A DNA stretch of 64,000 nucleotides from Lentimicrobium saccharophilum (GTDB lineage: Bacteria > Bacteroidota > Bacteroidia > Bacteroidales > Lentimicrobiaceae). Shown here piece after piece: positions 1-64,000 of the stretch. The position numbers and the translations under genes were made by a program. The notes under the pieces were generated by a model. That model was given only the letters and a program-made list of their open reading frames with translations. It searched no databases and had not been told where the DNA came from. Location of the stretch: contig NZ_DF968182.1 of assembly GCF_001192835.1 (NCBI RefSeq), forward strand, positions 2,885,113-2,949,112, in the 5' to 3' direction. The stretch's first letter is position 1. Every line of letters starts with the position of its first letter.

Positions 1-290
1 GAAGTATAACTGAACTCACGACGCATATAGCGCTCTTCCTTTTCTTCGTTTTTCTCTTCCTTCTCCGAAGAAATGGTCAGCACATTGTTTTCAAGATTGA
101 TCCTGAAATCACCTTTTTCAAGGCCGGGAGCAGCCACTTCTATACGGAAATCTTCTTTGCCTTCAATAATATTGACAGAAGGCATGTTGATGCCCGTCTG
201 AAACTCAAACAGGTTGGGAAGAAAATCCCTTCCAAAGAACTCATCCACAATACCCGGGAAAAAGGCTCTGTTTTTTAAGATCGGTAGCAT
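1..290 (-). CDS. Small heat-shock protein, Hsp20/alpha-crystallin family (partial, C-terminus outside window)
   Basis: The first 96 codons are present; the gene runs off the left edge. The visible part has the N-terminal arm of bacterial Hsp20 proteins (MLPILKNRAFFPG, then a stretch like FLPNLFEFQTGINMPSVNI) followed by the start of the alpha-crystallin domain (EDFRIEVAAPGLEKGDF, NVLTISSEKE). The family forms ATP-independent cytoplasmic oligomers that hold unfolded proteins. I chose the ATG at 290 because GGAGGG lies about 8 bases upstream; an in-frame ATG at 305 overlaps that motif and would add five residues. Family call is firm from the visible half. Confidence 0.88.
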   Translation of the reverse strand, partial: MLPILKNRAFFPGIVDEFFGRDFLPNLFEFQTGINMPSVNIIEGKEDFRIEVAAPGLEKGDFRINLENNVLTISSEKEEKNEEKEERYMRREFSYT

Positions 291-380
291 GGTATTACCC
301 TCCATTGTTTAGTTAAACATCTGTTTTAACCGGTAGTTTTCAAATAGTGTGCCGGAGGGATTTTTCGCCGGATTAACATT

Positions 381-407
381 AAAAATGCGCCATAATGGCG
401 CATTTTT
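381..407 (-). terminator. Hairpin terminator downstream of udk
   Basis: A near-perfect palindrome (AAAAATGCGCC, short AT loop, GGCGCATTTTT) lies 40 bases beyond the udk stop. Read on the minus strand it is a GC-rich stem followed by a T run. The flanking A and T runs are symmetric, so it could work in both directions, but only udk ends into it. Confidence 0.75.
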
Positions 408-446
408 ATAAATTCATCATTGGTTTATGTGTCATTATGTCATGCT

Positions 447-1064
447 TTATGCTTTATCCTTAAGATTCATTTTGATCCTTGAGGTCAGGATATCAATGGC
501 AACATGGTTGGCGCCGCCCTGGGGTACAATGATATCTGCATAACGCTTGGTGGGTTCAATAAACTGCAGGTGCATCGGTTTTACAAAACGTTCGTAGTGG
601 TCGAGCACCTGCGAAAACGAACGTCCGCGCTCTTCAATATCACGCCGGATAATGCGCATCAGCCGGTCATCGGCATCGGCGTCCACAAACACCTTGATGT
701 CCATGCGATCGCGCAGCCGGGGATTCGACATAATGAGAATGCCTTCCACAATCACCACTTCGCGCGGTTCCACGGGGATAGTCTCCTTGGCACGGGCACA
801 GGTGAGGTAGCTGTAAATGGGCATCCCTATGGTCTGACCTTCCTTCAGCATATCCACATGTTTTATCAGCAGGTTAAATTCAATGGAAGAAGGGTGGTCA
901 AAGTTGATCTTTGCCCGCTCTTCAGGGCTCAGGTGTCCGTTGTCCTTATAATAGGAATCCTGGGGCAGAATAGAAACCGAATCTTTGGGTAACTTTTTAA
1001 TAATCTGTTTGACTACGGTTGACTTACCGCAGCCCGATCCGCCGGCGATACCAATAATCAGCAT
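447..1064 (-). CDS. udk: Uridine kinase
   Basis: Phosphorylates uridine and cytidine to UMP and CMP in the pyrimidine salvage pathway; cytoplasmic. The P-loop GGSGCGKS is at residues 8-15 and the protein has the usual length (205 residues). Further family signatures are the DSYYKD nucleoside-binding segment, FDHP near residue 56 and the RxxRRDIxxRGR lid region (IRRDIEERGRSFSQV). It is followed by its own hairpin and separated from the carboxylase cluster by another terminator, so it is probably a single-gene unit. Confidence 0.95.
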   Translation of the reverse strand: MLIIGIAGGSGCGKSTVVKQIIKKLPKDSVSILPQDSYYKDNGHLSPEERAKINFDHPSSIEFNLLIKHVDMLKEGQTIGMPIYSYLTCARAKETIPVEPREVVIVEGILIMSNPRLRDRMDIKVFVDADADDRLMRIIRRDIEERGRSFSQVLDHYERFVKPMHLQFIEPTKRYADIIVPQGGANHVAIDILTSRIKMNLKDKA

Positions 1065-1108
1065 AAACGATAATTGTGTGAGAAATCCCGGTTGAAAAGC
1101 CGGTAAAA

Positions 1109-1137
1109 AAGCCGGAACATGTATGGTGTTCCGGCTT
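1109..1137 (-). terminator. Terminator of the methylmalonyl-CoA decarboxylase operon
   Basis: Eleven-base complementary arms (AAGCCGGAACA and TGTTCCGGCTT) with a 7-base loop lie just past the oadB stop. On the minus strand the stem is followed by TTTTTT, the form of an intrinsic terminator. Confidence 0.8.
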
Positions 1138-1160
1138 CAAATGTAACAAAACTTTTATTA

Positions 1161-2324
1161 TTATGACAGGAAGCCCAGCAGAATACCTGCTGCTACGGCA
1201 CTGCCGATTACCCCGGCCACATTGGGGCCCATGGCGTGCATCAGCAGGTGGTTGGTTTTGTCATACTCAAGTCCGATAACCTGCGATACACGGGCACTGT
1301 CGGGCACCGCCGACACCCCTGAGTTACCGATCAGCGGATTGATCTTATTGCCCTCTTTAAGGAAAAGATTAAAGAACTTTACAAACAACACCCCGGCGGT
1401 AGTGGCAATAACGAACGATGCAGCACCCAGGGCAAAAATCCCGACCGATTTTGCGGTAAGGAAGGTGGTTGCCTGGGTTGAAGCGCCAACGGTTAGTCCG
1501 ATAAGAATGGTCACTATGTCGATCAGGGGGCCTTTTGCCGTATCAGCCAGACGCTTGGTTACACCACTCTCTTTCAGCAGGTTGCCAAAGAAAAGCATAC
1601 CCAATAGCGGAAGTCCCGAAGGCACAATAAAAGTGGTCAACAACATACCGATGATGGGAAAGAGCACTTTCTCGGTTTTTGAAACGCTGCGCGGCGGTTT
1701 CATACGGATCAGCCGCTCCCTTTTATTGGTAAGCAGTCGCATAATGGGAGGCTGGATTACCGGAACCAGCGCCATGTAAGAGTAAGCCGAAATGGCGATG
1801 GCGCCCATCAGCTCGGGTGCCAGTTTCGACGAAAGGAAGATAGCTGTAGGACCGTCGGCCCCACCGATAATGGCGATGGCACCGGCTTCGCTCGGGCTGA
1901 ATCCCAGCAACAGCGCAATGGCATAAGCACCAAAAATACCAAACTGGGCAGCGGCACCGATCAGCATCAGTTTAGGATTCGAGATCAGGGCAGAAAAGTC
2001 GGTCATCGCACCGATTCCCAGAAAGATCAGCGGTGGATAAACTCCTTGCAGTACCCCAAAATAAAGGTAATTCAGTACACTGCCTGTTTCATAGATCCCT
2101 ATCTTCAATCCCGGAGTAAACGCAATGTTTCCGACCAGAATTCCAAAACCGATCGGGATCAGCAAAAGGGGTTCATATTCCTTGGTGATCGCCAGATAGA
2201 TAAACAGCAGACCTACACAGATCATAATAAGGTGGCCTGCAGTCAGATTGGCAAAGGCGGTGTAGGTAAAAAACTCGCCGAGATGTTCACCCACGAAACT
2301 CAGAAAATTACCAGAATGTTCCAT
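1161..2324 (-). CDS. oadB: Sodium-translocating decarboxylase, beta subunit (OadB/MmdB family)
   Basis: Integral membrane subunit that couples decarboxylation of carboxybiotin to export of sodium ions. It is 387 residues long and strongly hydrophobic throughout, with the family hallmark IGGADGPTAIF near residue 155, GIGAMTDFSAL near 105 and a conserved C-terminal NPLIGNSGVSAVP segment. Last gene of the unit; its start is 3 bases from the biotin-carrier stop, indicating cotranslation. Partners in the cluster make methylmalonyl-CoA the likely substrate rather than oxaloacetate or glutaconyl-CoA, but the beta subunit itself does not settle this. Confidence 0.92.
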   Translation of the reverse strand: MEHSGNFLSFVGEHLGEFFTYTAFANLTAGHLIMICVGLLFIYLAITKEYEPLLLIPIGFGILVGNIAFTPGLKIGIYETGSVLNYLYFGVLQGVYPPLIFLGIGAMTDFSALISNPKLMLIGAAAQFGIFGAYAIALLLGFSPSEAGAIAIIGGADGPTAIFLSSKLAPELMGAIAISAYSYMALVPVIQPPIMRLLTNKRERLIRMKPPRSVSKTEKVLFPIIGMLLTTFIVPSGLPLLGMLFFGNLLKESGVTKRLADTAKGPLIDIVTILIGLTVGASTQATTFLTAKSVGIFALGAASFVIATTAGVLFVKFFNLFLKEGNKINPLIGNSGVSAVPDSARVSQVIGLEYDKTNHLLMHAMGPNVAGVIGSAVAAGILLGFLS

Positions 2325-2327
2325 GCG

Positions 2328-2771
2328 CTATTCTCCTATCACGATTAATACATCCCCTTCCATAACTGCATCACCTTTATGAACCTTTAGCGATACAATC
2401 CGTCCTTCCTTGTCAGCATTGATGTTGTTTTCCATTTTCATGGCTTCAAGGGTGATGAGCTTTTGCCCGACCTTCACGCTGTCTCCTTCCCTTACATGCA
2501 CATCAAGGATCACACCCGGCAATGGAGATTTTACACTTCCTGTTCCTTTCGGAGCGGCAGGACTGGATGTTTTGGCAATGCTGGGTGCCGAGTCGGTGCT
2601 GGGCACACTAACCGAACGCACGAGTTTAGGCGTTTTGGACGATTGAATCGCTTTCTCGACTTCCACCTTGTAAGTGGTTCCGTTAACTTCAATTTCTGCA
2701 ATGTTATCTTCGATATTCTGGATATCAACCTCGTAAACATTGCCATTTATGGTAAACTTGAACTTTTTCAT
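2328..2771 (-). CDS. Biotin carrier subunit of the decarboxylase (biotinyl/lipoyl domain protein)
   Basis: 147-residue carrier with a variable N-terminal part, a Pro/Ala/Ser-rich linker (about 55-75) and a C-terminal biotinyl domain. The biotinylation motif EAMKMEN places the modified lysine at residue 112, 35 residues from the C-terminus as usual. It carries CO2 from the carboxyltransferase to the membrane beta subunit. It lies between the OadG fusion and oadB in one transcription unit. Equivalent to MmdC/GcdC-type gamma carriers; the exact name depends on the substrate. Confidence 0.92.
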   Translation of the reverse strand: MKKFKFTINGNVYEVDIQNIEDNIAEIEVNGTTYKVEVEKAIQSSKTPKLVRSVSVPSTDSAPSIAKTSSPAAPKGTGSVKSPLPGVILDVHVREGDSVKVGQKLITLEAMKMENNINADKEGRIVSLKVHKGDAVMEGDVLIVIGE

Positions 2772-2818
2772 TCTCTGTTTTTTCTTTTTGTGGGTTATCC
2801 CCTGAATAAATCAATTTT

Positions 2819-3715
2819 TCAGCGCGGAACATTCCTGAGTCCGTAAATCTTGGAGCTCCAGGGAGAATATGTCCGGGCAACCTTCTTAATGGTAAGTACG
2901 GTCTCCTCATGGTCATGCAGGGCGTTTACATACATATGCAAAGCCAGGGCAATGGCTGCATTTACTTCTCCTGATATCTCTTCCTCCAATGGTTTGGGCT
3001 CCGCAACTTCAACTTCGGGTTTGCTGAATAGTTTCCGAATATTGATACCGTAAATCTTCTTGGTATTCTTAAACACAATATAAAGCAGGATAAGCGCTGA
3101 GAATACCACCGACATGGCAATCACAGCCATCCCAACCCCGAACGGATCCATTGCTCCGAATTTCTCACCTGCAGTTACAACCACCCCGGTATAATTATTT
3201 GCCCCGGGAGTAGTTTTTTTCAGAAATCCCCATTCAACGCCTCCGTCCTCAAGTCTTCCGTAAGATACATCAGGTTTCTGGGGACCCAGTTTTACCGCAT
3301 CAATCATAGTTCTGCCGTTCGATTCGAACAGGGCCAGGGAACCGCCTTCCTTCAGCTTGAAATTCAGATGCTGAATTCCCCTGGTGGGCATGCTGTCGGC
3401 AAAAAACAGGACATAGTTTCTCGGGGCAATGCTGGTAATCGGATCGCCTTTGGGAATCCAGTATTTGGTTGGATTTGCCGGATCGTCCGTCAGGTACATC
3501 CCGCCAATATCCACCGTATTGTATGCTGTGTTGAAAATTTCTATCCAGCCATTACGCCTTCCATAGCTGTCAACGTAATTCGAATCGTTGATAACCAGCA
3601 CCTCATTGATCCTGAGGTCAAGGGAGCTTTGCGCGTAACCGTGGCCGAGAATCAACACCATGGCCAGCGCTAAAACCGCACGGGCAATGTTTATTGTTTT
3701 TTTCATTTCTGCCAT
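2819..3715 (-). CDS. Lamin-tail domain / OadG-family fusion (delta or gamma subunit of decarboxylase)
   Basis: 298 residues in two parts. Residues about 1-29 are a signal peptide ending GYAQS; 30-150 resemble a lamin-tail domain (LRINEVLVINDSNYVD, GWIEIFNTA, LTDDP, YVLFFAD); about 190-218 is one membrane helix typical of OadG (GVGMAVIAMSVVFSALILL); the cytoplasmic tail ends in a conserved segment with TYSPWSSKIYGLRNVP. OadG-type subunits bind and stabilise the complex; the lamin-tail part should lie in the periplasm. A second in-frame ATG (3706, MKKTIN) is an equally good start and gives a cleaner signal peptide. The gene follows the carboxyltransferase stop by 6 bases. Confidence 0.85.
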   Translation of the reverse strand: MAEMKKTINIARAVLALAMVLILGHGYAQSSLDLRINEVLVINDSNYVDSYGRRNGWIEIFNTAYNTVDIGGMYLTDDPANPTKYWIPKGDPITSIAPRNYVLFFADSMPTRGIQHLNFKLKEGGSLALFESNGRTMIDAVKLGPQKPDVSYGRLEDGGVEWGFLKKTTPGANNYTGVVVTAGEKFGAMDPFGVGMAVIAMSVVFSALILLYIVFKNTKKIYGINIRKLFSKPEVEVAEPKPLEEEISGEVNAAIALALHMYVNALHDHEETVLTIKKVARTYSPWSSKIYGLRNVPR

Positions 3716-3721
3716 GGCTGT

Positions 3722-5281
3722 TTATAATGGTAAATTCGAATGTTTCTTGGGCGGGTTCACGTCCTTTTTGGTGGCCAGAGCCTGGAATGCCCTGATAATG
3801 CGAAACCGTGTATTACGGGGCTCGATAACATCGTCAATGTAACCGTATTTTGCCGCATTGTAAGGATTGGCAAACTTATCTTTGTATTCTTCCTCACTTT
3901 TAAGGATGAACTCCTCGCGCTCCTTAGGATCGGCAATCTCGGCCAGTTTCTTGTTCTGCAGCACCTCAATGGCACCTTTGGGTCCCATCACCGCAATCTC
4001 GGCACCCGGCCATGCATAGTTGATATCCCCCCGTAAGTGCTTGGAACTCATCACGCAGTATGCGCCTCCGTATGCTTTGCGCAGCACCACCGTAACCTTG
4101 GGAACAGTAGCTTCACCGTAAGCATAGAGCAGCTTGGCTCCGTGGATAATGATTCCGCCGTATTCCTGGGCTGTGCCCGGCAGGAAGCCCGGAACGTCAA
4201 CCAGCGTAAGGATAGGAATATTGAATGCATCACAGAAACGTACAAAGCGGGCTGCCTTGCGGGATGCATTGATATCCAGTACCCCTGCCAGGTAGTTGGG
4301 CTGGTTGGCAACAATACCTGCCGGCATACCATTGAAGCGTGCAAAACCAATCACGATATTGGGTGCATAATGGCGCTGGATTTCAAGGAATTCATTCTGA
4401 TCAACAATGGAATGAATGATGTCTTTTACATCGTAAGGCTTATTCGGATTATCCGGGATAATATAATTGAGGGAATCCTCAAGCCTGTCAATAGGGTCAG
4501 TGCACGGAAATACAGGCGGATCTTCAAGATTATTCTGGGGAAGGTAACTGACCAGTTTACGGATCAGTGCAATGCCTTCCTTCTCATCCTCTGCCACAAA
4601 ATGCGAAATGCCGGATTTTGAACCGTGTACCATGGCTCCGCCAAGCTCCTCCTCGGTTACGACCTCGCCGGTAACAGTTTTTACCACTTTAGGGCCGGTA
4701 ACAAACATATTTGAGGTGCCCTTGCTCATCAGGATAAAGTCGGTAAGTGCAGGTGAATATACCGCACCACCGGCACAGGGGCCAAAAATGGCAGAGATCT
4801 GAGGGATAACTCCTGACGCAAGAATGTTGCGTTCGAAGATCTCGGCATATCCCGCCAGACTGTTTACGCCTTCCTGAATGCGGGCACCACCTGAATCGTT
4901 GATGCCGATAAGCGGAGCACCCACCTTCATGGCCTGATCCATCACCTTACAGATCTTATTGGCAAATGCCTCTGAAAGCGAACCGCCGAAAACAGTGAAA
5001 TCCTGTGAAAATACATAAACTACCCTGCCATCAATGGTTCCATGTCCGGTTACCACGCCGTCGGATAAAAATTCCTGCTTCTCAATGCCGAAATTGGTGC
5101 AGCGGTGTGTAACAAACATGTCGTACTCCTCAAAGCTGCCCTCATCTAAAAGCAGTTCAATGCGTTCACGGGCAGTCAACTTTCCCTTGGCGTGCTGGGC
5201 GTCAATCCTTTTCTGGCCTCCGCCTAACTTAGCCAGCTCCCTCTTTTCGAGGAGCTCCTTAATTTTACTTTCAAAAGACAT
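3722..5281 (-). CDS. mmdA: Methylmalonyl-CoA decarboxylase / acyl-CoA carboxylase carboxyltransferase subunit
   Basis: 519-residue crotonase-fold carboxyltransferase of the PccB/MmdA type. Seen: the N-terminal [22 protein letters not shown] segment, the two oxyanion glycine clusters ([14 protein letters not shown] and [13 protein letters not shown]), and the tail KKHSNLPL shared with PccB/MmdA. It moves the carboxyl group between (S)-methylmalonyl-CoA and the biotin carrier. Together with OadB, OadG and the carrier, and with an epimerase directly upstream, decarboxylation to propionyl-CoA with sodium export is the best reading. No biotin carboxylase gene is adjacent, which argues against a propionyl-CoA carboxylase. 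Confidence 0.92.
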
Positions 5282-5363
5282 TTGTGAATTGGGTTTTAAT
5301 TAAACACACGCATCGGATGAAATCCATGCAATGCGTGCGTTTCGTTACTATTTCGGGTGATTT

Positions 5364-5774
5364 TTATTTCTCGGGATGCATGCAAAACTCGGTGAGTACA
5401 CCAAAGGTCGACTTCGGATGTATAAAGGCAATGTCGAGCCCCTCGGCTCCGCGTCTGGGCTGCTTGTCGATCAGCTGTACGCCATTGGCGGCTGCATGCT
5501 CAAGCATACCTGAAACATTCTCTACAGCAAAAGCGATATGGTGGATGCCCTCGCCCTTTTTTTCGATAAATTTGCCTATCGGCCCTTCAGGATCAGTGGA
5601 TTCAAGCAGTTCCAGCTTGGTTTGCCCAACCATGAAAAATGCCGTCTTTACCTTTTGGTCCTTAACCTCCTCAACGGCGTAACATTCCAGTCCGAGCACC
5701 TTTTCATAGTAAGGAATGCTCTCCTCGAGGCTCTTTACCGCGATACCAATGTGTTCAATATGTGTAGGTTTCAT
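5364..5774 (-). CDS. mce: Methylmalonyl-CoA epimerase
   Basis: Interconverts (R)- and (S)-methylmalonyl-CoA, linking methylmalonyl-CoA mutase to the decarboxylase. 136 residues from the ATG at 5774 (MKPTHIEHIGIAV); the longer frame adds seven unlikely residues. Glyoxalase/VOC fold with metal-ligand motifs THIEHIGIAV and GEGIHHIAFAVENV, and the family segment DKQPRRGAEGLDIAFIHPKSTFGVLTE. First gene of the five-gene minus-strand unit, with a Bacteroidetes-type promoter just upstream. Confidence 0.95.
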   Translation of the reverse strand: MKPTHIEHIGIAVKSLEESIPYYEKVLGLECYAVEEVKDQKVKTAFFMVGQTKLELLESTDPEGPIGKFIEKKGEGIHHIAFAVENVSGMLEHAAANGVQLIDKQPRRGAEGLDIAFIHPKSTFGVLTEFCMHPEK

Positions 5775-5792
5775 ACAATTTGAATTTTGCGG

Positions 5793-5828
5793 CAAAAGTA
5801 TAGACTAATTTGTTACTAATGAAGCAAA
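5793..5828 (-). promoter_or_regulatory. Candidate promoter of the mce-mmdA-oadG-carrier-oadB unit
   Basis: On the minus strand a TACTTTTG box (5800-5793) matches the Bacteroidetes -7 consensus TAnnTTTG. A TTTG (5828-5825) lies 24 bases upstream, close to the usual -33 distance. The box is about 19 bases from the mce start codon. Confidence 0.5.
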
Positions 5829-6049
5829 TCGGCGAATTTATCCGAGATTTTGTTATATATAATCAGTCTAATTAAGGCTTTGATTATCACATTCTTATAA
5901 TTATATATGTTATCTGTAATATATAATCTGACAGTGAACAGTTTGCTTACTAATATGTATGCTGATTTATGATGAAAACAGGTAAATAAATCCCGAATTT
6001 CATCAAACCAAATCAAGGGAATCCTGAATTACAGATTGCTGACCGGGGG

Positions 6050-6084
6050 TTGGATACCTTTAAAAGCAGAAAGTGTTAATTTTG
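6050..6084 (+). promoter_or_regulatory. Candidate promoter of the S9 hydrolase gene
   Basis: TAATTTTG at 6077-6084 matches TAnnTTTG; TTGG at 6050-6053 stands at -33 spacing. The downstream ATG is at 6106, so the leader would be short. Confidence 0.5.
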
Positions 6085-6105
6085 TTTGGATCAAAACCAT
6101 GTCCC

Positions 6106-7197
6106 ATGAATTATAAGAAATACTTATTACCGGCACTGTTTGCCATTCTGCTGACAGGTTGCATGGCAGATCTGGCCGCTCAGCAAACGGAACCATCACC
6201 TGCCGAACTGATGCAAAAGATCAACGACCTTGAACACCGTTTCGACGAACTGGCCAAAGGTATTGATGATATCCTCTGGTATCAGCGGGTAGGGGATGTG
6301 GCTTATATCGATAAAATATACATTACCGGCCCTCCCCCGGCGCGGGTAAAAAACCCCACCGCGATGGGCGCCGGCAATCCGCTGAAATTTTACTGCTATG
6401 TCTTCATTCCAAGGTGGATCAACCCCGGTGACAAATACCCCCTGATTGTGCTGCCCCACGGCGGCGTGCATGCAGATTTTACCACTTATCATACCCACAT
6501 TATCCGCGAACTGATGGCCCAGGGCTATATCGTGGTTGCGCCCGAATACCGCGGAAGCACCGGCTATGGAAAGAGTTTCTGGATGAAGATTGACTATGGC
6601 GGACTTGAAATTGAAGACGCAAAGGCGGCCCGCGATCATATGGTGGAAAATTATGAAATGGTAGATGCTTCGAGGGTGGGCATTATCGGCTGGAGCCACG
6701 GAGGGCTGATCGCGCTGATGAATGTTTTCAACTATCCTGACGCTTTCAATGTTTGTTTTGCCGGGGTTCCCGTCAGCGATCTGATTGCCAGAATGGGTTA
6801 TTACGATGATGAGTACAGGGCACTTTACTCCGCGAATTATCATCTGGGTCAAACAGCCCAGGAAAACGTGGAGGAATACCGCCGCCGTTCTCCTGCCTGG
6901 AATGCACACAAACTGAAAACGCCCCTGCTGATCCACACCAACACCAACGACGATGATGTAAATGTGCTGGAAGTGGAACACCTGATCAAATCGCTGAAAG
7001 CAGAAGGTAAGAAGTTTGAATACGAGATATTTCAGGATGTTGAGGGCGGCCACTCCTTCGACCGCATCGACACCAGAACCGCCAAGGAAATCAGGCTGAA
7101 AATTTACCGCTTTCTCGGAAAACACCTGAATCCGCCCCGTAAACTCAACTCAGTTTCTGATATCCATAAAGCCGCATACAGAAAACAAAGCAACTGA
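6106..7197 (+). CDS. Exported alpha/beta-hydrolase of the prolyl oligopeptidase (S9) type
   Basis: 363 residues from the ATG at 6106, preferred over 6073 because it gives a clean lipoprotein-like signal (MNYKKYLLPALFAILLTGC). The mature part has the catalytic fold of S9 peptidases: HGGVHADF, PEYRGSTGYG, nucleophile elbow GWSHGG with Ser197, a probable acid within Asp282-284 and His316 in GGHSF. The beta-propeller of true prolyl oligopeptidases is missing; a short helical segment (residues about 30-60) precedes the hydrolase domain. It could be a dipeptidyl-peptidase-like enzyme or an esterase; substrate unknown. Monocistronic, with its own terminator. Confidence 0.82.
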   Translation: MNYKKYLLPALFAILLTGCMADLAAQQTEPSPAELMQKINDLEHRFDELAKGIDDILWYQRVGDVAYIDKIYITGPPPARVKNPTAMGAGNPLKFYCYVFIPRWINPGDKYPLIVLPHGGVHADFTTYHTHIIRELMAQGYIVVAPEYRGSTGYGKSFWMKIDYGGLEIEDAKAARDHMVENYEMVDASRVGIIGWSHGGLIALMNVFNYPDAFNVCFAGVPVSDLIARMGYYDDEYRALYSANYHLGQTAQENVEEYRRRSPAWNAHKLKTPLLIHTNTNDDDVNVLEVEHLIKSLKAEGKKFEYEIFQDVEGGHSFDRIDTRTAKEIRLKIYRFLGKHLNPPRKLNSVSDIHKAAYRKQSN

Positions 7198-7217
7198 GCA
7201 TAGCCAAAAAAAATAAG

Positions 7218-7261
7218 AAGGCTGCTTCAAAACTGATGATGGGTTTTGAAACAGCCTTTTT
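7218..7261. terminator. Bidirectional terminator between convergent genes
   Basis: Arms AAGGCTGCTTCAAAAC and GTTTTGAAACAGCCTT (one mismatch) enclose a 9-base loop. A T run follows on the plus strand, and on the minus strand a run of eight T follows a few bases later, so it can serve both the S9 hydrolase and the VIT/vWA gene. Confidence 0.75.
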
Positions 7262-7293
7262 GATCATCTGCCAGGAGAAAACTGCTTAAAGCA

Positions 7294-9627
7294 TTAAACT
7301 CCACCAAATTTCACCGTCAGCAACATCTTCGTTTTTACCTTCCGGCCTGATTGCTTTCCGGGGTTCCATGCAGGCATCAGGCGAATTACGCGCAGGGCTT
7401 CTTCATCGCAGCCATAACCCAGCGATTTCACTACACGGAAGCTGTTAAGGTTGCCGTTTTTATTAACCACAAATTCGACAATAACATCACCACTGATGCC
7501 TTTCTGCAAGGCCAGTGCCGGGATTTTCAGGTTTTTTTTCAGAAAACACTCAAGTGCCTGCACCCCGCCCCTGAAAGAAGGTTTTGTATCTACCTTTGCC
7601 AGATCCAGCACCTCAGTATCTTCCATATCTATGCTAACCACTTCGCACACTGCATAACCCATGGATGCATGCTCAGCCTTGTTGTAACGGCTCAGGCGAA
7701 CGCCTGAAACATGCTGCGCAACAGCAAAATCACTGACTCCTTCAGGCAGGGGCAGGGGCTGACGTACGGTAACAACAGGGCTGCCGTCGTTTCTTATCAT
7801 ACTGTCGACCGCGAGAAAAGAGGTATAGTTGGTAAGCAGGTTATAGTCCAGCCCCAGTTTGGTCACCTTTTCTTCCACCTCGAACGGCACTCCTTCAAAG
7901 CCTCCTGTATAATCATCAACCCGGCGGATCTGCTCCCTGGCCCACAGGTATTTAATGGCTTCATTATCAGAGGATGAAACAGCCCGGCTAAGCGGAATAC
8001 GTACCTCATAATCGCCTTTCCCGGTCTTTCCGGATAGCACGATACTCCCCTGCGGTTTGCCGCGGTATTTACCGAAAATCACCACCGGGCGAGAGGCAAA
8101 TAAGTCGGGCACCGAAGCCGGTTCCGGCTCATCAACCATAAATTCATTGAAGGCGATGTTAACCCCGGTAAGCAGGGGTGAGCTGATGTACTTCAGAAAA
8201 CTGCCGGCCTTCTCGGTAGCTTCCTGCTCGCTGGTTATAATACATGACTCGCCGGCTCCGGCATGGGCCAGCCCTTCGATAAGATAACGGTTTACCGAGC
8301 TGCCGATGCCGAAGCTGAAGAAACTGGCTTCATTCAGGCTGGTGCGGATCAGCTCGAAAGCCTCTTTTTCCACGGTAACGTAACCGTCGGTGGCAATCAC
8401 AAATGTACGTGCATAATTTCCGGACGATTTCATGGACAATGCCTGTTTCAGGGCGGGAAGCAACTCTGTGCCTCCTCCTCCCTGCTGACCATCCAACATC
8501 CTGAGCGCAGCAGTGATGTTTTCACCTGTTGCGGCTACCGATTGCCGGGCAAATTGAGCCGAACCTCCGGAAAAGAAAAGTATGTTAAACTGATCGGAAG
8601 ACTTCAGTCCATTCAGCAACCCGGATATCAGCTTTTTGGAAACCTGCAGCGGGAATCCGTACATCGATCCGGACACATCCACAATAAATATGTATTCACG
8701 GGGAGGAATCATTTCGGACTCCATCCGGGCCGGTGGCTGAATGCTGGCCATGAAAAAGTTTTCTTTTCCGTCACTGTAGAGCCAGACGCCGCTTTCCACG
8801 CCTTCGCCCCCGAGACGATACTGAAGGATGAAGTCTCTGTTGCCACCGTGTAATTCGCTGTTTCCCATCTTGACCGAAGCTGAATTCCGGTCTTTGTAGT
8901 CCACCTCAACCTGGTGCGAAGTACACCTGACCTCCCTAAGGGGCAGGCCCGAGATGATGCTGCAATCCAGGTCGAAGGTATAAGCCGGAAGTTCCCCTTC
9001 CTTCAGCCAGGGATTGGCGTTCCACTCCGGTCCGCCGTTTCCTTCGCTGCTGCCTTTATGGTACCGGGGGCCCACCACCGTGGGGTAAACAAATTCATAA
9101 ACCCCTTCGCGTTGCTGCAGGGTTTCGGTATAAGCAATTTCAACCTCCACCAAATCACCGGGCATTATATTACCCACATGCATTTCGAAGACATTGGGCC
9201 GCTGTTGCTCCAGCAGCGAGGCAGTCCTGCCTTTCTTTACCGCGGCATTGTAATCTTTTTGCGCCTGATCGCGGGTTTCAATCCTTGCAGTAATGGTACG
9301 GCTGCCGATTTTCATCTGCATGGCGTGTACGGCCGAGCGGGTGGACCCCGGAAATACATACACCGCTTCAACGGGCTGATTGCCGCGATTCTGATAAACC
9401 TGACTTACGGTTACATGGGCAATCACCCCGGCAATACGCACTTTAGCCGATGTAGACTTTAATGGCAGCACCTCCGTTGCCCCTCCGGGAACTTCAAAAT
9501 ACGGCACCTCTGCATGACCGGGTATAAATGTCTGGGCCTGAGCACCGGTAGGTAAGCCCAGAAAATACATTGCGGAGAGCCCTGCCATTCCGTGACGGAA
9601 TATTTTGTTTAATGTGTTGATTTTCAT
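7294..9627 (-). CDS. VIT and von Willebrand A domain protein with C-terminal TonB domain
   Basis: 777 residues: signal peptide 1-32 (ending AQAQ), VIT domain about 45-175 (VIAHVTVSQVYQNRG, EAVYVFPGS), a vWA domain with MIDAS motif DVSGSMYGFP near residue 316 plus the ATDGY strand, and a TonB C-terminal-like domain from about 690 (ISGDVIVEFVVNKNGN, GCDEEALRVIRLMP). VIT-vWA proteins are known in many bacteria as metal-dependent adhesion/interaction modules; the TonB-type tail is an added module. Periplasmic or outer-membrane-facing location is likely. The tail is recognisably paralogous to those of the next two TonB-domain genes. Function unknown. Confidence 0.85.
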   Translation of the reverse strand: MKINTLNKIFRHGMAGLSAMYFLGLPTGAQAQTFIPGHAEVPYFEVPGGATEVLPLKSTSAKVRIAGVIAHVTVSQVYQNRGNQPVEAVYVFPGSTRSAVHAMQMKIGSRTITARIETRDQAQKDYNAAVKKGRTASLLEQQRPNVFEMHVGNIMPGDLVEVEIAYTETLQQREGVYEFVYPTVVGPRYHKGSSEGNGGPEWNANPWLKEGELPAYTFDLDCSIISGLPLREVRCTSHQVEVDYKDRNSASVKMGNSELHGGNRDFILQYRLGGEGVESGVWLYSDGKENFFMASIQPPARMESEMIPPREYIFIVDVSGSMYGFPLQVSKKLISGLLNGLKSSDQFNILFFSGGSAQFARQSVAATGENITAALRMLDGQQGGGGTELLPALKQALSMKSSGNYARTFVIATDGYVTVEKEAFELIRTSLNEASFFSFGIGSSVNRYLIEGLAHAGAGESCIITSEQEATEKAGSFLKYISSPLLTGVNIAFNEFMVDEPEPASVPDLFASRPVVIFGKYRGKPQGSIVLSGKTGKGDYEVRIPLSRAVSSSDNEAIKYLWAREQIRRVDDYTGGFEGVPFEVEEKVTKLGLDYNLLTNYTSFLAVDSMIRNDGSPVVTVRQPLPLPEGVSDFAVAQHVSGVRLSRYNKAEHASMGYAVCEVVSIDMEDTEVLDLAKVDTKPSFRGGVQALECFLKKNLKIPALALQKGISGDVIVEFVVNKNGNLNSFRVVKSLGYGCDEEALRVIRLMPAWNPGKQSGRKVKTKMLLTVKFGGV

Positions 9628-9793
9628 TGCTGTAAATTTTTATAAATTTGAAAATAGATTAAGTCTGTGACATACTCCGGATAAGGCCATTGTTTTGGCC
9701 TGATGCAGAACACCCTTAAAAGGACCAGAAAGCAGGGCTCCGGGATAGAGCCCCTGAGGAGGACCGGGAATATTAAAAGTCTGTCCGCCCGGT

Positions 9794-10471
9794 TTACTGA
9801 ATCAACCTGAACACCACCGGCAGGTTCAAAGCCACCCGCACGGCTTTTCCGGCCTGACGCCCGGGTTCCCAGTCCGGCATCATTTTCACTACCCTTTCCG
9901 CTTCCTCGCTGCACCCACCCGGGAGACCACGCAGGATTTTCACGGAGGTAACGCGACCGTCAGGCTCAACCACAAAAGTGATGTAAACGGTTCCCGAAAT
10001 ACCTGCTTCTCTGGCAGGACCCGGGTACCTGATATTTTCCGCCAGATACCTCATCAGTCCGGCCTCACCACCGGGAAACTGCGGCATTTTCTCAACAATT
10101 ACGAATGGTAACTGTTCCTCAACAGTTTCTTCATCGGGCAGGCGACCGGGTAATTCGAAAGGAGGAATAAACTCCAGCGGATCGGTTTCAATTTCTATTT
10201 CAATCTCCGGCAAATCTTCAGCCAGGTTGTCTACCTCCCGGATCAGGGTGGTGTTGACCGGCTTTGGTAGTTCCTTTTTGACGGGAATAATGTCGATGAT
10301 TTCCATTTCCGGCTCTGAGTAAGTCCGGGGGGGCAGGTCAATGTTACCCGCATCAGGGGTTTTCCACTCGAAAGCTGCAAGCACGACACCCAATGAGAGA
10401 ATCAGCCCCAGCTGCAGAAATACAAAACGCTTTCTCTCAAGATCGGCGTTACTGTTTTTACGTGTTTCCAT
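9794..10471 (-). CDS. TonB-family energy transducer-like protein
   Basis: 225 residues from the ATG at 10471 (METRKNSNADLERKR); the extended frame to 10537 adds 22 implausible residues. A single membrane helix at about 18-38 (VFLQLGLILSLGVVLAAF) is followed by a Pro/Glu-rich periplasmic linker and a C-terminal TonB domain (FPGGEAGLMRYLAENIRYP, GTVYITFVVEPDGRV, GCSEEAERVVKMMPDW). TonB proteins pass energy from ExbBD to outer-membrane transporters. No exbB/exbD lies next to it, so its partner transporter and even its energising role are open. Confidence 0.88.
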   Translation of the reverse strand: METRKNSNADLERKRFVFLQLGLILSLGVVLAAFEWKTPDAGNIDLPPRTYSEPEMEIIDIIPVKKELPKPVNTTLIREVDNLAEDLPEIEIEIETDPLEFIPPFELPGRLPDEETVEEQLPFVIVEKMPQFPGGEAGLMRYLAENIRYPGPAREAGISGTVYITFVVEPDGRVTSVKILRGLPGGCSEEAERVVKMMPDWEPGRQAGKAVRVALNLPVVFRLIQ

Positions 10472-10576
10472 GGCAAAAGGATTTTGAGGGTAAGAACTTA
10501 ATTTAAAGAGTAGATGCAGGATGTTGTCATTTTCCATAGCAAACAGGGAAAAAGCACAGAAAATTTCAATAAAAGC

Positions 10577-10611
10577 TTGGCACTGAAATTGATCAGCAAT
10601 CGTTACATTTG
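10577..10611 (+). promoter_or_regulatory. Candidate promoter of the ECF sigma gene
   Basis: TACATTTG at 10604-10611 matches TAnnTTTG, with TTGG at 10577-10580 upstream. The start codon follows at 10630. Confidence 0.5.
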
Positions 10612-10629
10612 TAAAAAATCACTGATCAT

Positions 10630-11223
10630 ATGAGGATTCCCCTGACGGAAGGCAAGCTGAGCGATCATCTGAGCGATGAGGAGCTGGCCGGATTTTTCCG
10701 TCAGTCAGGAAATCAGGAGATCATAGGGGAGTTGTTCCGCAGGTATTCACATCTTGTATTGGGGGTATGTTTGAAATACCTCGGAAACCGGGATGATGCA
10801 AGGGATGCGGCCATGGAAGTCTTTGAAAAGCTTTTCCGGGCACTTCGCAAATATGAGGTTACCAATTTTAAATCCTGGTTATATACAGTTACGCGGTCAC
10901 ATTGCGCCATGAAGCTGCGCGAACAACGAAAGGAAGGATTTAAGCTGGGATGGGAAGCAAATCTGATGGGTGAAATTATGGAAAAACTGGGTTCTCAGCA
11001 TCTTAGTACTGATGATGAAACCGAAGAGAAAATCCGCAGGCTTCACCTGGCAGTTGAAAATCTTCCTCCAGGGCAGCAGCAATGTATTCTGCTGTTCTAT
11101 TTTGACGAAAAATCATATCATGAGATAGAACAGTTAACAGGATTTACGGCCATGGAAGTGAAAAGTCACATTCAGAACGGCAAAAGGAATCTGAAAAATG
11201 CCCTGGAGAAATCAGCATACTGA
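10630..11223 (+). CDS. ECF-type RNA polymerase sigma factor
   Basis: 197-residue sigma-70 family factor with region 2 (LFRRYSHLVLGVCLKYLGNRDDARDAAMEVFEKLF, then FKSWLYTVTRSHC) and region 4 (LPPGQQQCILLFYFDEKSYHEIEQLTGFTAMEVKSHIQNGKRNLK). Directs RNA polymerase to a specific promoter set. The next gene, eight bases downstream, encodes a zinc-binding anti-sigma-like membrane protein, the classic pairing. Target genes are unknown; the divergent TonB gene is a natural candidate. Confidence 0.92.
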   Translation: MRIPLTEGKLSDHLSDEELAGFFRQSGNQEIIGELFRRYSHLVLGVCLKYLGNRDDARDAAMEVFEKLFRALRKYEVTNFKSWLYTVTRSHCAMKLREQRKEGFKLGWEANLMGEIMEKLGSQHLSTDDETEEKIRRLHLAVENLPPGQQQCILLFYFDEKSYHEIEQLTGFTAMEVKSHIQNGKRNLKNALEKSAY

Positions 11224-11230
11224 ACGGGAT

Positions 11231-12523
11231 ATGGAAAACAAACCTGATTATAAAATATTCACACCTTCGGGATGCCTCAGTCCGGAAGGCTTGGCATTTT
11301 ACGTTCAGGGCAACCTCAACGCTGCAGAAACCGCTTTGGTTAATGATCATCTGGAGCATTGCGAAATGTGCGCGCTGGCGGTGGAGGGCTACCGCTTTTC
11401 CATACCTGTTGAGTTCAATGAAGACCTGGCGACGCTGGATGCTTCATTCAGCCAAATGAAGGCAGAGGTGCCCGAAAGCGTTAATAAGGAAGCGATGCCA
11501 TCGGTTCCCGCCAACTTTGAAGGGCCCCGTTTCCCCAGGCTCAGCCAGAAAGAGATACGCGAATTCAGTGATTCAATTCTGCGTGACAGCCGGAATGCCG
11601 GCAACAAGGCTCAAAACAAATCCACTGAAAATCCAAAAAAAGCAGGATTTTTCAGCAGACATAAGTCCATGCTGCTGGCTGCCTCCGTAGTATTAATAAT
11701 TGCCGTTACGGGCGGGTGGTTCTTTTTCGAAATCTACAAAACCGGAAAGCAACGTGAATTTGCTACTGCCATTGAAAAGGAAAACACCACGGCCGTAACC
11801 GCCTTACCCGCTGAACCGGCTGACTCAGCCGAAGCGCTGCCTGCCCCCGCTTCACCCGTGGCCATAAAGGATGAGCAACATCCATCCGTTGGAATACCGC
11901 AGACGAAAGCAACCGATGCCATTGAAATTGTAAGCGATAATATCGAAATTGATGCAGAGATGCCAGCTTCCGAAGAAGAATATATTACTACTGAGCGGAT
12001 GCCCCCGCTGGATGTCAAAAAACTTCAGGAGCCTTCCATTCGGAAAAGCGAGGGATATGCAGTTGCAGAGCCACTGCCGGTTCAGGAAGCTGAAACGATT
12101 TATATTGAAGGTGTTCAGCTTTCGGAAAATAAGAGAATGAAAGGAAATAAAGCTGCGGAAGTTGATATGGAAGCGGAAGTTGCAGAAGCTGAAGTTTTTA
12201 TGGTTGTAGAAGAGGCCCCTGTCTTTCCGGGTGGCGAAGAAGCCAGAATCCGTTTTTTGCAACAGAATATCAGATATCCTCAATTGGCGCGTGAAAGCAG
12301 CATACAGGGAACCGTTTACGTTACTTTTGTCGTTGAACGCAATGGTGCAATCAATGATGTACGGGTCCTCCGTGGTATCGGGGGAGGTTGCGATGAGGAA
12401 GCCGTGCGCGTAATCAGGGCTATGCCCAAATGGATGCCCGGAAAACAAAGGGGAAAACCGGTCAGGGTTCAGTTTAATATGGCTGTAAAATTTATCCTTA
12501 ACGGCAACTTAATACCAGAATAA
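11231..12523 (+). CDS. Anti-sigma-factor-like membrane protein with C-terminal TonB domain
   Basis: 430 residues from the ATG at 11231 (MENKPDYKIF); the upstream ATG at 11198 lies inside the sigma gene. N-terminal zinc-binding anti-sigma motif HLEHCEMC (H-x3-C-x2-C), a membrane helix at about residues 135-155 (SMLLAASVVLIIAVTGGWFF), a long acidic/Ala-rich periplasmic linker and a TonB C-terminal domain (FPGGEEARIRFLQQNIRYP, GTVYVTFVVERNGAI, GCDEEAVRVIRAMPKW). It should hold the adjacent sigma factor at the inner membrane. A TonB domain on an anti-sigma factor suggests sensing of, or docking to, an outer-membrane partner; that part is inference. Confidence 0.82.
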   Translation: MENKPDYKIFTPSGCLSPEGLAFYVQGNLNAAETALVNDHLEHCEMCALAVEGYRFSIPVEFNEDLATLDASFSQMKAEVPESVNKEAMPSVPANFEGPRFPRLSQKEIREFSDSILRDSRNAGNKAQNKSTENPKKAGFFSRHKSMLLAASVVLIIAVTGGWFFFEIYKTGKQREFATAIEKENTTAVTALPAEPADSAEALPAPASPVAIKDEQHPSVGIPQTKATDAIEIVSDNIEIDAEMPASEEEYITTERMPPLDVKKLQEPSIRKSEGYAVAEPLPVQEAETIYIEGVQLSENKRMKGNKAAEVDMEAEVAEAEVFMVVEEAPVFPGGEEARIRFLQQNIRYPQLARESSIQGTVYVTFVVERNGAINDVRVLRGIGGGCDEEAVRVIRAMPKWMPGKQRGKPVRVQFNMAVKFILNGNLIPE

Positions 12524-12580
12524 TAAACTGAATGCATTTAAAAATGTGTTAAAAAATCAGGGAATTGGTTTATTATACCT

Positions 12581-12588
12581 TATTTTTG
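12581..12588 (+). promoter_or_regulatory. Candidate -7 box upstream of the LysM transglycosylase
   Basis: TATTTTTG matches TAnnTTTG. I do not see a good -33 element at the right distance, and the leader to the ATG at 12723 would be about 130 bases long. Confidence 0.35.
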
Positions 12589-12722
12589 CAACGGGACATG
12601 TTTTGCACAATACAGGGGCTTGGAAATTTCCAGATAACTATATGATTGTCAGGCTATATCTCTGAAACAGTGGAATGGCCTTTCACATTCCTGTGTGTGT
12701 AATCAGGAATAAACATTTAATA

Positions 12723-14555
12723 ATGAAGATTATAAGATTCTCTGGCATCCTGATCGCGGTATGCTGCCTTTTTCCAACAATTGATCTTTTCAGTCAGGAT
12801 ATTCCTGCCCCGGCCGATACCAGCCAGTCGGCCTTTGAATTTATCAAAGATGATTTTATTGCTGCATCGCTTGATAGCCTTGCCGGCCTGAGATACTTTG
12901 AGGGATTTGAGTGTCCCTCTGATGAAACCCTGAAAAACGTCTTTGGCTTTACCCCGGGATTTGTTCCGGTGTATGCAGATTCTGTCTATTACAACCGCCT
13001 TAAAAAGCTGGATGCAGCCTCGCCGATCAATTTAACCTATAACCAATACGTAAAGGATTATATTGAGCTTTATGCCGTAAAAAAACGAGGACTCATGGAG
13101 CGGGTAATGGGTCTGGCACAGATCTACTTTCCGATGTTTGAGGAACACCTCGACAGGTTTAATATGCCATTGGAACTCAAATACCTTGCAATTGTAGAAT
13201 CTGCGCTGAACCCGGTAGCGAAGTCCAGGGTCGGAGCAACAGGGTTGTGGCAGTTTATGTATGGTACCGGAAAAGCCTACAATCTGAAGGTTACCTCGCT
13301 GGTTGATGACCGCCGTGACCCCCTGAAATCGACCATTGCTGCCTGTGAGCATATGAATGATCTGTATAAGATGTACAACGACTGGCTGCTGGTGCTGGCT
13401 GCCTACAATTCAGGCGCCGGAAATGTAAACAAGGCCATACGCCGCTCAGGAGGTAAAATGGATTTCTGGCAGATCCGTCCCTTTCTTCCCCTTGAAACCA
13501 GAGGTTATGTCCCCGCTTTCATAGCGGTCAATTATGTGATGTCTTACGCTGCCGAACATAATCTCCGGCCGGTTCAGCCCCTCTTCCATCATTTTGAAAT
13601 TGATACGGTTATTGTAAAGGATGTTTTGTCATTCAATCAGATATCAACACTGTTGAATATTCCTGTTGAAGAAATTGAATTTCTGAATCCGGCCTATAAG
13701 AGCAGAATTATTCCCGCCACCAAAGAAAACACTTATGTGCTGCGGCTTCAGAAAAAGAATATAGCAGATTTTGTCAACAACGAAGCCCAGTTATATGCCT
13801 ATCGTTCCCAGGCCGAAATTGAAAAGGAACAGGTGCTCGCAATGATGAAAACAGTAACTCAGGCGGAATACCATAAGGTTAAACGAGGGGAAAGTCTTGG
13901 AGTAATTGCCCGGAAATACCGTTGTTCGGTCAACGATCTGAAAAAGTGGAACAGGCTGAGGTCAACCAATATTCAGATCGGCCAGCGCCTGATCGTCAGA
14001 CCTGAAAGTTTTGAACAGGTAACATACGCACAGGCAAAACCAAAGCCTGCTCCTGCACAACAAACTGCTGCCCAGACCGCATCCACACAGGAAACTACAC
14101 CAAATAATACCAGCGCTGAAGCGGTCGCAACCATAACAGCCACCGACTCTGCCGGTGCAGAACCAGAAATTATTGTTCGAAGGGAAAATATATATCACCG
14201 GGTGAAACGGGGCGAAACCCTGGGTCGTATCGCAGGTAAATATAATACCAGCATTGCAGAAATTCAGCGGCTTAACAACCTGAAAGGTAGTATTATTCAG
14301 GCCGGAGCAAGGCTTATTGTCGGAACAACCGAGATAACAGAAACTTCAGGACAAGCGGTGGCAGATAATCATCAGAAAACAAAGGAAAAGAATACGGTAT
14401 TCAAATATTACACCGTTCAGCAGGGAGATACTCTCTGGAAAATTGCCAATCAGCATGAGGGCGTTACGGTTGAGGATATTAAACGGCTAAACAATATCAC
14501 CAACGAGAAACAATTAAAACCCGGACAGAAAATAAAGGTCACCGTGGTCTCCTGA
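12723..14555 (+). CDS. mltD: Membrane-bound lytic murein transglycosylase D-like protein with three LysM repeats
   Basis: 610 residues from the ATG at 12723 (MKIIRFSGILIAVCCLF, a signal peptide); the frame extends to 12675 but without a better start. The goose-lysozyme-like SLT domain spans about 125-290, with catalytic Glu in LAIVESALNPVAKS and the motifs GATGLWQFM and AYNSGAGNV. Three LysM repeats follow (YHKVKRGESLGVIARKY, YHRVKRGETLGRIAGKY, YYTVQQGDTLWKIANQH), separated by Ala/Thr-rich linkers. Cleaves peptidoglycan with anhydromuropeptide release, for wall turnover. Stands alone. Confidence 0.92.
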   Translation: MKIIRFSGILIAVCCLFPTIDLFSQDIPAPADTSQSAFEFIKDDFIAASLDSLAGLRYFEGFECPSDETLKNVFGFTPGFVPVYADSVYYNRLKKLDAASPINLTYNQYVKDYIELYAVKKRGLMERVMGLAQIYFPMFEEHLDRFNMPLELKYLAIVESALNPVAKSRVGATGLWQFMYGTGKAYNLKVTSLVDDRRDPLKSTIAACEHMNDLYKMYNDWLLVLAAYNSGAGNVNKAIRRSGGKMDFWQIRPFLPLETRGYVPAFIAVNYVMSYAAEHNLRPVQPLFHHFEIDTVIVKDVLSFNQISTLLNIPVEEIEFLNPAYKSRIIPATKENTYVLRLQKKNIADFVNNEAQLYAYRSQAEIEKEQVLAMMKTVTQAEYHKVKRGESLGVIARKYRCSVNDLKKWNRLRSTNIQIGQRLIVRPESFEQVTYAQAKPKPAPAQQTAAQTASTQETTPNNTSAEAVATITATDSAGAEPEIIVRRENIYHRVKRGETLGRIAGKYNTSIAEIQRLNNLKGSIIQAGARLIVGTTEITETSGQAVADNHQKTKEKNTVFKYYTVQQGDTLWKIANQHEGVTVEDIKRLNNITNEKQLKPGQKIKVTVVS

Positions 14556-14710
14556 TATTACCTTTTAAACAGGTTTGGCTCGCTTTAAAGTTTTTTCCGG
14601 GAATATTTTTCAGGTTGTTTATAAATCGTTCAATAAATTGAATCATCCTGCGTTATGACTCAAACTCCTGAATTTCCGGTATATATTGAACTAACTTCAT
14701 TGTAACTACC

Positions 14711-15718
14711 ATGAAAAAAACCATTGGATTTTTTTTTCAGCTCCTCCTTTTAATCGGGTTATCTTTCACGGTTTTATCATGCAGGCATGAGGGCAAGACC
14801 ATGAAACCTTCCTCTACCGGTAAGCCTTCTGAGATCGTCGTCGTATCGGAGAACAACCTTTGGAAAAGTTCAGCAGGGGACTCTATCCGCGCTTTTTTCA
14901 GCAGACCGGTTCCGGGCCTGCCTCAGCCGGAACCTTTTTATAAACTGGTACAGATCAAGGAGGATGAATTCGGGAGATTACTTAAAATACACCGCAATGT
15001 ATTGATTATTACCATCGACAGCGCCCTTGCCAAACCTCAGGCTGAACTGAGGCGCGATATCTGGGCCAGCCCCCAGCGCGTGGTAAAGATTTCCTCACCA
15101 ACCATTGAAGGAATTAAAGAAATTTTTGCAGAAAGAAGCAGCGAAATCCTGAATCTCTACGATAATGCTGAAATTGAACGTCTCCAGGCCCTTTATTCAA
15201 AGAGCCTGAACCTTAAAGCCAGTGAAAGCATAAAAAAAGTGTTCAATCTCGACATGAATATTCCGGCTGACTATTATGTTGCTGTTCAAAAAGATAACTT
15301 CATCTGGCTCAGGCGCGAAACCAACGTAATGAGTCAGGGCCTATTAATCTATTCCTATCCATATACCGATACAGTGGCATTCAACCCGCTGAAAATCAAA
15401 TCTGTCAGAAATCAGTTTACCCAACTTTTTATACCAGGCCCCAGCGACAGTTCTTATATGGTCATTGCAGACGAGTTTATTATTCCCCAATCCAGAACCA
15501 TAACCCTGAAAGAAGAACCGGCCATTGAAATGAGGGGACTCTGGGAGGTAAGAAAGGATTTTATGGGCGGACCATTTATCAACTACACTTTTGTGGACAA
15601 AAAGAATAATCTGGTAATCGGGTTGGATGGTTATGTCTATGCACCCAATGAACCCAAATATGATTACCTGAAACAGGTTCAGGCCATTCTGCTGTCCTTT
15701 AAATTTACTGAAAATTAA
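14711..15718 (+). CDS. DUF4837 family lipoprotein
   Basis: 335 residues with a lipoprotein signal (lipobox TVLSC, Cys24). The sequence matches the DUF4837 pattern found across Bacteroidetes: an early GKPSEIVVVSE segment, DIWASPQRVVKISSP, a central NFIWLRRET and a C-terminal RGLWEVRKDFMGGPF segment. The family's function is not known; it is expected to be anchored in the outer membrane. It is a single gene with its own terminator. Confidence 0.85.
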   Translation: MKKTIGFFFQLLLLIGLSFTVLSCRHEGKTMKPSSTGKPSEIVVVSENNLWKSSAGDSIRAFFSRPVPGLPQPEPFYKLVQIKEDEFGRLLKIHRNVLIITIDSALAKPQAELRRDIWASPQRVVKISSPTIEGIKEIFAERSSEILNLYDNAEIERLQALYSKSLNLKASESIKKVFNLDMNIPADYYVAVQKDNFIWLRRETNVMSQGLLIYSYPYTDTVAFNPLKIKSVRNQFTQLFIPGPSDSSYMVIADEFIIPQSRTITLKEEPAIEMRGLWEVRKDFMGGPFINYTFVDKKNNLVIGLDGYVYAPNEPKYDYLKQVQAILLSFKFTEN

Positions 15719-15726
15719 GGTTATAT

Positions 15727-15775
15727 AAAGCGGCCTGCATTTTTTTAAAAAAAAACTTGCAAACCGCTTTTCTTT
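15727..15775 (+). terminator. Terminator after the DUF4837 gene
   Basis: AAAGCGG (15727-15733) pairs with CCGCTTT (15764-15770). The inner stem is formed by a T run against an A run plus TGCA/TGCA, and TTCTTTT follows. Confidence 0.65.
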
Positions 15776-15788
15776 TGCTTTACATTTG
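15757..15788 (+). promoter_or_regulatory. Candidate promoter of the efflux operon
   Basis: TACATTTG at 15781-15788 matches TAnnTTTG; TTG at 15757-15759 stands 21 bases upstream, near ideal spacing. The promoter overlaps the operator palindrome described separately. Confidence 0.55.
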
Positions 15789-15802
15789 ACCAATTGGTTA
15801 AA
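15785..15802 (+). promoter_or_regulatory. Candidate TetR operator
   Basis: TTTGACCAATTGGTTAAA is an 18-base palindrome with one non-complementary pair. It starts inside the -7 box and ends 32 bases before the tetR start codon. Size, symmetry and position fit an autoregulatory site of the TetR-family repressor encoded next to it. Confidence 0.6.
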
Positions 15803-15834
15803 GTATATGGTTAAATTGTTCCCCTGATTTATAA

Positions 15835-16446
15835 ATGACTGATTTGGATCAAAATACAGAGCAACTGATATTCCGGGCAGCCAGAAAGGTGTTTACCTTA
15901 AAAGGCTATAATGGTGCACGGATGCAGGAAATTGCTGATGAGGCCGGAATAAACAAGGCCTTGCTTCACTATTATTTCCGGAATAAGGATAAACTCTTTG
16001 AAGGCGTTTTCGGGGATGTGTTAAAAACCCTTTTCCCGGGTCTTACAAATATACTAACAGCTGATCTTCCACTGTTTGAAAAAATCCCGCTGTTCGTCTG
16101 TCAATACATTGATATTTTGACAAATAATCCTGAAATAGCGGGATTTGTCTTATATGAACTCCGATTAAACCCGCAACGGCTGGTTGGTAACATGAGGGAT
16201 ATCGGGATAGATATGAACCTTATCCGCAGTCAGATTGAGTCTGAGGTTGCAGCAGGCATCATCCGGCCGGTAAAGCCTGAGCACCTGATTGCCAACCTTA
16301 TATCGATGACGATATTTCCATTCATTGCAAGACCGGTGCTGATGAGCGTCGCAGGAATGGACGAGGTTCATTATACAAAGTTTATTGAGGAACGAAAAAG
16401 AATAGTTCCTGAAACTATTATTCAATCCTTAAAACCAATCCAATGA
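15835..16446 (+). CDS. TetR/AcrR-family transcriptional regulator
   Basis: 203 residues. Residues about 10-55 form the TetR helix-turn-helix (IFRAARKVFTLKGYNGARMQEIADEAGINKALLHYYFRNKDKLFEGVF, given here only as the domain's key run of NKALLHYYFRNKDKLF); the C-terminal part is the ligand-binding domain. First gene of an efflux operon; its stop overlaps the tolC start by four bases (ATGA). This arrangement resembles the E. coli cecR-ybhGFSR locus, where the regulator controls its own efflux genes. Ligand unknown. Confidence 0.9.
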   Translation: MTDLDQNTEQLIFRAARKVFTLKGYNGARMQEIADEAGINKALLHYYFRNKDKLFEGVFGDVLKTLFPGLTNILTADLPLFEKIPLFVCQYIDILTNNPEIAGFVLYELRLNPQRLVGNMRDIGIDMNLIRSQIESEVAAGIIRPVKPEHLIANLISMTIFPFIARPVLMSVAGMDEVHYTKFIEERKRIVPETIIQSLKPIQ

Positions 16447-17726
16447 AAACGCCTTTACTGACGTTATCGGGAGCGCTGCTGTTGTTTTGCCACACAAATA
16501 CCCTGGAAGCACAGGTACTGACCCTTGACTCCTGTCACCGCATGGCTGTTGCAAACAATCCGCTTTCGAAACAAAAAATACTGTTTGAGGAGGCTTTCAG
16601 GCTTCAGTCAAAATCCATAGGTAGCAACTATCTCCCTCAAACCGGTCTTTATGGCCAGGCATCATGGCAATCGGAAGTTACCAGTATTCCTGTTTCCTTA
16701 CCAGGTATTGAGATACCAGCGGTTTCAAATGATAATTACAAAATTTATCTGGATATAAATCAACTGATATGGGACGGGGGTTCCGTCAGGCGGCAGAAAG
16801 AACTGGAAGCAAGCAGCATGCAGATTGAACTTGCCGGTGTGGATGCTGAGAACTATCGCTTAAAAGAAAACATTAATCAATTGTATTTCAGTATTTTGCA
16901 GTCCCAGGCCAATGAAAAACTGCTAATTCTGGCCATGGATGAACTTTACACCAGGCTTGCTGTGCTGAGGGCAGGGATCAGCAACGGAACCATACTTCCA
17001 TCCAACGCCGATGTGCTGGATGCCGAAATTGCAGGAATAGAACAAGCCCTTACCGATTTGCGATACAACAAGGCTGCAGGGCTCTACAGACTTGGTGAAC
17101 TTACCGGGTTGAATACCGGACCGGAAACAAGGCTGATTCTTCCGGTTTATGAGGATCTCCCGCTGTCTGTGTATGACACAAAGGCACGGCCCGAATATCT
17201 GATTTTTGGCATGCAGCAGGAGAAAATTTCCCGGCAGATTTCCCTGACAGGAATCAGGGTGATGCCCCGTTTAGCTGCTTTTACAACCCTGGGATATGGC
17301 CGGCCGGGGCTCAACATGCTTTCAAACGACTTTGAGCCCTATGCGATGCTGGGCGCAAGGCTTTCGTGGAAATTCTGGGACTGGAACCAACACCGGAATG
17401 ATCAGTCGGTGCTGTCCGTTCAGCAGCAAATAATAGATACCCGAAAAGAAGCATTCGAAATGTCTCAACGCATCGCCCTTAACAGGCTGAAACAGGAAAT
17501 TCTGCGCATCGAAAACCTGATCGCTGCCGACTACCGGATTGTTGAGCTCAGGAAAAAAGTAGCGATGACTGCCGCAGCCCGACTCGACCAGGGCATGATT
17601 ACTTCATCCGAGTACCTGACTGAACAAAATGCACTGACAAAGGCAGAACTAAATATGGAACTTCATAAAATACAGCTTCAGCAATCCAGGCTTAATTACA
17701 TCAGTGCAATGGGTTACCTGAAATAA
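16443..17726 (+). CDS. TolC-family outer-membrane efflux protein
   Basis: 427 residues with signal peptide (ending LEAQ). Two repeats of long amphipathic helices typical of the family: LDSCHRMAVANNPLSKQK at the N-terminus, a long coiled-coil region and a C-terminal repeat ending LTKAELNMELHKIQLQQSRLNYISAMG. Forms the outer-membrane channel of a tripartite exporter. Cotranslated with tetR and followed by the HlyD-type adaptor. Confidence 0.9.
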   Translation: MKTPLLTLSGALLLFCHTNTLEAQVLTLDSCHRMAVANNPLSKQKILFEEAFRLQSKSIGSNYLPQTGLYGQASWQSEVTSIPVSLPGIEIPAVSNDNYKIYLDINQLIWDGGSVRRQKELEASSMQIELAGVDAENYRLKENINQLYFSILQSQANEKLLILAMDELYTRLAVLRAGISNGTILPSNADVLDAEIAGIEQALTDLRYNKAAGLYRLGELTGLNTGPETRLILPVYEDLPLSVYDTKARPEYLIFGMQQEKISRQISLTGIRVMPRLAAFTTLGYGRPGLNMLSNDFEPYAMLGARLSWKFWDWNQHRNDQSVLSVQQQIIDTRKEAFEMSQRIALNRLKQEILRIENLIAADYRIVELRKKVAMTAAARLDQGMITSSEYLTEQNALTKAELNMELHKIQLQQSRLNYISAMGYLK

Positions 17727-17749
17727 TAACCAAGAAAAGTCGTGGAAAA

Positions 17750-18640
17750 ATGAGACCAACACAACTATCAATCTCCTTAATTCTTTCAGTTATCCTGATG
17801 GCTTCATGCAACAACAGGCACCAGCGCGCTGATGCATACGGAAATTTTGAAGCGGTAGAAACAGTTATTTCCGCTGAATCGAACGGTCGAATCCTGATGC
17901 TTTCTGTCATCGAAGGGGAGGTATTGAGGGCAGGAGACACCACAGGCCTGATAGATACCACCGACCTTCATTATCGCCGGTTGCAGATGCTGGCCCAGCG
18001 CCGTGCCGTTGCCGGAAAAGCCTCCAACATCAGCGCTCAGGCGGAAGTTTACAGGCAGCAAAAAGCCAATCTGATGACCGATAAACGCAGGATTGAAAAC
18101 CTGCTGAAAGAAGAGGCAGCTACGCCGAAGCAATTTGACGAAGTCTCGGGTGCCATTGAGGTACTCGACCGCCAGATTGAAACTGTTAAATCCCAGTTAG
18201 TTAACCTGGCCGATGAACTGGCTGTAATCGACGCCCAACTGGCACAGGTCGCGGAAGCCCTGAAACGTTGCTATATCATCAACCCTGTTTCAGGCACTGT
18301 GCTGAACAGGTTTGCCGAGGCTGGTGAAATCACTGCCTTCGGAAAACCCTTATATAAAATTGCGGATCTGAAAACCATGGACTTAAGGGTCTATATCAGT
18401 GGAGATATGCTTTCACAGGTAAAAACAGGGCAGGAGGCCGAGGTGCTGATAGACACCCCCGAAGGGCCGGCCAGGCTTAAGGGAAAGGTGAACTGGATAT
18501 CACCCACCGCGGAGTTTACACCGAAAATTATACAGACCAGGGAAGAAAGGGTTAACCTGGTTTATGCCGTTAAATTAAGCGTACCTAACGATGGTAGTCT
18601 GAAAATATCTATGCCTGCCGAAGTTAACTTCAATAAATGA
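17750..18640 (+). CDS. HlyD-family periplasmic adaptor (lipoprotein)
   Basis: 296 residues with lipobox LMASC (Cys20). Contains the two lipoyl half-motifs (GNFEAVETVISAESNGRILML and later CYIINPVSGTVLNRFAEAGE, quoted in part), a coiled-coil hairpin at about 75-165, and a beta-barrel region with VYISGDMLSQVKTGQEAEVLID. Links inner-membrane ABC permeases to the TolC channel. Closest in architecture to YbhG/YhiI adaptors. Confidence 0.9.
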   Translation: MRPTQLSISLILSVILMASCNNRHQRADAYGNFEAVETVISAESNGRILMLSVIEGEVLRAGDTTGLIDTTDLHYRRLQMLAQRRAVAGKASNISAQAEVYRQQKANLMTDKRRIENLLKEEAATPKQFDEVSGAIEVLDRQIETVKSQLVNLADELAVIDAQLAQVAEALKRCYIINPVSGTVLNRFAEAGEITAFGKPLYKIADLKTMDLRVYISGDMLSQVKTGQEAEVLIDTPEGPARLKGKVNWISPTAEFTPKIIQTREERVNLVYAVKLSVPNDGSLKISMPAEVNFNK

Positions 18641-18678
18641 TTATCTTCGGTAATTATTCATTCAAAACACCACAACAC

Positions 18679-19161
18679 ATGAAAAGAATCCTGATGTTTA
18701 CCGGCCTGATGCTGGCCGTTTCAGTCCCTTCAATTCTGAAAGCACAGTCAAAAGCCGACAGGGTCGTCGGATATTACCTGACCTACGACGATGAAACAGG
18801 AAAAGAAAAGTCGCAGGTAAGAATTTTTAAAGGCGCCAATGGTAAATACTTTGGTGAAATTGTCTGGCTGAAAGAGCCACGCGAAACTGACGGCAAAGAG
18901 AAATTTGACAAGCACAATCCGGACACAAAGTTGAAACAACGCAAAATTATGGGATTACAAATCCTGAAGAACTTTACCTATGACGCGGAAGAGAATGAAT
19001 GGAGCGGAGGAACCATTTATAATCCCAGCAGTGGTAAAACATACAACAGTTTTATGAAACTGGAGGGAAACAAGATGCATGTGAGGGGATATATCGGCAA
19101 GGCATGGATGGGACTCGGCAAAACCGCCACATGGACCAGGGAGGAAACCCAGAGAAAATAA
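18679..19161 (+). CDS. DUF2147 domain protein, exported
   Basis: 160 residues from the ATG at 18679 (MKRILMFTGLMLAVSVPSILKAQ, quoted in part as a signal peptide); the longer frame would overlap the hlyD stop. The mature part has the DUF2147 pattern: VVGYYLTYDDETGKEKSQVRI, YFGEIVWL, a GLQILKNF strand, WSGGTIYNPSSGKTY and a C-terminal GYIGKAWMGLGKTATW. Probably a small periplasmic beta-barrel; function not established. Its place in the middle of an efflux operon, between adaptor and ATPase, suggests a role connected with the exported compound or envelope, which is inference. Confidence 0.85.
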   Translation: MKRILMFTGLMLAVSVPSILKAQSKADRVVGYYLTYDDETGKEKSQVRIFKGANGKYFGEIVWLKEPRETDGKEKFDKHNPDTKLKQRKIMGLQILKNFTYDAEENEWSGGTIYNPSSGKTYNSFMKLEGNKMHVRGYIGKAWMGLGKTATWTREETQRK

Positions 19162-19165
19162 CTTA

Positions 19166-20116
19166 ATGACGAAGGAAGTATCCATAGACTGCGAAAACCT
19201 CACAAAAAACTATGCATCGGCAACAGCGCTTGCCGGAATAAGTTTTAAGGTAAGCAAGGGCGAAATATTCGGTTTTATCGGTCCCGACGGGGCTGGTAAA
19301 ACCTCCCTTTTCAGGATACTCGCCACCCTGCTGCTTCCCGATAACGGCACTGCATCGGTTGAGGGGCTGGATGTTGTAAAGGATTACAGAAAACTACGTC
19401 AGATTCTTGGTTACATGCCGGGCAGGTTTTCATTATATCAGGATCTGACCGTAGCTGAAAACCTTCAGTTTTTCGCAGGCATTTTCAGGGTTAACATCAA
19501 GGAGAATTACTACCTGATCAGGGATATTTATGAACAGATAGCCCCTTTTGCCAACCGGCGGGCCGGGAAACTTTCAGGCGGAATGAAACAGAAGCTGGCC
19601 CTTTGCTGTGCATTGATTCATAAGCCTGTGGTACTGATTTTGGATGAACCAACCACCGGCGTGGATGCCGTATCGCGCCACGAATTCTGGGAAATGCTGA
19701 TCAGGTTGAAACAGGAGCACATCACCATTCTTGTGGCAACGCCCTATATGGATGAGGCCGTGCTTTGCGACCGGGTAGCGTTGATACAACATGGAGAAAT
19801 AATGGCCATTGATACACCTGAAAGCATTACCCGTGCTTATCCCGATCAGCTGTTTAAAATCAAAAGCAACAATACCCTGACTGCCATCCGCCTTATGAAA
19901 GAGTTTGAGGGCATCCTCAGTGCCGAAATGTTTGGCGATACCGTTCATGTCAGTGCGGAAAAAGGGCGGATAAATGCTTATGCCATTAAAGAATATCTAT
20001 CAGAAAAAGGAATGATGGTGACAGCTGTTTCGGAAGCCGATCCGGGCATTGAGGATTGTTTTATACACCTGATGAAGCAATCCGGGGTGGTCAAAAATGA
20101 AACAATAATATCATGA
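19166..20116 (+). CDS. ABC transporter ATP-binding protein (first of two)
   Basis: 316 residues: Walker A GPDGAGKTS, Q-loop MPGRFSLYQDL, signature LSGGMKQK, Walker B VLILDEPTTGVD and an H-loop region in which the usual TH is replaced (VATPYMDEA). About 80 residues follow the ATPase core. With the next gene it corresponds to the two halves of E. coli YbhF, here as separate proteins; the stop overlaps the next start by four bases. Powers drug or lipid export through the two permeases downstream. Confidence 0.92.
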   Translation: MTKEVSIDCENLTKNYASATALAGISFKVSKGEIFGFIGPDGAGKTSLFRILATLLLPDNGTASVEGLDVVKDYRKLRQILGYMPGRFSLYQDLTVAENLQFFAGIFRVNIKENYYLIRDIYEQIAPFANRRAGKLSGGMKQKLALCCALIHKPVVLILDEPTTGVDAVSRHEFWEMLIRLKQEHITILVATPYMDEAVLCDRVALIQHGEIMAIDTPESITRAYPDQLFKIKSNNTLTAIRLMKEFEGILSAEMFGDTVHVSAEKGRINAYAIKEYLSEKGMMVTAVSEADPGIEDCFIHLMKQSGVVKNETIIS

Positions 20117-20850
20117 GCAGCAACGGACTGGTCATTGAAGCCGAAAATATGGTAAAGCGGTTTGGCCGGTTTATCGCCAACGATGACCTGACCTTCAGCG
20201 TTAGCAAAGGAGAAATATTCGGATTCCTCGGAGCCAACGGAGCCGGCAAAACAACGGCTATCAGGATTTTATGCGGCTTATCCAGACCTACTTCCGGAAA
20301 AATCAGGGTGGCGGGATATGATGTTTATACCGAAACCGAGAAGATCAAGCGGCGCATCGGCTACATGAGTCAGCGTTTCTCACTTTATGAAGACCTCACC
20401 GTTATTGAAAATTTCCGGTTTTTCGGTGGCATTTATGGTTTAAAGCGGCCTGTCATTATGGAACGTGCGCAGGATATGCTTACACGGCTGGGAATCAAAC
20501 ATTTTGAGAACACGGTTATCTCAGAACTTCCCTTGGGCATCAGGCAAAAACTGGCTTTTTCCGTTTCAATTCTCCATACACCGGAGCTGGTATTCCTGGA
20601 TGAACCTACGGGAGGTGTGGATCCCATCACCCGGCGGCAGTTCTGGGAAATGATTCATGAAGCAGCGGCTTCCGGCATCACTGTTTTTGTGACCACCCAT
20701 TACATGGATGAGGCTGAGTATTGTACCCGCGTTTCCATTATGGTTGATGGTAAAATAGAGGCACTCGACACTCCTGAAAGGCTTAAAACGAAATACCAGG
20801 CTCAGAACATGAACGAAGTTTTCCTGAAACTGGCCCGAAAAACCAATTAA
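20113..20850 (+). CDS. ABC transporter ATP-binding protein (second of two)
   Basis: 245 residues: Walker A GANGAGKTT, signature region LPLGIRQKLA instead of LSGG, Walker B LVFLDEPTGGVD, H-loop TTHYMDEAE. The altered signature is also typical of the second half of YbhF-type fused ATPases. Together with the preceding ATPase it should form an asymmetric heterodimer in which the two ATP sites are not equal. Confidence 0.92.
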   Translation: MSSNGLVIEAENMVKRFGRFIANDDLTFSVSKGEIFGFLGANGAGKTTAIRILCGLSRPTSGKIRVAGYDVYTETEKIKRRIGYMSQRFSLYEDLTVIENFRFFGGIYGLKRPVIMERAQDMLTRLGIKHFENTVISELPLGIRQKLAFSVSILHTPELVFLDEPTGGVDPITRRQFWEMIHEAAASGITVFVTTHYMDEAEYCTRVSIMVDGKIEALDTPERLKTKYQAQNMNEVFLKLARKTN

Positions 20851-20859
20851 TCCTGCATT

Positions 20860-21954
20860 GTGAAACGCTTCATCATCAAAGAGTTTCTTCATATTTTCCG
20901 TGATGTACGGTCAATGGTCATCCTTTTCGGAATGCCCCTGGTGCAGGTGTTGCTCTTTGGCTTTGCCATTACCAATGAAATCCGCGATGCGAAAGTGTCC
21001 GTAGTTGACCCGACGCCCGATGCGGTTACCCATGCGATAAGAAACAAACTGTTTGCTTCAGGTTTCTTCATCGAAAGCGAAATCCTGAATTCACAGGAGG
21101 AAATCGCTGAAAATTTCCGGAAAGGAGAAAGCAAGATGGTCATCATCTTTGAAAATAACTTTTCCGGAAAAATGGAAAGAGGGGAGCACCCTACCGTACA
21201 GCTGATCGCAGATGCCTCAGACCCCAACACCGCCAGCATGCTTGTAAATTATGCCAATGGCATCATCAGTGAATTCAACAGAGAGCAACAGGCTACATCC
21301 GGGATTCCCCTGATAATTGCCGAACCCCGCATGATATATAATCCTGCACTGAAAGGCGTTTATATGTTTGTGCCCGGCATCATTACAATATTGCTGATGC
21401 TGGTATCAGCCATGATGACTTCCATCTCAATTGCCAGGGAAAAGGAGCTGGGAACCATGGAGGTATTGCTGGTTTCCCCGCTCAGACCTTTTAACATCAT
21501 TGCCGGAAAAGTCATCCCTTATGTGCTGCTTTCCTTTATCAACGCCATCAGTATCCTGCTGCTCAGCTACTATGTCTTCGGAGTCCCTGTTAAAGGGAGT
21601 GTACTCCTCCTGCTGGCGGAAAGCATACTGTTTATCATCCTGGCCCTTTCACTGGGGATTTTTATCTCCACCATTGCCAACAACCAGCAGACAGCCATGA
21701 TGCTTTCGATGTTTGCCATGATGCTGCCTACCATTTTGCTATCCGGATTTATCTTTCCGATTGAAAATATGCCTGAAGTGCTGCAATGGCTTAGCCTGGC
21801 CATGCCCCCCCGGTGGTTTATCCTGATCATTAAATCAATCATGTTGAAAGGGTCCGGAATAACCTATTTCTGGAAGGAAACGCTTATCCTGCTATTTATG
21901 ACATCGGTTTTCATACTGGCCAGCATCCGCAAATTTAAAATCAGGCTTGCCTGA
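20860..21954 (+). CDS. ABC-2 type permease (first of two)
   Basis: 364 residues starting at a GTG codon (MKRFIIKEFLHIFRD). One N-terminal membrane helix (VILFGMPLVQVLLFGFAIT), a periplasmic domain of about 140 residues and five C-terminal helices with the family motif REKELGTMEVLLVSPLRPFNIIAGK. Corresponds to YbhS/YbhR. Nine bases after the second ATPase gene. Confidence 0.9.
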   Translation: MKRFIIKEFLHIFRDVRSMVILFGMPLVQVLLFGFAITNEIRDAKVSVVDPTPDAVTHAIRNKLFASGFFIESEILNSQEEIAENFRKGESKMVIIFENNFSGKMERGEHPTVQLIADASDPNTASMLVNYANGIISEFNREQQATSGIPLIIAEPRMIYNPALKGVYMFVPGIITILLMLVSAMMTSISIAREKELGTMEVLLVSPLRPFNIIAGKVIPYVLLSFINAISILLLSYYVFGVPVKGSVLLLLAESILFIILALSLGIFISTIANNQQTAMMLSMFAMMLPTILLSGFIFPIENMPEVLQWLSLAMPPRWFILIIKSIMLKGSGITYFWKETLILLFMTSVFILASIRKFKIRLA

Positions 21955-21971
21955 TCATCAGACTCCACAAC

Positions 21972-23078
21972 ATGAGGACAATTTTCTACATAGTGCAGAA
22001 GGAGTTTATCCAGGTTTTCCGTAACAGAATGATGGTGCCCATTATATTTTTTATGCCTGTAATACAGTTACTTATATTATCATTTGCAGTAACTTATGAG
22101 ATAAAGGAAATCAGATTGTACATTACTGATAATGATAAAAGCGTTGCTTCCAGAAACCTTTTACAGCACTTCAGATCATCCCCGTTTTACGAGATCGCAG
22201 GAGAAAGCAGCAATGCAGGAGAGGGCATGGAAAACATCAGGAAAGGCAAAGTACATCAAATGATATGTATCTTGCCGGGTTTTGAAAAGAACCTGGCAAA
22301 GGGGGGCCCTGCAAAGGTTCAGATCATCAATGATGCCATCAACGGAAGCGCTGCAGCCCTGATGAATGCTTACACTGTTTCCATCATTGGCAATTATAAC
22401 CTCGGTATTATTGCCGAAACAGTTCGTCAAGCCCAGCCTTCCATTAAAATCAACTGGCTCTATTGGTTTAATCCGGAACTGGACTACAAAACCTATATGA
22501 TCCCGGGAATTCTGGTATTGTTGGTTACGATTATCGGAATGTTTCTGGCCGGTATGAATGTAGTACGTGAAAAAGAGATAGGTACCATAGAACAGATCAA
22601 TGTAACGCCCATAAAGAAATACCAGTTTATTGCCGGAAAACTGATTCCTTTCTGGATTATCGCCCTGTTTGATCTCGCGGCCGGTCTGCTTATGGCTCGC
22701 CTATTCTTCGATATTCCGATATTGGGTAATATTCTCCTCATATTTCTTGTTGCATCAGTTTACCTGATCGTGGTGATGGGCTTCGGACTTTTTATTTCAA
22801 CCATCACCAATACACAGCAGCAATCCATGTTTCTGGCCTGGTTTTTCCTGGTAATTTTCATTCTAATGAGTGGTTTGTTCACACCGGTCGAAAGCATGCC
22901 TCAATGGGCCAAAAACATTAATGTAATCAATCCCATTGCATATTTCATCCGGATGATCCGGATGATTATGCTTAAAGGGTCTGGTCTTCACGACATTGTA
23001 AAGCCCCTAATTTACCTGGCCCTTTATGGCATTACCATCCTTTCACTGGCAGTCTGGCGCTACAGAAAGACCACCTGA
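21972..23078 (+). CDS. ABC-2 type permease (second of two)
   Basis: 368 residues with the same layout as the preceding permease: helix at about 22-42, periplasmic domain, five helices, and the motif REKEIGTIEQINVTPIKKYQFIAGK (only partly identical to its partner). The two permeases would pair to form the membrane part of the exporter. Last gene of the operon; no clear terminator seen downstream. Confidence 0.9.
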   Translation: MRTIFYIVQKEFIQVFRNRMMVPIIFFMPVIQLLILSFAVTYEIKEIRLYITDNDKSVASRNLLQHFRSSPFYEIAGESSNAGEGMENIRKGKVHQMICILPGFEKNLAKGGPAKVQIINDAINGSAAALMNAYTVSIIGNYNLGIIAETVRQAQPSIKINWLYWFNPELDYKTYMIPGILVLLVTIIGMFLAGMNVVREKEIGTIEQINVTPIKKYQFIAGKLIPFWIIALFDLAAGLLMARLFFDIPILGNILLIFLVASVYLIVVMGFGLFISTITNTQQQSMFLAWFFLVIFILMSGLFTPVESMPQWAKNINVINPIAYFIRMIRMIMLKGSGLHDIVKPLIYLALYGITILSLAVWRYRKTT

Positions 23079-23309
23079 GCAGGCGGCAGACAAATAAAAA
23101 CTCCCGCCCCAAAATACCCGGATAGCAATTCCTGTAGCCATCCGGCCATTTCCAATAATCACTTATTGTGCTGCAAATGTGTATTTTGGCACGCATATTG
23201 TTAAACACGCTCCGTCCTGGATTCAGGATATGGTTACAAATGGCAGCCCATGGCATTGCCCTTACCGGAAAACCCATGCAGCTGCCTGGTATTCACCAAA
23301 TTAACAATA

Positions 23310-24749
23310 ATGCTTAAACGATTATCCTTTCAATACAGCACCATACTTATATTCCTGCTTATTCTGCTGATTCCACAGTCCTGCACTTTCCAGCGCAGGG
23401 GCTATTTCGCCGGTCCCGATGACATGGGCGGTTTGTTGCTCGATATCAAAAACCGCGGAAAACTGATTGCCCTTACCGATAATAACCCCTTCAACTACTT
23501 TACTGACCGCGGTGAAGAAAGGGGTTACCAATATGAAATGCTGAAGAGTTTTGCATCCTATCTGGGTGTCGAACTTGAACTTATTGTAGAGCCCGATCCC
23601 CACAAGGCCCTGCTCTGCCTCAAACAGCGCGAAGTTGACCTGATTGCAATGGAGTTGCCGCTTACAGCAGTCTCCAGAAGCAATGTCGTGTTTACCAAAC
23701 CCCTCTTTACCTCCCGTCAGGTGCTGGTGCAGCGCAAACCTGACAATTGGCGCAGGATGCCTACCATGCGCAGGGTTGAAACCGGACTGATCAGAGATAT
23801 TGCCGGGCTGAGTGGAAAAACCATTGTGTTACCTGCCGGAAAATACAAACAATTTTACCTCAGCGACATACAACATGCCACTGGTTACAGTACAGATATT
23901 ACAGGCATCGAAAAGACCACCACCACCGATCTGATCGAGGCGGTGGCCCTGAAAGAGGCCGGATATACAATTGCCTTTGAACACACCGCCAGGGCCATGG
24001 CTCAAATCTATCATGATCTGGATGTCAGCACCCCCGTCAGCCCGGATTTGGATATTTCGTGGACCGTGCGTAAGGGAGCCGTTAACCTGCTGGTTACCAT
24101 TAATCAGTGGATTGAAGAGCGCTCGGGTAGCCGCGAATTTGCATATACTTACTCAAAATACTACAAGAATGCACGGCAGGCAAGGCTTGCGCTTGGTCAC
24201 TCGGTTAAGAGACATTCCATCTCAGAATATGACGACCTACTGCGTGAAACCAGCCGGATCATTAACTGGGACTGGAGATTGGTAGCTGCACTGATCTACA
24301 AGGAATCGAAATTTCAGATGGATGCCGTTTCTCACCGTGGCGCATTTGGCCTGATGCAGTTGATGCCGCATACAGCCAAACGGTTTGGGGCGGACGAAAA
24401 CTCCACCGCCGCCGAACAGGTTACCGCAGGGTTAAAACTGATAAAATACCTCGATAATGCTTTCCGCGAAAGGGTTCCCGATCCTGAAGAAAGAAAGAAA
24501 TTTATCCTGGCAGCTTATAACATCGGCATCGCACATATATATGATGCTCAAAACCTGGCAGAAAAGCACGGGAAAAATCCTGCTGTATGGTACGACAATG
24601 TGGAATACTTCCTGCTCGCCAAGTCGCAGCCTGAGTATTACAATGACCCTGTTGTAAAATACGGAAAAGTTAAGGGAGTCGAAACCCAGCGTTTTGTGCG
24701 CGAAGTTCTTGAAAAATTCGATCAGTATAAAACACTGGCTGCACGCTGA
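23310..24749 (+). CDS. mltF: MltF-like lytic transglycosylase (solute-binding plus SLT domain lipoprotein)
   Basis: 479 residues from the ATG at 23310, which gives a lipoprotein signal with lipobox IPQSC (Cys25). Residues about 60-290 are a periplasmic solute-binding-like domain (GKLIALTDNNPFNYF, YQYEMLKSFASYLGVELEL); about 320-450 the SLT domain with catalytic Glu in ALIYKESKFQMDA and GAFGLMQLMP. This is the architecture of MltF, which cleaves peptidoglycan and uses the first domain to sense muropeptides. Single gene with its own terminator. Confidence 0.9.
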   Translation: MLKRLSFQYSTILIFLLILLIPQSCTFQRRGYFAGPDDMGGLLLDIKNRGKLIALTDNNPFNYFTDRGEERGYQYEMLKSFASYLGVELELIVEPDPHKALLCLKQREVDLIAMELPLTAVSRSNVVFTKPLFTSRQVLVQRKPDNWRRMPTMRRVETGLIRDIAGLSGKTIVLPAGKYKQFYLSDIQHATGYSTDITGIEKTTTTDLIEAVALKEAGYTIAFEHTARAMAQIYHDLDVSTPVSPDLDISWTVRKGAVNLLVTINQWIEERSGSREFAYTYSKYYKNARQARLALGHSVKRHSISEYDDLLRETSRIINWDWRLVAALIYKESKFQMDAVSHRGAFGLMQLMPHTAKRFGADENSTAAEQVTAGLKLIKYLDNAFRERVPDPEERKKFILAAYNIGIAHIYDAQNLAEKHGKNPAVWYDNVEYFLLAKSQPEYYNDPVVKYGKVKGVETQRFVREVLEKFDQYKTLAAR

Positions 24750-24773
24750 GCCCGCCAAAGAAATTCAGCATCA

Positions 24774-24801
24774 GCCTCTGCCCAAAAGCAGGGGCTTTTT
24801 T
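24774..24801 (+). terminator. Terminator after mltF-like gene
   Basis: GCCTCTGC and GCAGGGGC pair (one G-T) around CCAAAA, followed by TTTTTT. Its T run overlaps the stop codon of the convergent SDR gene. Confidence 0.75.
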
Positions 24802-25822
24802 ATGCCCTTCCCTTTTCAATGTCGTTCTTAATCAGTCTGCAGGTTCGCATTATCGTATCCTCCAGAGGGGTATATTCAAATTTGAGGGTGCAGTGGAGCT
24901 TCTTTGAAGCATACTGATAATTACCCCTTGAGGTGCGTGCTGTTTCCCTGGTAATCAAAGGTTTCGCTCCGGTAAGCTTGCCCCGTAGCCACTCAAACCT
25001 CCATACTATTTCCAACAAAAAAGAAGGTACCGGCCATTTTGGCTCCGGTTTTCCAAATCCCCGCGCAATCATTGAAAACACCTCTTTGTAACTGAAATCA
25101 CCGGCCGAGACAACAAAACGTTCGTTTTTTACCTGACTCTCCATCAGGCCGGTCATGGCACGTACCACATCCTCTACCCCGACAAATCCGTTGATACCCT
25201 GTCCGTAGAAAAGCGAATTACTGTAAATGGTTGTAAACATCTTGGTGCTTCCCTTTTCGGGATGACCATAACCCAAAATAATCGAAGGATTGACGATTAC
25301 GGCGTTCAGGCCTTCGGCAGTCCCCCGCCAGACCTCACGCTCGGCCATATACTTGCTGAGCGAATATTTTGAATTGTATTTCCCTGTTTTAAACTGAGAT
25401 TTTTCATCAATCACAGGGCTGTTCTCAGTTCTTCCCAAAGCCGCAATGGAACTGACATGGCATAATTTCTCCACCCCGGCTTCCAGGGCTGCATTGACCA
25501 CATTGGCAGTGCCTTCCACATTGATTTTCATCATCTGCGCGTGGTCGCGGGGGTCAAAAGAGACTATGGCTGCACAGTGGTAAACCTTATTTACCCCCTC
25601 CATCGCTTTTTCTATGGCAAGAACATCCAGGACATCACCTTCCACCCATTCTACCTTTGCCAGCATGGCGCCGGCATCCGCACCCAGGCTTTCAAAGATC
25701 CGGCGTGTGCGGTTCAGACTGTTCTGATTAAACAACAATGCCCTTACAGGCTCATCTTTCTGTAATAAATTGTAAAGCAGGTAAGAACCTACAAGGCCAG
25801 TGGCTCCGGTGACAAGTATCAT
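24800..25822 (-). CDS. NAD(P)-dependent epimerase/dehydratase (extended SDR, 3-beta-HSD-like)
   Basis: 340 residues. N-terminal Rossmann motif TGATGLVGSYLL, later HCAAIVSF, active-site YSLSKYMAE (YxxxK) with the Ser in HVSSIAALG, and NPSIILGYG. Similar to dihydroflavonol-reductase/3-beta-hydroxysteroid-dehydrogenase-like SDRs of Bacteroidetes. Substrate (often a sterol, sugar nucleotide or lipid-linked ketone in relatives) cannot be told. Soluble, single gene. Confidence 0.88.
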   Translation of the reverse strand: MILVTGATGLVGSYLLYNLLQKDEPVRALLFNQNSLNRTRRIFESLGADAGAMLAKVEWVEGDVLDVLAIEKAMEGVNKVYHCAAIVSFDPRDHAQMMKINVEGTANVVNAALEAGVEKLCHVSSIAALGRTENSPVIDEKSQFKTGKYNSKYSLSKYMAEREVWRGTAEGLNAVIVNPSIILGYGHPEKGSTKMFTTIYSNSLFYGQGINGFVGVEDVVRAMTGLMESQVKNERFVVSAGDFSYKEVFSMIARGFGKPEPKWPVPSFLLEIVWRFEWLRGKLTGAKPLITRETARTSRGNYQYASKKLHCTLKFEYTPLEDTIMRTCRLIKNDIEKGRA

Positions 25823-25950
25823 ACTGCAAAGCTAAGAAAATACACTCTTCGAATGTTTTTACCGGATTAACACATACGCATTCAGGAATTAACCATACGA
25901 TCGGTTGATTTGGGTCAACACAGCAGGAAGAATCCGACTTCAGTACGTTA

Positions 25951-25980
25951 TTGTCAATTGACAGGATAAGCGTAAATTTG
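25951..25980 (+). promoter_or_regulatory. Candidate tyrS promoter
   Basis: TAAATTTG at 25973-25980 matches TAnnTTTG, with TTG at 25951-25953 at 19 bases. The start codon at 25996 is 15 bases beyond, so the leader is very short and leaves no room for a T-box. Confidence 0.6.
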
Positions 25981-25995
25981 CAAAAAAAGGAATAG

Positions 25996-27285
25996 ATGAA
26001 TTTTGTTGAAGAATTGCAGTGGCGCGGAATGATTCATACCGTAATGCCGGGGACAGAGGAATTGCTTAATAAAGAGATGATTTCGGCATATGTGGGGATT
26101 GATCCTACAGCCGATTCGCTGCATATCGGCCATCTGGTGGGTGTAATGATGCTGAAGCATCTGCAGCGCAGCGGGCATAAACCCATCGTGCTGGTGGGCG
26201 GAGCTACGGGGATGATCGGCGATCCTTCAGGAAAATCGGAGGAACGCAACCTGCTGGACGAAGAAACTTTAAGACATAACCAGGACTGCCTGAAAAAACA
26301 GCTCAGAAAGCTGCTCGACTTTGATACCGATGCTCCGAACCGGGCAGAGATGGTAAACAATTACGACTGGATGAAGGACTTTTCCTTTCTCAGTTTTATC
26401 CGCGATGTCGGCAAGCACATCACAGTTAACTACATGATGGCGAAGGACTCGGTAAAAAAACGCCTTACGGGCGAAGCCGGTGAAGGGATGTCGTTTACCG
26501 AATTTACCTACCAGCTGGTGCAGGGTTATGATTTTCTGCATCTATACCAGCACAACAACTGTAAATTGCAGATGGGCGGCTCAGACCAGTGGGGAAACAT
26601 CACCACCGGTACCGAGCTGATCCGGCGTAAGACCGGAGGGGAAGCCTTTGCACTTACCTGCCCGCTGATTACCAAAGCCGATGGCGGCAAATTCGGGAAA
26701 ACGGAAACGGGCAATGTCTGGCTCGACCCGGCCAGAACTTCACCGTACAGGTTTTACCAGTTCTGGCTCAACACCTCCGATGCCGATGCCGAGAAATACA
26801 TCCGGATTTTCACCCTTTATGGGAAAGAGGAAATTGATGCGATGATTGCCGAACATCAGGCAGCTCCTCATCTCAGAATCCTGCAGAAGGCGCTGGCGAA
26901 GGATATCACCATACGCATCCACTCCGAAGCCGATTACGTCTCGGCCGTGGAAGCCTCCGAAATCCTCTTTGGCAAAGGAACCGCCGAAGCCCTGCACCGC
27001 CTGGATGAAGAAACCCTTATTTCGGTTTTTGAGGGCGTACCCCAATACGAAATAAGCACCGCCGACCTGTCAGCAGGAATCGGCATTGTTGACCTGGTTG
27101 CCGATAAAACCACGATCTTCCCCTCAAAAGGCGAAGCCCGCCGCATGCTGAAAGACGGAGGCGTACAGGTAAACAAAACCAAAGTGGGTGAAGAGTTTAT
27201 CGCGGATGCCTCGCAGTTGCTAAGCGGCAAATACCTGCTGGTGCAGAAGGGGAAAAAGAATTACTATTTGCTGATAGTGAAATAA
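25996..27285 (+). CDS. tyrS: Tyrosyl-tRNA synthetase
   Basis: 429 residues, normal length for TyrRS type 1. Class I signatures HIGHL (about residues 47-51, within [10 protein letters not shown]) and the KMSKS equivalent KFGKT ([13 protein letters not shown]); the tyrosine-binding segment with YQLVQGYDF and [10 protein letters not shown]-terminal S4 RNA-binding domain ([13 protein letters not shown]). Charges tRNA-Tyr in the cytoplasm. Repeat-type sequence starts directly after its stop codon. Confidence 0.97.
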
Positions 27286-27747
27286 TTGCGGATTGCTGAT
27301 TATTAACTGGTTGGCGTTACAATCAAAACCTCCCGCCCCAGGTCCTATGCCTTAAGGTTGAGGTTAAGGAATTTTTATTAATCAGAAATTCTATAATCCA
27401 GCACCTTCCTTGTCAGCAGGAAATCTGATAGTCCGCAACCGACCGAAGTGAGCTCACCGAAGGTAATCTGCAATATCTTCCCCTTGTCTCCCCGTCTCCT
27501 TGTCCCCTTCAGGTCTGTCGTAAAAGACCCGCGCAACGACGCCAGGACGCAAAGATTGTTTTTACATCTTCCTCTCACTTTCATCTTCTCTCGCTCTCCC
27601 GTTCACCCCGTCTCCTTGTCCCCTTGTCACTCTCTGGAGAGTTTTCCTTTTCAGTGAGCAGGCCGTCCCTCGCCCCTCCTTCAGCGTCCCTCGTCCCGGT
27701 CCCTGAGCGGAGTCGAAGGGCCCCTCCATCAGCGTCCCATGTCCCTC
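27286..27747. repeat. Intergenic cluster of dispersed repeat words
   Basis: 462 bases between two convergent genes, with no coding character. It is a patchwork of words seen elsewhere in the window: ttgcggattgctgatt at 27287-27302 directly after tyrS; ccttgtctccccgtctcctt at about 27481 and a second such run at about 27607 (also at 60001 and 60231); acgccaggacgcaaag at about 27538 (also near 54910 and 55610); cgtccctcg ... ctgagcggagtcgaaggg at 27663-27721 (also at 39515-39601 and 57324-57374). I see no gene or clear terminator. Confidence 0.7.
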
Positions 27748-28311
27748 CTATCCAAGCAATTGCTCAATCGCCTTCGGGTAGTACTCGTATTCAAGCTGAT
27801 GCACCCTTTCGGCCAGGGCTTCAGGTGTATCGCCGGGCAGCACCGGACATTTTACCTGCAGCAGGATTTTACCGCGGTCATAAACCTCGTCGATCAGATG
27901 AATGGTGATTCCCGATTCTTTTTCGCCGGCTTCAATTACCGCTTCATGCACGGCCATTCCATACATCCCCTTACCCCCGAATTTCGGCAGCAGGGCCGGA
28001 TGAATATTTACTATTCTCCCTGAAAAGGCACGGGTAAGATTGCCCGGAACCAGCCACAGGAAACCGGCCAATACGATAAGATCGGTTTTTCGGATACGTA
28101 GGTCCCGCAACACCGCATCCCCCGCATAAAACATTTCCCGGTCGAACAAGACCAGCGGAATATTCAGCCTTTTAGCACGTTGAATCACAATTGCTTTGGG
28201 ATTGTTTGTGTAAAAAGCTTCTACCCTGGCTTTGGAACTGTTTTCAAAGTAACCGGCTATGTTTTCGGCATTGCTGCCGCTGCCTGATGCAAAAATGGCG
28301 ATACGTTTCAT
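27748..28311 (-). CDS. purN: Phosphoribosylglycinamide formyltransferase
   Basis: Transfers the formyl group from 10-formyltetrahydrofolate to GAR in step three of purine synthesis. 187 residues from the ATG at 28311 (MKRIAIFASGSGSNAENI); the frame upstream is open but has no sensible start. The active-site region is intact: NIHPALLPKFGGKGMYGMAVHEAV with the catalytic Asn/His, and the Asp in HLIDEVYDRG. Usual length. Single gene at this locus. Confidence 0.95.
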   Translation of the reverse strand: MKRIAIFASGSGSNAENIAGYFENSSKARVEAFYTNNPKAIVIQRAKRLNIPLVLFDREMFYAGDAVLRDLRIRKTDLIVLAGFLWLVPGNLTRAFSGRIVNIHPALLPKFGGKGMYGMAVHEAVIEAGEKESGITIHLIDEVYDRGKILLQVKCPVLPGDTPEALAERVHQLEYEYYPKAIEQLLG

Positions 28312-28625
28312 TCGCAGGAATTTATGCTGCAAAGTTAAGGAGAATTGATGGGTTGAACAGTGGATGTTATTTTTATGCAATGGCTGTAACAACATCCTGT
28401 TTTAATTCGCCCCCCTTAAGTTGGTTAAAGTTAATCCGTATCTTGTAATTTGCATTGAACCGGAAATCTTAACAAACCCCGGTTCAGGAGACACCCGCTG
28501 AAACTTTACGGAATTTCAGCATTCAATTTGTGTACCGGCAGTAAAACTGGTTTGAAACCTATGTTTTTTTCATAAGCAGGCAACCCATGCGCTATTTTTG
28601 TGTCTGCATATTCATAAGGGAATGA
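28312..28625 (+). promoter_or_regulatory. Divergent intergenic region with candidate ECF-operon promoter
   Basis: 314 bases. TATTTTTG at 28593-28600 matches TAnnTTTG and lies 25 bases before the sigma-factor start codon; a T run near 28563 stands at -33 distance. A purN promoter must also lie here but I cannot point to it. No ORF or repeat seen. Confidence 0.45.
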
Positions 28626-29192
28626 ATGCGGAGCGATGATAAATTAATAAAAGACTGTTTATCAGGCAATAAGCAGGCGCAATATGAGTTGTACCAACGA
28701 TTTTCGGGGGTACTGTTCGGCATTTGCCTGCGTTATGCCCGCAACCGTGCCGAAGCAGAAGACCTTTTGCAGGAAGCTTTTATTAAAATTTTCAGCCGAC
28801 TTGACTCCTTTGGTTTCAAAGGTTCTTTTGAAGGATGGCTCAGGCGGCTGGTTGTTAACTTAGCCATCAACTTCCGGCGCGATTACCTTAAGCAGTTTTT
28901 TGTCAGCACGGAGGCCGGTCTGAATGATGCCGAAGCTGCTGAGGAATCAGATTCGTCAGATATGACTTATATTCCATGGCAGAAACTGCTGCAAATGATA
29001 CAGTCATTGCCCGATGGTTACCGAATGGTTTTCAATATGTATGTGTTTGAAAACCTGTCGCACCAGCAAATTGCCGAACTGCTTGAAATCAGTGAAAACA
29101 CCTCCAAAACACAACTGATGAAAGCCCGGAAGAGACTTAGATTAATGGTTGAGGCCGAGCTGGCCAAGAATAAGATAAGCGTAAAGTCATGA
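28626..29192 (+). CDS. ECF-type RNA polymerase sigma factor
   Basis: 188 residues. Region 2 (LYQRFSGVLFGICLRYARNRAEAEDLLQEAF, key run RNRAEAEDLLQEAFIKIF) and region 4 (LPDGYRMVFNMYVFENLSHQQIAELLEISENTSKTQLMKAR, key run HQQIAELLEISENTSKTQL). It heads a co-directional set with a membrane protein (four-base overlap) and two PKD surface proteins, and may control them. Confidence 0.93.
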   Translation: MRSDDKLIKDCLSGNKQAQYELYQRFSGVLFGICLRYARNRAEAEDLLQEAFIKIFSRLDSFGFKGSFEGWLRRLVVNLAINFRRDYLKQFFVSTEAGLNDAEAAEESDSSDMTYIPWQKLLQMIQSLPDGYRMVFNMYVFENLSHQQIAELLEISENTSKTQLMKARKRLRLMVEAELAKNKISVKS

Positions 29193-30547
29193 AAGACGAA
29201 CGGAACAAGATTGATGAACTTTTCAGGGAGGGACTGGGCGGATTAAACCAGGCTCCTCCGCCAGACGTATGGGAGCGGATTGATGTCAATCTGCCATCTG
29301 TCCGCCCGGCACCTGAAGCACTGCTGATACCCGGGCGCCTGGTAAAAGCAGGAGCTGCCGCTGCAATTATAGCCGGAGCTTTAATCCTGTGGTTTATCCT
29401 GGGTAAAAGCAACCATGAATCAGGACAAACAGAAAGCATTCCTGTTCAGGAGCAATCTTCCGGAACGACTTCAACGACATCCGGACAAAAACCCGGTTTA
29501 AATCCTGATCAAACTGGTACGGTGGCTGAACCATTTATCGAATCCACTCACAAAAACGATCGCACAAATGATATTGATGAAAAAGCCGCTAAAGCATCTG
29601 ATAAAAATCACGATACACGGCTCCACAGTAAAACAGCCCCAGGGGAAATAAAACCACTTTCGGGTGCCGCAGATTTAACCAATAACAATTATCCTGATCC
29701 CGGCGCAGAAAAACAGATCACTTACCAAACCGGCCTGGCCGGTTTGCGCCTCGATTTTACCAACTGGCTGATTACTTTACCTGCCGGTCAGATTTATCAG
29801 GAGAATTTCTCATCTTTTAATGCGGGTCTCAGAAAAACCCGAAATCCATTGGCGCCAAAGCTTGGCACTATTCCGCTGATTGGAGGAGTTTACGCATCCC
29901 GGGATATAATTTATTATGGCAAGGGCCACCACAAGCAAAGCAGGGCTGCAGGACTCAGCCTTTCTACTTTCAAAGGCCCATGGGAGTTTGAAACAGGAGT
30001 TGCCTTCAACATCAGTGACGATAACGGAAAGTTTGATGTTAATTTCAGTTCATTTGACAGCATCGGATACTATAACAAAGTGGTTTCATTCAGTCCTGAT
30101 CCCCAAATCCCGGGCAGGGTGATTTTCAATACGGTTATGGAAGGCGTGTACGACTCGGTAGGTCATAATATTGAAGCCCAGACCGTAAACAGGTATACCT
30201 ATCTGCAAATTCCATTAATGGCCGGTTACCGGATTTATGCTGACCGCCTGTTCACCATCAGCCTGAAAGCCGGGCCTGTTTTTTCGGTTTTACTCGCCTC
30301 GGATGAACCACCGGTTACTTTCAGCCGTGAAGGCGCCATTCTGCAGTCTATTGACAACCAGACACCTGTCAGGGCTTCAACCAACTGGCAAATTGCTGCG
30401 GCACTGGGAGCGGGTATGCATATTTCCCGTTGTTTAACCCTGCAATTTGAACCGACTTATCGGTCTTATCTGCGACCGGTTTATCAGCATCACCGGAGCA
30501 GCCCATACAGCATTGGTCTGAAAGCCGGACTTTTGTACAGATTTTAA
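29189..30547 (+). CDS. Anti-sigma-like membrane protein with C-terminal outer-membrane-type beta-barrel
   Basis: 452 residues. The N-terminal 45 residues (IDELFREGLGGLNQAPPPDVW) look like the short cytoplasmic part of Bacteroidetes anti-sigma-type proteins; about 52-75 is a membrane helix (AAAAIIAGALILWFILGKS); 80-190 is a low-complexity polar linker; the last 200 residues alternate polar and aromatic/hydrophobic residues as in PorT-like barrels and end in LKAGLLYRF with terminal Phe. The start overlaps the sigma-factor stop (ATGA), so it is probably that factor's regulator. How one chain would span both membranes is unclear; known relatives share the layout. Confidence 0.7.
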   Translation: MKDERNKIDELFREGLGGLNQAPPPDVWERIDVNLPSVRPAPEALLIPGRLVKAGAAAAIIAGALILWFILGKSNHESGQTESIPVQEQSSGTTSTTSGQKPGLNPDQTGTVAEPFIESTHKNDRTNDIDEKAAKASDKNHDTRLHSKTAPGEIKPLSGAADLTNNNYPDPGAEKQITYQTGLAGLRLDFTNWLITLPAGQIYQENFSSFNAGLRKTRNPLAPKLGTIPLIGGVYASRDIIYYGKGHHKQSRAAGLSLSTFKGPWEFETGVAFNISDDNGKFDVNFSSFDSIGYYNKVVSFSPDPQIPGRVIFNTVMEGVYDSVGHNIEAQTVNRYTYLQIPLMAGYRIYADRLFTISLKAGPVFSVLLASDEPPVTFSREGAILQSIDNQTPVRASTNWQIAAALGAGMHISRCLTLQFEPTYRSYLRPVYQHHRSSPYSIGLKAGLLYRF

Positions 30548-30559
30548 AATCAACTTATT

Positions 30560-32830
30560 ATGAAATCACGTGTTTTGCTGATTATATCACTCCTTTTGAT
30601 GGTTTCTTCAACTATACGGGCACAGATACCGGTGGAGGTTTCAGGCTACATTACCTCGCTTGAAACAGGCTTCGCAGTGACCGATAAAGAAGTCAGCATT
30701 CTGCCCTCTTCCGGGCAGACTCCAATGACTGCCATCACAAATAATAACGGATATTATTCTATCCTGTTAGATATGCTGTCCATTGATTCAAGTGCGACAA
30801 TAACCGTTTCAGTAACAGATTGCCTGCAGGAGCATGTAACCCGGACATTCCCGGTATTCAATGCTACACAGATTCAGGCTGACTTTCAAATTTGCACTTC
30901 TTTTCCGGGCTGCCAGGCTGCATTTATATTTCAGTACCAACCGGCAAATCCCCTTTATATCACATTTTCGAATCTCAGCTCCCCTGTCTCCTATTCCACC
31001 CGCTGGCTCTGGGACTTCGGCGATGGTGAAACATCCGCTGACTTTGAGCCGGTTCATCTTTACGCCCAACCGGGAATTTACACTGTGTGCCTTACCATGC
31101 TTGATTCCATGGCAGGATGCGCGAGTGTATTCTGCCTCAATGTGTGGGCGGGTGGTAATCAGGGTGACTGCCAGGCAATGTTCGCCTGGTTGCCACAGGA
31201 ATTGACGGTTTCTTTTTCTGATCTTTCAACCGGAAATCCAAACTCATGGTTCTGGGATTTCGGGGATGGAACTTCATCCGTTGAACAAAATCCGGTCCAT
31301 AGCTGGAGCGCGCCCGGTACTTTCCAGATTTGCCTGACTATTTCAAATGATTCAACCCAGTGCCAGGATACCTATTGCGACTATATTACGATTGGCGATA
31401 CCCTGCCAACCTGCCACGCTGATTTTTCCTATGAACAAACAGCGGGACTGACATACACCTTTACCAACCTTTCTACAGGTCCGTTCACTGAAGTGATCTG
31501 GGACTTTGGGGACGGTAGTCCCTTTTCGCACGAATACCATGCAGTGCACACCTGGCAGCAACCCGGCATCTACACTGTTTGCATAACGATCTTCAGTAAT
31601 TATACCGGTTGCAGCGATGTGTTCTGCACCAATATAACCGTCGGGGATACCCTCCCGGCCTGCCAGGCCGCTTTTACGGCCCTGGCCGATTCAATCCCAG
31701 GAAACATCAATCATTACTGGTTTATTGATGAATCACAGGGAACAAATATCACCAGCTGGTTCTGGGATTTCGGCGATGGTGCGGTTTCATTTGTACAGCA
31801 TCCCGGGCACACTTATACTGAAAGCGGAACATATAATGTGTGTTTAACCATCAGCGGGCAGGGAAATTCCGGGTACTGCTCCCATAACATTTGTCAGACA
31901 ATTACCACTCCCGCATACAGCAATCTGGGTGGTCAGATTTTCGCCGGTAATTTCCCGATCAACAATCCGGATTTTATGAACGACACTGCTAAGGTTACTC
32001 TTTTCAGAAAAACCGGCAGTAAACTCACTGAAGTAGCTTCAGGCCTCTTCTATGAATACGGCTACTTTTACTTCCTTGACGTTATGGAAGGCAATTATGT
32101 GATCCATGCTGAATTGGTTGAAGGCTCTCCCTCCTATATGTCATACATCCCGGCTTACAGCGGTTCAACTTATTCGTGGCAATCGGCCCAACCCGTCACA
32201 TTGCAGGGCAATGATGTATTTGACGCCAATATTTTTATGCAGGATATGACGAGTATGCCGGAATCCGGGCCCGGAACTATTTCAGGCAATCTGGTAAGCC
32301 TTGACAATTCCCCATTTGATATGGCAGGAAATATTGTTTTTCTGTTTCATGATGACCTGATTGTGAATTATGTCCATACTGACGATGACGGAAATTTCGG
32401 GTTTACCGGCCTTCCCATAGATACATATAGTGTAAAAGCCGAGATTGCCGGAAAATTCAGTAATACCGTTGAAGTAATTCTTTCGGAATATCAGCATCAA
32501 TCCCTTGACATTCAACTGGAAATATCGGCTTCGGGTATTTTTGGGATGAATAATCCTGAAGTGACGGACCGGCCCGAAATCAGACTTTACCCCAACCCTG
32601 CTGATGAGTTTCTGAATATTGGAACGAATTCGTCGCGCAACAGTGCAATGAAATGCGAAATAATTTCAGCAACGGGTTCTGTGCTTATACATCAGGATTT
32701 TGCTATTCCGGCGGGTGAACAAACCATTACGCTGGATCTTAAAAAGCTTACTCCCGGATTCTATTTAATTCATCTTAAAAGCCTTGATGGAACATTTTCG
32801 ATTGTGAAAAAGTTTTTAAAAAAGCCTTAG
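30560..32830 (+). CDS. PKD-repeat surface protein with type IX secretion sorting tail
   Basis: 756 residues: signal peptide (ending IRAQ), an N-terminal carboxypeptidase-regulatory-like domain, four PKD domains each with the WDFGDG signature (near residues 150, 232, 318 and 410), two more beta-sandwich domains (SNLGGQIFAG and GTISGNLVSL), and a C-terminal T9SS type A tail (RLYPNPADEFLNI ... STIVKKFL-like end IVKKFLKKP). Secreted through the Por system and attached to the cell surface; PKD domains usually serve binding. Cys pairs in each PKD unit suggest disulfides. Twelve bases after the barrel protein, so likely cotranscribed. Confidence 0.88.
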   Translation: MKSRVLLIISLLLMVSSTIRAQIPVEVSGYITSLETGFAVTDKEVSILPSSGQTPMTAITNNNGYYSILLDMLSIDSSATITVSVTDCLQEHVTRTFPVFNATQIQADFQICTSFPGCQAAFIFQYQPANPLYITFSNLSSPVSYSTRWLWDFGDGETSADFEPVHLYAQPGIYTVCLTMLDSMAGCASVFCLNVWAGGNQGDCQAMFAWLPQELTVSFSDLSTGNPNSWFWDFGDGTSSVEQNPVHSWSAPGTFQICLTISNDSTQCQDTYCDYITIGDTLPTCHADFSYEQTAGLTYTFTNLSTGPFTEVIWDFGDGSPFSHEYHAVHTWQQPGIYTVCITIFSNYTGCSDVFCTNITVGDTLPACQAAFTALADSIPGNINHYWFIDESQGTNITSWFWDFGDGAVSFVQHPGHTYTESGTYNVCLTISGQGNSGYCSHNICQTITTPAYSNLGGQIFAGNFPINNPDFMNDTAKVTLFRKTGSKLTEVASGLFYEYGYFYFLDVMEGNYVIHAELVEGSPSYMSYIPAYSGSTYSWQSAQPVTLQGNDVFDANIFMQDMTSMPESGPGTISGNLVSLDNSPFDMAGNIVFLFHDDLIVNYVHTDDDGNFGFTGLPIDTYSVKAEIAGKFSNTVEVILSEYQHQSLDIQLEISASGIFGMNNPEVTDRPEIRLYPNPADEFLNIGTNSSRNSAMKCEIISATGSVLIHQDFAIPAGEQTITLDLKKLTPGFYLIHLKSLDGTFSIVKKFLKKP

Positions 32831-32908
32831 CACAAAGCAACCTTTAACCGGATCCGGGGTCTTAAAAGAAAGCCGGATTTACTAACCCTATTTGTAATCC
32901 TTTACAAC

Positions 32909-35900
32909 ATGAAAAAAATCAAAAACCTGACTCTTTTGCTGCTCCTCTTTATGACGGGAATTGTGTATACCTATGGTCAGCAACCGTATATTGTCCTTTC
33001 GGGACATGTATTGAACCAACAGACCGGCGAACCGGTCGTCAATCAGTCTGTATTTGTATCGGTCGACAGTATGAATTATCCCGGGTACTTCAACGAAGTA
33101 ATTACAGACGGAGCAGGTTATTATTCCGATAACCTGCCTTACTATTACGGTACTGAACCATTATCCGTCACTGTTTCCACCGCAGATTGTAATGGAATGA
33201 TGTTTACCCAAAGTGCTGCCATCCTTCCAGGCATGCAGCAGATAATCCTGGATTTATACATCTGTGGCAATATGGGATCAGGTTGCACTGCCTTGTTCCG
33301 CTATATGCCGGGCTCAAACGATATGCTTACGGTCAGTTTTTTCGATGAAAGTTATCCGGCTCCGGGAGTCATAATCAACAGCTGGTTCTGGGATTTCGGC
33401 GACGGGAATACATCGTCAGCACAAAACCCGGTACATACCTATTCACAACCGGGTCTTTACAACGCCTGTCTCTACATCAGCAGCAACGACAGTTCATGCA
33501 ACAGCAGCTTCTGTATGCCGGTTGATGCAGGATCGATCAACCCGGGTGGTTGTGAAAACTATTTCTGGTACTGGCCTGATTCATCAGGTACAGGATATAC
33601 ATTTGAAGGCTTTGTGATGAATGGTGAGGCTGAGTCCTATATCTGGGATTTCGGTGATGGCACAACCGCAAACGGACAGACTGTTTTCCATCAGTTTGCC
33701 GATACCAATATGGTCCATAATGTGTGTCTGACCACAACCAGCATCCTGAATGGAGATGTCTGCACCTCGGTTTCGTGCCAGGAAGTTTTTAGTTACTTCC
33801 CTTCATCCTGTGAAAGCTATTTCTGGTATTATCCCGATTCAACAGGCACGGGTTATACTTTCGAAGGCTATACCATGGGCAGCCAGGTTGAATCATGGAC
33901 CTGGGATTTCGGCGACGGAACCACCGCAACTGGCCAATCTGTAACACATACGTTTGCCAACCCCAACGAAATCTACACCGTATGCCTCACCACTACCGGC
34001 ACAGGCCCGGATAACGAGCCATGCACCTATACTTCCTGCCAGGAGGTCTTTATTTACCTCCCTTCACCCTGTGAAAGCTATTTCTGGTATTATCCCGATT
34101 CAACAGGCACGGGTTACACTTTCGAGGGCTATACCATGGGCAGCCAGGTTGAATCATGGACCTGGGATTTCGGCGACGGAACCACCGCAACTGGCCAATC
34201 TGTAACACATACATTTTCCAACCCCTATGAAATATACACCGTATGCCTCACCACTTCCGGCACAGGCCCTGATAATGAGCCATGCACCTATACTTCCTGC
34301 CAGGAGGTCTTTATTTACCTCCCTTCACCCTGCGAAAGCTATTTCTGGTATTATCCCGATTCAACAGGCACGGGATACACTTTCGAAGGCTGGGCAATGA
34401 ACGGACAATCAAACAATCAGATTGAATCCTGGATCTGGGATTTCGGCGATGGAACTACCGCATCCGGACAGGTTGTTTCGTATAGCTTTTCGGACCCGTC
34501 GCAGGTTTACACGGTTTGCCTGACCACAACGGGCACGGGGCCTGATGGCGTAATGTGCAGTTACATATCCTGTCAGGAGGTTTTCTTTGAAATTCCGTCT
34601 CCGTGCGACAATTATTTTGAAGCGGTTACCAACGACGGGAACACTTACCTGTTCACCGGTCACCTGGTGAGTGGCGGACAGGCTGACTATTTCTGGGATT
34701 TCGGGGATGGTTCCACCGCAACCGGTCAGCAGGTCAGTCATACTTTCCAATTTGCATGGGGTATGGTATATAATGTATGCCTCACCACTGTTTCAGCTAA
34801 CCCTGCCGACAGTTGCACGGGCGTTAGTTGTCAGACGATATTCCCAGGCGGCGGCGGAAACTGTGAAGCGGTGATGTCAGCAGTTCCCGATACGGCTGGA
34901 TACACCTATTACTTTGCTGATTTGTCGCAGGGCAATCACTCATTCAGATTGTGGGATTTCGGAGATGGCCAGCAATCTTTTGAAGCCAATCCTGTGCATA
35001 CTTATACAGCGCCAGGCATCTATTGGGCCTGCCTTACTATCAGTGACTCCCTGAACAACTGCTGGGATCAGACCTGTCAGGAGATTTGGGTGGATATTAT
35101 TCAGCCGGGCTGCCAGGCTTCATTCTTTGCTTACCCGGCCGACTCAACGAATTCATCACTCACTTATCAGTTTATCAATACATCAGCACCGGGATTTACC
35201 AACCAGCAATGGTCGTTTGGCGACGGAACAGTTTCTGATGAATTCAGTCCTATACATACATACACCACTGGTGGTATTTATACAGCCTGTCTCACCATCT
35301 GGGATTCGACCAACCTTTGCCAAAGCTCATTCTGTATGGAGATTTTTGCAGGCAACTTTGCCGGTGAAAGTTCAATTTCAGGCAGCGTCATTGCCGGAAA
35401 CGCACCCGCGCAATCAGGTGAAGTGTGGCTGATAGGCGCAACAAATTACTACTTCGCTCAATCACAAGTAGATAGCGGAGGTATCTATAACTTTGGCGGC
35501 GTCCCTGCCGGGTCATACTACATCTATGCCATGCTGACACCGGATGATCCAGCATTCTTTAACTATCTGCCAACTTATTACACAAGTTCACTCACCTGGC
35601 AGGGAGCAACCATAGTTACAACAGGCGAGCCCAACGGGTGGTATCCGGTCAACCTTGTTTCTGTAGCAAGTTGGGCACAAGGTACAGGAAGTATTTCCGG
35701 AACGATCAACTGGAGCGGTAATTTTAAATCAGGGGGTACCCCTGCCGCCAATGTTGAAATCGTTTTATTCAACAGCACAGGTTTGCCTGTTGCCTATACC
35801 TTCTCAAACAGCGACGGCACGTTTACTTTCAGCAATCTTCCTTTCGGTGAATATACCGTTCATGCTGAAATGGCCGGCAAAACCACCCAGGTTATGGTGG

Positions 35901-36253
35901 TAATGCTTTCGGATGAAACAGCTCAGGCAAGTGTAAACTTTGTGGTTTCAGCCAACGAAATCAGCGCCCTGGGACTCGATGAAAACAATCTTCTCAAATC
36001 CGGAACCGGAAATGTTTACCCCAACCCGGTTGGTGAAATGCTCTATCTTGATGTGAATGCCCCGGTAAGCGGAACTGTAATGATTTCAATTACAGACCTC
36101 CGGGGCAGAATAATTTACAACGAATCCTCTACTATGAGCGGAAATTTTAACCGGATCGCCATTAATAGCAGCGCCCTGGTTAAAGGTGTTTATGTAATTC
36201 AAATTAAATCAGAGGGATATCTGCCAGTTCAGCGAAAATTCATTAAACAATGA
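32909..36253 (+). CDS. Large PKD-repeat surface protein with type IX secretion sorting tail
   Basis: 1114 residues: signal peptide (ending TYGQ), N-terminal beta-sandwich, eight PKD units with (W)DFGDG or SFGDG, carboxypeptidase-regulatory-like domains at about 830-1010 (SISGSVIAG, GSISGTINW), and a T9SS type A tail (NVYPNPVGEMLYLDV ... PVQRKFIKQ). Paralogue of the preceding protein. The middle units (CESYFWYYPDSTGTGYTFEG type) are nearly identical to each other because of recent 261-base duplications, described separately. Probable surface adhesin or binding protein. Confidence 0.88.
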   Translation: MKKIKNLTLLLLLFMTGIVYTYGQQPYIVLSGHVLNQQTGEPVVNQSVFVSVDSMNYPGYFNEVITDGAGYYSDNLPYYYGTEPLSVTVSTADCNGMMFTQSAAILPGMQQIILDLYICGNMGSGCTALFRYMPGSNDMLTVSFFDESYPAPGVIINSWFWDFGDGNTSSAQNPVHTYSQPGLYNACLYISSNDSSCNSSFCMPVDAGSINPGGCENYFWYWPDSSGTGYTFEGFVMNGEAESYIWDFGDGTTANGQTVFHQFADTNMVHNVCLTTTSILNGDVCTSVSCQEVFSYFPSSCESYFWYYPDSTGTGYTFEGYTMGSQVESWTWDFGDGTTATGQSVTHTFANPNEIYTVCLTTTGTGPDNEPCTYTSCQEVFIYLPSPCESYFWYYPDSTGTGYTFEGYTMGSQVESWTWDFGDGTTATGQSVTHTFSNPYEIYTVCLTTSGTGPDNEPCTYTSCQEVFIYLPSPCESYFWYYPDSTGTGYTFEGWAMNGQSNNQIESWIWDFGDGTTASGQVVSYSFSDPSQVYTVCLTTTGTGPDGVMCSYISCQEVFFEIPSPCDNYFEAVTNDGNTYLFTGHLVSGGQADYFWDFGDGSTATGQQVSHTFQFAWGMVYNVCLTTVSANPADSCTGVSCQTIFPGGGGNCEAVMSAVPDTAGYTYYFADLSQGNHSFRLWDFGDGQQSFEANPVHTYTAPGIYWACLTISDSLNNCWDQTCQEIWVDIIQPGCQASFFAYPADSTNSSLTYQFINTSAPGFTNQQWSFGDGTVSDEFSPIHTYTTGGIYTACLTIWDSTNLCQSSFCMEIFAGNFAGESSISGSVIAGNAPAQSGEVWLIGATNYYFAQSQVDSGGIYNFGGVPAGSYYIYAMLTPDDPAFFNYLPTYYTSSLTWQGATIVTTGEPNGWYPVNLVSVASWAQGTGSISGTINWSGNFKSGGTPAANVEIVLFNSTGLPVAYTFSNSDGTFTFSNLPFGEYTVHAEMAGKTTQVMVVMLSDETAQASVNFVVSANEISALGLDENNLLKSGTGNVYPNPVGEMLYLDVNAPVSGTVMISITDLRGRIIYNESSTMSGNFNRIAINSSALVKGVYVIQIKSEGYLPVQRKFIKQ
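33551..34603 (+). repeat. In-frame tandem duplications inside the PKD gene
   Basis: Units begin at 33551 (258 bases, diverged), 33809 (261), 34070 (261) and 34331 (273, with a four-residue insertion). The 33809 and 34070 units are almost identical at base level and the 34331 unit shares its first 60 bases and much of the rest. All lengths are multiples of three, so the frame is kept and each unit adds one PKD domain of 87 residues. Confidence 0.9.
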
Positions 36254-36279
36254 TCTGACCATAGATGATTGATACCAAA

Positions 36280-36312
36280 AAAACCCCGGCGCAAAATTGT
36301 GCCGGGGTTTTG
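36280..36312. terminator. Strong bidirectional terminator
   Basis: AAAACCCCGGCGCAA pairs with TTGTGCCGGGGTTTT (one G-T) around a very short loop, with A and T runs on the outside. It separates the plus-strand PKD gene from the convergent minus-strand etfA. Confidence 0.88.
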
Positions 36313-36332
36313 ATTTCTTGTACAACGCAGTT

Positions 36333-37295
36333 TTATGATGAGGCTTTAAGCTTTCTGAACGCTTCTGTCATTTTTGGAAGCACCGTTTGCAGGTCGCCAA
36401 CGATACCATAGTCGGCAGCGGAAAAAATGGGCGCTTCGGGGTCTTTGTTTACGGCAACAATTACCTTCGATGAACTGATGCCGGCCAGGTGCTGAATGGC
36501 TCCTGATATTCCGAGCGCAAAATAAAGATTGGGGGCAACCACTTTACCGGTTTGTCCCACATGCTCGTGATGCGGACGCCACCCCTCGTCGGAAACCGGC
36601 CTCGAACAGGCGGTAGCCGCACCCAGCACCCCTGCAAGTTCTTCCAGGGGTTTCCAGTTGTCGGCGCTGCGCATTCCACGGCCTCCGGATACCACCACAT
36701 CGGCTTCGCTAAGGAGGATCTTTCCTGTCTGCACCTCGGTCGACAATACGCTAATTCCGCTTGTTACTGCCGATGCATCCATGGTTTCAACCGCAGCATT
36801 TCCTGCAAAAGGTTCGATCCCGGCAGTGTTCTGCGACAGGGTGATGACTTTAATATCGGAAGTAATCTCAGCCTGCATCAGCGACTTTCCCGAAAAGGCT
36901 TTTCGGTTCACCACAAAAGGCTGATATGAAACCGGCAATCCGTTCACAGCACTTACCAGTCCGGCATTCAGCCGCACGGCCACGCGGGGCGCAAGGGCTT
37001 TTCCGGTTACATTGTGGGCCATTACAACCAGTGTTGCCCCGCTGTTTTGAGCAGCAGAGGCAATCAGTGATGCATAAGCCTTATCATCAAGCGGAGCATC
37101 GGTTTCTGCCGAAAGTATTTTTCCGGCACCATAGGCTCCGAGGTTCTTCAATTCATCTTCAGCCACCCTGCCTATGGAAAGAAGGGTAAGACTGCCACCC
37201 AATCCGTTGGCCAAACGTTTGCCGTATGAAACAAGTTCGCAGGTGCTCTTCTTGAACTTGCCGTTCCAGTTTTCTATATAAACGAGTACTGACAT
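36333..37295 (-). CDS. etfA: Electron transfer flavoprotein, alpha subunit
   Basis: 320 residues. The C-terminal FAD-binding domain carries the ETF-alpha signature region: SGGRGMRS, then LGAATACSRPVSDEGW, HVGQTGKVVAPNLYFALGISG (key run GQTGKVVAPNLYFALG) and NKDPEAPIFSAADYGIVGD. With EtfB it accepts electrons from acyl-CoA dehydrogenases. It lies last in the unit acd-etfB-etfA on the minus strand, 21 bases after etfB. Confidence 0.96.
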   Translation of the reverse strand: MSVLVYIENWNGKFKKSTCELVSYGKRLANGLGGSLTLLSIGRVAEDELKNLGAYGAGKILSAETDAPLDDKAYASLIASAAQNSGATLVVMAHNVTGKALAPRVAVRLNAGLVSAVNGLPVSYQPFVVNRKAFSGKSLMQAEITSDIKVITLSQNTAGIEPFAGNAAVETMDASAVTSGISVLSTEVQTGKILLSEADVVVSGGRGMRSADNWKPLEELAGVLGAATACSRPVSDEGWRPHHEHVGQTGKVVAPNLYFALGISGAIQHLAGISSSKVIVAVNKDPEAPIFSAADYGIVGDLQTVLPKMTEAFRKLKASS

Positions 37296-37316
37296 ATCGT
37301 ATTGATTTAAAGTTGG

Positions 37317-38066
37317 TTAAATAACCCTTGCTTCGGTGTGCAGCAGGTGAACGAGTTCATCCATGTTTTCCGGGTCAATCATCTTGCAGGCCGATTTCTG
37401 CGGAGGCGCCTGGTAACCGACAACCTTACTGCCCGGAGCCGCAGCAGCTGCAGCCACCACTTTCAGGGGTTTGGTGCGGGCGGTCATAATTCCGCGCATC
37501 GAAGGGATTCTCGGGTTGATGGCAATTCCTTTCTGTACAATCAGAACTACCGGTGCTGAGGTTTCTATGCTCTGCTTGCCGCCGTCAATTTCGCGGGTTA
37601 CTTTAACGCTGTTTCCTTCGAGGTTGAGCGAACTGACTGCTGAAACGGAATTGTAATCCAGCAGTTCGGCAAGCATTCCACCCACGGCCGATCCGTTGTA
37701 GTCGCTCGACTCAATGCCACAGAGGATTACATCAAAAGGTTCCCCTTTTACGGCATGTGCTAACTGAGTTGCAGTAAACAGCGAATCGCCGCCCGCAGCA
37801 TCCACCCTGATGGCGTCGTCGGCACCGCAGGCCAGTGCTTTGCGCAGGGTAGGCTCGGCATCAGCGCCTCCGGCTGTTATTACGGTTATTTTCTGAACCA
37901 GTGCTGGATTGGCCTCTTTCAGCTCAATGGCACGGGTAAGGGCAAGTTCGTCCCAGGGATTGATGATCCACTGCACGCCCGAATAATCCACCGCTTTCAT
38001 GTCCGCACTGTATTTGATGCGGGTGGTGGTGTCGGGAACATTGCTTATACAAACAAGGATGTTCAT
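37317..38066 (-). CDS. etfB: Electron transfer flavoprotein, beta subunit
   Basis: 249 residues of the ETF-beta/adenine nucleotide alpha-hydrolase fold: CISNVPDTTTRIKY, WIINPWDELALTRAIELKE, the AMP-binding DVILCGIESSDYNGSAVGGMLAELL and NPRIPSMRGIMTARTKPL. Whether this ETF is a plain carrier or a bifurcating one (NADH plus ferredoxin) cannot be settled by eye; it is paired with a butyryl-CoA-dehydrogenase-like enzyme, as in bifurcating complexes. Confidence 0.95.
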   Translation of the reverse strand: MNILVCISNVPDTTTRIKYSADMKAVDYSGVQWIINPWDELALTRAIELKEANPALVQKITVITAGGADAEPTLRKALACGADDAIRVDAAGGDSLFTATQLAHAVKGEPFDVILCGIESSDYNGSAVGGMLAELLDYNSVSAVSSLNLEGNSVKVTREIDGGKQSIETSAPVVLIVQKGIAINPRIPSMRGIMTARTKPLKVVAAAAAAPGSKVVGYQAPPQKSACKMIDPENMDELVHLLHTEARVI

Positions 38067-38134
38067 TGATTAGTTGATTAGTTGATTAGTTGATTTGAGG
38101 ATAAATCCGAAATCCACAATCCGCAATCCGCAAT
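38067..38134. repeat. Two repeat words in the acd-etfB spacer
   Basis: The spacer consists wholly of two words: ttgattagttgattag type (38067-38097), whose reverse complement recurs at 39831-39912, and aatccgcaatccgcaatc type (38104-38134), the complement of the gattgcgg word near 52181. The acd stop codon (38135-38137) abuts the second word. Confidence 0.8.
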
Positions 38135-39280
38135 CTAAAATTCACTGAGGACTTGCCGCGAAATGACGATTTGCTGTATTTCGGAGGTTCCTTCATAGAT
38201 TTGTGTGAGTTTGGCTTCGCGCATCAGGCGTTCCACGTGGTATTCTTTCACGTATCCGTATCCGCCGTGAATCTGAACTGCCTCTGTGGTGACTTCCATA
38301 GCAATCTCGGCGGCATAGTATTTGGCCATGGCACTGGCATAGCCGTAAGGTTTTCCCTGATCCTTCAGCCAGGCAGCCTTCAGGCACAGGTTGCGGGCAT
38401 TTTCGATCTTAACCGCCATATCTGCCAGCTTAAAGGCTACCGATTGATGGTTGGCAATTTCGGTTCCGAATGCTTTTCTTTCCTTGGAATATTTGACCGC
38501 CCTTTCAAACGCCCCTGAGGCGATGCCCAGGGCCTGGGCTGCAATGCCGATTCTGCCGCCCTCCAGGGTTTTCATGGCAAACTTGAACCCAAATCCATCT
38601 TCACCGATGCGGTTTTCTTTAGGTACTTTTACATCGTTAAACATCACCGAATGGGTGTCGGAGCTGCGCATGCCCATTTTGTCTTCATGCGGGCCAACAC
38701 TGATGCCCGGTGAGTGGCGGTCAACGATCAGCACGTTGATTCCCTTGTGCCCCTTTTCGGGATGGGTTTGGGCAATCACTAAGTAAGTTCCGGCAGTATT
38801 TCCGTTAGTAATCCAGTTTTTGGTTCCGTTGAGCAGGTAATAATCCCCCTTGTCTTCGGCGGTGGTGCGCTGTGAAGTGGCATCCGATCCGGCTTCGGGT
38901 TCCGAAAGCAGGAATGCGCCGATTTTTTCGCCGCGTGCCAACGGTTTCAGGAATTTTTCCTTTTGCGCTTCGGTGCCGAATTTTTCAATTCCGTAACAAA
39001 CCAGGGAGTTGTTCACCGACATGACTACGCTTACCGAAGAGTCAACCTTTGAAATTTCTTCCATGGCCAGCACATACGAAACGGTATCCATACCGCCTCC
39101 ATCGTATTCCGGGTCCACCAGCATACCCATAAAACCCAGTTCCGACAGGGCTTTTACATGTTCGGTGGGATAAATGGCGTGGGTGTCGCGCTCAATCACG
39201 TCTTTAATCAGTTCGCGCTGGGCATAATCGCGGGCAGCCTGCTGAATCATCAACTGCTCTTCCGAAAATTCAAAATTCAT
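38135..39280 (-). CDS. Acyl-CoA dehydrogenase, butyryl-CoA dehydrogenase-like
   Basis: 381 residues from the ATG at 39280 (MNFEFSEEQLMIQQ); the longer frame adds 18 residues without support. Flavoprotein with the usual signatures: FLLSEPEAGSDATSQ (FAD contact), NGTKNWITNG, LEGGRIGIAAQALGIASGAFE, and the catalytic base in IYEGTSEIQQIVISRQ. Oxidises a short-chain acyl-CoA and passes electrons to the adjacent EtfAB. Canonical C-terminal Glu supports a butyryl-/short-chain enzyme. Confidence 0.92.
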   Translation of the reverse strand: MNFEFSEEQLMIQQAARDYAQRELIKDVIERDTHAIYPTEHVKALSELGFMGMLVDPEYDGGGMDTVSYVLAMEEISKVDSSVSVVMSVNNSLVCYGIEKFGTEAQKEKFLKPLARGEKIGAFLLSEPEAGSDATSQRTTAEDKGDYYLLNGTKNWITNGNTAGTYLVIAQTHPEKGHKGINVLIVDRHSPGISVGPHEDKMGMRSSDTHSVMFNDVKVPKENRIGEDGFGFKFAMKTLEGGRIGIAAQALGIASGAFERAVKYSKERKAFGTEIANHQSVAFKLADMAVKIENARNLCLKAAWLKDQGKPYGYASAMAKYYAAEIAMEVTTEAVQIHGGYGYVKEYHVERLMREAKLTQIYEGTSEIQQIVISRQVLSEF

Positions 39281-39916
39281 AGCCGGGAAATTTGTTAATT
39301 TTTTGATAAAATACCTGAAATGCCTGATAAACAAGAAAACTAAACAATGTGTTCAGCCTTTTTCATGGTTTTATTGCATTTGGTCATGATATTCTATACC
39401 CTGATTTGCCGAAGAAAAAGGGCAGGCTTCTGCGGCCTTACTGCCGCTAAGGTAATCATATTTACCAATATAGATGTATTGTAAAGGGAATTTTTTGCAA
39501 ACGATTGCGGGAAGGGGGGACGAGGGACGGCCCTTCGACTTGTTTCGGCTGCGCTCAACAACCGCCGCTCAGGGACCGAGACGAGGGGCGAGGGACGAGA
39601 GATTTCGGATTGCAGAGTGCGGAATGCGGATTAGGCTTCCCCAGCCAATGGTGGTGGGAATTCAGACAACCGTTTGATGTCTAATCCACTTTTTACTTTT
39701 GGAACTTTTTGAAGTCCATGTATTCAACAATATAAATATCTGTATATGTTGTATTTAGCTAACAGGATCAGCTTTATCATATTGCTTCATTCCACAGCGC
39801 GATGAAAATTCACACCTTGCACAGCGATACATTAACTAATTAACTAATTAACTAATCAACTAATCAACTAATCAAGTAATCAGCTAATCCTCTAATCCTC
39901 TAATCAGCTAATATTG
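39281..39916. repeat. Intergenic region rich in dispersed repeats
   Basis: 636 bases without a credible gene. After about 230 bases of ordinary AT-rich sequence come: ggggacgagggacggcccttcgac ... ccgctcagggaccgagacgagggg (39515-39601, same family as 27663-27721, 56853-56892 and 57324-57374; quoted only as pattern), gatttcggattgcag...gcggatt (about 39601-39633), and a degenerate tandem of taactaat/caactaat/cagctaat units (39831-39912) ending five bases before the lnt stop. Confidence 0.75.
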
Positions 39917-41533
39917 TTATCTCCTCCTCTGAGTTACCGCAACCAGCAACAGCAGCACCAAGCCCAGCACCGAGCCACGGGCAATGTAATCGCCGTAGCG
40001 CACATAAAAGGTAATTTTATCATTGGCATTTATTTCCTGCCTGATTACTGCGGTTTCCCAGTAGGGGGTGGGTTGCATGATGTCGCCGCGCTGGTTTACA
40101 AAACATGAGATTCCTGTGTTGGCCGAGCGGGCCACGCTGCGCCGGGTTTCGATGGCCCTTACCGAAGAAAACAGCGCATGCTGCCGGTGCCCGGCGGTAT
40201 TACCCCACCAGCCGTCGTTGGTAATCACAAAAATCATATTGGAGCCGTTGCGCACAAACCCGGCCACAAATTCCCCGTAAACCGATTCATAACAGATTAC
40301 CGGGGAGATCTTTAAGGTGTCGTTGATGGTGAACGGGATTCTTTCGGGGTCGGTTCCGAGCTGACCGACCGTTCCGCCCAAATCAATGGCAAAATCGCCC
40401 AGCGGCTTCAGCAACCAGGGGAAAGGCATCAGCTCCACCCCGGGGGTAAGCTTCGATTTGTGGGTGCGCTGCAGGTCGGGATAGTTTCTGAAAAGGAATG
40501 CAGTGTTAAATGCATCGTAATATCCATCCCTGTTTTTAAATTTTCTGGCTGTAGGTGGAATCGCTTCTCCGGGCTCATAGGAGCGGTAGGTAGAGTATCC
40601 CACCACGATGCCAGCCAGAGGGAGTTCTTTCAGCAGCCCGTTGCGGAACATATTGATGGTGGGATGATTATCAAGATCGTTCTCCCAGATCATTAAACCC
40701 GACGACCAGTTGGGCTGAACCATGGATTCGGGAAAAACAACAAAATCGGTGAGGCTGTCGGCCTTGGTGAGCGCCAGTTTGGTAGCATGTTCTATAACTA
40801 AATCGGCCGGCAGCTCATATTGTTCTTCATACGGATCGATGTTGGGCTGAACCACCACCACATCAACAGGGGCTGTTTTCTCGCGGTAAGTGTAATACAT
40901 CAGCAGCGAAACCGCCAGCGGCAGCGCCATCACCGCAACAGGCAGCCACAACTTCCGGAACGCAATCTTTAAAGATGTTCCATCAAGCCATGACTGTATG
41001 ATTTTATAAATAAGAATATTGATTACGAGTACCCACAGGCTTCCGCCGAACATGCCGGTAAATTCGTACCACTGCATCCACGAAGGCCAGGCCGAAAAAC
41101 CGTTTCCGAGACTCAGCCACGGCCAGTTAAGATCCCAGTGGTGGTGAAGGAATTCGAAGGAAATCCAGGCAAAAATTAATCCGAGGTATCCCTGCGAAGG
41201 ATTTTTAAGCCGGCGGCGCATAAAATGGAACAGCCAGAAGGTAAGCGACATGAATACCGAGTTGATCAGCACAGCCATGGTTACCCCGAAGAAGGTGGAA
41301 TTGTAAATCCACCAGGTGGTGAGGCCGTTCCAGATAATGAATGCAGGCCATACCCGGAAGAAAATCCCGAAAGAATGGTTGTTGCTTCTGTTCGACAGGA
41401 AATAACCCTCCATCAGCAGCAAGGGGACAAAAGCCACAAACAGCAGGGGCGGGAATCCATTGGCCGGCCAGGCCAGGGAGAATAACAATCCTGAAATCAG
41501 GGAATAAAATAAGAGAAACGGTGGCTTTTTCAT
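39917..41533 (-). CDS. lnt: Apolipoprotein N-acyltransferase
   Basis: 538 residues. About six membrane helices in the first 220 residues (FSLAWPANGFPPLLFVAFVPLLL, GLIFAWISFEFLHHHWDLNWPWLSLGNG, quoted in part) and a periplasmic carbon-nitrogen hydrolase domain with catalytic Glu in VVFPESMVQ and Cys in SPVICYESVYGEFV, plus NDGWWGNTAGHRQH. Adds the third acyl chain to lipoproteins in the inner membrane. Consistent with the many lipoprotein signals in the window. Confidence 0.93.
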   Translation of the reverse strand: MKKPPFLLFYSLISGLLFSLAWPANGFPPLLFVAFVPLLLMEGYFLSNRSNNHSFGIFFRVWPAFIIWNGLTTWWIYNSTFFGVTMAVLINSVFMSLTFWLFHFMRRRLKNPSQGYLGLIFAWISFEFLHHHWDLNWPWLSLGNGFSAWPSWMQWYEFTGMFGGSLWVLVINILIYKIIQSWLDGTSLKIAFRKLWLPVAVMALPLAVSLLMYYTYREKTAPVDVVVVQPNIDPYEEQYELPADLVIEHATKLALTKADSLTDFVVFPESMVQPNWSSGLMIWENDLDNHPTINMFRNGLLKELPLAGIVVGYSTYRSYEPGEAIPPTARKFKNRDGYYDAFNTAFLFRNYPDLQRTHKSKLTPGVELMPFPWLLKPLGDFAIDLGGTVGQLGTDPERIPFTINDTLKISPVICYESVYGEFVAGFVRNGSNMIFVITNDGWWGNTAGHRQHALFSSVRAIETRRSVARSANTGISCFVNQRGDIMQPTPYWETAVIRQEINANDKITFYVRYGDYIARGSVLGLVLLLLVAVTQRRR

Positions 41534-41713
41534 GAATCGGGAATCTGTTCAGGCAAAATTATCAAACCCGGTGGAATAATCATCAAATGAATATTTACTC
41601 AGGTTGCTAAAGAAACAATTTTGCAGCTATTAGAAACCAAAAAACCGGTACAAAAGTTCCGTCAGAACCGCTGCTTCATAAAAATAAAAACTTTTTGACG
41701 GGGAACCGATTAT

Positions 41714-41746
41714 TGTTAGCAAATTAACACAGAATTGGTAATTTTG
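41714..41746 (+). promoter_or_regulatory. Candidate promoter of ptb-buk
   Basis: TAATTTTG at 41739-41746 matches TAnnTTTG with TTG at 41714-41716. The start codon is 73 bases downstream and is preceded by GGAGG at 41811-41815, one of the few clear Shine-Dalgarno sequences in the window. Confidence 0.5.
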
Positions 41747-41819
41747 CACAACTTTTAGTTGCAAGTATCGCATTATCAATATTTTTACATAACCAACCAA
41801 CCATTAAACGGAGGATTAC

Positions 41820-42725
41820 ATGGCAATAACGAAACTGGACCAGATGTTTGAAGTCCTGAAGTCGAAAAGCAAAAAAAGGCTGGTAGCGGCCTATGCAAAT
41901 GATTCACATACCATTGAGGCTGTGAGTGAGGCTGTTGACAAGGGCATTGTTGAAGGGACGCTTGTGGGAGATAAAGAAACCATGCTGCAGGTATGCGGGC
42001 AGTTAAATATAAATCCCGAAAAATTCCGCCTGGTGCACGAGCCCAACGAAGGAAAAGCTGCCGCCGTTGCCGTAAAGCTGATCAACGACGGGGAAGGTGA
42101 GCTGCTGATGAAAGGGTTGGTAAGCACCGACAAATACATGAAAGCCATTCTTAACAAAGAGAATGGACTGATGGATCCGGGCGCAATTCTCAGCCACGTT
42201 ACCGTGATTGAGAACCCGAACTATGAGAAGCTAATGATTGTGGGCGACGTCGCCATTATCCCCCTGCCGGAGTTCAAGCAAAAAGTTGCCATCCTGAACT
42301 ATCTGGTAAATACCGCCAAGGCGCTTGGCATTGAAAAGCCGAAAGTGGCCGTTATCAGCGCTTCGGAGCAGGTACTTCCGGGCATCCCTTCGTGTGCCGA
42401 AGCAGCGTTGCTGTCGAAGATGGCCGACCGTGGTCAGATCAGCGGTGCTTATGTGGATGGCCCGCTGGCGCTGGATGCAGCCATCGACAAGGAATCCGCG
42501 CAGATCAAGAAGCTCTCCGGGCCCGTTGCCGGGGACGCCGACTGCCTGCTTTTCCCCAATATTGAATCGGGAAATGTTTTCTATAAAGCCAATACCAAGC
42601 TTGCAAAGGCCGAACTGGGCGCATTTGTTGCCGGCGCCCGTGTCCCCTGCGTGTTGTCATCGCGCGGCGACAGCGCCCTTACAAAACTTTACAGCATTGC
42701 CCTGGCAGCGCTGATCGCGAAGTAA
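41820..42725 (+). CDS. ptb: Phosphate butyryltransferase
   Basis: 301 residues of the PTA/PTB family. Seen: RLVAAYANDSHTIEAV, EGTLVGDKE, GLVSTDKYMKAILNKENGL (key run STDKYMKAILNKE), VTVIENPNYEKLMIVGDVAI and C-terminal LLFPNIESGNVFYKAN. Converts butyryl-CoA (or branched acyl-CoA) and phosphate to acyl phosphate and CoA. With butyrate kinase 20 bases downstream it yields ATP. Acyl range (butyrate, isobutyrate, isovalerate) is open. Confidence 0.93.
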   Translation: MAITKLDQMFEVLKSKSKKRLVAAYANDSHTIEAVSEAVDKGIVEGTLVGDKETMLQVCGQLNINPEKFRLVHEPNEGKAAAVAVKLINDGEGELLMKGLVSTDKYMKAILNKENGLMDPGAILSHVTVIENPNYEKLMIVGDVAIIPLPEFKQKVAILNYLVNTAKALGIEKPKVAVISASEQVLPGIPSCAEAALLSKMADRGQISGAYVDGPLALDAAIDKESAQIKKLSGPVAGDADCLLFPNIESGNVFYKANTKLAKAELGAFVAGARVPCVLSSRGDSALTKLYSIALAALIAK

Positions 42726-42745
42726 ACCGCCTTAAATTATCCGAC

Positions 42746-43819
42746 ATGGAAGAATTCAGGATTTTAGCCATCAATCCGGGCTCTACAAGTACGAAGATTG
42801 CCGTGTTTAATGGCACCAATCCGGTTTTTGTGCGTACAATAACCCATTCAACCGAAGAGCTTTCCGGTTTTGATAAGATCACGGATCAGTATAATTTCCG
42901 GAAGGAGATCATTTATAAGCAACTGGAAGAAGCCGGCATAGAGATGGACAGCATCAGGGCGGTGGTTGGCCGGGGCGGGCTTACCAAACCCATCCCCTCC
43001 GGGGTTTACGAGGTCAATGAAGCCATGAAGCACGATATGGCCAACAGTCCGATGGACGAGCATGCCAGTAATCTCGGCGGATTTATTGCCGATGATATTG
43101 CAAAGAGCCTGCCCAACGCCCGGGCTTTCATTGCCGACCCGGTGGTGGTGGATGAACTGGAGCCGCATGCAAGGGTATCGGGACATCCCGAATTTGCCCG
43201 CAAATCGATTTTCCATGCCCTGAACCAGAAAGCCATTGCCCGCCAGCATGCCAAATCCATTATGCGGAAATACGAAGACCTTAACCTGATTGTGGTCCAC
43301 CTTGGGGGCGGCATCAGCGTGGGCGCGCACCGTAAGGGTCAGGTGGTTGACGTAAATCAGGCACTCGACGGGGAAGGCCCGTTTTCGCCCGAACGCAGCG
43401 GCACCCTGCCATCTGCCGATCTTGTAAGACTTTGCTTCAGCGGTAAATATACCCAGAAGGAAATCCTTACGATGATCAAGGGCAAAGGCGGACTGGCCGC
43501 CTTCCTGGGTACCAACAGCGCTTACGAGGTGGAGCAACGGGCAATGGCCGGCGATGAATATGCGAAGTTTATCTTCGAAGCCATGGCCTTTCAGGTGGCC
43601 AAAGCCATCGGCGCCATGAGTACGGTGCTCAAGGGTGAGGTTGACGGAATCCTGATCACCGGCGGCATCGCCCACGGCAAATGGTTTGTTAACCAGGTGA
43701 TCGAACGCGTGTACAAAATCGGACCGGTTCATGTCTATCCCGGCGAAGACGAAATGCGGGCGCTCGCCGTCAACGGACTGATGGTGCTGAAAGGTGAAAT
43801 TGAAGTAAAAGAGTATTAA
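42746..43819 (+). CDS. buk: Butyrate kinase
   Basis: 357 residues of the acetokinase/butyrate kinase family: AINPGSTSTKIAVF at the N-terminus, VVGRGGLTKPIPSGVYEVN, HLGGGISVGAHRKGQVVDVNQALDGEGPFSPERSG (key run GGGISVGAH) and ILITGGIAHG. Makes ATP and butyrate from butyryl phosphate in the cytoplasm. Forms an operon with ptb and ends in a hairpin. Family members also act on isobutyrate and isovalerate, which suits the leucine-degrading context. Confidence 0.95.
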   Translation: MEEFRILAINPGSTSTKIAVFNGTNPVFVRTITHSTEELSGFDKITDQYNFRKEIIYKQLEEAGIEMDSIRAVVGRGGLTKPIPSGVYEVNEAMKHDMANSPMDEHASNLGGFIADDIAKSLPNARAFIADPVVVDELEPHARVSGHPEFARKSIFHALNQKAIARQHAKSIMRKYEDLNLIVVHLGGGISVGAHRKGQVVDVNQALDGEGPFSPERSGTLPSADLVRLCFSGKYTQKEILTMIKGKGGLAAFLGTNSAYEVEQRAMAGDEYAKFIFEAMAFQVAKAIGAMSTVLKGEVDGILITGGIAHGKWFVNQVIERVYKIGPVHVYPGEDEMRALAVNGLMVLKGEIEVKEY

Positions 43820-43863
43820 TAGCATAAGCCGGATTCGGCTCAATTTGAGCTGCATCTTACAAG

Positions 43864-43899
43864 AAGCGGTGTATTCATTCTCTGGATACACCACTTTTT
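43864..43899 (+). terminator. Terminator after buk
   Basis: AAGCGGTGTAT and ATACACCACTT pair with one mismatch around an 11-base loop, followed by TTTTT. It lies 45 bases after the buk stop, before the convergent gene. Confidence 0.7.
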
Positions 43900-43919
43900 A
43901 TGCCGGGAACTTCGTCTTT

Positions 43920-45017
43920 TCAACGCGACAAGCGATCGGCGGCCCATTTCCATATATTGCGGTTGAACGTTTCTCCTTCCGCCTCCGGATAAAGGTCAAT
44001 AAATGACATTGCGGCCGGTTTGTCCGGATCAAACTTCAGCTTTTCATCCGGTTTATACAGAAGTGCCGGCTCCGGATGAAACTGAAAACCAATTACGTTC
44101 GGATAACGGCTGTGCAGAAGAATCTCGGGAATTTTTCCGTCAATGGAAGTAGCAACCACCTCCAGCCCTTTGCCGGCCTTTTCAACGGCCTGGTGATGAC
44201 TGCTCAGCACGCCCGGGTGCGGGGCAGAGCCTGCAGTGAGAAACTTCAGTTTTTCGGGACGGGTAATTTTAATCCGGTGAAAACTTCCCCACATCAGCGC
44301 ATCGTCAAGCCCGAACTGCGTATGGTAATTGCGGTGCCGATTGTCCTGTTCCATGGCCAGGACCTGCTCAGCGGTGGTTAATTGGTATATTTCCGTCGGG
44401 ATGTCCTGAATCATGGTACCCCCGGCAGCTATATTCATGGTTTGCATACCCAGGCAGATGCCCATTACCAGAAAATCGGGTTTTTGTTCCAGCAGGGGAT
44501 TGAACGCATCATCCTGATAGCCGCCGGTCAGATGAAACAGAAAGGAAGCTTCAAAAGCATGGCGGTGATAATCGGTGATCGCCGTCAGCAGGTTGGTCTC
44601 CTCCCCGTAAAACGCCGGGGGGATATCGGGGCCACCGAAGAAGATAACGCCCGCTGAATTCTCAAAAACAAGGCGGAAATCATCGCTGCACGGGTTTTCC
44701 CCGTAAAGCCGGTGACCTGGCAATCCGCTACAGGCATGCAGAAAGACGCCTTCCCTGCCCGATTCCCGGATAAAGCCGGCGGACTGGCTGAAATCGTACG
44801 CCTGGGCGGTGTGATAAAATCCCACAAGCCGGTAGTCCTCCGGCAGCGGAAAAATGCCGTTGTCGATCAGGAAAAACACCGTCTTCAGATTATTTACGGT
44901 CGGGTTCATCAGCACCAGCACAGGATCGCCGGTGGCAGCAGGGGTGTTGAAATATTGCTGAGCCGATGATAAATGACCGGCAAGAATGATAACAAAGATT
45001 AAAACTGTTTTTCTCAT
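43920..45017 (-). CDS. Exported class I glutamine amidotransferase-like protein (peptidase C26 type)
   Basis: 365 residues with a signal peptide (ending LSSAQ). The central part has the C26/gamma-glutamyl hydrolase pattern: VIFFGGPDIPPAFYGEE, the nucleophile elbow VMGICLGMQTMNIAAGGTMIQDIP (Cys in GICLG), and His/Glu near the C-terminus in FQFHPEPALL. The N-terminal 110 residues are an extra region not typical of the family. Possible roles are hydrolysis of gamma-glutamyl amides in the periplasm; substrate unknown. Confidence 0.75.
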   Translation of the reverse strand: MRKTVLIFVIILAGHLSSAQQYFNTPAATGDPVLVLMNPTVNNLKTVFFLIDNGIFPLPEDYRLVGFYHTAQAYDFSQSAGFIRESGREGVFLHACSGLPGHRLYGENPCSDDFRLVFENSAGVIFFGGPDIPPAFYGEETNLLTAITDYHRHAFEASFLFHLTGGYQDDAFNPLLEQKPDFLVMGICLGMQTMNIAAGGTMIQDIPTEIYQLTTAEQVLAMEQDNRHRNYHTQFGLDDALMWGSFHRIKITRPEKLKFLTAGSAPHPGVLSSHHQAVEKAGKGLEVVATSIDGKIPEILLHSRYPNVIGFQFHPEPALLYKPDEKLKFDPDKPAAMSFIDLYPEAEGETFNRNIWKWAADRLSR

Positions 45018-45117
45018 GACTATTTGTTGGAATAATCCCGATTACCAAAGTTTAAAGTTACTTCATTCCGGACTCCGGCACAAAGTTCATATAAAAAAGA
45101 CGACAACTAAATGGGAT

Positions 45118-46760
45118 TTTTGAAAAGAGTGTTTCTGCTTAAGAAAAATAACCACATCAGTCACAGTAGAGCACATCAGGTTTATATATTTACTTTAGGA
45201 TGATGTTACTTCAACAGTTTGAAACAATGAATTTCGCATTTCCTGAAACCAATCTATTGTGTCCTATTCCCGGCAAAGTAGCCGGGACAAGTTGTGTCTA
45301 TTGTGGTGAAAAATACTTCTCTCACTTTAACCAAATTATTAAAAAGAACCACATCAGGCACAGTAGAGCACATTAGGTTTTAGTATTAGCATTGGTTGAT
45401 GTTATTTTAAAGGATTGAGTCATTTTGATTATGTTCATTCCGGCCTTGTATCCTGATCTATTGTGTTCTATTGTGTCTATTGTGGTGAAAAGAAACTTAC
45501 CATATTCTCCCAAATCTACAAAATAAACCATATTAGGCTCAGTAGAGCACATTAGTACCCTTTGGGCAAAGATGCGTATAGCTCTGTAACCATGGTTTTT
45601 TGTCCTTCTTTGAAGATATTCATACAGTTAAAATTAATCAGAATTCCTTTGGGCTTTTCAAGCAACTTTAAGTAGGTAAGCAACTGAGCTTCATGGATTG
45701 GCAATAATCCATCAACAGCTTTTATTTCAACAATGATGGAATCTTCAACCATCAGATCAAAGCGAAGATCACAATCAAGATGCAGTCCCCTGAAAATAAG
45801 AGGGACCCTTTGCTGCGTTACCAGATGAAGCCCTTTTTCTTTGAGCATATGTGCCAGACATTTTTCATATACACTCTCCAGCAATCCAGGCCCAATTTCT
45901 TTATGAACCTCAATTGCAGCTCCAATAACGGTATGAGTTAACTCATTCAGGTACTTTTGTGTCATCTTGTATCTGTTAGAATATTTTTCATTGTGCTCTA
46001 TTGTGACCTATTGTGCCTATTGTGGAGAAAAGAAACTAACCATATTCGCCCGAATCTAATTAAGTAGAACCACATTAGGCACAGTAGCACACATTAGGTT
46101 TTAGTATTAACATTGGTTGATGTTATTTTAAACGATTGAGTCATTTTGATTATGTTCATTCCGGCCTTCTAACCTGATCTATTGTGTCCTATTGTGTCTA
46201 TTGTGGTGAAAAGAAACTAACCATATTCGCCCGAATCTAATTAAGTAGAACCACATTAGGCACAGTAGCACACATTAGGTTTTAGTATTAACATTGGTTG
46301 ATGTTATTTTAAACGATTGAGTCATTTTGATTATGTTCATTCCGGCCTTCTAACCTGATCTATTGTGTCCTATTGTGTCTATTGTGGTGAAAAGAAACTA
46401 ACCATATTCGCCCGAATCTAATTAAGTAGAACCACATTAGGCACAGTAGCACACATTAGGTTTTAGTATTAACATTGGTTGATGTTATTTTAAACGATTG
46501 AGTCATTTTGATTATGTTCATTCCGGCCTTCTAACCTGATCTATTGTGTCCTATTGTGTCTATTGTGGTGAAAAGAAACTTGCCATATTTCTCCAAATCT
46601 ATTAAATAAAATAACCACAGTAGACGCATTAGAACACATTAGGTTCATGCACTAATTTAAGGTTGATGAGATTTAAGGTTGATGAGATTATAGTTTTGAA
46701 TCATTGAATGCTGAATTCCCTGAAAACAATCTATTATGTCTTATTGTCACTGTTATGGTT
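45118..46760. repeat. 181-base tandem repeat array, interrupted by a GxxExxY gene
   Basis: About seven units. Three (from about 46018, 46199 and 46380) are practically identical with an exact 181-base period; units near 45118, 45300 and 45480 and the last near 46561 have diverged. Each unit holds two partly complementary segments: a cctattgtgtctattgtgg type and a ccacattaggcacagtag type, so each can fold into a hairpin. The unit from 45480 is opened and the GxxExxY gene occupies the gap. 181 is not a multiple of three and no frame stays open, so the array is not coding. Confidence 0.92.
45552..45965 (-). CDS. GxxExxY protein (PD-(D/E)XK nuclease-fold family), copy 1
   Basis: 137 residues. 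The name-giving motif is in GPGLLESVYEKCL (near residue 26); the nuclease-type core is LRFDLMVEDSIIVEIKAVDGL with Asp and Glu-x-Lys, then LLTYLKLLEKPKGILINFN. Members are small, of unproven function, often found in multiple copies in Bacteroidetes spacers. The stop codon TAA lies inside the repeat word (acattag) of the surrounding 181-base array, and the complementary word begins 24 bases upstream of the start codon, so the gene is bracketed by an inverted repeat (45527-45555 with 45989-46025). Confidence 0.9.
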   Translation of the reverse strand: MTQKYLNELTHTVIGAAIEVHKEIGPGLLESVYEKCLAHMLKEKGLHLVTQQRVPLIFRGLHLDCDLRFDLMVEDSIIVEIKAVDGLLPIHEAQLLTYLKLLEKPKGILINFNCMNIFKEGQKTMVTELYASLPKGY

Positions 46761-46840
46761 AACAATTTTTTGCCCCATGCGGTATGCAGCCTATCAACAA
46801 AACACCTTTCCCGTTGTTAATCAGCTAAATTATTCAATTT

Positions 46841-47683
46841 ATGCAACTTTTCGCTATCCCGACAGGAAATTTCAAGCTTGACGGCGGCGCCATGTTTGGC
46901 GTTGTCCCCAAATCGTTGTGGAGCAAACATTACCCTTCCGACGAAAACAACATGATCAATATGACCATGCGCTGTCTGCTGGTGGTGGACGGAGACCGCA
47001 GAATTCTGATCAACAACGGCATCGGGGACAAACAAAGCGAAAAATTCTTCAGCCATTACCATCTCAACGGCGACGATAGTCTGATAAAATCCCTGGCGGC
47101 GGCCGGGTTTGCACCCGAAGACATCACCGATATGTTTCTCACCCACCTGCACTTCGACCATGCGGGGGGAAGTGTAAAATACAAAGCGGACCGCAGCGGG
47201 TTTGAAACTGTCTTTCCAAATGCCACTTATTGGATCAGCGCTCCCCAGTGGGAATGGGCCATGCATGCCAACCGCCGCGAAAGCGCTTCATTTCTGAAAG
47301 AAAACATACAGCCCATTGAAGAAAGCGGCCGCCTTAAATTATTCGATCATCCCGGTGAACTTTTCCCGGGCATCGGGGTCCGCTTCTACAACGGCCATAC
47401 CGACGGGCAGGCCATTCCGTTTATAAAATACAAGGGTAAAACCATCGTGTTTACCAGCGACCTGCTGCCCACCGCGGCCCACCTGCCCCTGCCCTGGGTG
47501 ATGAGCTACGACACCCGCCCGCTTATCACCCTGGATGAAAAAGAGGCTTTTCTGGAAGAAGCTGTGGACAAAGGTTATGTCTTATTTTTCGAGCACGACC
47601 TTTATACAGAATGCTGCACCCTGGCACGAACGGAAAAGGGGATTAAGGTGGATAAGGCTATGAGGTTGAAGGAGTTGCAATAA
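46841..47683 (+). CDS. MBL-fold metallo-hydrolase
   Basis: 280 residues. Metallo-beta-lactamase fold with the zinc motif THLHFDHAGG near residue 100, a later YNGHTDGQ His and FTSDLLPTAAHLPLPW Asp, and a C-terminal FEHDLYTE His. Similar to lactonase/quinol-hydrolase-like MBL proteins; substrate not evident. A broken copy of its last third lies 1.2 kb downstream. It sits directly after the repeat array with a start 80 bases beyond the last unit. Confidence 0.88.
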   Translation: MQLFAIPTGNFKLDGGAMFGVVPKSLWSKHYPSDENNMINMTMRCLLVVDGDRRILINNGIGDKQSEKFFSHYHLNGDDSLIKSLAAAGFAPEDITDMFLTHLHFDHAGGSVKYKADRSGFETVFPNATYWISAPQWEWAMHANRRESASFLKENIQPIEESGRLKLFDHPGELFPGIGVRFYNGHTDGQAIPFIKYKGKTIVFTSDLLPTAAHLPLPWVMSYDTRPLITLDEKEAFLEEAVDKGYVLFFEHDLYTECCTLARTEKGIKVDKAMRLKELQ

Positions 47684-47689
47684 ACCGGA

Positions 47690-48110
47690 AGGAAATTTTC
47701 TATTTCACAGAGATTTAGATTCTTCTCCGTGTTGCTCCGTGAAACCTCAGTGCTCTCTGTGTAACTTATTTTGTTTCACAGAGGATCACAGAGTAGTCAC
47801 AGAGGGTCGCAGAGTTTTAAATTCTTCTCCGTGTTGCTCCGTGAAGCCTCGGTGTGCTCTGTGTAACTTTTTTGTTTCACACAGGATCACAGAGTAGTCA
47901 CAGAGGGTCGCAGAGTTTTAAATTCTTCTCCGTGTTGCTCCGTGAAGCCTCGGTGTGCTCTGTGTAACTTTTTTGTTTCACAGTGATTCAAATCCCTCTC
48001 CGTGTTGCTCCGTGAAGCCTCAGTGCACTCTGTGTAACTTTTTTGTTTCACAGAGATTCAAATCCCTCTCTGTTTTAAGCAGTGAAACCCCCGGTGTACT
48101 ATGTGTAACA
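47690..48110. repeat. 101/70-base direct repeat array between the MBL gene and GxxExxY copy 2
   Basis: The word gtttcacag recurs at 47773, 47874, 47975 and 48045, giving two 101-base periods and one 70-base period in which the ggatcacagagtagtcac segment is missing. Each unit also has ctccgtgttgctccgtgaag and ctctgtgtaac, the latter complementary to the following gtttcacagag, so units form hairpins. Not coding. It starts a few bases after the MBL stop codon and ends at the GxxExxY stop. Confidence 0.88.
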
Positions 48111-48122
48111 GCAAAATAAACT

Positions 48123-48497
48123 TCACATACGATATCTTCGTATACCATCTTTAAGAAGCTTAACATTAAAGTTTATTAACAACCCGATCTCCTTCCTTGA
48201 AAACTTCAGATAGGTTAATATTTGGGCTTCATGAACCGGAGAAAAAAAATCGACGGTTTTTAGTTCGATCACAACTTTTTTATTATCAACGAGAATATCA
48301 ATCCTGTAACCACATTCAAGTTTTATATCTTTATATACAACAGGAACTGCAACTTGCCTTTGTGTGAAGAATCCGGCATTTCTTAGTTCAAAATCAAGAC
48401 ATTCCTCATAAGCCGATTCTAACAAACCTGGTCCAAGGGCTTTGTGCACTTCTATGGCACACCCGATGATTTTGTCTGTTATTTGATTAATTTCCAT
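48123..48497 (-). CDS. GxxExxY protein (PD-(D/E)XK nuclease-fold family), copy 2
   Basis: 124 residues: [17 protein letters not shown] carries the family motif near residue 24, and [20 protein letters not shown] the nuclease-type Asp and Glu-x-Lys; ends [17 protein letters not shown]. It lies between a direct repeat array on its 3' side and, on its 5' side, a broken copy of the MBL gene. Unlike copies 1 and 3 I see no matching inverted arm upstream of its start. Confidence 0.9.
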
Positions 48498-48690
48498 GAT
48501 TTCTATGATAAATTAGAGGTGTTGTTATAGTTCTTTTTCTAGTAACGTTCGCTAACATACAGCCCGGTTACCCGGTAACGCTGATTATCAATTATTACAA
48601 ATTATTCGACCTAAGGATTATAACAAAAATAATGAGAATCCATTCCCGGAAACGGTCATGTATGAAACTGCCATTAAGCAGCTACTATCC

Positions 48691-48884
48691 CCGGCCCACC
48701 TGCCCCTGCCCTGGGTGATGAGCTACGACACCCGCCCGCTGAAAAAGAGGCTTTTCTGGAAGAAGCCGTGGACAAGGATTATGTGCTGTTTTTCGGACAC
48801 GACCTTTATACCGGATACTGCACCCTGGCGAGTACGGAGAAATGGATTAAGGTGGAAAATTCAACACGAATGTCGGAGTTGTAA
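48691..48884 (+). pseudogene. Truncated, frameshifted copy of the MBL-fold hydrolase 3' end
   Basis: Starts abruptly with gcccacctgcccctgccctggg and follows the intact gene from about 47478 to its stop, including the HDLYT...CTLA segment and a TAA at the same place. Thirteen bases present in the intact gene (tatcaccctggat) are missing here, shifting the frame. The first two thirds of the gene, including the zinc motif, are absent. It points to a duplication that spans the repeat array and GxxExxY copy 2. Confidence 0.88.
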
Positions 48885-49257
48885 ATACCTAACATCTCGA
48901 TTATGTATTTATCCTGAACATCTGATTAAATCTGCTCACCGGTTTGTTGAGGATTGCTTCCTTTTTGCATCAAGGAATTTTGAAGCTTCTTCCCTTGAAA
49001 AAAGTGATCCGGTTTTGATAATTCACTGTAAGGAAAATTTTACGACATAATAAGATTAGAGCCTTTAAAGGAACACTATGCTGAACACAATCAATTTGGA
49101 AGGCTTCGTCAGCCGGACAACGGACGTATGTTCTGATTCCGGTCCCGATTGAGAAAGCCGGTTATGAACAACACATATTCCCGGCTGTTTAAATGTTTAC
49201 GCTATATTTCCCTAAATTAGCAATCAATTAACCGGAAAACACTTAAACCCTCCCGCT
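48885..49257. other. Spacer upstream of the leucine operon
   Basis: 373 bases with short decayed-looking frames but nothing I can name. TATATTTC at 49203-49210 resembles a -7 box (TAnnTTTG with the last base changed) and lies 48 bases before the mccB start; it may be the operon promoter. No hairpin or repeat recognised. The 193 bases before the MBL fragment (48498-48690) likewise show nothing definite. Confidence 0.4.
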
Positions 49258-50865
49258 TTGTACCGCATCGAATCGAAAATTGACACAAAATCGGCGGAAT
49301 TCCTTTCGAATTCTGAAGCCTTTCAGCAGTTGCTGGGGCAATACAGGCAGCGCATGGCCGAGGCCATTCACGGAGCGCCCGAACAGGCCGTGAAGAAACA
49401 CAAGGAACGCGGCAAACTGCTTGCCCGCGAGCGCATTGACCTGCTTGTCGACCCCAACACGCCCTTCCTCGAATTGTCAACCCTGGCGGCTTTCGGCATT
49501 CACAACAATGAGTTCCCGTCGGCCGGAATCATTACCGGTATCGGTGTAATCCACGGCCGTGAAACCATGATCGTGGCCAACGATGCCACCGTAAAAGGAG
49601 GGACCTATGTGCAGGAAACCATCAAAAAACACGTGCGTGCCCAGGAAATTGCCATGGAAAACCACCTGCCCTGCGTGTATATGGTGGATTCTGGCGGGGT
49701 TTTCCTTCCCGAACAGGCAAAGGTTTTTCCGGATAAATACGATTTCGGGCGCTTTTTCTTCAACCAGGCAAGAATGTCGGCCGAAGGGATCCCCCAGATT
49801 GCGATCGTGATGGGCAGTTGCACCGCCGGTGGCGCCTACGTGCCTGCCATGAGCGATGAAACCATCATTGTGCGTAACCAGGGAACCATTTTTATCGGCG
49901 GCCCTCCCCTGGTAAAGGCCGCAACCGGCGAAGAAGTCACCGCCGAGGAGCTGGGGGGCGCCGACGTGCATACCTCCATTTCGGGAGTGGCCGATCATAT
50001 GGCTGAGAACGACCAGCATGCCATCCGCATCTGCCGCGATATCTTCAGGACCCTTAAACCTGCCGCCCGTCAGCCGCTGGATCTCCAGCCCATTGAAGAA
50101 CCTTACTACAATCCGGAAGAGCTGTATGGCATTGCTCCCCTTGACCTGCGCAAGCCGGTTGACTCGAAAGAAATCATCGCCCGCATGGTTGACGGCAGCC
50201 GTTTTCATGAATTCAAAGCCCGCTATGCCCCTACCCTTACCACGGGGTTTGCGCACATCATGGGATTTCCGGTGGGCATACTGGCCAACAACGGCGTACT
50301 TTTCGGCGAAACAGCGCTTAAAGGCGCCCACTTTATCGAACTCTGCACCTCCCGGAAGCTTCCCGTACTTTTCCTGCAAAACATCACCGGCTTTATTGTG
50401 GGGCGGGATTATGAACGCCGGGGAATCGCCCGCGACGGAGCCAAACTGGTTCATGCCGTCGCCAATGCCCGTGTTCCCAAGTTCACGGTGGTATTCGGCG
50501 GTTCGTTCGGGGCCGGAAATTACGCCATGGCCGGCCGTGCCTATGAACCCCGGCTGCTGTTTATGTGGCCAAACGCCAAAATATCGGTCATGGGCGGCGA
50601 ACAGGCTGCCGGTGTCCTTACCACCGTAAAGGAAGAGCAACTCAAAACCAGGGGCAAAACCCTGCCCGAAGCCGAAAAGGAAGCCCTGCGGCAATCCATC
50701 CTGAAAAAGTACGGGGAAGAAGGCTCCGCTTACTACAGCACCGCCCGGCTGTGGGACGACGGGATTATTGACCCGGTGGATACCCGGAAAATTATCGCCA
50801 TGGGCATTTCTGCTTCGATGAATAAGCTGTGGGAGGAGACGAAGTACGGGGTGTTCCGGATGTAA
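49258..50865 (+). CDS. mccB: Methylcrotonyl-CoA carboxylase, carboxyltransferase (beta) subunit
   Basis: 535 residues, typical length for MccB/LiuB. The start is a TTG at 49258 ([15 protein letters not shown]); no ATG fits, and the N-terminus matches the family's xxTKSxEF opening. Crotonase-fold motifs: [16 protein letters not shown] and [17 protein letters not shown], with [14 protein letters not shown] and the MccB-type [19 protein letters not shown]. Carboxylates 3-methylcrotonyl-CoA with MccA. Its neighbours cover every other step of leucine breakdown from isovaleryl-CoA. First gene of the operon. Confidence 0.94.
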
Positions 50866-50867
50866 AC

Positions 50868-51368
50868 GGAGGTAAGAGGTAGGAGGTAAGAAAAAAATTG
50901 TTAATCACTAATAAACAGGATATTATGGAAACAGGATTTAATCCCATAAAATCATTTATGGATCTTGAAGTATATCGGTTAGCCCATAAGCTTGCAATGG
51001 ATGTTTTTTGGATAAGCGCCGGATTCCCGGTTGAAGAAAGATACTCATTGACAGATCAAATCAGGCGATCATCGAGATCCGTTGCTGCCAATATTGCTGA
51101 AGGCTGGGGGAAGAGGAAATATCCGCTTTCTTTTAAAAAACAATTAGTAGATGCCAATGGCTCTCTTGAAGAAACCAAATCCTGGATAATGTTTGCCCGT
51201 GACTGCAAGTACATTTCAATTGAACAATTCGATTCCCTTTTTCCAGATTATGAAACTTTAGGAGGCAAACTCTGGCGACTTGAAGAAAGATGGAAATAAC
51301 ATACCTTTTTCTCAACAGACTTCCTACTTCCTGCTTCCTACTTCCTACCTCCTACTTCTTACTTCTTC
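50868..51368. repeat. Inverted-repeat bracket around four-helix-bundle gene 1
   Basis: Left arm 50868-50892 (ggaggtaagaggtaggagg type) begins two bases after the mccB stop. Right arm 51320-51368 (cttcctacttcctgcttcc, cctacctcctacttcttac type) ends 18 bases before the hydratase start. The right arm read backwards contains gtaagaagtaggaggtagg, which matches the left arm with few differences. The same word occurs again, without a gene, at about 60353-60400. Confidence 0.82.
50925..51299 (+). CDS. Four-helix-bundle protein (S23/IVS family), copy 1
   Basis: 124 residues from the ATG at 50925 (METGFNPIKSFMDLEVY); the upstream TTG at 50898 is less likely. Family hallmarks: FMDLEVYRLAHKLAMDVF, DQIRRSSRSVAANIAEGWGKRKY (key run RRSSRSVAANIAEGWG), ANGSLEETKSWIMFARD. 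The family was first found in intervening sequences of 23S rRNA genes; biochemical role unknown. Here it stands in an mRNA spacer between mccB and the hydratase, in operon orientation. Confidence 0.92.
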   Translation: METGFNPIKSFMDLEVYRLAHKLAMDVFWISAGFPVEERYSLTDQIRRSSRSVAANIAEGWGKRKYPLSFKKQLVDANGSLEETKSWIMFARDCKYISIEQFDSLFPDYETLGGKLWRLEERWK

Positions 51369-51386
51369 ATTCTTAAAAAATCAATC

Positions 51387-52178
51387 ATGAAATTAAAATA
51401 CACCACCCTCGAAACCGAAATTACAAACCAGACAGCAACCGTCTGGCTGAATCGCCCGCAGATACACAATGCCTTTAACGAGGTAATGATTTCGGAAGTG
51501 CTCGAGATCTTCACGGAAATCGGTAAGATGGACGACATCCGGATAGTGCTGCTCCGCGGGCGCGGGAAGTCGTTCTGTGCCGGAGCCGACCTCAACTGGA
51601 TGCGCGATGTGGTGAAGTACAGCTACGAACAGAATTACAAAGAGAGTCTGCAGCTTTCGGAATGTTTCTACGCCATCTACAACTGTCCGAAACCCACTAT
51701 TGCCGTGGTGCACGGAGCGGCCATAGGCGGAGCCAACGGACTGCTTGCTGCCTGCGATATAGCCATTTGCGATGACGAAACGGTTTTTTCGCTTTCCGAA
51801 GTTAAAATAGGCATCGTACCCGCCTGTATTTCGCCCTATGTGATCAAACGCGTGGGAGAATACGGGGCACGTGAGCTTATGCTTACCGGAAAGCGCATTA
51901 AAGGGAAAGAGGCCGAACACTTCAGGCTGGTCAACAAATCGCTCCCTGCGGATGCGCTGGAAAGCCACGTGAACGAGTTGATCGCCCTGCTGATGAGCAG
52001 CGGCCCCAAAGCCATGGCGCACTGCAAAAACCTGATCGATGAGGTGTGCAACAAAATAGACCTGGAAGAGGCGCTCAGCTTCACCGCCCGCATCATCGCC
52101 GAAATCCGCGCCTCGGAAGAAGGCCAGGAAGGGATGGCGGCGTTTCTGGAGAAAAGAAAAGCTAGATGGAATTTATAA
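51387..52178 (+). CDS. liuC: Enoyl-CoA hydratase/isomerase, likely methylglutaconyl-CoA hydratase
   Basis: 263-residue crotonase: LNRPQIHNAFNEVMI, RGRGKSFCAGADLNWM (oxyanion hole), HGAAIGGANGLLAACDIAI and FSLSEVKIGIVPACISPYV with the catalytic acidic residue region. The short ADLNWMR after the oxyanion hole is typical of LiuC/AUH enzymes. Hydrates 3-methylglutaconyl-CoA to HMG-CoA. Substrate is inferred from the flanking mcc and HMG-CoA lyase genes. Confidence 0.9.
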   Translation: MKLKYTTLETEITNQTATVWLNRPQIHNAFNEVMISEVLEIFTEIGKMDDIRIVLLRGRGKSFCAGADLNWMRDVVKYSYEQNYKESLQLSECFYAIYNCPKPTIAVVHGAAIGGANGLLAACDIAICDDETVFSLSEVKIGIVPACISPYVIKRVGEYGARELMLTGKRIKGKEAEHFRLVNKSLPADALESHVNELIALLMSSGPKAMAHCKNLIDEVCNKIDLEEALSFTARIIAEIRASEEGQEGMAAFLEKRKARWNL

Positions 52179-52180
52179 TT

Positions 52181-52920
52181 TCTGATTGCGGATTGCGGAT
52201 TGTGGATTGTGGATTGCGCTTGTCACGAGAGACGGTGATAGCCGATTAACGAGAGATTGCGGATTGCCTAAGGTGAGCCCACTTTCGTTCGGTTGCGGAT
52301 TGCGGATTGTGCCTGCCATACAAAGCTTCTCATCACGGGAAACCCAGGGATTGCAAATTTCAAATTGTGACCTGGACGGCGATCTTAAAACAAATTGTGA
52401 AATAATTTTTATACAGAAAACCAAATCATTTTCTAAACATTTTAAAACACAATAGTCATGGATAAGTATGAAATGCAAAAAAGACTAATGAACCTGGTAA
52501 TTGCAGTAATCAGACTTACAAAAGGATTCCCGATTAGTCAGGAAAGCAAAGTGATCGCATATCAAATCATTAAATCTGCAACTTCAACGGCAGCAAATTA
52601 CCGGGCAGCATGCAGGGCTAAATCAGCCAGAGATTTTATTGCCAAGATGGGGATTGTTGAAGAAGAAGCAGATGAAACAGAACTTTGGCTTGAATTGGTA
52701 AAAGCAATAAATCTTGCCCGTGAAGAAGAAGTTGGGCCATTACTGAAGGAGGTCTCTGAAATAATTGCAATTACGGTGGCATCAATCAAAACTTCAAGAA
52801 AAACATTAAGATAGTGGTGATTAAACAAAAACCCGGGATTTTGCTTTAAACTTCTTACAAAGGCAAAACCAGCAAAATGACAAGCAATCCGAAATCCGCA
52901 TTCCAAAATCCGAAATCTCC
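52181..52920. repeat. Inverted-repeat bracket around four-helix-bundle gene 2
   Basis: Left arm 52181-52224 (tctgattgcggattgcgg ... gcgcttgtc) begins two bases after the hydratase stop; right arm 52879-52920 (gacaagcaatccgaaatccg ... cgaaatctcc) ends exactly at the base before the mccA ATG. The inner ends pair as cttgtc with gacaag, the rest as gattgcgg-type against ccgcaatc-type. A second stretch of the left word lies at 52252-52310. The same word stands at 27287, 38104 and 39601 without a gene. Confidence 0.85.
52458..52814 (+). CDS. Four-helix-bundle protein (S23/IVS family), copy 2
   Basis: 118 residues starting MDKYEMQKRLMNLVIAVIRL. Hallmarks are IAYQIIKSATSTAANYRAACRAKSARDFIAKMGIVEEEADETELWLEL (key runs KSATSTAANYRAAC and EEADETELWLEL). 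It belongs to the subgroup that resembles the 23S rRNA-associated proteins but is clearly diverged from copies 1 and 3, so the three genes are not recent duplicates of one another. Confidence 0.92.
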   Translation: MDKYEMQKRLMNLVIAVIRLTKGFPISQESKVIAYQIIKSATSTAANYRAACRAKSARDFIAKMGIVEEEADETELWLELVKAINLAREEEVGPLLKEVSEIIAITVASIKTSRKTLR

Positions 52921-54903
52921 ATGAAACTTCTTATAGCCAACCGCGGCGAAATCGCCCTCCGCATCCAGAAAACCGCCCGTCGTATGAGTATTCCGGTGGT
53001 GGCTGTGTATTCACATCACGACAGGGACGCGCAGCATGTGCTGCAGGCCGGTGAGGCGGTTTTGCTTCCCGGAGAAAATCTGTCGGAAACCTACCTGAAT
53101 ATTGAAGCCGTCATTGCCGCTGCGAAGAAAACGGGGGCAAACGCCATACATCCCGGATACGGGTTTCTCTCCGAAAATCCCCTGTTCTCAGAAGCCTGCG
53201 AACGCGAAGGCATCACCTTTGTCGGGCCCTCGGCAGCTTCGGTCAGGGCGATGGGGAATAAAATTGCCGCCCGCGAAGCAGCTGTTAAACTGGGTGTTCC
53301 GGTTACCACGGGGGTTACCGGTGCCCCGGATTATTTGCTTGCAAATTACGATAAGGTCGGGTTTCCCATGCTTATCAAAGCGGCAGCCGGCGGAGGCGGA
53401 AAGGGCATGCGCATCGTCCGTACGCCCGGAGAACTCGGGCAGGCACTTGAAAATACCTCGCGCGAAGCATTGAATTACTTCGGCGATGGCACGGTGTATA
53501 TCGAACAGTTCATCGAAGGTCCGCGGCACATCGAGTTTCAGGTACTCGGCGACAAGCACGGCAATATGGTGCATTTGTTTGAACGTGAATGCTCCGCACA
53601 GCGCCGGCATCAGAAGATCATAGAGGAAGCCCCCTCCCCGGCCCTCACACCCGAAGTCAGGAAAAAGATGGGGGAATCGGCCGTGCTGCTCGCTTCATCC
53701 ATAGGCTATTACAGCGCAGGAACCATTGAATTTCTGGTGGATAAAGACCTGAATTATTACTTCCTGGAGATGAACACCCGCATACAGGTGGAGCATCCGG
53801 TAACTGAGCTGACTACCGGCGTTGACCTGGTAGAAGAGCAGATCCGCATCGCCAACGGAGAGAAACTCAGGTTTAAACAGTCTGGCCTGGTACAGAAAGG
53901 ACATGCCATTGAATGCAGGATTTACGCGGAGGATCCGTTTAACAACTTTATGCCCTCACCCGGAAAAATTCATCTGTATCGTGAGCCGGCCGGTCAGCAT
54001 ATAAGGGTCGACAGCATGGAAATCAAAGGCAAGGGGGTAATTCACAGCGCCTTCGATCCCATGATCGGCAAACTCATTACCCGGGGCGAAACACGGGAAG
54101 ATGCCCGCGGCCTGATGATCCATGCACTGAGCCAGTTCGTCGTTCAGGGCATACAAACCAATATTCCTTTTCTTAGCGGACTTGTACAACACGATTCGTT
54201 TATCCGCAATGCAATCACCACCCGGTATATCGACGACGAACTCGATCATCTGATCGGACATGTAAAAACGCTTAAAGCTTCGGTCGATCCGCGGATTCCA
54301 CTGCTGGCGGGATTGCTGGAGAGCCTTAAAATCAAAGATGAAAAGAAGGACAGCGTCTGGCAGACTATAGGCTACTGGCGAAACCTCCCGGAACCAAAAC
54401 TGCGGCTGGACGGGCAGGAGCACCAGCTGAATTTCATTTCCATAACCCCGGGAAAGATAAAGATCCGTGAGAACAATGCCTTAACGGAGGCGCTGCTGCG
54501 CGAAGACGATTCAGCATCCTATCTGATTCTGGATGGATTAAGCTACAGTTTTCATGCCTGCGCGGATGAGAAGGGCGTGATCACGGTGAATAACTGCGGA
54601 TTTCAGTTTCAGTTTGAAAGGGCTGACATGGCCCGACCCGAACATGTGGATGTCTTCAATGCTGGAGAACTTCAGACCGACCTGAGCAAAATTGTCTCGC
54701 CCATGCCAGGCAAAGTGATAAAGGTGAATGTTCCGGAAGGCGAGAAAGTATATAAAGGGCAGGTTTTGCTGGTTGTTGAAGCCATGAAGATGGAAAACAA
54801 CGTCCTGAGTCCGGCCGACGGCTTGATAAAACGCCTGTACGTAAAGGAAGGCGATACCGTGGACGGCTCCGCGCTTTTGGTGAACCTGGACACAACGTCT
54901 TAA
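52921..54903 (+). CDS. mccA: Methylcrotonyl-CoA carboxylase, biotin carboxylase/carrier (alpha) subunit
   Basis: 660 residues: biotin carboxylase N-domain (LLIANRGEIALRIQKTARR), ATP-grasp with KAAAGGGGKGMRIV and FLEMNTRIQVEHPVTE, biotin carboxylase C-domain to about 450, a variable middle part and a C-terminal biotinyl domain with EAMKMENNV. Carboxylates its own biotin with ATP and bicarbonate and feeds MccB. Length and architecture fit MccA/LiuD. The ATG is set directly against the right repeat arm, leaving no Shine-Dalgarno sequence. Confidence 0.94.
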   Translation: MKLLIANRGEIALRIQKTARRMSIPVVAVYSHHDRDAQHVLQAGEAVLLPGENLSETYLNIEAVIAAAKKTGANAIHPGYGFLSENPLFSEACEREGITFVGPSAASVRAMGNKIAAREAAVKLGVPVTTGVTGAPDYLLANYDKVGFPMLIKAAAGGGGKGMRIVRTPGELGQALENTSREALNYFGDGTVYIEQFIEGPRHIEFQVLGDKHGNMVHLFERECSAQRRHQKIIEEAPSPALTPEVRKKMGESAVLLASSIGYYSAGTIEFLVDKDLNYYFLEMNTRIQVEHPVTELTTGVDLVEEQIRIANGEKLRFKQSGLVQKGHAIECRIYAEDPFNNFMPSPGKIHLYREPAGQHIRVDSMEIKGKGVIHSAFDPMIGKLITRGETREDARGLMIHALSQFVVQGIQTNIPFLSGLVQHDSFIRNAITTRYIDDELDHLIGHVKTLKASVDPRIPLLAGLLESLKIKDEKKDSVWQTIGYWRNLPEPKLRLDGQEHQLNFISITPGKIKIRENNALTEALLREDDSASYLILDGLSYSFHACADEKGVITVNNCGFQFQFERADMARPEHVDVFNAGELQTDLSKIVSPMPGKVIKVNVPEGEKVYKGQVLLVVEAMKMENNVLSPADGLIKRLYVKEGDTVDGSALLVNLDTTS

Positions 54904-54904
54904 A

Positions 54905-55637
54905 GAATCACGCAAGGACGCTAAGACGCAACGTTGTTTTTCTGTATTGAATAAACTGTAAGATCCTTTATTCGCCGTGAAAAAAAAAGAATCACGCAAG
55001 GACGCTAAGACGCAACGTTGTTTTTCAGTATTGAAAAACTGATGATTTGTCACATCAACAAATAATGAAATAAAGATCACAGGAGGTACGCTAGCAAAAA
55101 CAATTAAATCATTTATTATGACCGAAAACGAAATTGCTAAAATTGTCTGGGATATTTGTTTCAGGATTCATAAAGTTTTAGGGCCTGGCCTTTTAGAATC
55201 TGTTTACGAAGAAATCCTGACTTATGAATTAAATAAATTGGATTTATCGTTTGAAAGACAAAAATCAATTCCTGTAGTATAGGAGAGTTTGAAACTGGAA
55301 ACGGGTTTTCGGGCTGATGTTATTATTGAAAATAAAGTTATTGTTGAATTGAAATCTATCGGTGAAATTAATCCGGTTCATCAAAAGCAGGTACTGACTT
55401 ATCTGAAAATTACCGGATTAAAATTAGGATTACTGGTTAATTTCAACGCAAGTTTGTTAAAGGATGGGTTTCAAAGAATTGCAAATCATCTTTAATAAAC
55501 AATTACCTTAGTGCATTAAAAGCACGGGAAAATCAATTAATCATTGCTTCAATGTGACCCCATCTGCCGTTGGGCAGATTTGCGTGAGACCCGAAAGAAA
55601 ATCAAATAACCTTTGCGTCCTTGAGTCGTTGCGTGAG
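54905..55637. repeat. Inverted-repeat bracket around GxxExxY copy 3
   Basis: Left arm gaatcacgcaaggacgctaa type occurs twice, at about 54905 and 54989 (84-base direct repeat that begins right after the mccA stop). Right arm cctttgcgtccttgagtcg, ttgcgtgag (55610-55637) is its imperfect reverse complement. A further gcgtcttggcgcgagg follows at about 55663. The word also occurs without a gene near 27538, 59866 and 60051. Confidence 0.8.
55118..55495 (+). pseudogene. GxxExxY protein copy 3, interrupted by one nonsense codon
   Basis: 126 codons in one frame from the ATG at 55118 to the final stop. GPGLLESVYEEIL carries the family motif; FRADVIIENKVIVELKSIGEI the nuclease-type Asp and Glu-x-Lys. 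Codon 55 (55280-55282) is TAG, where copy 2 has Tyr in [10 protein letters not shown]; a single T-to-G change (TAT to TAG) explains it. No frameshift or other damage is seen, so the loss is recent, or the codon is read through. The part after the stop could start at 55289 but lacks the motif. Confidence 0.88.
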
Positions 55638-55705
55638 AAAAAACCTAAATTTATTGAACTCAGCGTCTTGGCGCGAGGCACCTCAGAAAATCAAAACAGT
55701 GCGAT

Positions 55706-56851
55706 ATGGACTACAATCTTAGTGAAGAACACCGGATGATCAGGGAGACGGTCCGGCAGTTTGCAGAGCGGGAAATCAGGCCGCTGGCACGTGAGCTCGA
55801 CGAAAAGGAGACATTCTCCCCCGAACTTACCCGCAAAATGGGTGAACTTGGCCTTTTCGGCATTTACCTTCCGGAGAAATATGGCGGTCAGGGCATGGAC
55901 TACCTTGCTTACATTATTGCCGTTGAGGAGATTGCACGCGTCGACGGCTCACAGGCTGCTACGCTGGCAGCCCATAATTCCCTGGGAATCGGTCCCCTTT
56001 ACTATTATGGCAGCGAGGAGCAGAAAATGAAATACCTGCCCATGCTCTGTACGGGCGAGGCCCTATGGGCCTTCGGACTTACCGAACCGGATGCCGGATC
56101 TGACTCCCGCGGTTCAAAAACCCGCGCCACACTCGAAAACGGGGAATGGGTCATCAACGGCTCCAAAATATTCATCACCAACGGCTCAGCCGATAACTCC
56201 ATGGGCGCGACGGTACAGGCCGTAACCGGCGAAAAACAGGGGAAGAAAGAGTTTACCACCATACTGGTCGACAAAGACACTCCCGGATTCACCCGGCAAA
56301 CCATGCACGGCAAAATGATGTGGAGGGCCTCTGATACCTCGCAGCTCTTCTTTGACGACTGCCGCGTTCCGGAATCCAATCTGCTGGGAAAAGTAGGTGA
56401 AGGCTCCAAAATCATGCTTTCAACGCTCGATTCGGGCAGACTCTCCATTGCAGCCATGGGACTCGGCTGCGCGCAGGGAGCTTACGAACTTGCCCTGAAC
56501 TATGCCAAAGAACGGAAACAGTTCGGACAACCCATCTCAAAATTCCAGGCCATCGCCTTTAAACTGGCCGATATGGCGATGAAAATAGAACTTGCCCGAA
56601 ACCTGCTCTACAAAGCCTGCTGGCTGAAGGATACTAACCAGCCTTTCGCCATGGAATCGGCCATGGCAAAACTTTATTGCTCCGAAATCGCCAGAGAGGT
56701 GGCCGACGAAGCCGTGCAGGTTCACGGAGGCTACGGATTGATGAAAGACTACGAAATCGAACGCTTCTACCGCGACCAGCGCCTGCTTCAGATAGGTGAA
56801 GGCACCTCGGAGATTCAGCGGCTGGTGATTTCGAGGTATATCGGGTGCTGA
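55706..56851 (+). CDS. Acyl-CoA dehydrogenase, likely acting on isovaleryl-CoA
   Basis: 381 residues: GLTEPDAGSDSRGS, NGSKIFITNGS, LDSGRLSIAAMGLGCAQGAYE, and IGEGTSEIQRLVISRYIG. By position in a leucine operon it should oxidise isovaleryl-CoA to methylcrotonyl-CoA, passing electrons to ETF. However, the Glu in GEGTSEIQ sits at the ordinary acyl-CoA dehydrogenase position, while the LDSGR segment has Gly where isovaleryl-CoA dehydrogenases carry their catalytic Glu (DxER). So it is not of the classical IVD type; a short/branched-chain enzyme is an alternative. Confidence 0.88.
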   Translation: MDYNLSEEHRMIRETVRQFAEREIRPLARELDEKETFSPELTRKMGELGLFGIYLPEKYGGQGMDYLAYIIAVEEIARVDGSQAATLAAHNSLGIGPLYYYGSEEQKMKYLPMLCTGEALWAFGLTEPDAGSDSRGSKTRATLENGEWVINGSKIFITNGSADNSMGATVQAVTGEKQGKKEFTTILVDKDTPGFTRQTMHGKMMWRASDTSQLFFDDCRVPESNLLGKVGEGSKIMLSTLDSGRLSIAAMGLGCAQGAYELALNYAKERKQFGQPISKFQAIAFKLADMAMKIELARNLLYKACWLKDTNQPFAMESAMAKLYCSEIAREVADEAVQVHGGYGLMKDYEIERFYRDQRLLQIGEGTSEIQRLVISRYIGC

Positions 56852-56852
56852 A

Positions 56853-57374
56853 GGAGGGACGAGGGACGGAAAAAGGGACGGGGGACGAGGGAGTATAAAT
56901 AATTAATTCAATTAAAATTTCCTTTTATGATTGATCGGTTGGATGATATCAGATTCTACAAGCTATCCCTGGAGCTATGGGATGAGATGTGGACTGATAC
57001 TGAAATCCTGATGCTGGATTTCAGAGGAAAAGAAATCGCAAAGCAAATGGTCAGGTCCGTAGGCTCAATCAGTTCAAATACTGAAGAAGGATATGGAAGA
57101 GGTTTTGGAAAGGAATACCCGCAATTTCTCCGGATCAGCCGTGGTTCTGCAAGGGAGTCAAAAGGGTGGTACCGAAAATGTAACAAACTGTTAACCCCGG
57201 AAATAATCAATTCCAGAATTCTGAAGCTGGATGAAATTATTTCAATGGAAACTAAAGCGATACAAACACTGGAGGACAAGTCAAAACATTAATCTGATCG
57301 GACGTGTTTCTTAAAAAAGCACATCGTCCCTCGGCCCGGACCCGGAGCGCAGCCGAAGGGGCGTCCCTCGTCCC
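56853..57374. repeat. Inverted-repeat bracket around four-helix-bundle gene 3
   Basis: Left arm 56853-56892 (ggagggacgagggacgg ... gacgaggga) begins one base after the dehydrogenase stop. Right arm 57324-57374 (tcgtccctcggcccgg ... gcgtccctcgtccc), its imperfect complement, ends 13 bases before the HMG-CoA lyase ATG. The right arm includes the gcagccgaagggg extension shared with 27700-27721 and 39531-39560. Confidence 0.84.
56927..57292 (+). CDS. Four-helix-bundle protein (S23/IVS family), copy 3
   Basis: 121 residues starting MIDRLDDIRFYKLSLELW. Hallmark run AKQMVRSVGSISSNTEEGYGRG followed by EYPQFLRISRGSARESKGWYRKC. Overall shape (helices of about 25 residues, SSNTEEGYGRG turn) fits the family, but sequence differs from copies 1 and 2. 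Operon orientation, between acyl-CoA dehydrogenase and HMG-CoA lyase. Confidence 0.9.
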   Translation: MIDRLDDIRFYKLSLELWDEMWTDTEILMLDFRGKEIAKQMVRSVGSISSNTEEGYGRGFGKEYPQFLRISRGSARESKGWYRKCNKLLTPEIINSRILKLDEIISMETKAIQTLEDKSKH

Positions 57375-57387
57375 AACTCAAAAAACT

Positions 57388-58239
57388 ATGAAACCAGATA
57401 AACTCATCAAACTCACCGAGTCCCCCCGCGACGCATGGCAGGGGTTGCCTTACGTGATTGCTCCGGAGAAACGGGCGGCATACATCAATGCCCTGTTAAA
57501 AGTGGGATTTGATGTGATTGACTTCGGGAGTTTCGTGTCGCCGAAGGCGGTGCCGCAAATGGCCGGACAGGATGAAGTGCTCAGGCTGGTGGATAAAACC
57601 GGAAGCCGGTCGAAATTAATGGCCATTGTCGGGAATATGCGCGGCGGCAGGGATGCCGTTGCTCAGCCAAAGGTTGATCTGCTCGGATTTCCGTATTCCG
57701 TCTCGGAAACATTCCTCAGAAAAAACATTAATACCGGCATTTCCGGGGCAAACGAGACCATCGACGGACTTTTATCGCTATGTAAGGATCATGGTCGTGA
57801 ACTGCGCGTCTTTATGAGCATGGCCTATGGTAACCCATACGGGGAAGCCTGGAGTCTTGACCTGCTTAAAAAACATATTGAAATGCTGGCAGGTAAAGGC
57901 ATCAGCACCATTACCCTGGCCGATACGATTGGCATTGCCACGGCATCGCAGATCGGTGAGGTTTACGCCGGACTGATTGAATATTTTCCGGGTTTTGAAT
58001 TCGGATTACATATCCACACCCGCCCCGGAGAGTGGGAAGCCAAACTGCATACCGCCTGGGATGCCGGATGCCGCTGGTTCGAAGGAGTGATCAACGGCAT
58101 CGGCGGATGCCCTATGACAGGGTATGAACTGGTGGGTAACCTCAATACCCTGAACCTTTTGGATTTCCTTGAGGGGAAACAGGCCAGCCATACCATCAAC
58201 CGGGAAAAAATCATTCAGGCCATCACCACCGGTTACTGA
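57388..58239 (+). CDS. hmgL: Hydroxymethylglutaryl-CoA lyase
   Basis: 283 residues from the ATG at 57388 (MKPDKLIKLTESPRDAWQGL); the frame upstream runs through the repeat arm and is not coding. Cleaves HMG-CoA to acetyl-CoA and acetoacetate. Active-site elements of the family are kept: PRDAWQG (Arg-Asp), the metal-binding HIH in GLHIHTRPGE, and the loop Cys in GIGGCPMTGYELVGN. The usual HDTYGQ after the HxH is replaced by HTRPGE, so the enzyme is from a diverged branch. Confidence 0.9.
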   Translation: MKPDKLIKLTESPRDAWQGLPYVIAPEKRAAYINALLKVGFDVIDFGSFVSPKAVPQMAGQDEVLRLVDKTGSRSKLMAIVGNMRGGRDAVAQPKVDLLGFPYSVSETFLRKNINTGISGANETIDGLLSLCKDHGRELRVFMSMAYGNPYGEAWSLDLLKKHIEMLAGKGISTITLADTIGIATASQIGEVYAGLIEYFPGFEFGLHIHTRPGEWEAKLHTAWDAGCRWFEGVINGIGGCPMTGYELVGNLNTLNLLDFLEGKQASHTINREKIIQAITTGY

Positions 58240-58303
58240 ATTTTACCTTCCATAGAACCAAAACAGCATACAGGTGTTAATCTGTTAATTAACATGTGTC
58301 TTT

Positions 58304-58993
58304 ATGAATAAAGTTGTTTCCAATGCCCGGGAAGCCATTGAGGGGATACACGACGGAATGACGCTGATGGTCGGAGGTTTCGGATTGAGCGGAATCCCGG
58401 AGAACAGCATTACCGCCCTGGCCGAAAGCGGGTTAAAGGAACTGACCTGCATTTCAAACAATGCCGGTGTGGACGATTTCGGACTCGGACTTCTGCTTAA
58501 AAAGGGGAAGATCCGTAAGATGATCTCTTCCTATGTTGGCGAAAATGAAGAATTTGAACGTCAGTTGCTAAGCGGAGAGCTCGAAGTGGAGCTTATCCCT
58601 CAGGGTACGCTTGCCGAACGCTGCCGTGCCGGTGGCGCCGGAATCCCGGCATTCTTTGTCCCGGCCGGTAACGGCACCGAAGTGGCGGAAGGCAAGGAAG
58701 TGCGGGTATTCAACAGTAAACCGCATCTGCTTGAACACGCCCTGACTGCCGATTTCGCCATCGTGAAAGCATGGAAAGGCGATACCCACGGGAACCTGAT
58801 CTACCGGAATACTGCCAACAACTTCAACCAGGCCATGGCAATGGCCGGTAAAATTACCATTGCCGAGGTGGAGGAACTGGTCCCTGCCGGAGAACTCGAT
58901 CCCAATCAGATACACACCCCGGGAATCTTCGTTCAAAGGATTTTTCAGGGGAAAGACTACGAAAAACGGATTGAAAGGTTGACGGAAAGATGA
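58304..58993 (+). CDS. scoA: 3-oxoacid CoA-transferase, subunit A
   Basis: 229 residues of the CoA-transferase family I alpha subunit: [18 protein letters not shown], the oxyanion-type [22 protein letters not shown] and the YRNTANNFN region. With subunit B transfers CoA from succinyl-CoA (or another acyl-CoA) to acetoacetate. Closes the leucine pathway at acetoacetyl-CoA. The two subunit genes are normally adjacent or overlapping; here 167 bases of repeats separate them. Confidence 0.93.
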
Positions 58994-59160
58994 ATAGAAA
59001 ATTTCTAATTCCTAATTCCTAATTTTTAATTTCCAAAAGTGTAATTTATTGGATACAAGGGCCGTAATTACTAATCCTACCTTAACCTTAACCTCAACCT
59101 TAACCTCAACCTAAGCCTCAACCTGACTTCCGGCCTCCAATATAAAAAAGCTTACAGAAA
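58994..59160. repeat. Repeat words in the scoA-scoB spacer
   Basis: Contains aatttctaattcctaattcc type (about 59000-59033) and a hexamer run of ccttaacctcaa type (59080-59125). The latter word recurs at about 59838, 60143, 60401 and 62951. No gene; just the words. Confidence 0.8.
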
Positions 59161-59817
59161 ATGGCACTTTCAAAAGAACAGATTGCACAACGCATTTCAC
59201 AGGAACTGAAAAACGGGTATTATGTAAATCTCGGAATTGGCATTCCTACCCTGGTAGCCAACTATGTGCCTGAAGGCATTGAGGTGGTGCTGCAGTCAGA
59301 AAACGGGATGCTTGGCATGGGCCCTTTCCCCGAAAAAGGGCAGGCGGATCCCGACCTGATCAATGCAGGCAAGCAAACCGTAACGGTGCTCCCGGGCGGA
59401 TCGTTTTTCGATTCATCCACCAGCTTTGCCATGATAAGGGGCGGGCACGTCGACCTGACCGTTCTGGGTGCGTTTGAAGTCAGCGAAAAAGGAGATATTT
59501 CCTCATGGAAAATTCCGGGAAAAATGGTGAAGGGCATGGGCGGCGCCATGGATCTGGTGGCTTCAGCCAGAAACATTGTGGTGGCCATGCAGCACTGCAG
59601 CAAAGACGGACAGTCGAAACTGCTCAGGGAGTGTACCCTGCCCCTGACAGGTGTTGCCTGTGTGAAGAAAATCGTAAGCGATCTGGCGGTGATTGAAGTT
59701 ACCGGCCAGGGCTTTAAACTGCTCGAACGGGCGCCCGGCGTAAGTGTGGATGAAATTATAGCAGCTACAGAAGCCCGGCTGATTGTGGAGGGGGATGTGC
59801 CGGAGATGAAATTCTGA
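59161..59817 (+). CDS. scoB: 3-oxoacid CoA-transferase, subunit B
   Basis: 218 residues with the catalytic Glu in QSENGMLGMGPFP and GIGIPTLVANYV at the N-terminus, GGHVDLTVLGAFEVSEKGD and the typical C-terminal GFKLLERAPGVSVDEI. The thioester-forming Glu is present, so the enzyme should be active. Last gene of the leucine operon. Confidence 0.94.
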   Translation: MALSKEQIAQRISQELKNGYYVNLGIGIPTLVANYVPEGIEVVLQSENGMLGMGPFPEKGQADPDLINAGKQTVTVLPGGSFFDSSTSFAMIRGGHVDLTVLGAFEVSEKGDISSWKIPGKMVKGMGGAMDLVASARNIVVAMQHCSKDGQSKLLRECTLPLTGVACVKKIVSDLAVIEVTGQGFKLLERAPGVSVDEIIAATEARLIVEGDVPEMKF

Positions 59818-60454
59818 TTTCTAACATCCAGCATCTTGCCTCAACCTCAACCTCCGCATCCTTACCCCGCGCAAAGACCCCGCCATAGCGGGACAAGCTG
59901 CTAAGGCGCAGAAATTGTTTTTTTTGCATTTTCTTTCCATTCTCCTGACTTACTACTTTATCAAGTTCCTATTGAAAACCCATGCTCCAATCAATCTTCC
60001 CCTTGTCACCCCGTCTCCTTGTCCCCTTGTCAGTTTCTTTTGAAAAAGCCCCGCGCAAAGACACAAAGCTTTTTTGGATTACCATTACGTTACCAAATCT
60101 GAGTACCTCGCAGGATTTGCAGTCTTACTTCTTACCTCAAATCTCAACCTCAGCCTCAACATTATCTTCCCCATCACAACAGTGCCCCTAAATCCGAATT
60201 CAGAAATCAGAAATCAGAAATCCGCCTTCCCCTTGTCACCCCGTCTCCTTGTCTCCTTGTCAGTTCCTTTTGAAAAGCCCCGCTCAAAGAAGAAAAGTTT
60301 TTCTGGATTACCATTGCGTTGCCAAATCTGAGTACCTCGCAGGATTTGCAGTCTTACTTCTTACCTCTTACTTCCTACTTCCTACTTCTTACTTCTTACC
60401 TCAGCCTCAACCTTAACCTCCACCTTGGTTGCTGAGCGAAGTCGAAGCACAACC
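59818..60454. repeat. Repeat-word cluster with a 141-base direct duplication
   Basis: 637 bases between convergent genes. A segment from 59996 to 60136 recurs at 60226-60366 with about 90 percent or higher visible identity; both contain ccttgtcaccccgtctcctt, a gaaaagccccgc run, ggattaccatt and aatctgagtacctcgcagga. Around them stand the words cctcaacctcaacc, gcgcaaagac, cagaaatcagaaatc, cttcctacttcc and ctgagcgaagtcgaag. No ORF with coding character and no clear terminator. Confidence 0.82.
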
Positions 60455-62920
60455 TCATCTAAAATCCGGATCCATCTCCGGCATTCTCAATCCCGCCACT
60501 TCATTCGCCATCAGCATAAATACATTCCAGCACAAGCCCCTTGTGGATGGCCACCAGCTATCGGTAGTTGCATATTTTGTTGGAATAAATTCCTTACTGA
60601 AAGGCCATCCGGGATGCAGATAGATCTCCGCCCATACTCTGTTTTCCATTCTTTTAACGGCAGGCTCCCAGCCATGTTTCAGGCCGGCAACGTAAGCGCA
60701 ATATTCAGCCCTGAACCAGCTGCCGCCGTTGTAATAATACCCGTCGTTCGTGCCATTGCTGTAATTGTCTTCGCCAAACTTTCCGAAAGGCTGATAATCG
60801 CCCGTAAGGAATGAATAGCCTTTTTTATCCCTCGTTTTTCTGACAAGAATGGGAGCCGTGGTTCCGTATTCCGGATGCGGTGACTGCGGAACTTTGTTCA
60901 GCACCGGCATCTGCTCCAGGTGGTTTTGAACCATTTCATCCGTAAGTATGGGCCTGTTGAAAAGCCAGAGTGAGAAAAACTCGGGTTCAAGATCCGTCAG
61001 GGAAATTATATCCGGAAATTCACGGTCAAACATCAGGTGCCTGCGCTCCGGATCGTAAAAGTTCCGGTACTCCTCTTCGGCTTTACGGATATGTTCATCC
61101 GGTACATCAAATCCCAACTCCTGAATCGTTCTCAGGGCAATGGCCAGCATTCCCTGATTAACGGCAAGCCGGTCGGTTTTGGGATCAAAATCAATGATGT
61201 CGATCTGACTCATAGGGAACCGCGCGAAACATTTCCCGTCGCGGTCGGCATCAAATTCATTCAAAACATAATCAACCGCTTTTTGAATTTTTTCGTGTGG
61301 AAGCTCAGCCCCGAACCTTCGCTTATTCAGCATGGCCCAGATAAGCCAATGAATGGTGGCTTCGTTGTCCTTTGCTTCCACCGAACCCATCAGCGGGGTA
61401 ATAATGGTCCCAACGCCTCCCGCAGGCGTCTGTGTTTTTCCCCACTGTTCCCATATGGCAAGGTTCAGCTCCCGGTTATAGGTCGATACAACCGAAAAGA
61501 AAGCATCGCGGTTGTACATGTCCGGCGCATAGTTCATATTGGGAACGTTGAAGGGTGTAAAGTCGCGGGTATCGGTGATCCAGGTGAGCATATTGAAGTT
61601 GGCGTACAACATTTTCTCCAACTGTGAACCGTGAAAACCTTTTGCTTCAGCAAGACGCGTTTGCGCCGAAATCATAAACTGCTGGTGCGATTCCCGGGGT
61701 TCCACAAAAACATAGGTGGTTTTCAGAACCTTTTCGCCCATGGGCAGCAAATTAAACGCCTCCTGCTGCGGCAGATGCTCTGTGAATTGAAGATCCTTTA
61801 TCTGAAGTTCGCATTCCCTGCCCGATTGCGTGCCGATAAACATGGAAACGCTGTCGTTTTCAATATATGGCACCAGAATGCTTCCTTTAAACTGAGTCCA
61901 TTCCTCCTCGTTGGCCGGAAAGTTATCGATGTATTTCACCCCGTGTTCCAGTTCGGTGGTTTTCCGGCCGTTTTTCATCCGGAAAAGTTTTACCGCCACG
62001 CCTGTATTGCCTTTGCAGAGAAAGGAAATAGTATACAATTTCTGATCCTCAAAGGATGTGATAAACTCCACTCCTGCCCTGCCTCCCGGATGACCGGTGA
62101 TAGAGAGCAGTCCGTCCTTCCACTGCACTGTTGCGTTGCCTTCTTTCCGATATTTGTCTGTTACCGGCAGCATAGTTTCCGTCCCGGCATCCAGGTTGAG
62201 CATTTCACCGAATGTTTGCCGGATGTAATGGTTGTTTCCCGCCTGTTCCGCCGGAGTAGCAACGGCAAACAGATTGACATCCGGTAAACGCCGCATGCCG
62301 ACAAATCCCCCGCCTCTTCCGCTGAAACGGCGACGGGTGTTGCGGGTAAACTGATTTTTATAACCGGCATCGGTCAGAAATCCGACAACATCGTTTCCCG
62401 GGGTTATAAAACCGGCGGCGGGATAGATTTCATGCACAAACCCTCCCGGATAATTCCCGTATTCGAAACTGACATAACGTTGCGGTTTTTCGGCAGGTCT
62501 GGATGTTTGCTGCAAAATATAATACATGCCCGGCATGGAAGGCTGAAACAGCTCCACGGTCTTTTTCACGATGCCGGGATTAACTACCTCATAGGTAACC
62601 TTCACCGAAAGGTTGGCATCAAATTCAGGAATATATGAATCTCTTTTCAGGATAATGCGCTTTTCGTCACCTTCCCAATACCTTCCAGTCCAGCCATCTA
62701 AATCTGTGATGGTGCTCAGGTCAAGGTTGAACAAACGGAGTGAAAATTCTTCGGTGTTGGTTAACAGCAGATTCGTGTCCTTGTATATTTCAACCCGAAA
62801 ACCTGACATTTCATCGCCTGCAGTTTTTAATAAAAGGTTCTGGCTTAACGTGTACTTACTGAATAATATATTTGCGGAAAAGAGAAAAACAGTCAATAAA
62901 TTGTATTTGAAATGTGCCAT
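60455..62920 (-). CDS. Secreted protein with probable alpha/alpha-toroid glycosidase domain
   Basis: 821 residues with a signal peptide (ending TLSQN). The first 400 residues are beta-rich, with runs such as YYILQQTSRPAEKPQRYVSFE that suggest a galactose-mutarotase-like sandwich and a carbohydrate-binding-like segment. From about 440 to the end it is helical with aromatic and acidic motifs expected of six-hairpin glycosidases: MYNRDAFFSVVSTYNRELN, GTNDGYYYNGGSWFRAEY, ATTDSWWPSTRGLCWNVFML. I do not recognise the exact family; GH63/GH78-like fold membership is my best guess. No PUL genes (susCD) are adjacent. Confidence 0.6.
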   Translation of the reverse strand: MAHFKYNLLTVFLFSANILFSKYTLSQNLLLKTAGDEMSGFRVEIYKDTNLLLTNTEEFSLRLFNLDLSTITDLDGWTGRYWEGDEKRIILKRDSYIPEFDANLSVKVTYEVVNPGIVKKTVELFQPSMPGMYYILQQTSRPAEKPQRYVSFEYGNYPGGFVHEIYPAAGFITPGNDVVGFLTDAGYKNQFTRNTRRRFSGRGGGFVGMRRLPDVNLFAVATPAEQAGNNHYIRQTFGEMLNLDAGTETMLPVTDKYRKEGNATVQWKDGLLSITGHPGGRAGVEFITSFEDQKLYTISFLCKGNTGVAVKLFRMKNGRKTTELEHGVKYIDNFPANEEEWTQFKGSILVPYIENDSVSMFIGTQSGRECELQIKDLQFTEHLPQQEAFNLLPMGEKVLKTTYVFVEPRESHQQFMISAQTRLAEAKGFHGSQLEKMLYANFNMLTWITDTRDFTPFNVPNMNYAPDMYNRDAFFSVVSTYNRELNLAIWEQWGKTQTPAGGVGTIITPLMGSVEAKDNEATIHWLIWAMLNKRRFGAELPHEKIQKAVDYVLNEFDADRDGKCFARFPMSQIDIIDFDPKTDRLAVNQGMLAIALRTIQELGFDVPDEHIRKAEEEYRNFYDPERRHLMFDREFPDIISLTDLEPEFFSLWLFNRPILTDEMVQNHLEQMPVLNKVPQSPHPEYGTTAPILVRKTRDKKGYSFLTGDYQPFGKFGEDNYSNGTNDGYYYNGGSWFRAEYCAYVAGLKHGWEPAVKRMENRVWAEIYLHPGWPFSKEFIPTKYATTDSWWPSTRGLCWNVFMLMANEVAGLRMPEMDPDFR

Positions 62921-62950
62921 AATCTTCGAAATTAACAGGGAAAGTATTTC

Positions 62951-62982
62951 TTAACCTCAACCTTAGCCTTAACCTCAACCTT
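62951..62982. repeat. Hexamer run between two minus-strand genes
   Basis: ttaacctcaaccttagcctt and a further aacctcaacctt form a short run that ends two bases from the stop codon of the LamG protein. Same word as at 59080-59125, 59838, 60143 and 60401. Confidence 0.8.
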
Positions 62983-62984
62983 TC

Positions 62985-64000
62985 TTACTTTACGATAACC
63001 TTCCTGCTCACCGTTCTGCCATCATTCACTATAATTTTAAGCAAATAGGTCCCTGCCGGGAGCTCAGCAACCGAGACTTGAATCCGGTCAATGCTTTTAA
63101 CTGTTTTAAAATTTTTCAATTCTTTCCCTTCCGGAGAAATCAGTGAAATACTCCGAGCATTTTCATGCCCTTTAAACTCCACGAAAACCACATCCGTTGC
63201 CGGATTGGGATATACTGCCGCAATCGGTTCATTCTCCTCAATTCCAAATGGCGTTGCCCACTGATTTTTCAACTTTTCAATCTGAGGAATGGAAATTTCC
63301 TTGTCCCACAACCTGAATTCATCCACGCTTCCGCGAAGCGAATAGAGCGTTTCCGTGTTGTCCATGCGTCCGATGGTCAATGGCTTTGTTGAAGGCTGAA
63401 TCGTGCCCGAAAAGGGCTTAAATACATCCAAAACGCCATCCACATACAGTTCAAGAGAATAGCCGGTATAAAGCGCCGTAACATGATAGTAGCGGTTCAG
63501 CTCAATGGGCGCCGATCCGTCGAGATCCGATGTCCCGGTACTGGTTTTTACCGTCCAGCGTAAAAAGCCTTCCGGGGTAACCGACAGTTTCCAGCGCTGC
63601 TGCCAGGAGCCGTGTGAAACGATAAACCGTTCCGAACCAAACTGTTCCAGTTTTACCCAGCAGCTAAGGCTTACAGCGTCCTCAAAATTAAGGTCGGCAT
63701 GGTTGTCGGTATAAATAATGTTTGAACCTGCGGTAAACCGGTAGGCAGCAGATGCCATTCCGCGCGGATCTTCCGTTTTCACTGCCCCGCTTACGGTTGC
63801 ATGAAAGCGGTCGGATATCATGTTCCTGTTATCCGAATCAAAAGGATACCAGATCAGCGGCGTTTGCGTACCAAGGGTGGTGTCTTTTACCAGCAATCCC
63901 GCGGAAATGGTTGTGGATAGCTGATCCTGATTGGTTACGGTGACCGAAATGGTACCGGCTCCCGGAGTTCCCGGTGCCAGCCAGTTGACGGGATTCGCGT
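62985..64000 (-). CDS. LamG-domain surface protein with type IX secretion sorting tail (partial, N-terminus outside window)
   Basis: The last 338 codons are visible; the frame stays open to the right edge, so any start inside the window would be artificial. Visible order: end of an Ig-like domain (NWLAPGTPGAGTISVTVTN), a concanavalin/LamG domain of about 150 residues (PLIWYPFDSDNRN, SLSCWVKLEQFGSERF, YYHVTALYTGYSLELYVDGV), and a T9SS type A tail (AVYPNPATDVVFVEF ... AGTYLLKIIVNDGRTVSRKVIVK, quoted in part). Exported and surface-attached; carbohydrate binding is possible. Confidence 0.88.
   Translation of the reverse strand, partial: ANPVNWLAPGTPGAGTISVTVTNQDQLSTTISAGLLVKDTTLGTQTPLIWYPFDSDNRNMISDRFHATVSGAVKTEDPRGMASAAYRFTAGSNIIYTDNHADLNFEDAVSLSCWVKLEQFGSERFIVSHGSWQQRWKLSVTPEGFLRWTVKTSTGTSDLDGSAPIELNRYYHVTALYTGYSLELYVDGVLDVFKPFSGTIQPSTKPLTIGRMDNTETLYSLRGSVDEFRLWDKEISIPQIEKLKNQWATPFGIEENEPIAAVYPNPATDVVFVEFKGHENARSISLISPEGKELKNFKTVKSIDRIQVSVAELPAGTYLLKIIVNDGRTVSRKVIVK

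Follow-up and report, generated by a model that had tools for sequence, protein, structure and literature searches.

What are small genes enclosed by inverted repeats doing in the spacers of an operon, and how are the repeats related to the genes that they enclose? The question is posed by a 64,000-nucleotide stretch of Lentimicrobium saccharophilum DNA (contig NZ_DF968182.1, positions 2,885,113 to 2,949,112; hereafter the window), in which four such cassettes are situated between protein genes and not within an rRNA gene. A preliminary description had proposed three S23-type four-helix-bundle (4HB) genes and one GxxExxY gene, each enclosed by inverted arms beside host stop and start codons, with a different word in each arm pair. 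Searches combined with reading of the sequence confirmed the genes and their arms, and the position of the arms and the individuality of the words were likewise borne out.

All four cassettes lie on the plus strand. In cassette 1, about three tandem copies of GGAGGTA form the left arm (50869..50892), 3 nt after an mccB-type stop; the gene 4HB-a follows (50925..51299; PF05635/TIGR02436 in Pfam and NCBIfam, E 6.7e-31), and the right arm (51319..51365) carries the left-arm word inverted, 21 nt before the hydratase ATG. Cassette 2 opens 5 nt after the hydratase stop with five copies of GGATTGC (52184..52225), encloses 4HB-b (52458..52814; PF05635/TIGR02436 in Pfam and NCBIfam, E 1.8e-17) and closes with an arm of the AATCCGA word (52878..52917), 3 nt before the mccA ATG. 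The 8-nt word of cassette 3, ACGCNAAG, makes up a left arm at 54908..54931, with a duplicate arm at about 54992-55015, and the right arm (55613..55636) is an inverted match to the left one. They enclose the GxxExxY gene (55118..55495; PF13366/TIGR04256), the frame of which is interrupted by an in-frame TAG at 55280-55282, leaving pieces 55118-55282 and 55283-55495; orthologues in two genomes (G003 and G016) have no internal stop. In cassette 4, a GGGACGA arm (56854..56892) lies 2 nt past the stop of the acyl-CoA dehydrogenase gene and is followed by 4HB-d (56927..57292; PF05635/TIGR02436 in Pfam and NCBIfam, E 2.9e-14) and a right arm of the CGTCCCT word (57324..57374) that contains an inner hairpin-like insert. 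All arms of these four cassettes are built from a 7- or 8-nt word repeated in tandem, one word per cassette.

The PF05635 genes of the window scored 107.1, 63.9 and 53.6 bits against a curated cut-off of 33.8, and the broken GxxExxY pieces (PDDEXK_3, PF13366) reached 49.2 and 75 bits against a cut-off of 22. The PF05635/TIGR02436 matches also uphold the suggested kinship of the cassette protein with the protein of 23S rRNA intervening sequences (IVSs). Domains other than PF05635, bAvd (sub-threshold) and PF13366 were not matched in the cassette proteins, nor was an HUH (Y1) transposase. The gene 4HB-a is under purifying selection (median dN/dS 0.06; 6 pairs, 4 orthologues). An Rfam scan of the window and of eight loci (L302, L290, L285, L296, L268, L231, L235 and L241) returned no match. 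Two further GxxExxY genes lie on the minus strand of the window: one, with its domain match at 45615..45944, is flanked by arrays of a 9-10-nt word (TCTATTGTG and its inverse; arm score 16.5), and the other, near 48135-48488, has no arms by inverted-match score (8.0).

A chance origin of the arms was ruled out by shuffles, mismatched flanks, and housekeeping and open reading frame (ORF) controls. The best local inverted matches of cassettes 1 to 4 (50869-50892/51342-51365, 52184-52225/52878-52917, 54908-54931/55613-55636 and 56856-56868/57362-57374) scored 16.5, 17.5, 14.0 and 13.0. These scores were reached by 0, 0, 2 and 4 of 500 dinucleotide shuffles of the flanks and by 1.1, 1.0, 2.3 and 3.4 percent of mismatched same-genus flank pairs, the latter being a hard null because words recur within the genus. 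By these rates, a single arm pair stands only moderately above chance; the strength lies in the set and its relatives. In 19 same-genus genomes, arms scoring at least 14 were present at 61 of 80 non-housekeeping 4HB genes and at none of the 16 housekeeping 4HB paralogues. The corresponding GxxExxY counts were 18/33 and 0/8, and none of 167 control ORFs of at least 150 aa exceeded the 99 percent null, a stricter cut. Arms thus surround the cassette families far more often than housekeeping paralogues or ORFs of this length. Scores below 14 were obtained for 28 of 86 4HB genes in the GTDB set and 16 of 30 in the phylum set. The expectation that arms accompany the gene in orthologous operons held on reading, although some of these arms are weak (4HB-e of G005, 10.0; of G017, 9.5).

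Arms recur across the phylum beyond the genus, and PF05635 matches were found in 193 of 247 genomes sampled across the phylum. The median distance from stop to left arm was 3 nt in the genus (n = 46) and GTDB (n = 49) sets and −2 nt in the phylum set (n = 13); medians from right arm to next start were 4-15 nt, and 93 of 118 elements reside in co-directional spacers. Words span 6-9 nt over all cassettes, with a period of 7 in 103 of 133 scored 4HB elements and median arm copy numbers of 5.2-6.6. In minimum-energy RNA folds, the arms paired in 54/57, 52/58 and 12/14 elements of three sets, and substitution of a foreign right arm reduced these numbers to 9, 11 and 3, in line with the earlier suggestion that the cassettes can fold out of the transcript.

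Word and protein subtype co-vary across species. Three orthologous spacers each hold two alternative gene types, with the word, by reading, going with the type, and a fourth holds a diverged form of the gene. Mapped on a tree, three of the spacers changed state no fewer than 5, 6 and 4 times, and turnover of the predicted kind, with the same spacer filled in some genomes and empty in others, was seen in orthologous spacers. Word sharing was found in 0.5 percent of pairs at identity below 30 in different neighbourhoods and in 97 percent at 70 or above in the same neighbourhood. Where the neighbouring genes were unrelated, the word was still shared by 6 of 7 pairs at identity of at least 70 and by 8 of 22 at 60-70; a reverse-complement control gave 0 above 50 percent identity. 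The word was common to 64 of 92 pairs with identity of at least 60 and dS of at least 2 or saturated, compared with 3 of 87 for the arm-to-ATG linker. Part of the co-variation is accounted for by gene and arms having descended together. The copy number of arm words varies among near relatives, and the two arms of locus L065 have diverged from each other (ACCAATC versus ACTATTC). Neither the tandem-array nature of the arms nor the co-variation of word and protein subtype had been part of the preliminary description.

The words also occur as solo arrays. In the window, an inverse GATTAGTT array (38066-38095) ahead of a start codon and a GGATTGC array (38104-38135) following a minus-strand stop codon lie together at 38066..38135; another GATTAGTT array (39834..39912, minus strand) has a minus-strand stop codon 4 nt before it, and an AATTTCT array (59000..59033, plus strand) lies 6 nt past the stop of the CoA-transferase A gene. 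The window genome carries solo arrays of words whose cognate gene was not found there: the AATTTCT array is present, and no 4HB-c gene was among the 8 PF05635 genes found. Dispersed solo copies were detailed for one word in one genome, AATTTCT in G012. There, all 14 arrays lying within 20 nt of a stop run in sense. Most of the solo arrays are without an inverse partner close by, so pairing cannot be their role. AATTTCT array counts were greater in genomes with the cognate gene (p = 0.0005), and GACAAGG counts did not track the cognate gene type (p = 0.21); as the sequences are related, p-values that take no account of phylogeny are too small. The rule that solo arrays need their cognate gene in the genome is supported for AATTTCT and not for GACAAGG. 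Matches to the flanks of L001, apparently to its word arrays, occurred in G007, G008 and G011, none of which was seen to carry a gene of this type. A composite GGGACGA pattern proved too specific, matching only in two carriers (G012 and G018) and being absent in carriers G000, G013, G004 and G015.

A MITE-like carrier had also been suggested. This part stood for one GxxExxY lineage, the only one in which free transposition was seen: its copies in G011 end in the repeats GGGTWATTCA/GAAATACCC and are bordered by direct duplications of 8 bp. At the helix-bundle cassettes compared, no target-site duplication was recognised. Genome-wide mobility of 4HB genes in the genus was not found: at the loci compared, types a, b, c and e each occurred in a single operon spacer of their own, with the 4HB-d copy L139 set aside. 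No usable empty orthologous site was obtained with L004 or L001 flanks, and phage records held no 4HB-a relatives. On cyanobacterial plasmids, 4HB genes had arms at 12 of 12 loci read; a tyrosine recombinase or integrase was beside or near the gene in 6 of the 12, a hint at DNA instead of RNA.

We put at about even the chance that these are selfish or semi-domesticated repeat-word cassettes, in which a pentameric protein reads its own word and the arms fold the cassette out of the mRNA. Each unit consists of a small gene, mostly a PF05635 four-helix bundle, enclosed by inverted tandem arrays of a subtype-specific 6-9-nt word. The pentamer (the PDB relatives 2gsc and 2rld have 5 chains each) would recognise its word in arrays that offer about five sites. 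The target would most likely be RNA or single strands, a choice favoured by an array polarity that follows host transcription. The two arms would pair in the mRNA and loop out the cassette, placing the upstream stop beside the downstream start, so that insertion into an operon would do little harm. By analogy with RAYT and REP, the protein would help its own word arrays to persist or spread. Weighing against this account are the GACAAGG counts, the solo arrays and flank matches in genomes where the gene was not seen, the 4HB genes with arm scores below 14, the solo arrays that lack a partner, the share of the co-variation owed to common descent, and the plasmid recombinases.

The same arms could have been carried passively. 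If slippage-prone arms travelled with the gene through descent and recombination and hairpin-templated repair kept the two similar, word and protein would agree only through their common history, and no recognition would be needed. Most shared words at high identity do come from close pairs in the same neighbourhood, and the variable copy numbers and the diverged arms of L065 fit such drift. We nevertheless consider passive hitch-hiking unlikely: words outlast synonymous saturation, which linkers do not, they are common to pairs from unrelated neighbourhoods, and solo arrays keep a fixed polarity at stop codons.

Still less credence goes to two further readings. The cassettes might be mRNA intervening sequences with an incidental protein and arms that serve RNase III cutting or folding, an account for which the shared protein family, the predicted pairing and the precedent of Coxiella speak; according to PMC4990558, the IVS there has a 28-bp terminal stem and can be cleaved in vitro with RNase III, while the S23 protein that it encodes is seemingly not produced in vivo. 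Such an element needs neither tandem words nor a match between word and protein, and the purifying selection on 4HB genes, the solo arrays without a partner and the empty Rfam scan of the window and eight loci make it improbable. To much the same degree we doubt that the arms are multi-site terminal inverted repeats of a DNA mobile element, with the 4HB protein binding the ends to assist a recombinase or transposase that acts in trans. The plasmid recombinases, the G011 copies with their duplications and the filled and empty spacers argue for it; against it stand the lack of recognised target duplications at 4HB cassettes, the confinement of types a, b, c and e to their own spacers among the genus loci in hand, and a solo-array polarity tied to host transcription.

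Several known systems resemble the cassettes in part. In REP/RAYT systems, a locus-bound gene has its own repeat on both sides in opposite orientation, the type of repeat goes with the protein clade, solo repeats are dispersed, and RAYT proteins are thought to aid the persistence or spread of REP repeats. The cassettes share the gene flanked by its own repeat and the dispersed solo copies, but RAYT is an HUH transposase and the cassette protein a helix bundle, and REPs are GTAG-headed palindromes, whereas the cassette repeats are tandem 6-9-mers with polarity set by host genes. With 23S rRNA IVSs that hold an S23 (IVP) ORF, the cassettes have in common the protein family and an ORF within complementary ends predicted to pair; they differ in lying in mRNA spacers, many per genome and with solo arrays, and in having tandem-word arms, with a different word for each protein subtype. 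The related helix bundle Avd belongs to diversity-generating retroelements, and 4HB-a gives weak, sub-cut-off matches to bAvd and DivGenRetAVD. To our knowledge, PF05635 has no function outside rRNA elements and Avd relatives. Phrase matching in open-access literature, narrow and thus weak evidence of absence, found no link of PF05635 or GxxExxY to tandem words.

The repeats themselves resemble the STRRs of filamentous cyanobacteria, intergenic short tandem words, usually 7 nt, that are hairpin-capable and described as being of unknown function (PMC2670836), and the TAACTGA repeats of Beggiatoaceae, often immediately 5' of start codons (PMC4679880). Short tandem words in intergenic positions, usually of 7 nt, are common to the cassette arrays and both of these groups; with STRRs the cassette arrays further share the hairpin capacity and a place between or before genes. 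The accessible parts of these papers name no cognate protein, a repeat-binding protein as a possible mobile element being raised for TAACTGA as speculation only (PMC4679880), whereas the cassette words have a candidate one. We tentatively suggest, as a broader and rather doubtful extension, that four-helix-bundle pentamers may be tandem-word readers of swappable specificity, with about five 7-mers per ring and a word that evolves with the protein, and that scattered cyanobacterial, Bacteroidota-like and perhaps Beggiatoaceae repeats may be their targets, placed at gene ends by a transcript-linked process.

The cassettes offer the long-puzzling 7-nt repeats of bacteria a candidate protein partner. 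Should the protein indeed recognise its word, the puzzles of PF05635 function and of 7-bp repeats would merge into one testable question, and dozens of natural specificity variants would be at hand for learning the recognition code. The cassettes would then represent a new kind of element, one able to reside within operons and leave them functional.

By profile matches, an inverted-match search and reading, the four small genes of the leucine operon spacers and their inverted arms, first reported in the preliminary description, are real. All arms in the window are tandem arrays, and reading bore out that each pair uses its own word: GGAGGTA, GGATTGC and GGGACGA (7 nt) around the four-helix-bundle genes 4HB-a, 4HB-b and 4HB-d (PF05635), and ACGCNAAG (8 nt) around the GxxExxY gene (PF13366). 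Dinucleotide shuffles of the flanks equalled the observed inverted match in 0, 0, 2 and 4 of 500 cases for the four cassettes in order; a harder null, pairing one gene's upstream flank with another gene's downstream flank, did so in 1.1, 1.0, 2.3 and 3.4 percent. On their own, the window's arms are suggestive, so the case for cassettes rests mainly on their relatives.

Other repeats were seen in the same stretch. A 181-bp tandem repeat (45457-46645; 3.6 copies, including the 9-nt word TCTATTGTG) lies beside a GxxExxY gene at about 45615-45944. CACAGAG-rich tandem units of 101 and 70 bp (47708-48109) adjoin a GxxExxY gene at about 48135-48488, which lacks inverted arms by the score used. A 261-bp unit is repeated 2.4 times at 33772-34391, and a short insert type, TTGTCTCGGGAGCG...CGATAACGAGAG, occurs within or next to word arrays at about 52220-52265 and at two loci of a related genome (L341 and L350 of G012).

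A comparison across the genus with other ORFs, larger than the random small genes that had been proposed as the control, came out in favour of the cassettes. From 151 PF05635- and 82 PF13366-matching ORFs in 19 genomes of the genus, removal of duplicates, genes with less than 150 nt of flank on either side and domain matches below 70 residues left 96 4HB and 41 GxxExxY genes. With 400-nt flanks, 53 of the 96 and 10 of the 41 exceeded the 99 percent point of mismatched pairs, versus 0 of 167 control ORFs from twelve 20-kb stretches, all of at least 150 aa and called mechanically, so that some are surely not genes. Mismatched pairs scored at least 14 in 2.3 percent of cases in the genus and in 5.7 percent in the GTDB set. 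At this score, arms were present around 0 of 16 genes of a 4HB clade that has roughly one member per genome and around 61 of the 80 other 4HB genes; for GxxExxY, the figures were 0 of 8 in one clade and 18 of 33 elsewhere.

This score was also reached at 14 of the 30 best-scoring loci of the wider phylum and by 58 of 86 genes at 77 GTDB loci, a set biased to one clade because it was taken from the best 80 of 582 matches to one profile. Among the GTDB matches listed, named loci with this protein family are mostly from Bacteroidota. Arm-bearing loci include Indibacter, Roseivirga, Flavobacterium, Pedobacter and Chryseobacterium, and single records of Ignavibacteriae, Balneolaceae, Fibrobacter (one of two) and Peregrinibacteria. 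Plasmid relatives of 4HB-a numbered 43 records, 15 of them from Nostoc. Inverted 7-9-nt arrays stood at all 12 cyanobacterial plasmid 4HB loci read, of 15 listed (scores 14.5-56, 500-nt flanks), with words such as GGGGAGCA, GGGGAGGCA and GGGGGCA; in one 45-kb plasmid stretch with four array rows, the only arrays of at least three copies were the two arms. At six of the 12 (L359, L364 and L366-L369), the 4HB gene has an annotated tyrosine recombinase or integrase next to it or nearby. Six plasmid GxxExxY loci were sampled from 8 records found: two, from Bernardetia and Bacteroides, had clear arms built on CACAGAG (18.0 and 22.5), one from Gemmatirosa scored 54.5 through another kind of match, and the remaining three scored 11-12. 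GxxExxY genes were also seen in operon-like spacers of ordinary genes in Sphingomonas (L374, fabD/fabG), on a Bacteroides plasmid (L373, radA) and in Bernardetia (L372, ade).

Orthologous leucine operons across the genus provide a natural experiment, in which the word of each arm pair was determined by eye and several pairs have scores below 14 (for example, 4HB-e of G005 and G017 and GxxExxY of G003 and G006). Between the hydratase gene and mccA, 4HB-b occurs with GGATTGC in six genomes (the gene shortened in G006), and its place is taken in seven by the distant 4HB-c (28-32 percent identity) with AATTTCT. Between the dehydrogenase and HMG-lyase genes, five genomes have 4HB-d with GGGACGA and six have 4HB-e with GGAGACAA; between mccA and the dehydrogenase gene, five have a GxxExxY type with ACGCNAAG and four a second type with GCCACAAAG-like words. 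Between mccB and the hydratase gene, 4HB-a goes with GGAGGTA in five genomes; in two, a form diverged to 66-69 percent identity goes with GGAGGTC, the same single-base difference appearing in both arms. The gene-less mccB/hydratase spacer of G013, G004 and G014 (178-179 nt) is filled by GGGACGA and GCGTC words, with a hairpin-like insert of the form CCCTTCGGCT...CAGGG inside.

Where these spacers were recovered, bare ones of 19 to 151 nt occur in G002, G007 and G008. Twelve genomes were read at a fifth spacer (L003). Six have an empty spacer of 19-117 nt, three have leftover GTGTTC words and no gene, two have a 4HB type with GGTGTTCA, and G000, the genome of the window, has a different type. 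On a quick dehydrogenase gene tree, with empty counted as a state, the minimum numbers of changes are 5 (hydratase/mccA), 6 (mccA/dehydrogenase) and 4 (dehydrogenase/HMG-lyase). Thus, the filled and empty sites expected of a mobile cassette both exist, but free transposition does not fit, because, among the genus loci compared, none of types a, b, c and e turned up outside its own spacer. Cassette types appear instead to substitute for one another in the same spacers, by recombination or homing.

The word follows the protein. Most clades of the protein tree are marked by a particular word, common to both arms (for example, AATTTCT, GGATTGC, GATTTAC, GAATTAC, GGCTAAA, GGAGTAA, GGGAGCGA, GGTTGA and GGGGTTCAA), and the period is 7 in 103 of 133 scored elements. 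When 131 arm-bearing 4HB elements (from 212 genes; score of at least 14, at least 90 residues) were compared pair by pair, word sharing climbed with protein identity, even between elements with unrelated neighbouring genes, and shared words kept one polarity relative to the gene. At high synonymous divergence (dS of at least 2 or saturated), the word was common to 64 of 92 pairs of at least 60 percent identity, versus 3 of 87 pairs for the linkers between arm and start codon, and to only 73 of 498 pairs at 50-60 percent. The word therefore changes at about the protein's pace, unlike neutral DNA. Purifying selection acts on the 4HB genes (median dN/dS 0.06, 0.12, 0.12 and 0.09 for four types, leaving out pairs with undefined dS).

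The arms lie near host stop and start codons, as originally described: the median distance from the upstream stop to the left arm's outer edge is 3 nt (genus and GTDB sets) or -2 (phylum set), and from the right arm's end to the next start 4 to 15 nt (ORF calls, first ATG). Neighbours were co-directional at 93 of the 118 elements with both called. Of the 35 tandem arrays with a period of 6-10 in 304 kb of G000, 31 lie between genes. A 23-nt AATTTCT pattern (at most one mismatch, overlapping matches counted) had 178 matches in G012 and between 0 and 34 in each other genome; the reversed pattern had 0 matches across the 19 genomes. In 20 G012 regions picked from listed exact places, we assigned 27 arrays to the closest gene end. 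Fourteen sit no more than 20 nt from a stop codon, all in sense; seven before starts are reverse complement and two sense; and four antisense arrays after stops are each at least 96 nt away.

AATTTCT counts were higher in eight genomes with 4HB-c than in ten where it was not found (one-sided p 0.0005), in a test that counts the cassettes' own arms and ignores phylogeny, with 4HB-c only a piece in G010 and G015 left out, its operon not being recovered. In a like test, GACAAGG array counts showed no significant tie to the resident gene type (p 0.21); G000 has GACAAGG-word arrays without the corresponding gene, and no 4HB-e was recognised among its eight PF05635 genes. Solo arrays of TCCCCTTG and CGTCCCT-like words, the inverse of GACAAGG and GGGACGA words, lie at 27479-27697 and 59998-60261 of the window. 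At the left edge of an L003-type spacer in G013 (L328), a CTGAACAC array on the gene's strand runs in register into the neighbouring start codon, as if arrays extend to the coding border.

The way solo arrays are oriented with respect to host genes would favour an RNA-linked process, and the recombinase near half of the cyanobacterial plasmid 4HB genes read would favour a DNA process. G011 carries GxxExxY elements of about 700 bp with sharp ends at unrelated sites, whole or partial at 12 of 14 loci compared (L181-L191 and L193; for example, L182:1833-2531), several contigs stopping inside a copy; L192 and L194 had no match to the element. Its terminal repeats are GGGTWATTCA and GAAATACCC (ten left and eight right ends), which may resemble IS1595-type ends. 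By reading, the six copies with both ends have 8-bp duplications, exact in three (one only if a changed end base is allowed) and with a one-base difference in three. Since repeats and duplications enclose inner inverted GACACCAA-like words, the word cassette in G011 appears to ride a MITE-like carrier.

The cassettes would work like REP/RAYT systems, from which they differ in lacking that transposase and repeat type. With 23S rRNA intervening sequences they have the protein family and paired ends in common, but they do not lie in rRNA. STRR repeats look like cassette words; the available part of PMC2670836 names no protein partner for them. Protein family and tandem heptamers are known ingredients, but, within a check of open-access literature, word cassettes belong to no known family whose defining features could be compared.

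Our preferred picture, inspired by the TRAP protein, is that a five-subunit ring would read about five 7-mers, because the structural relatives 2gsc and 2rld have five chains each and arm copy numbers have medians of 5.2 to 6.6, with long tails. The title of the 2gsc (Xcc0516) paper likewise speaks of five four-helix bundles. The suggested folding of the arms out of the transcript holds as a predicted fold: arms paired in 54 of 57, 52 of 58 and 12 of 14 elements, versus 9, 11 and 3 with a foreign right arm, in sets without elements that contain N, span long distances or come after the first 60. Such pairing is expected because the elements were selected for inverted similarity, and its prediction shows only that it outcompetes other folds. 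Pairing would bring the host stop within a few nucleotides of the next start, fitting an older suggestion (PMC2670836) that cyanobacterial 7-bp repeats may increase transcript stability or provide translation coupling between genes; this closeness would explain why operons tolerate the cassettes.
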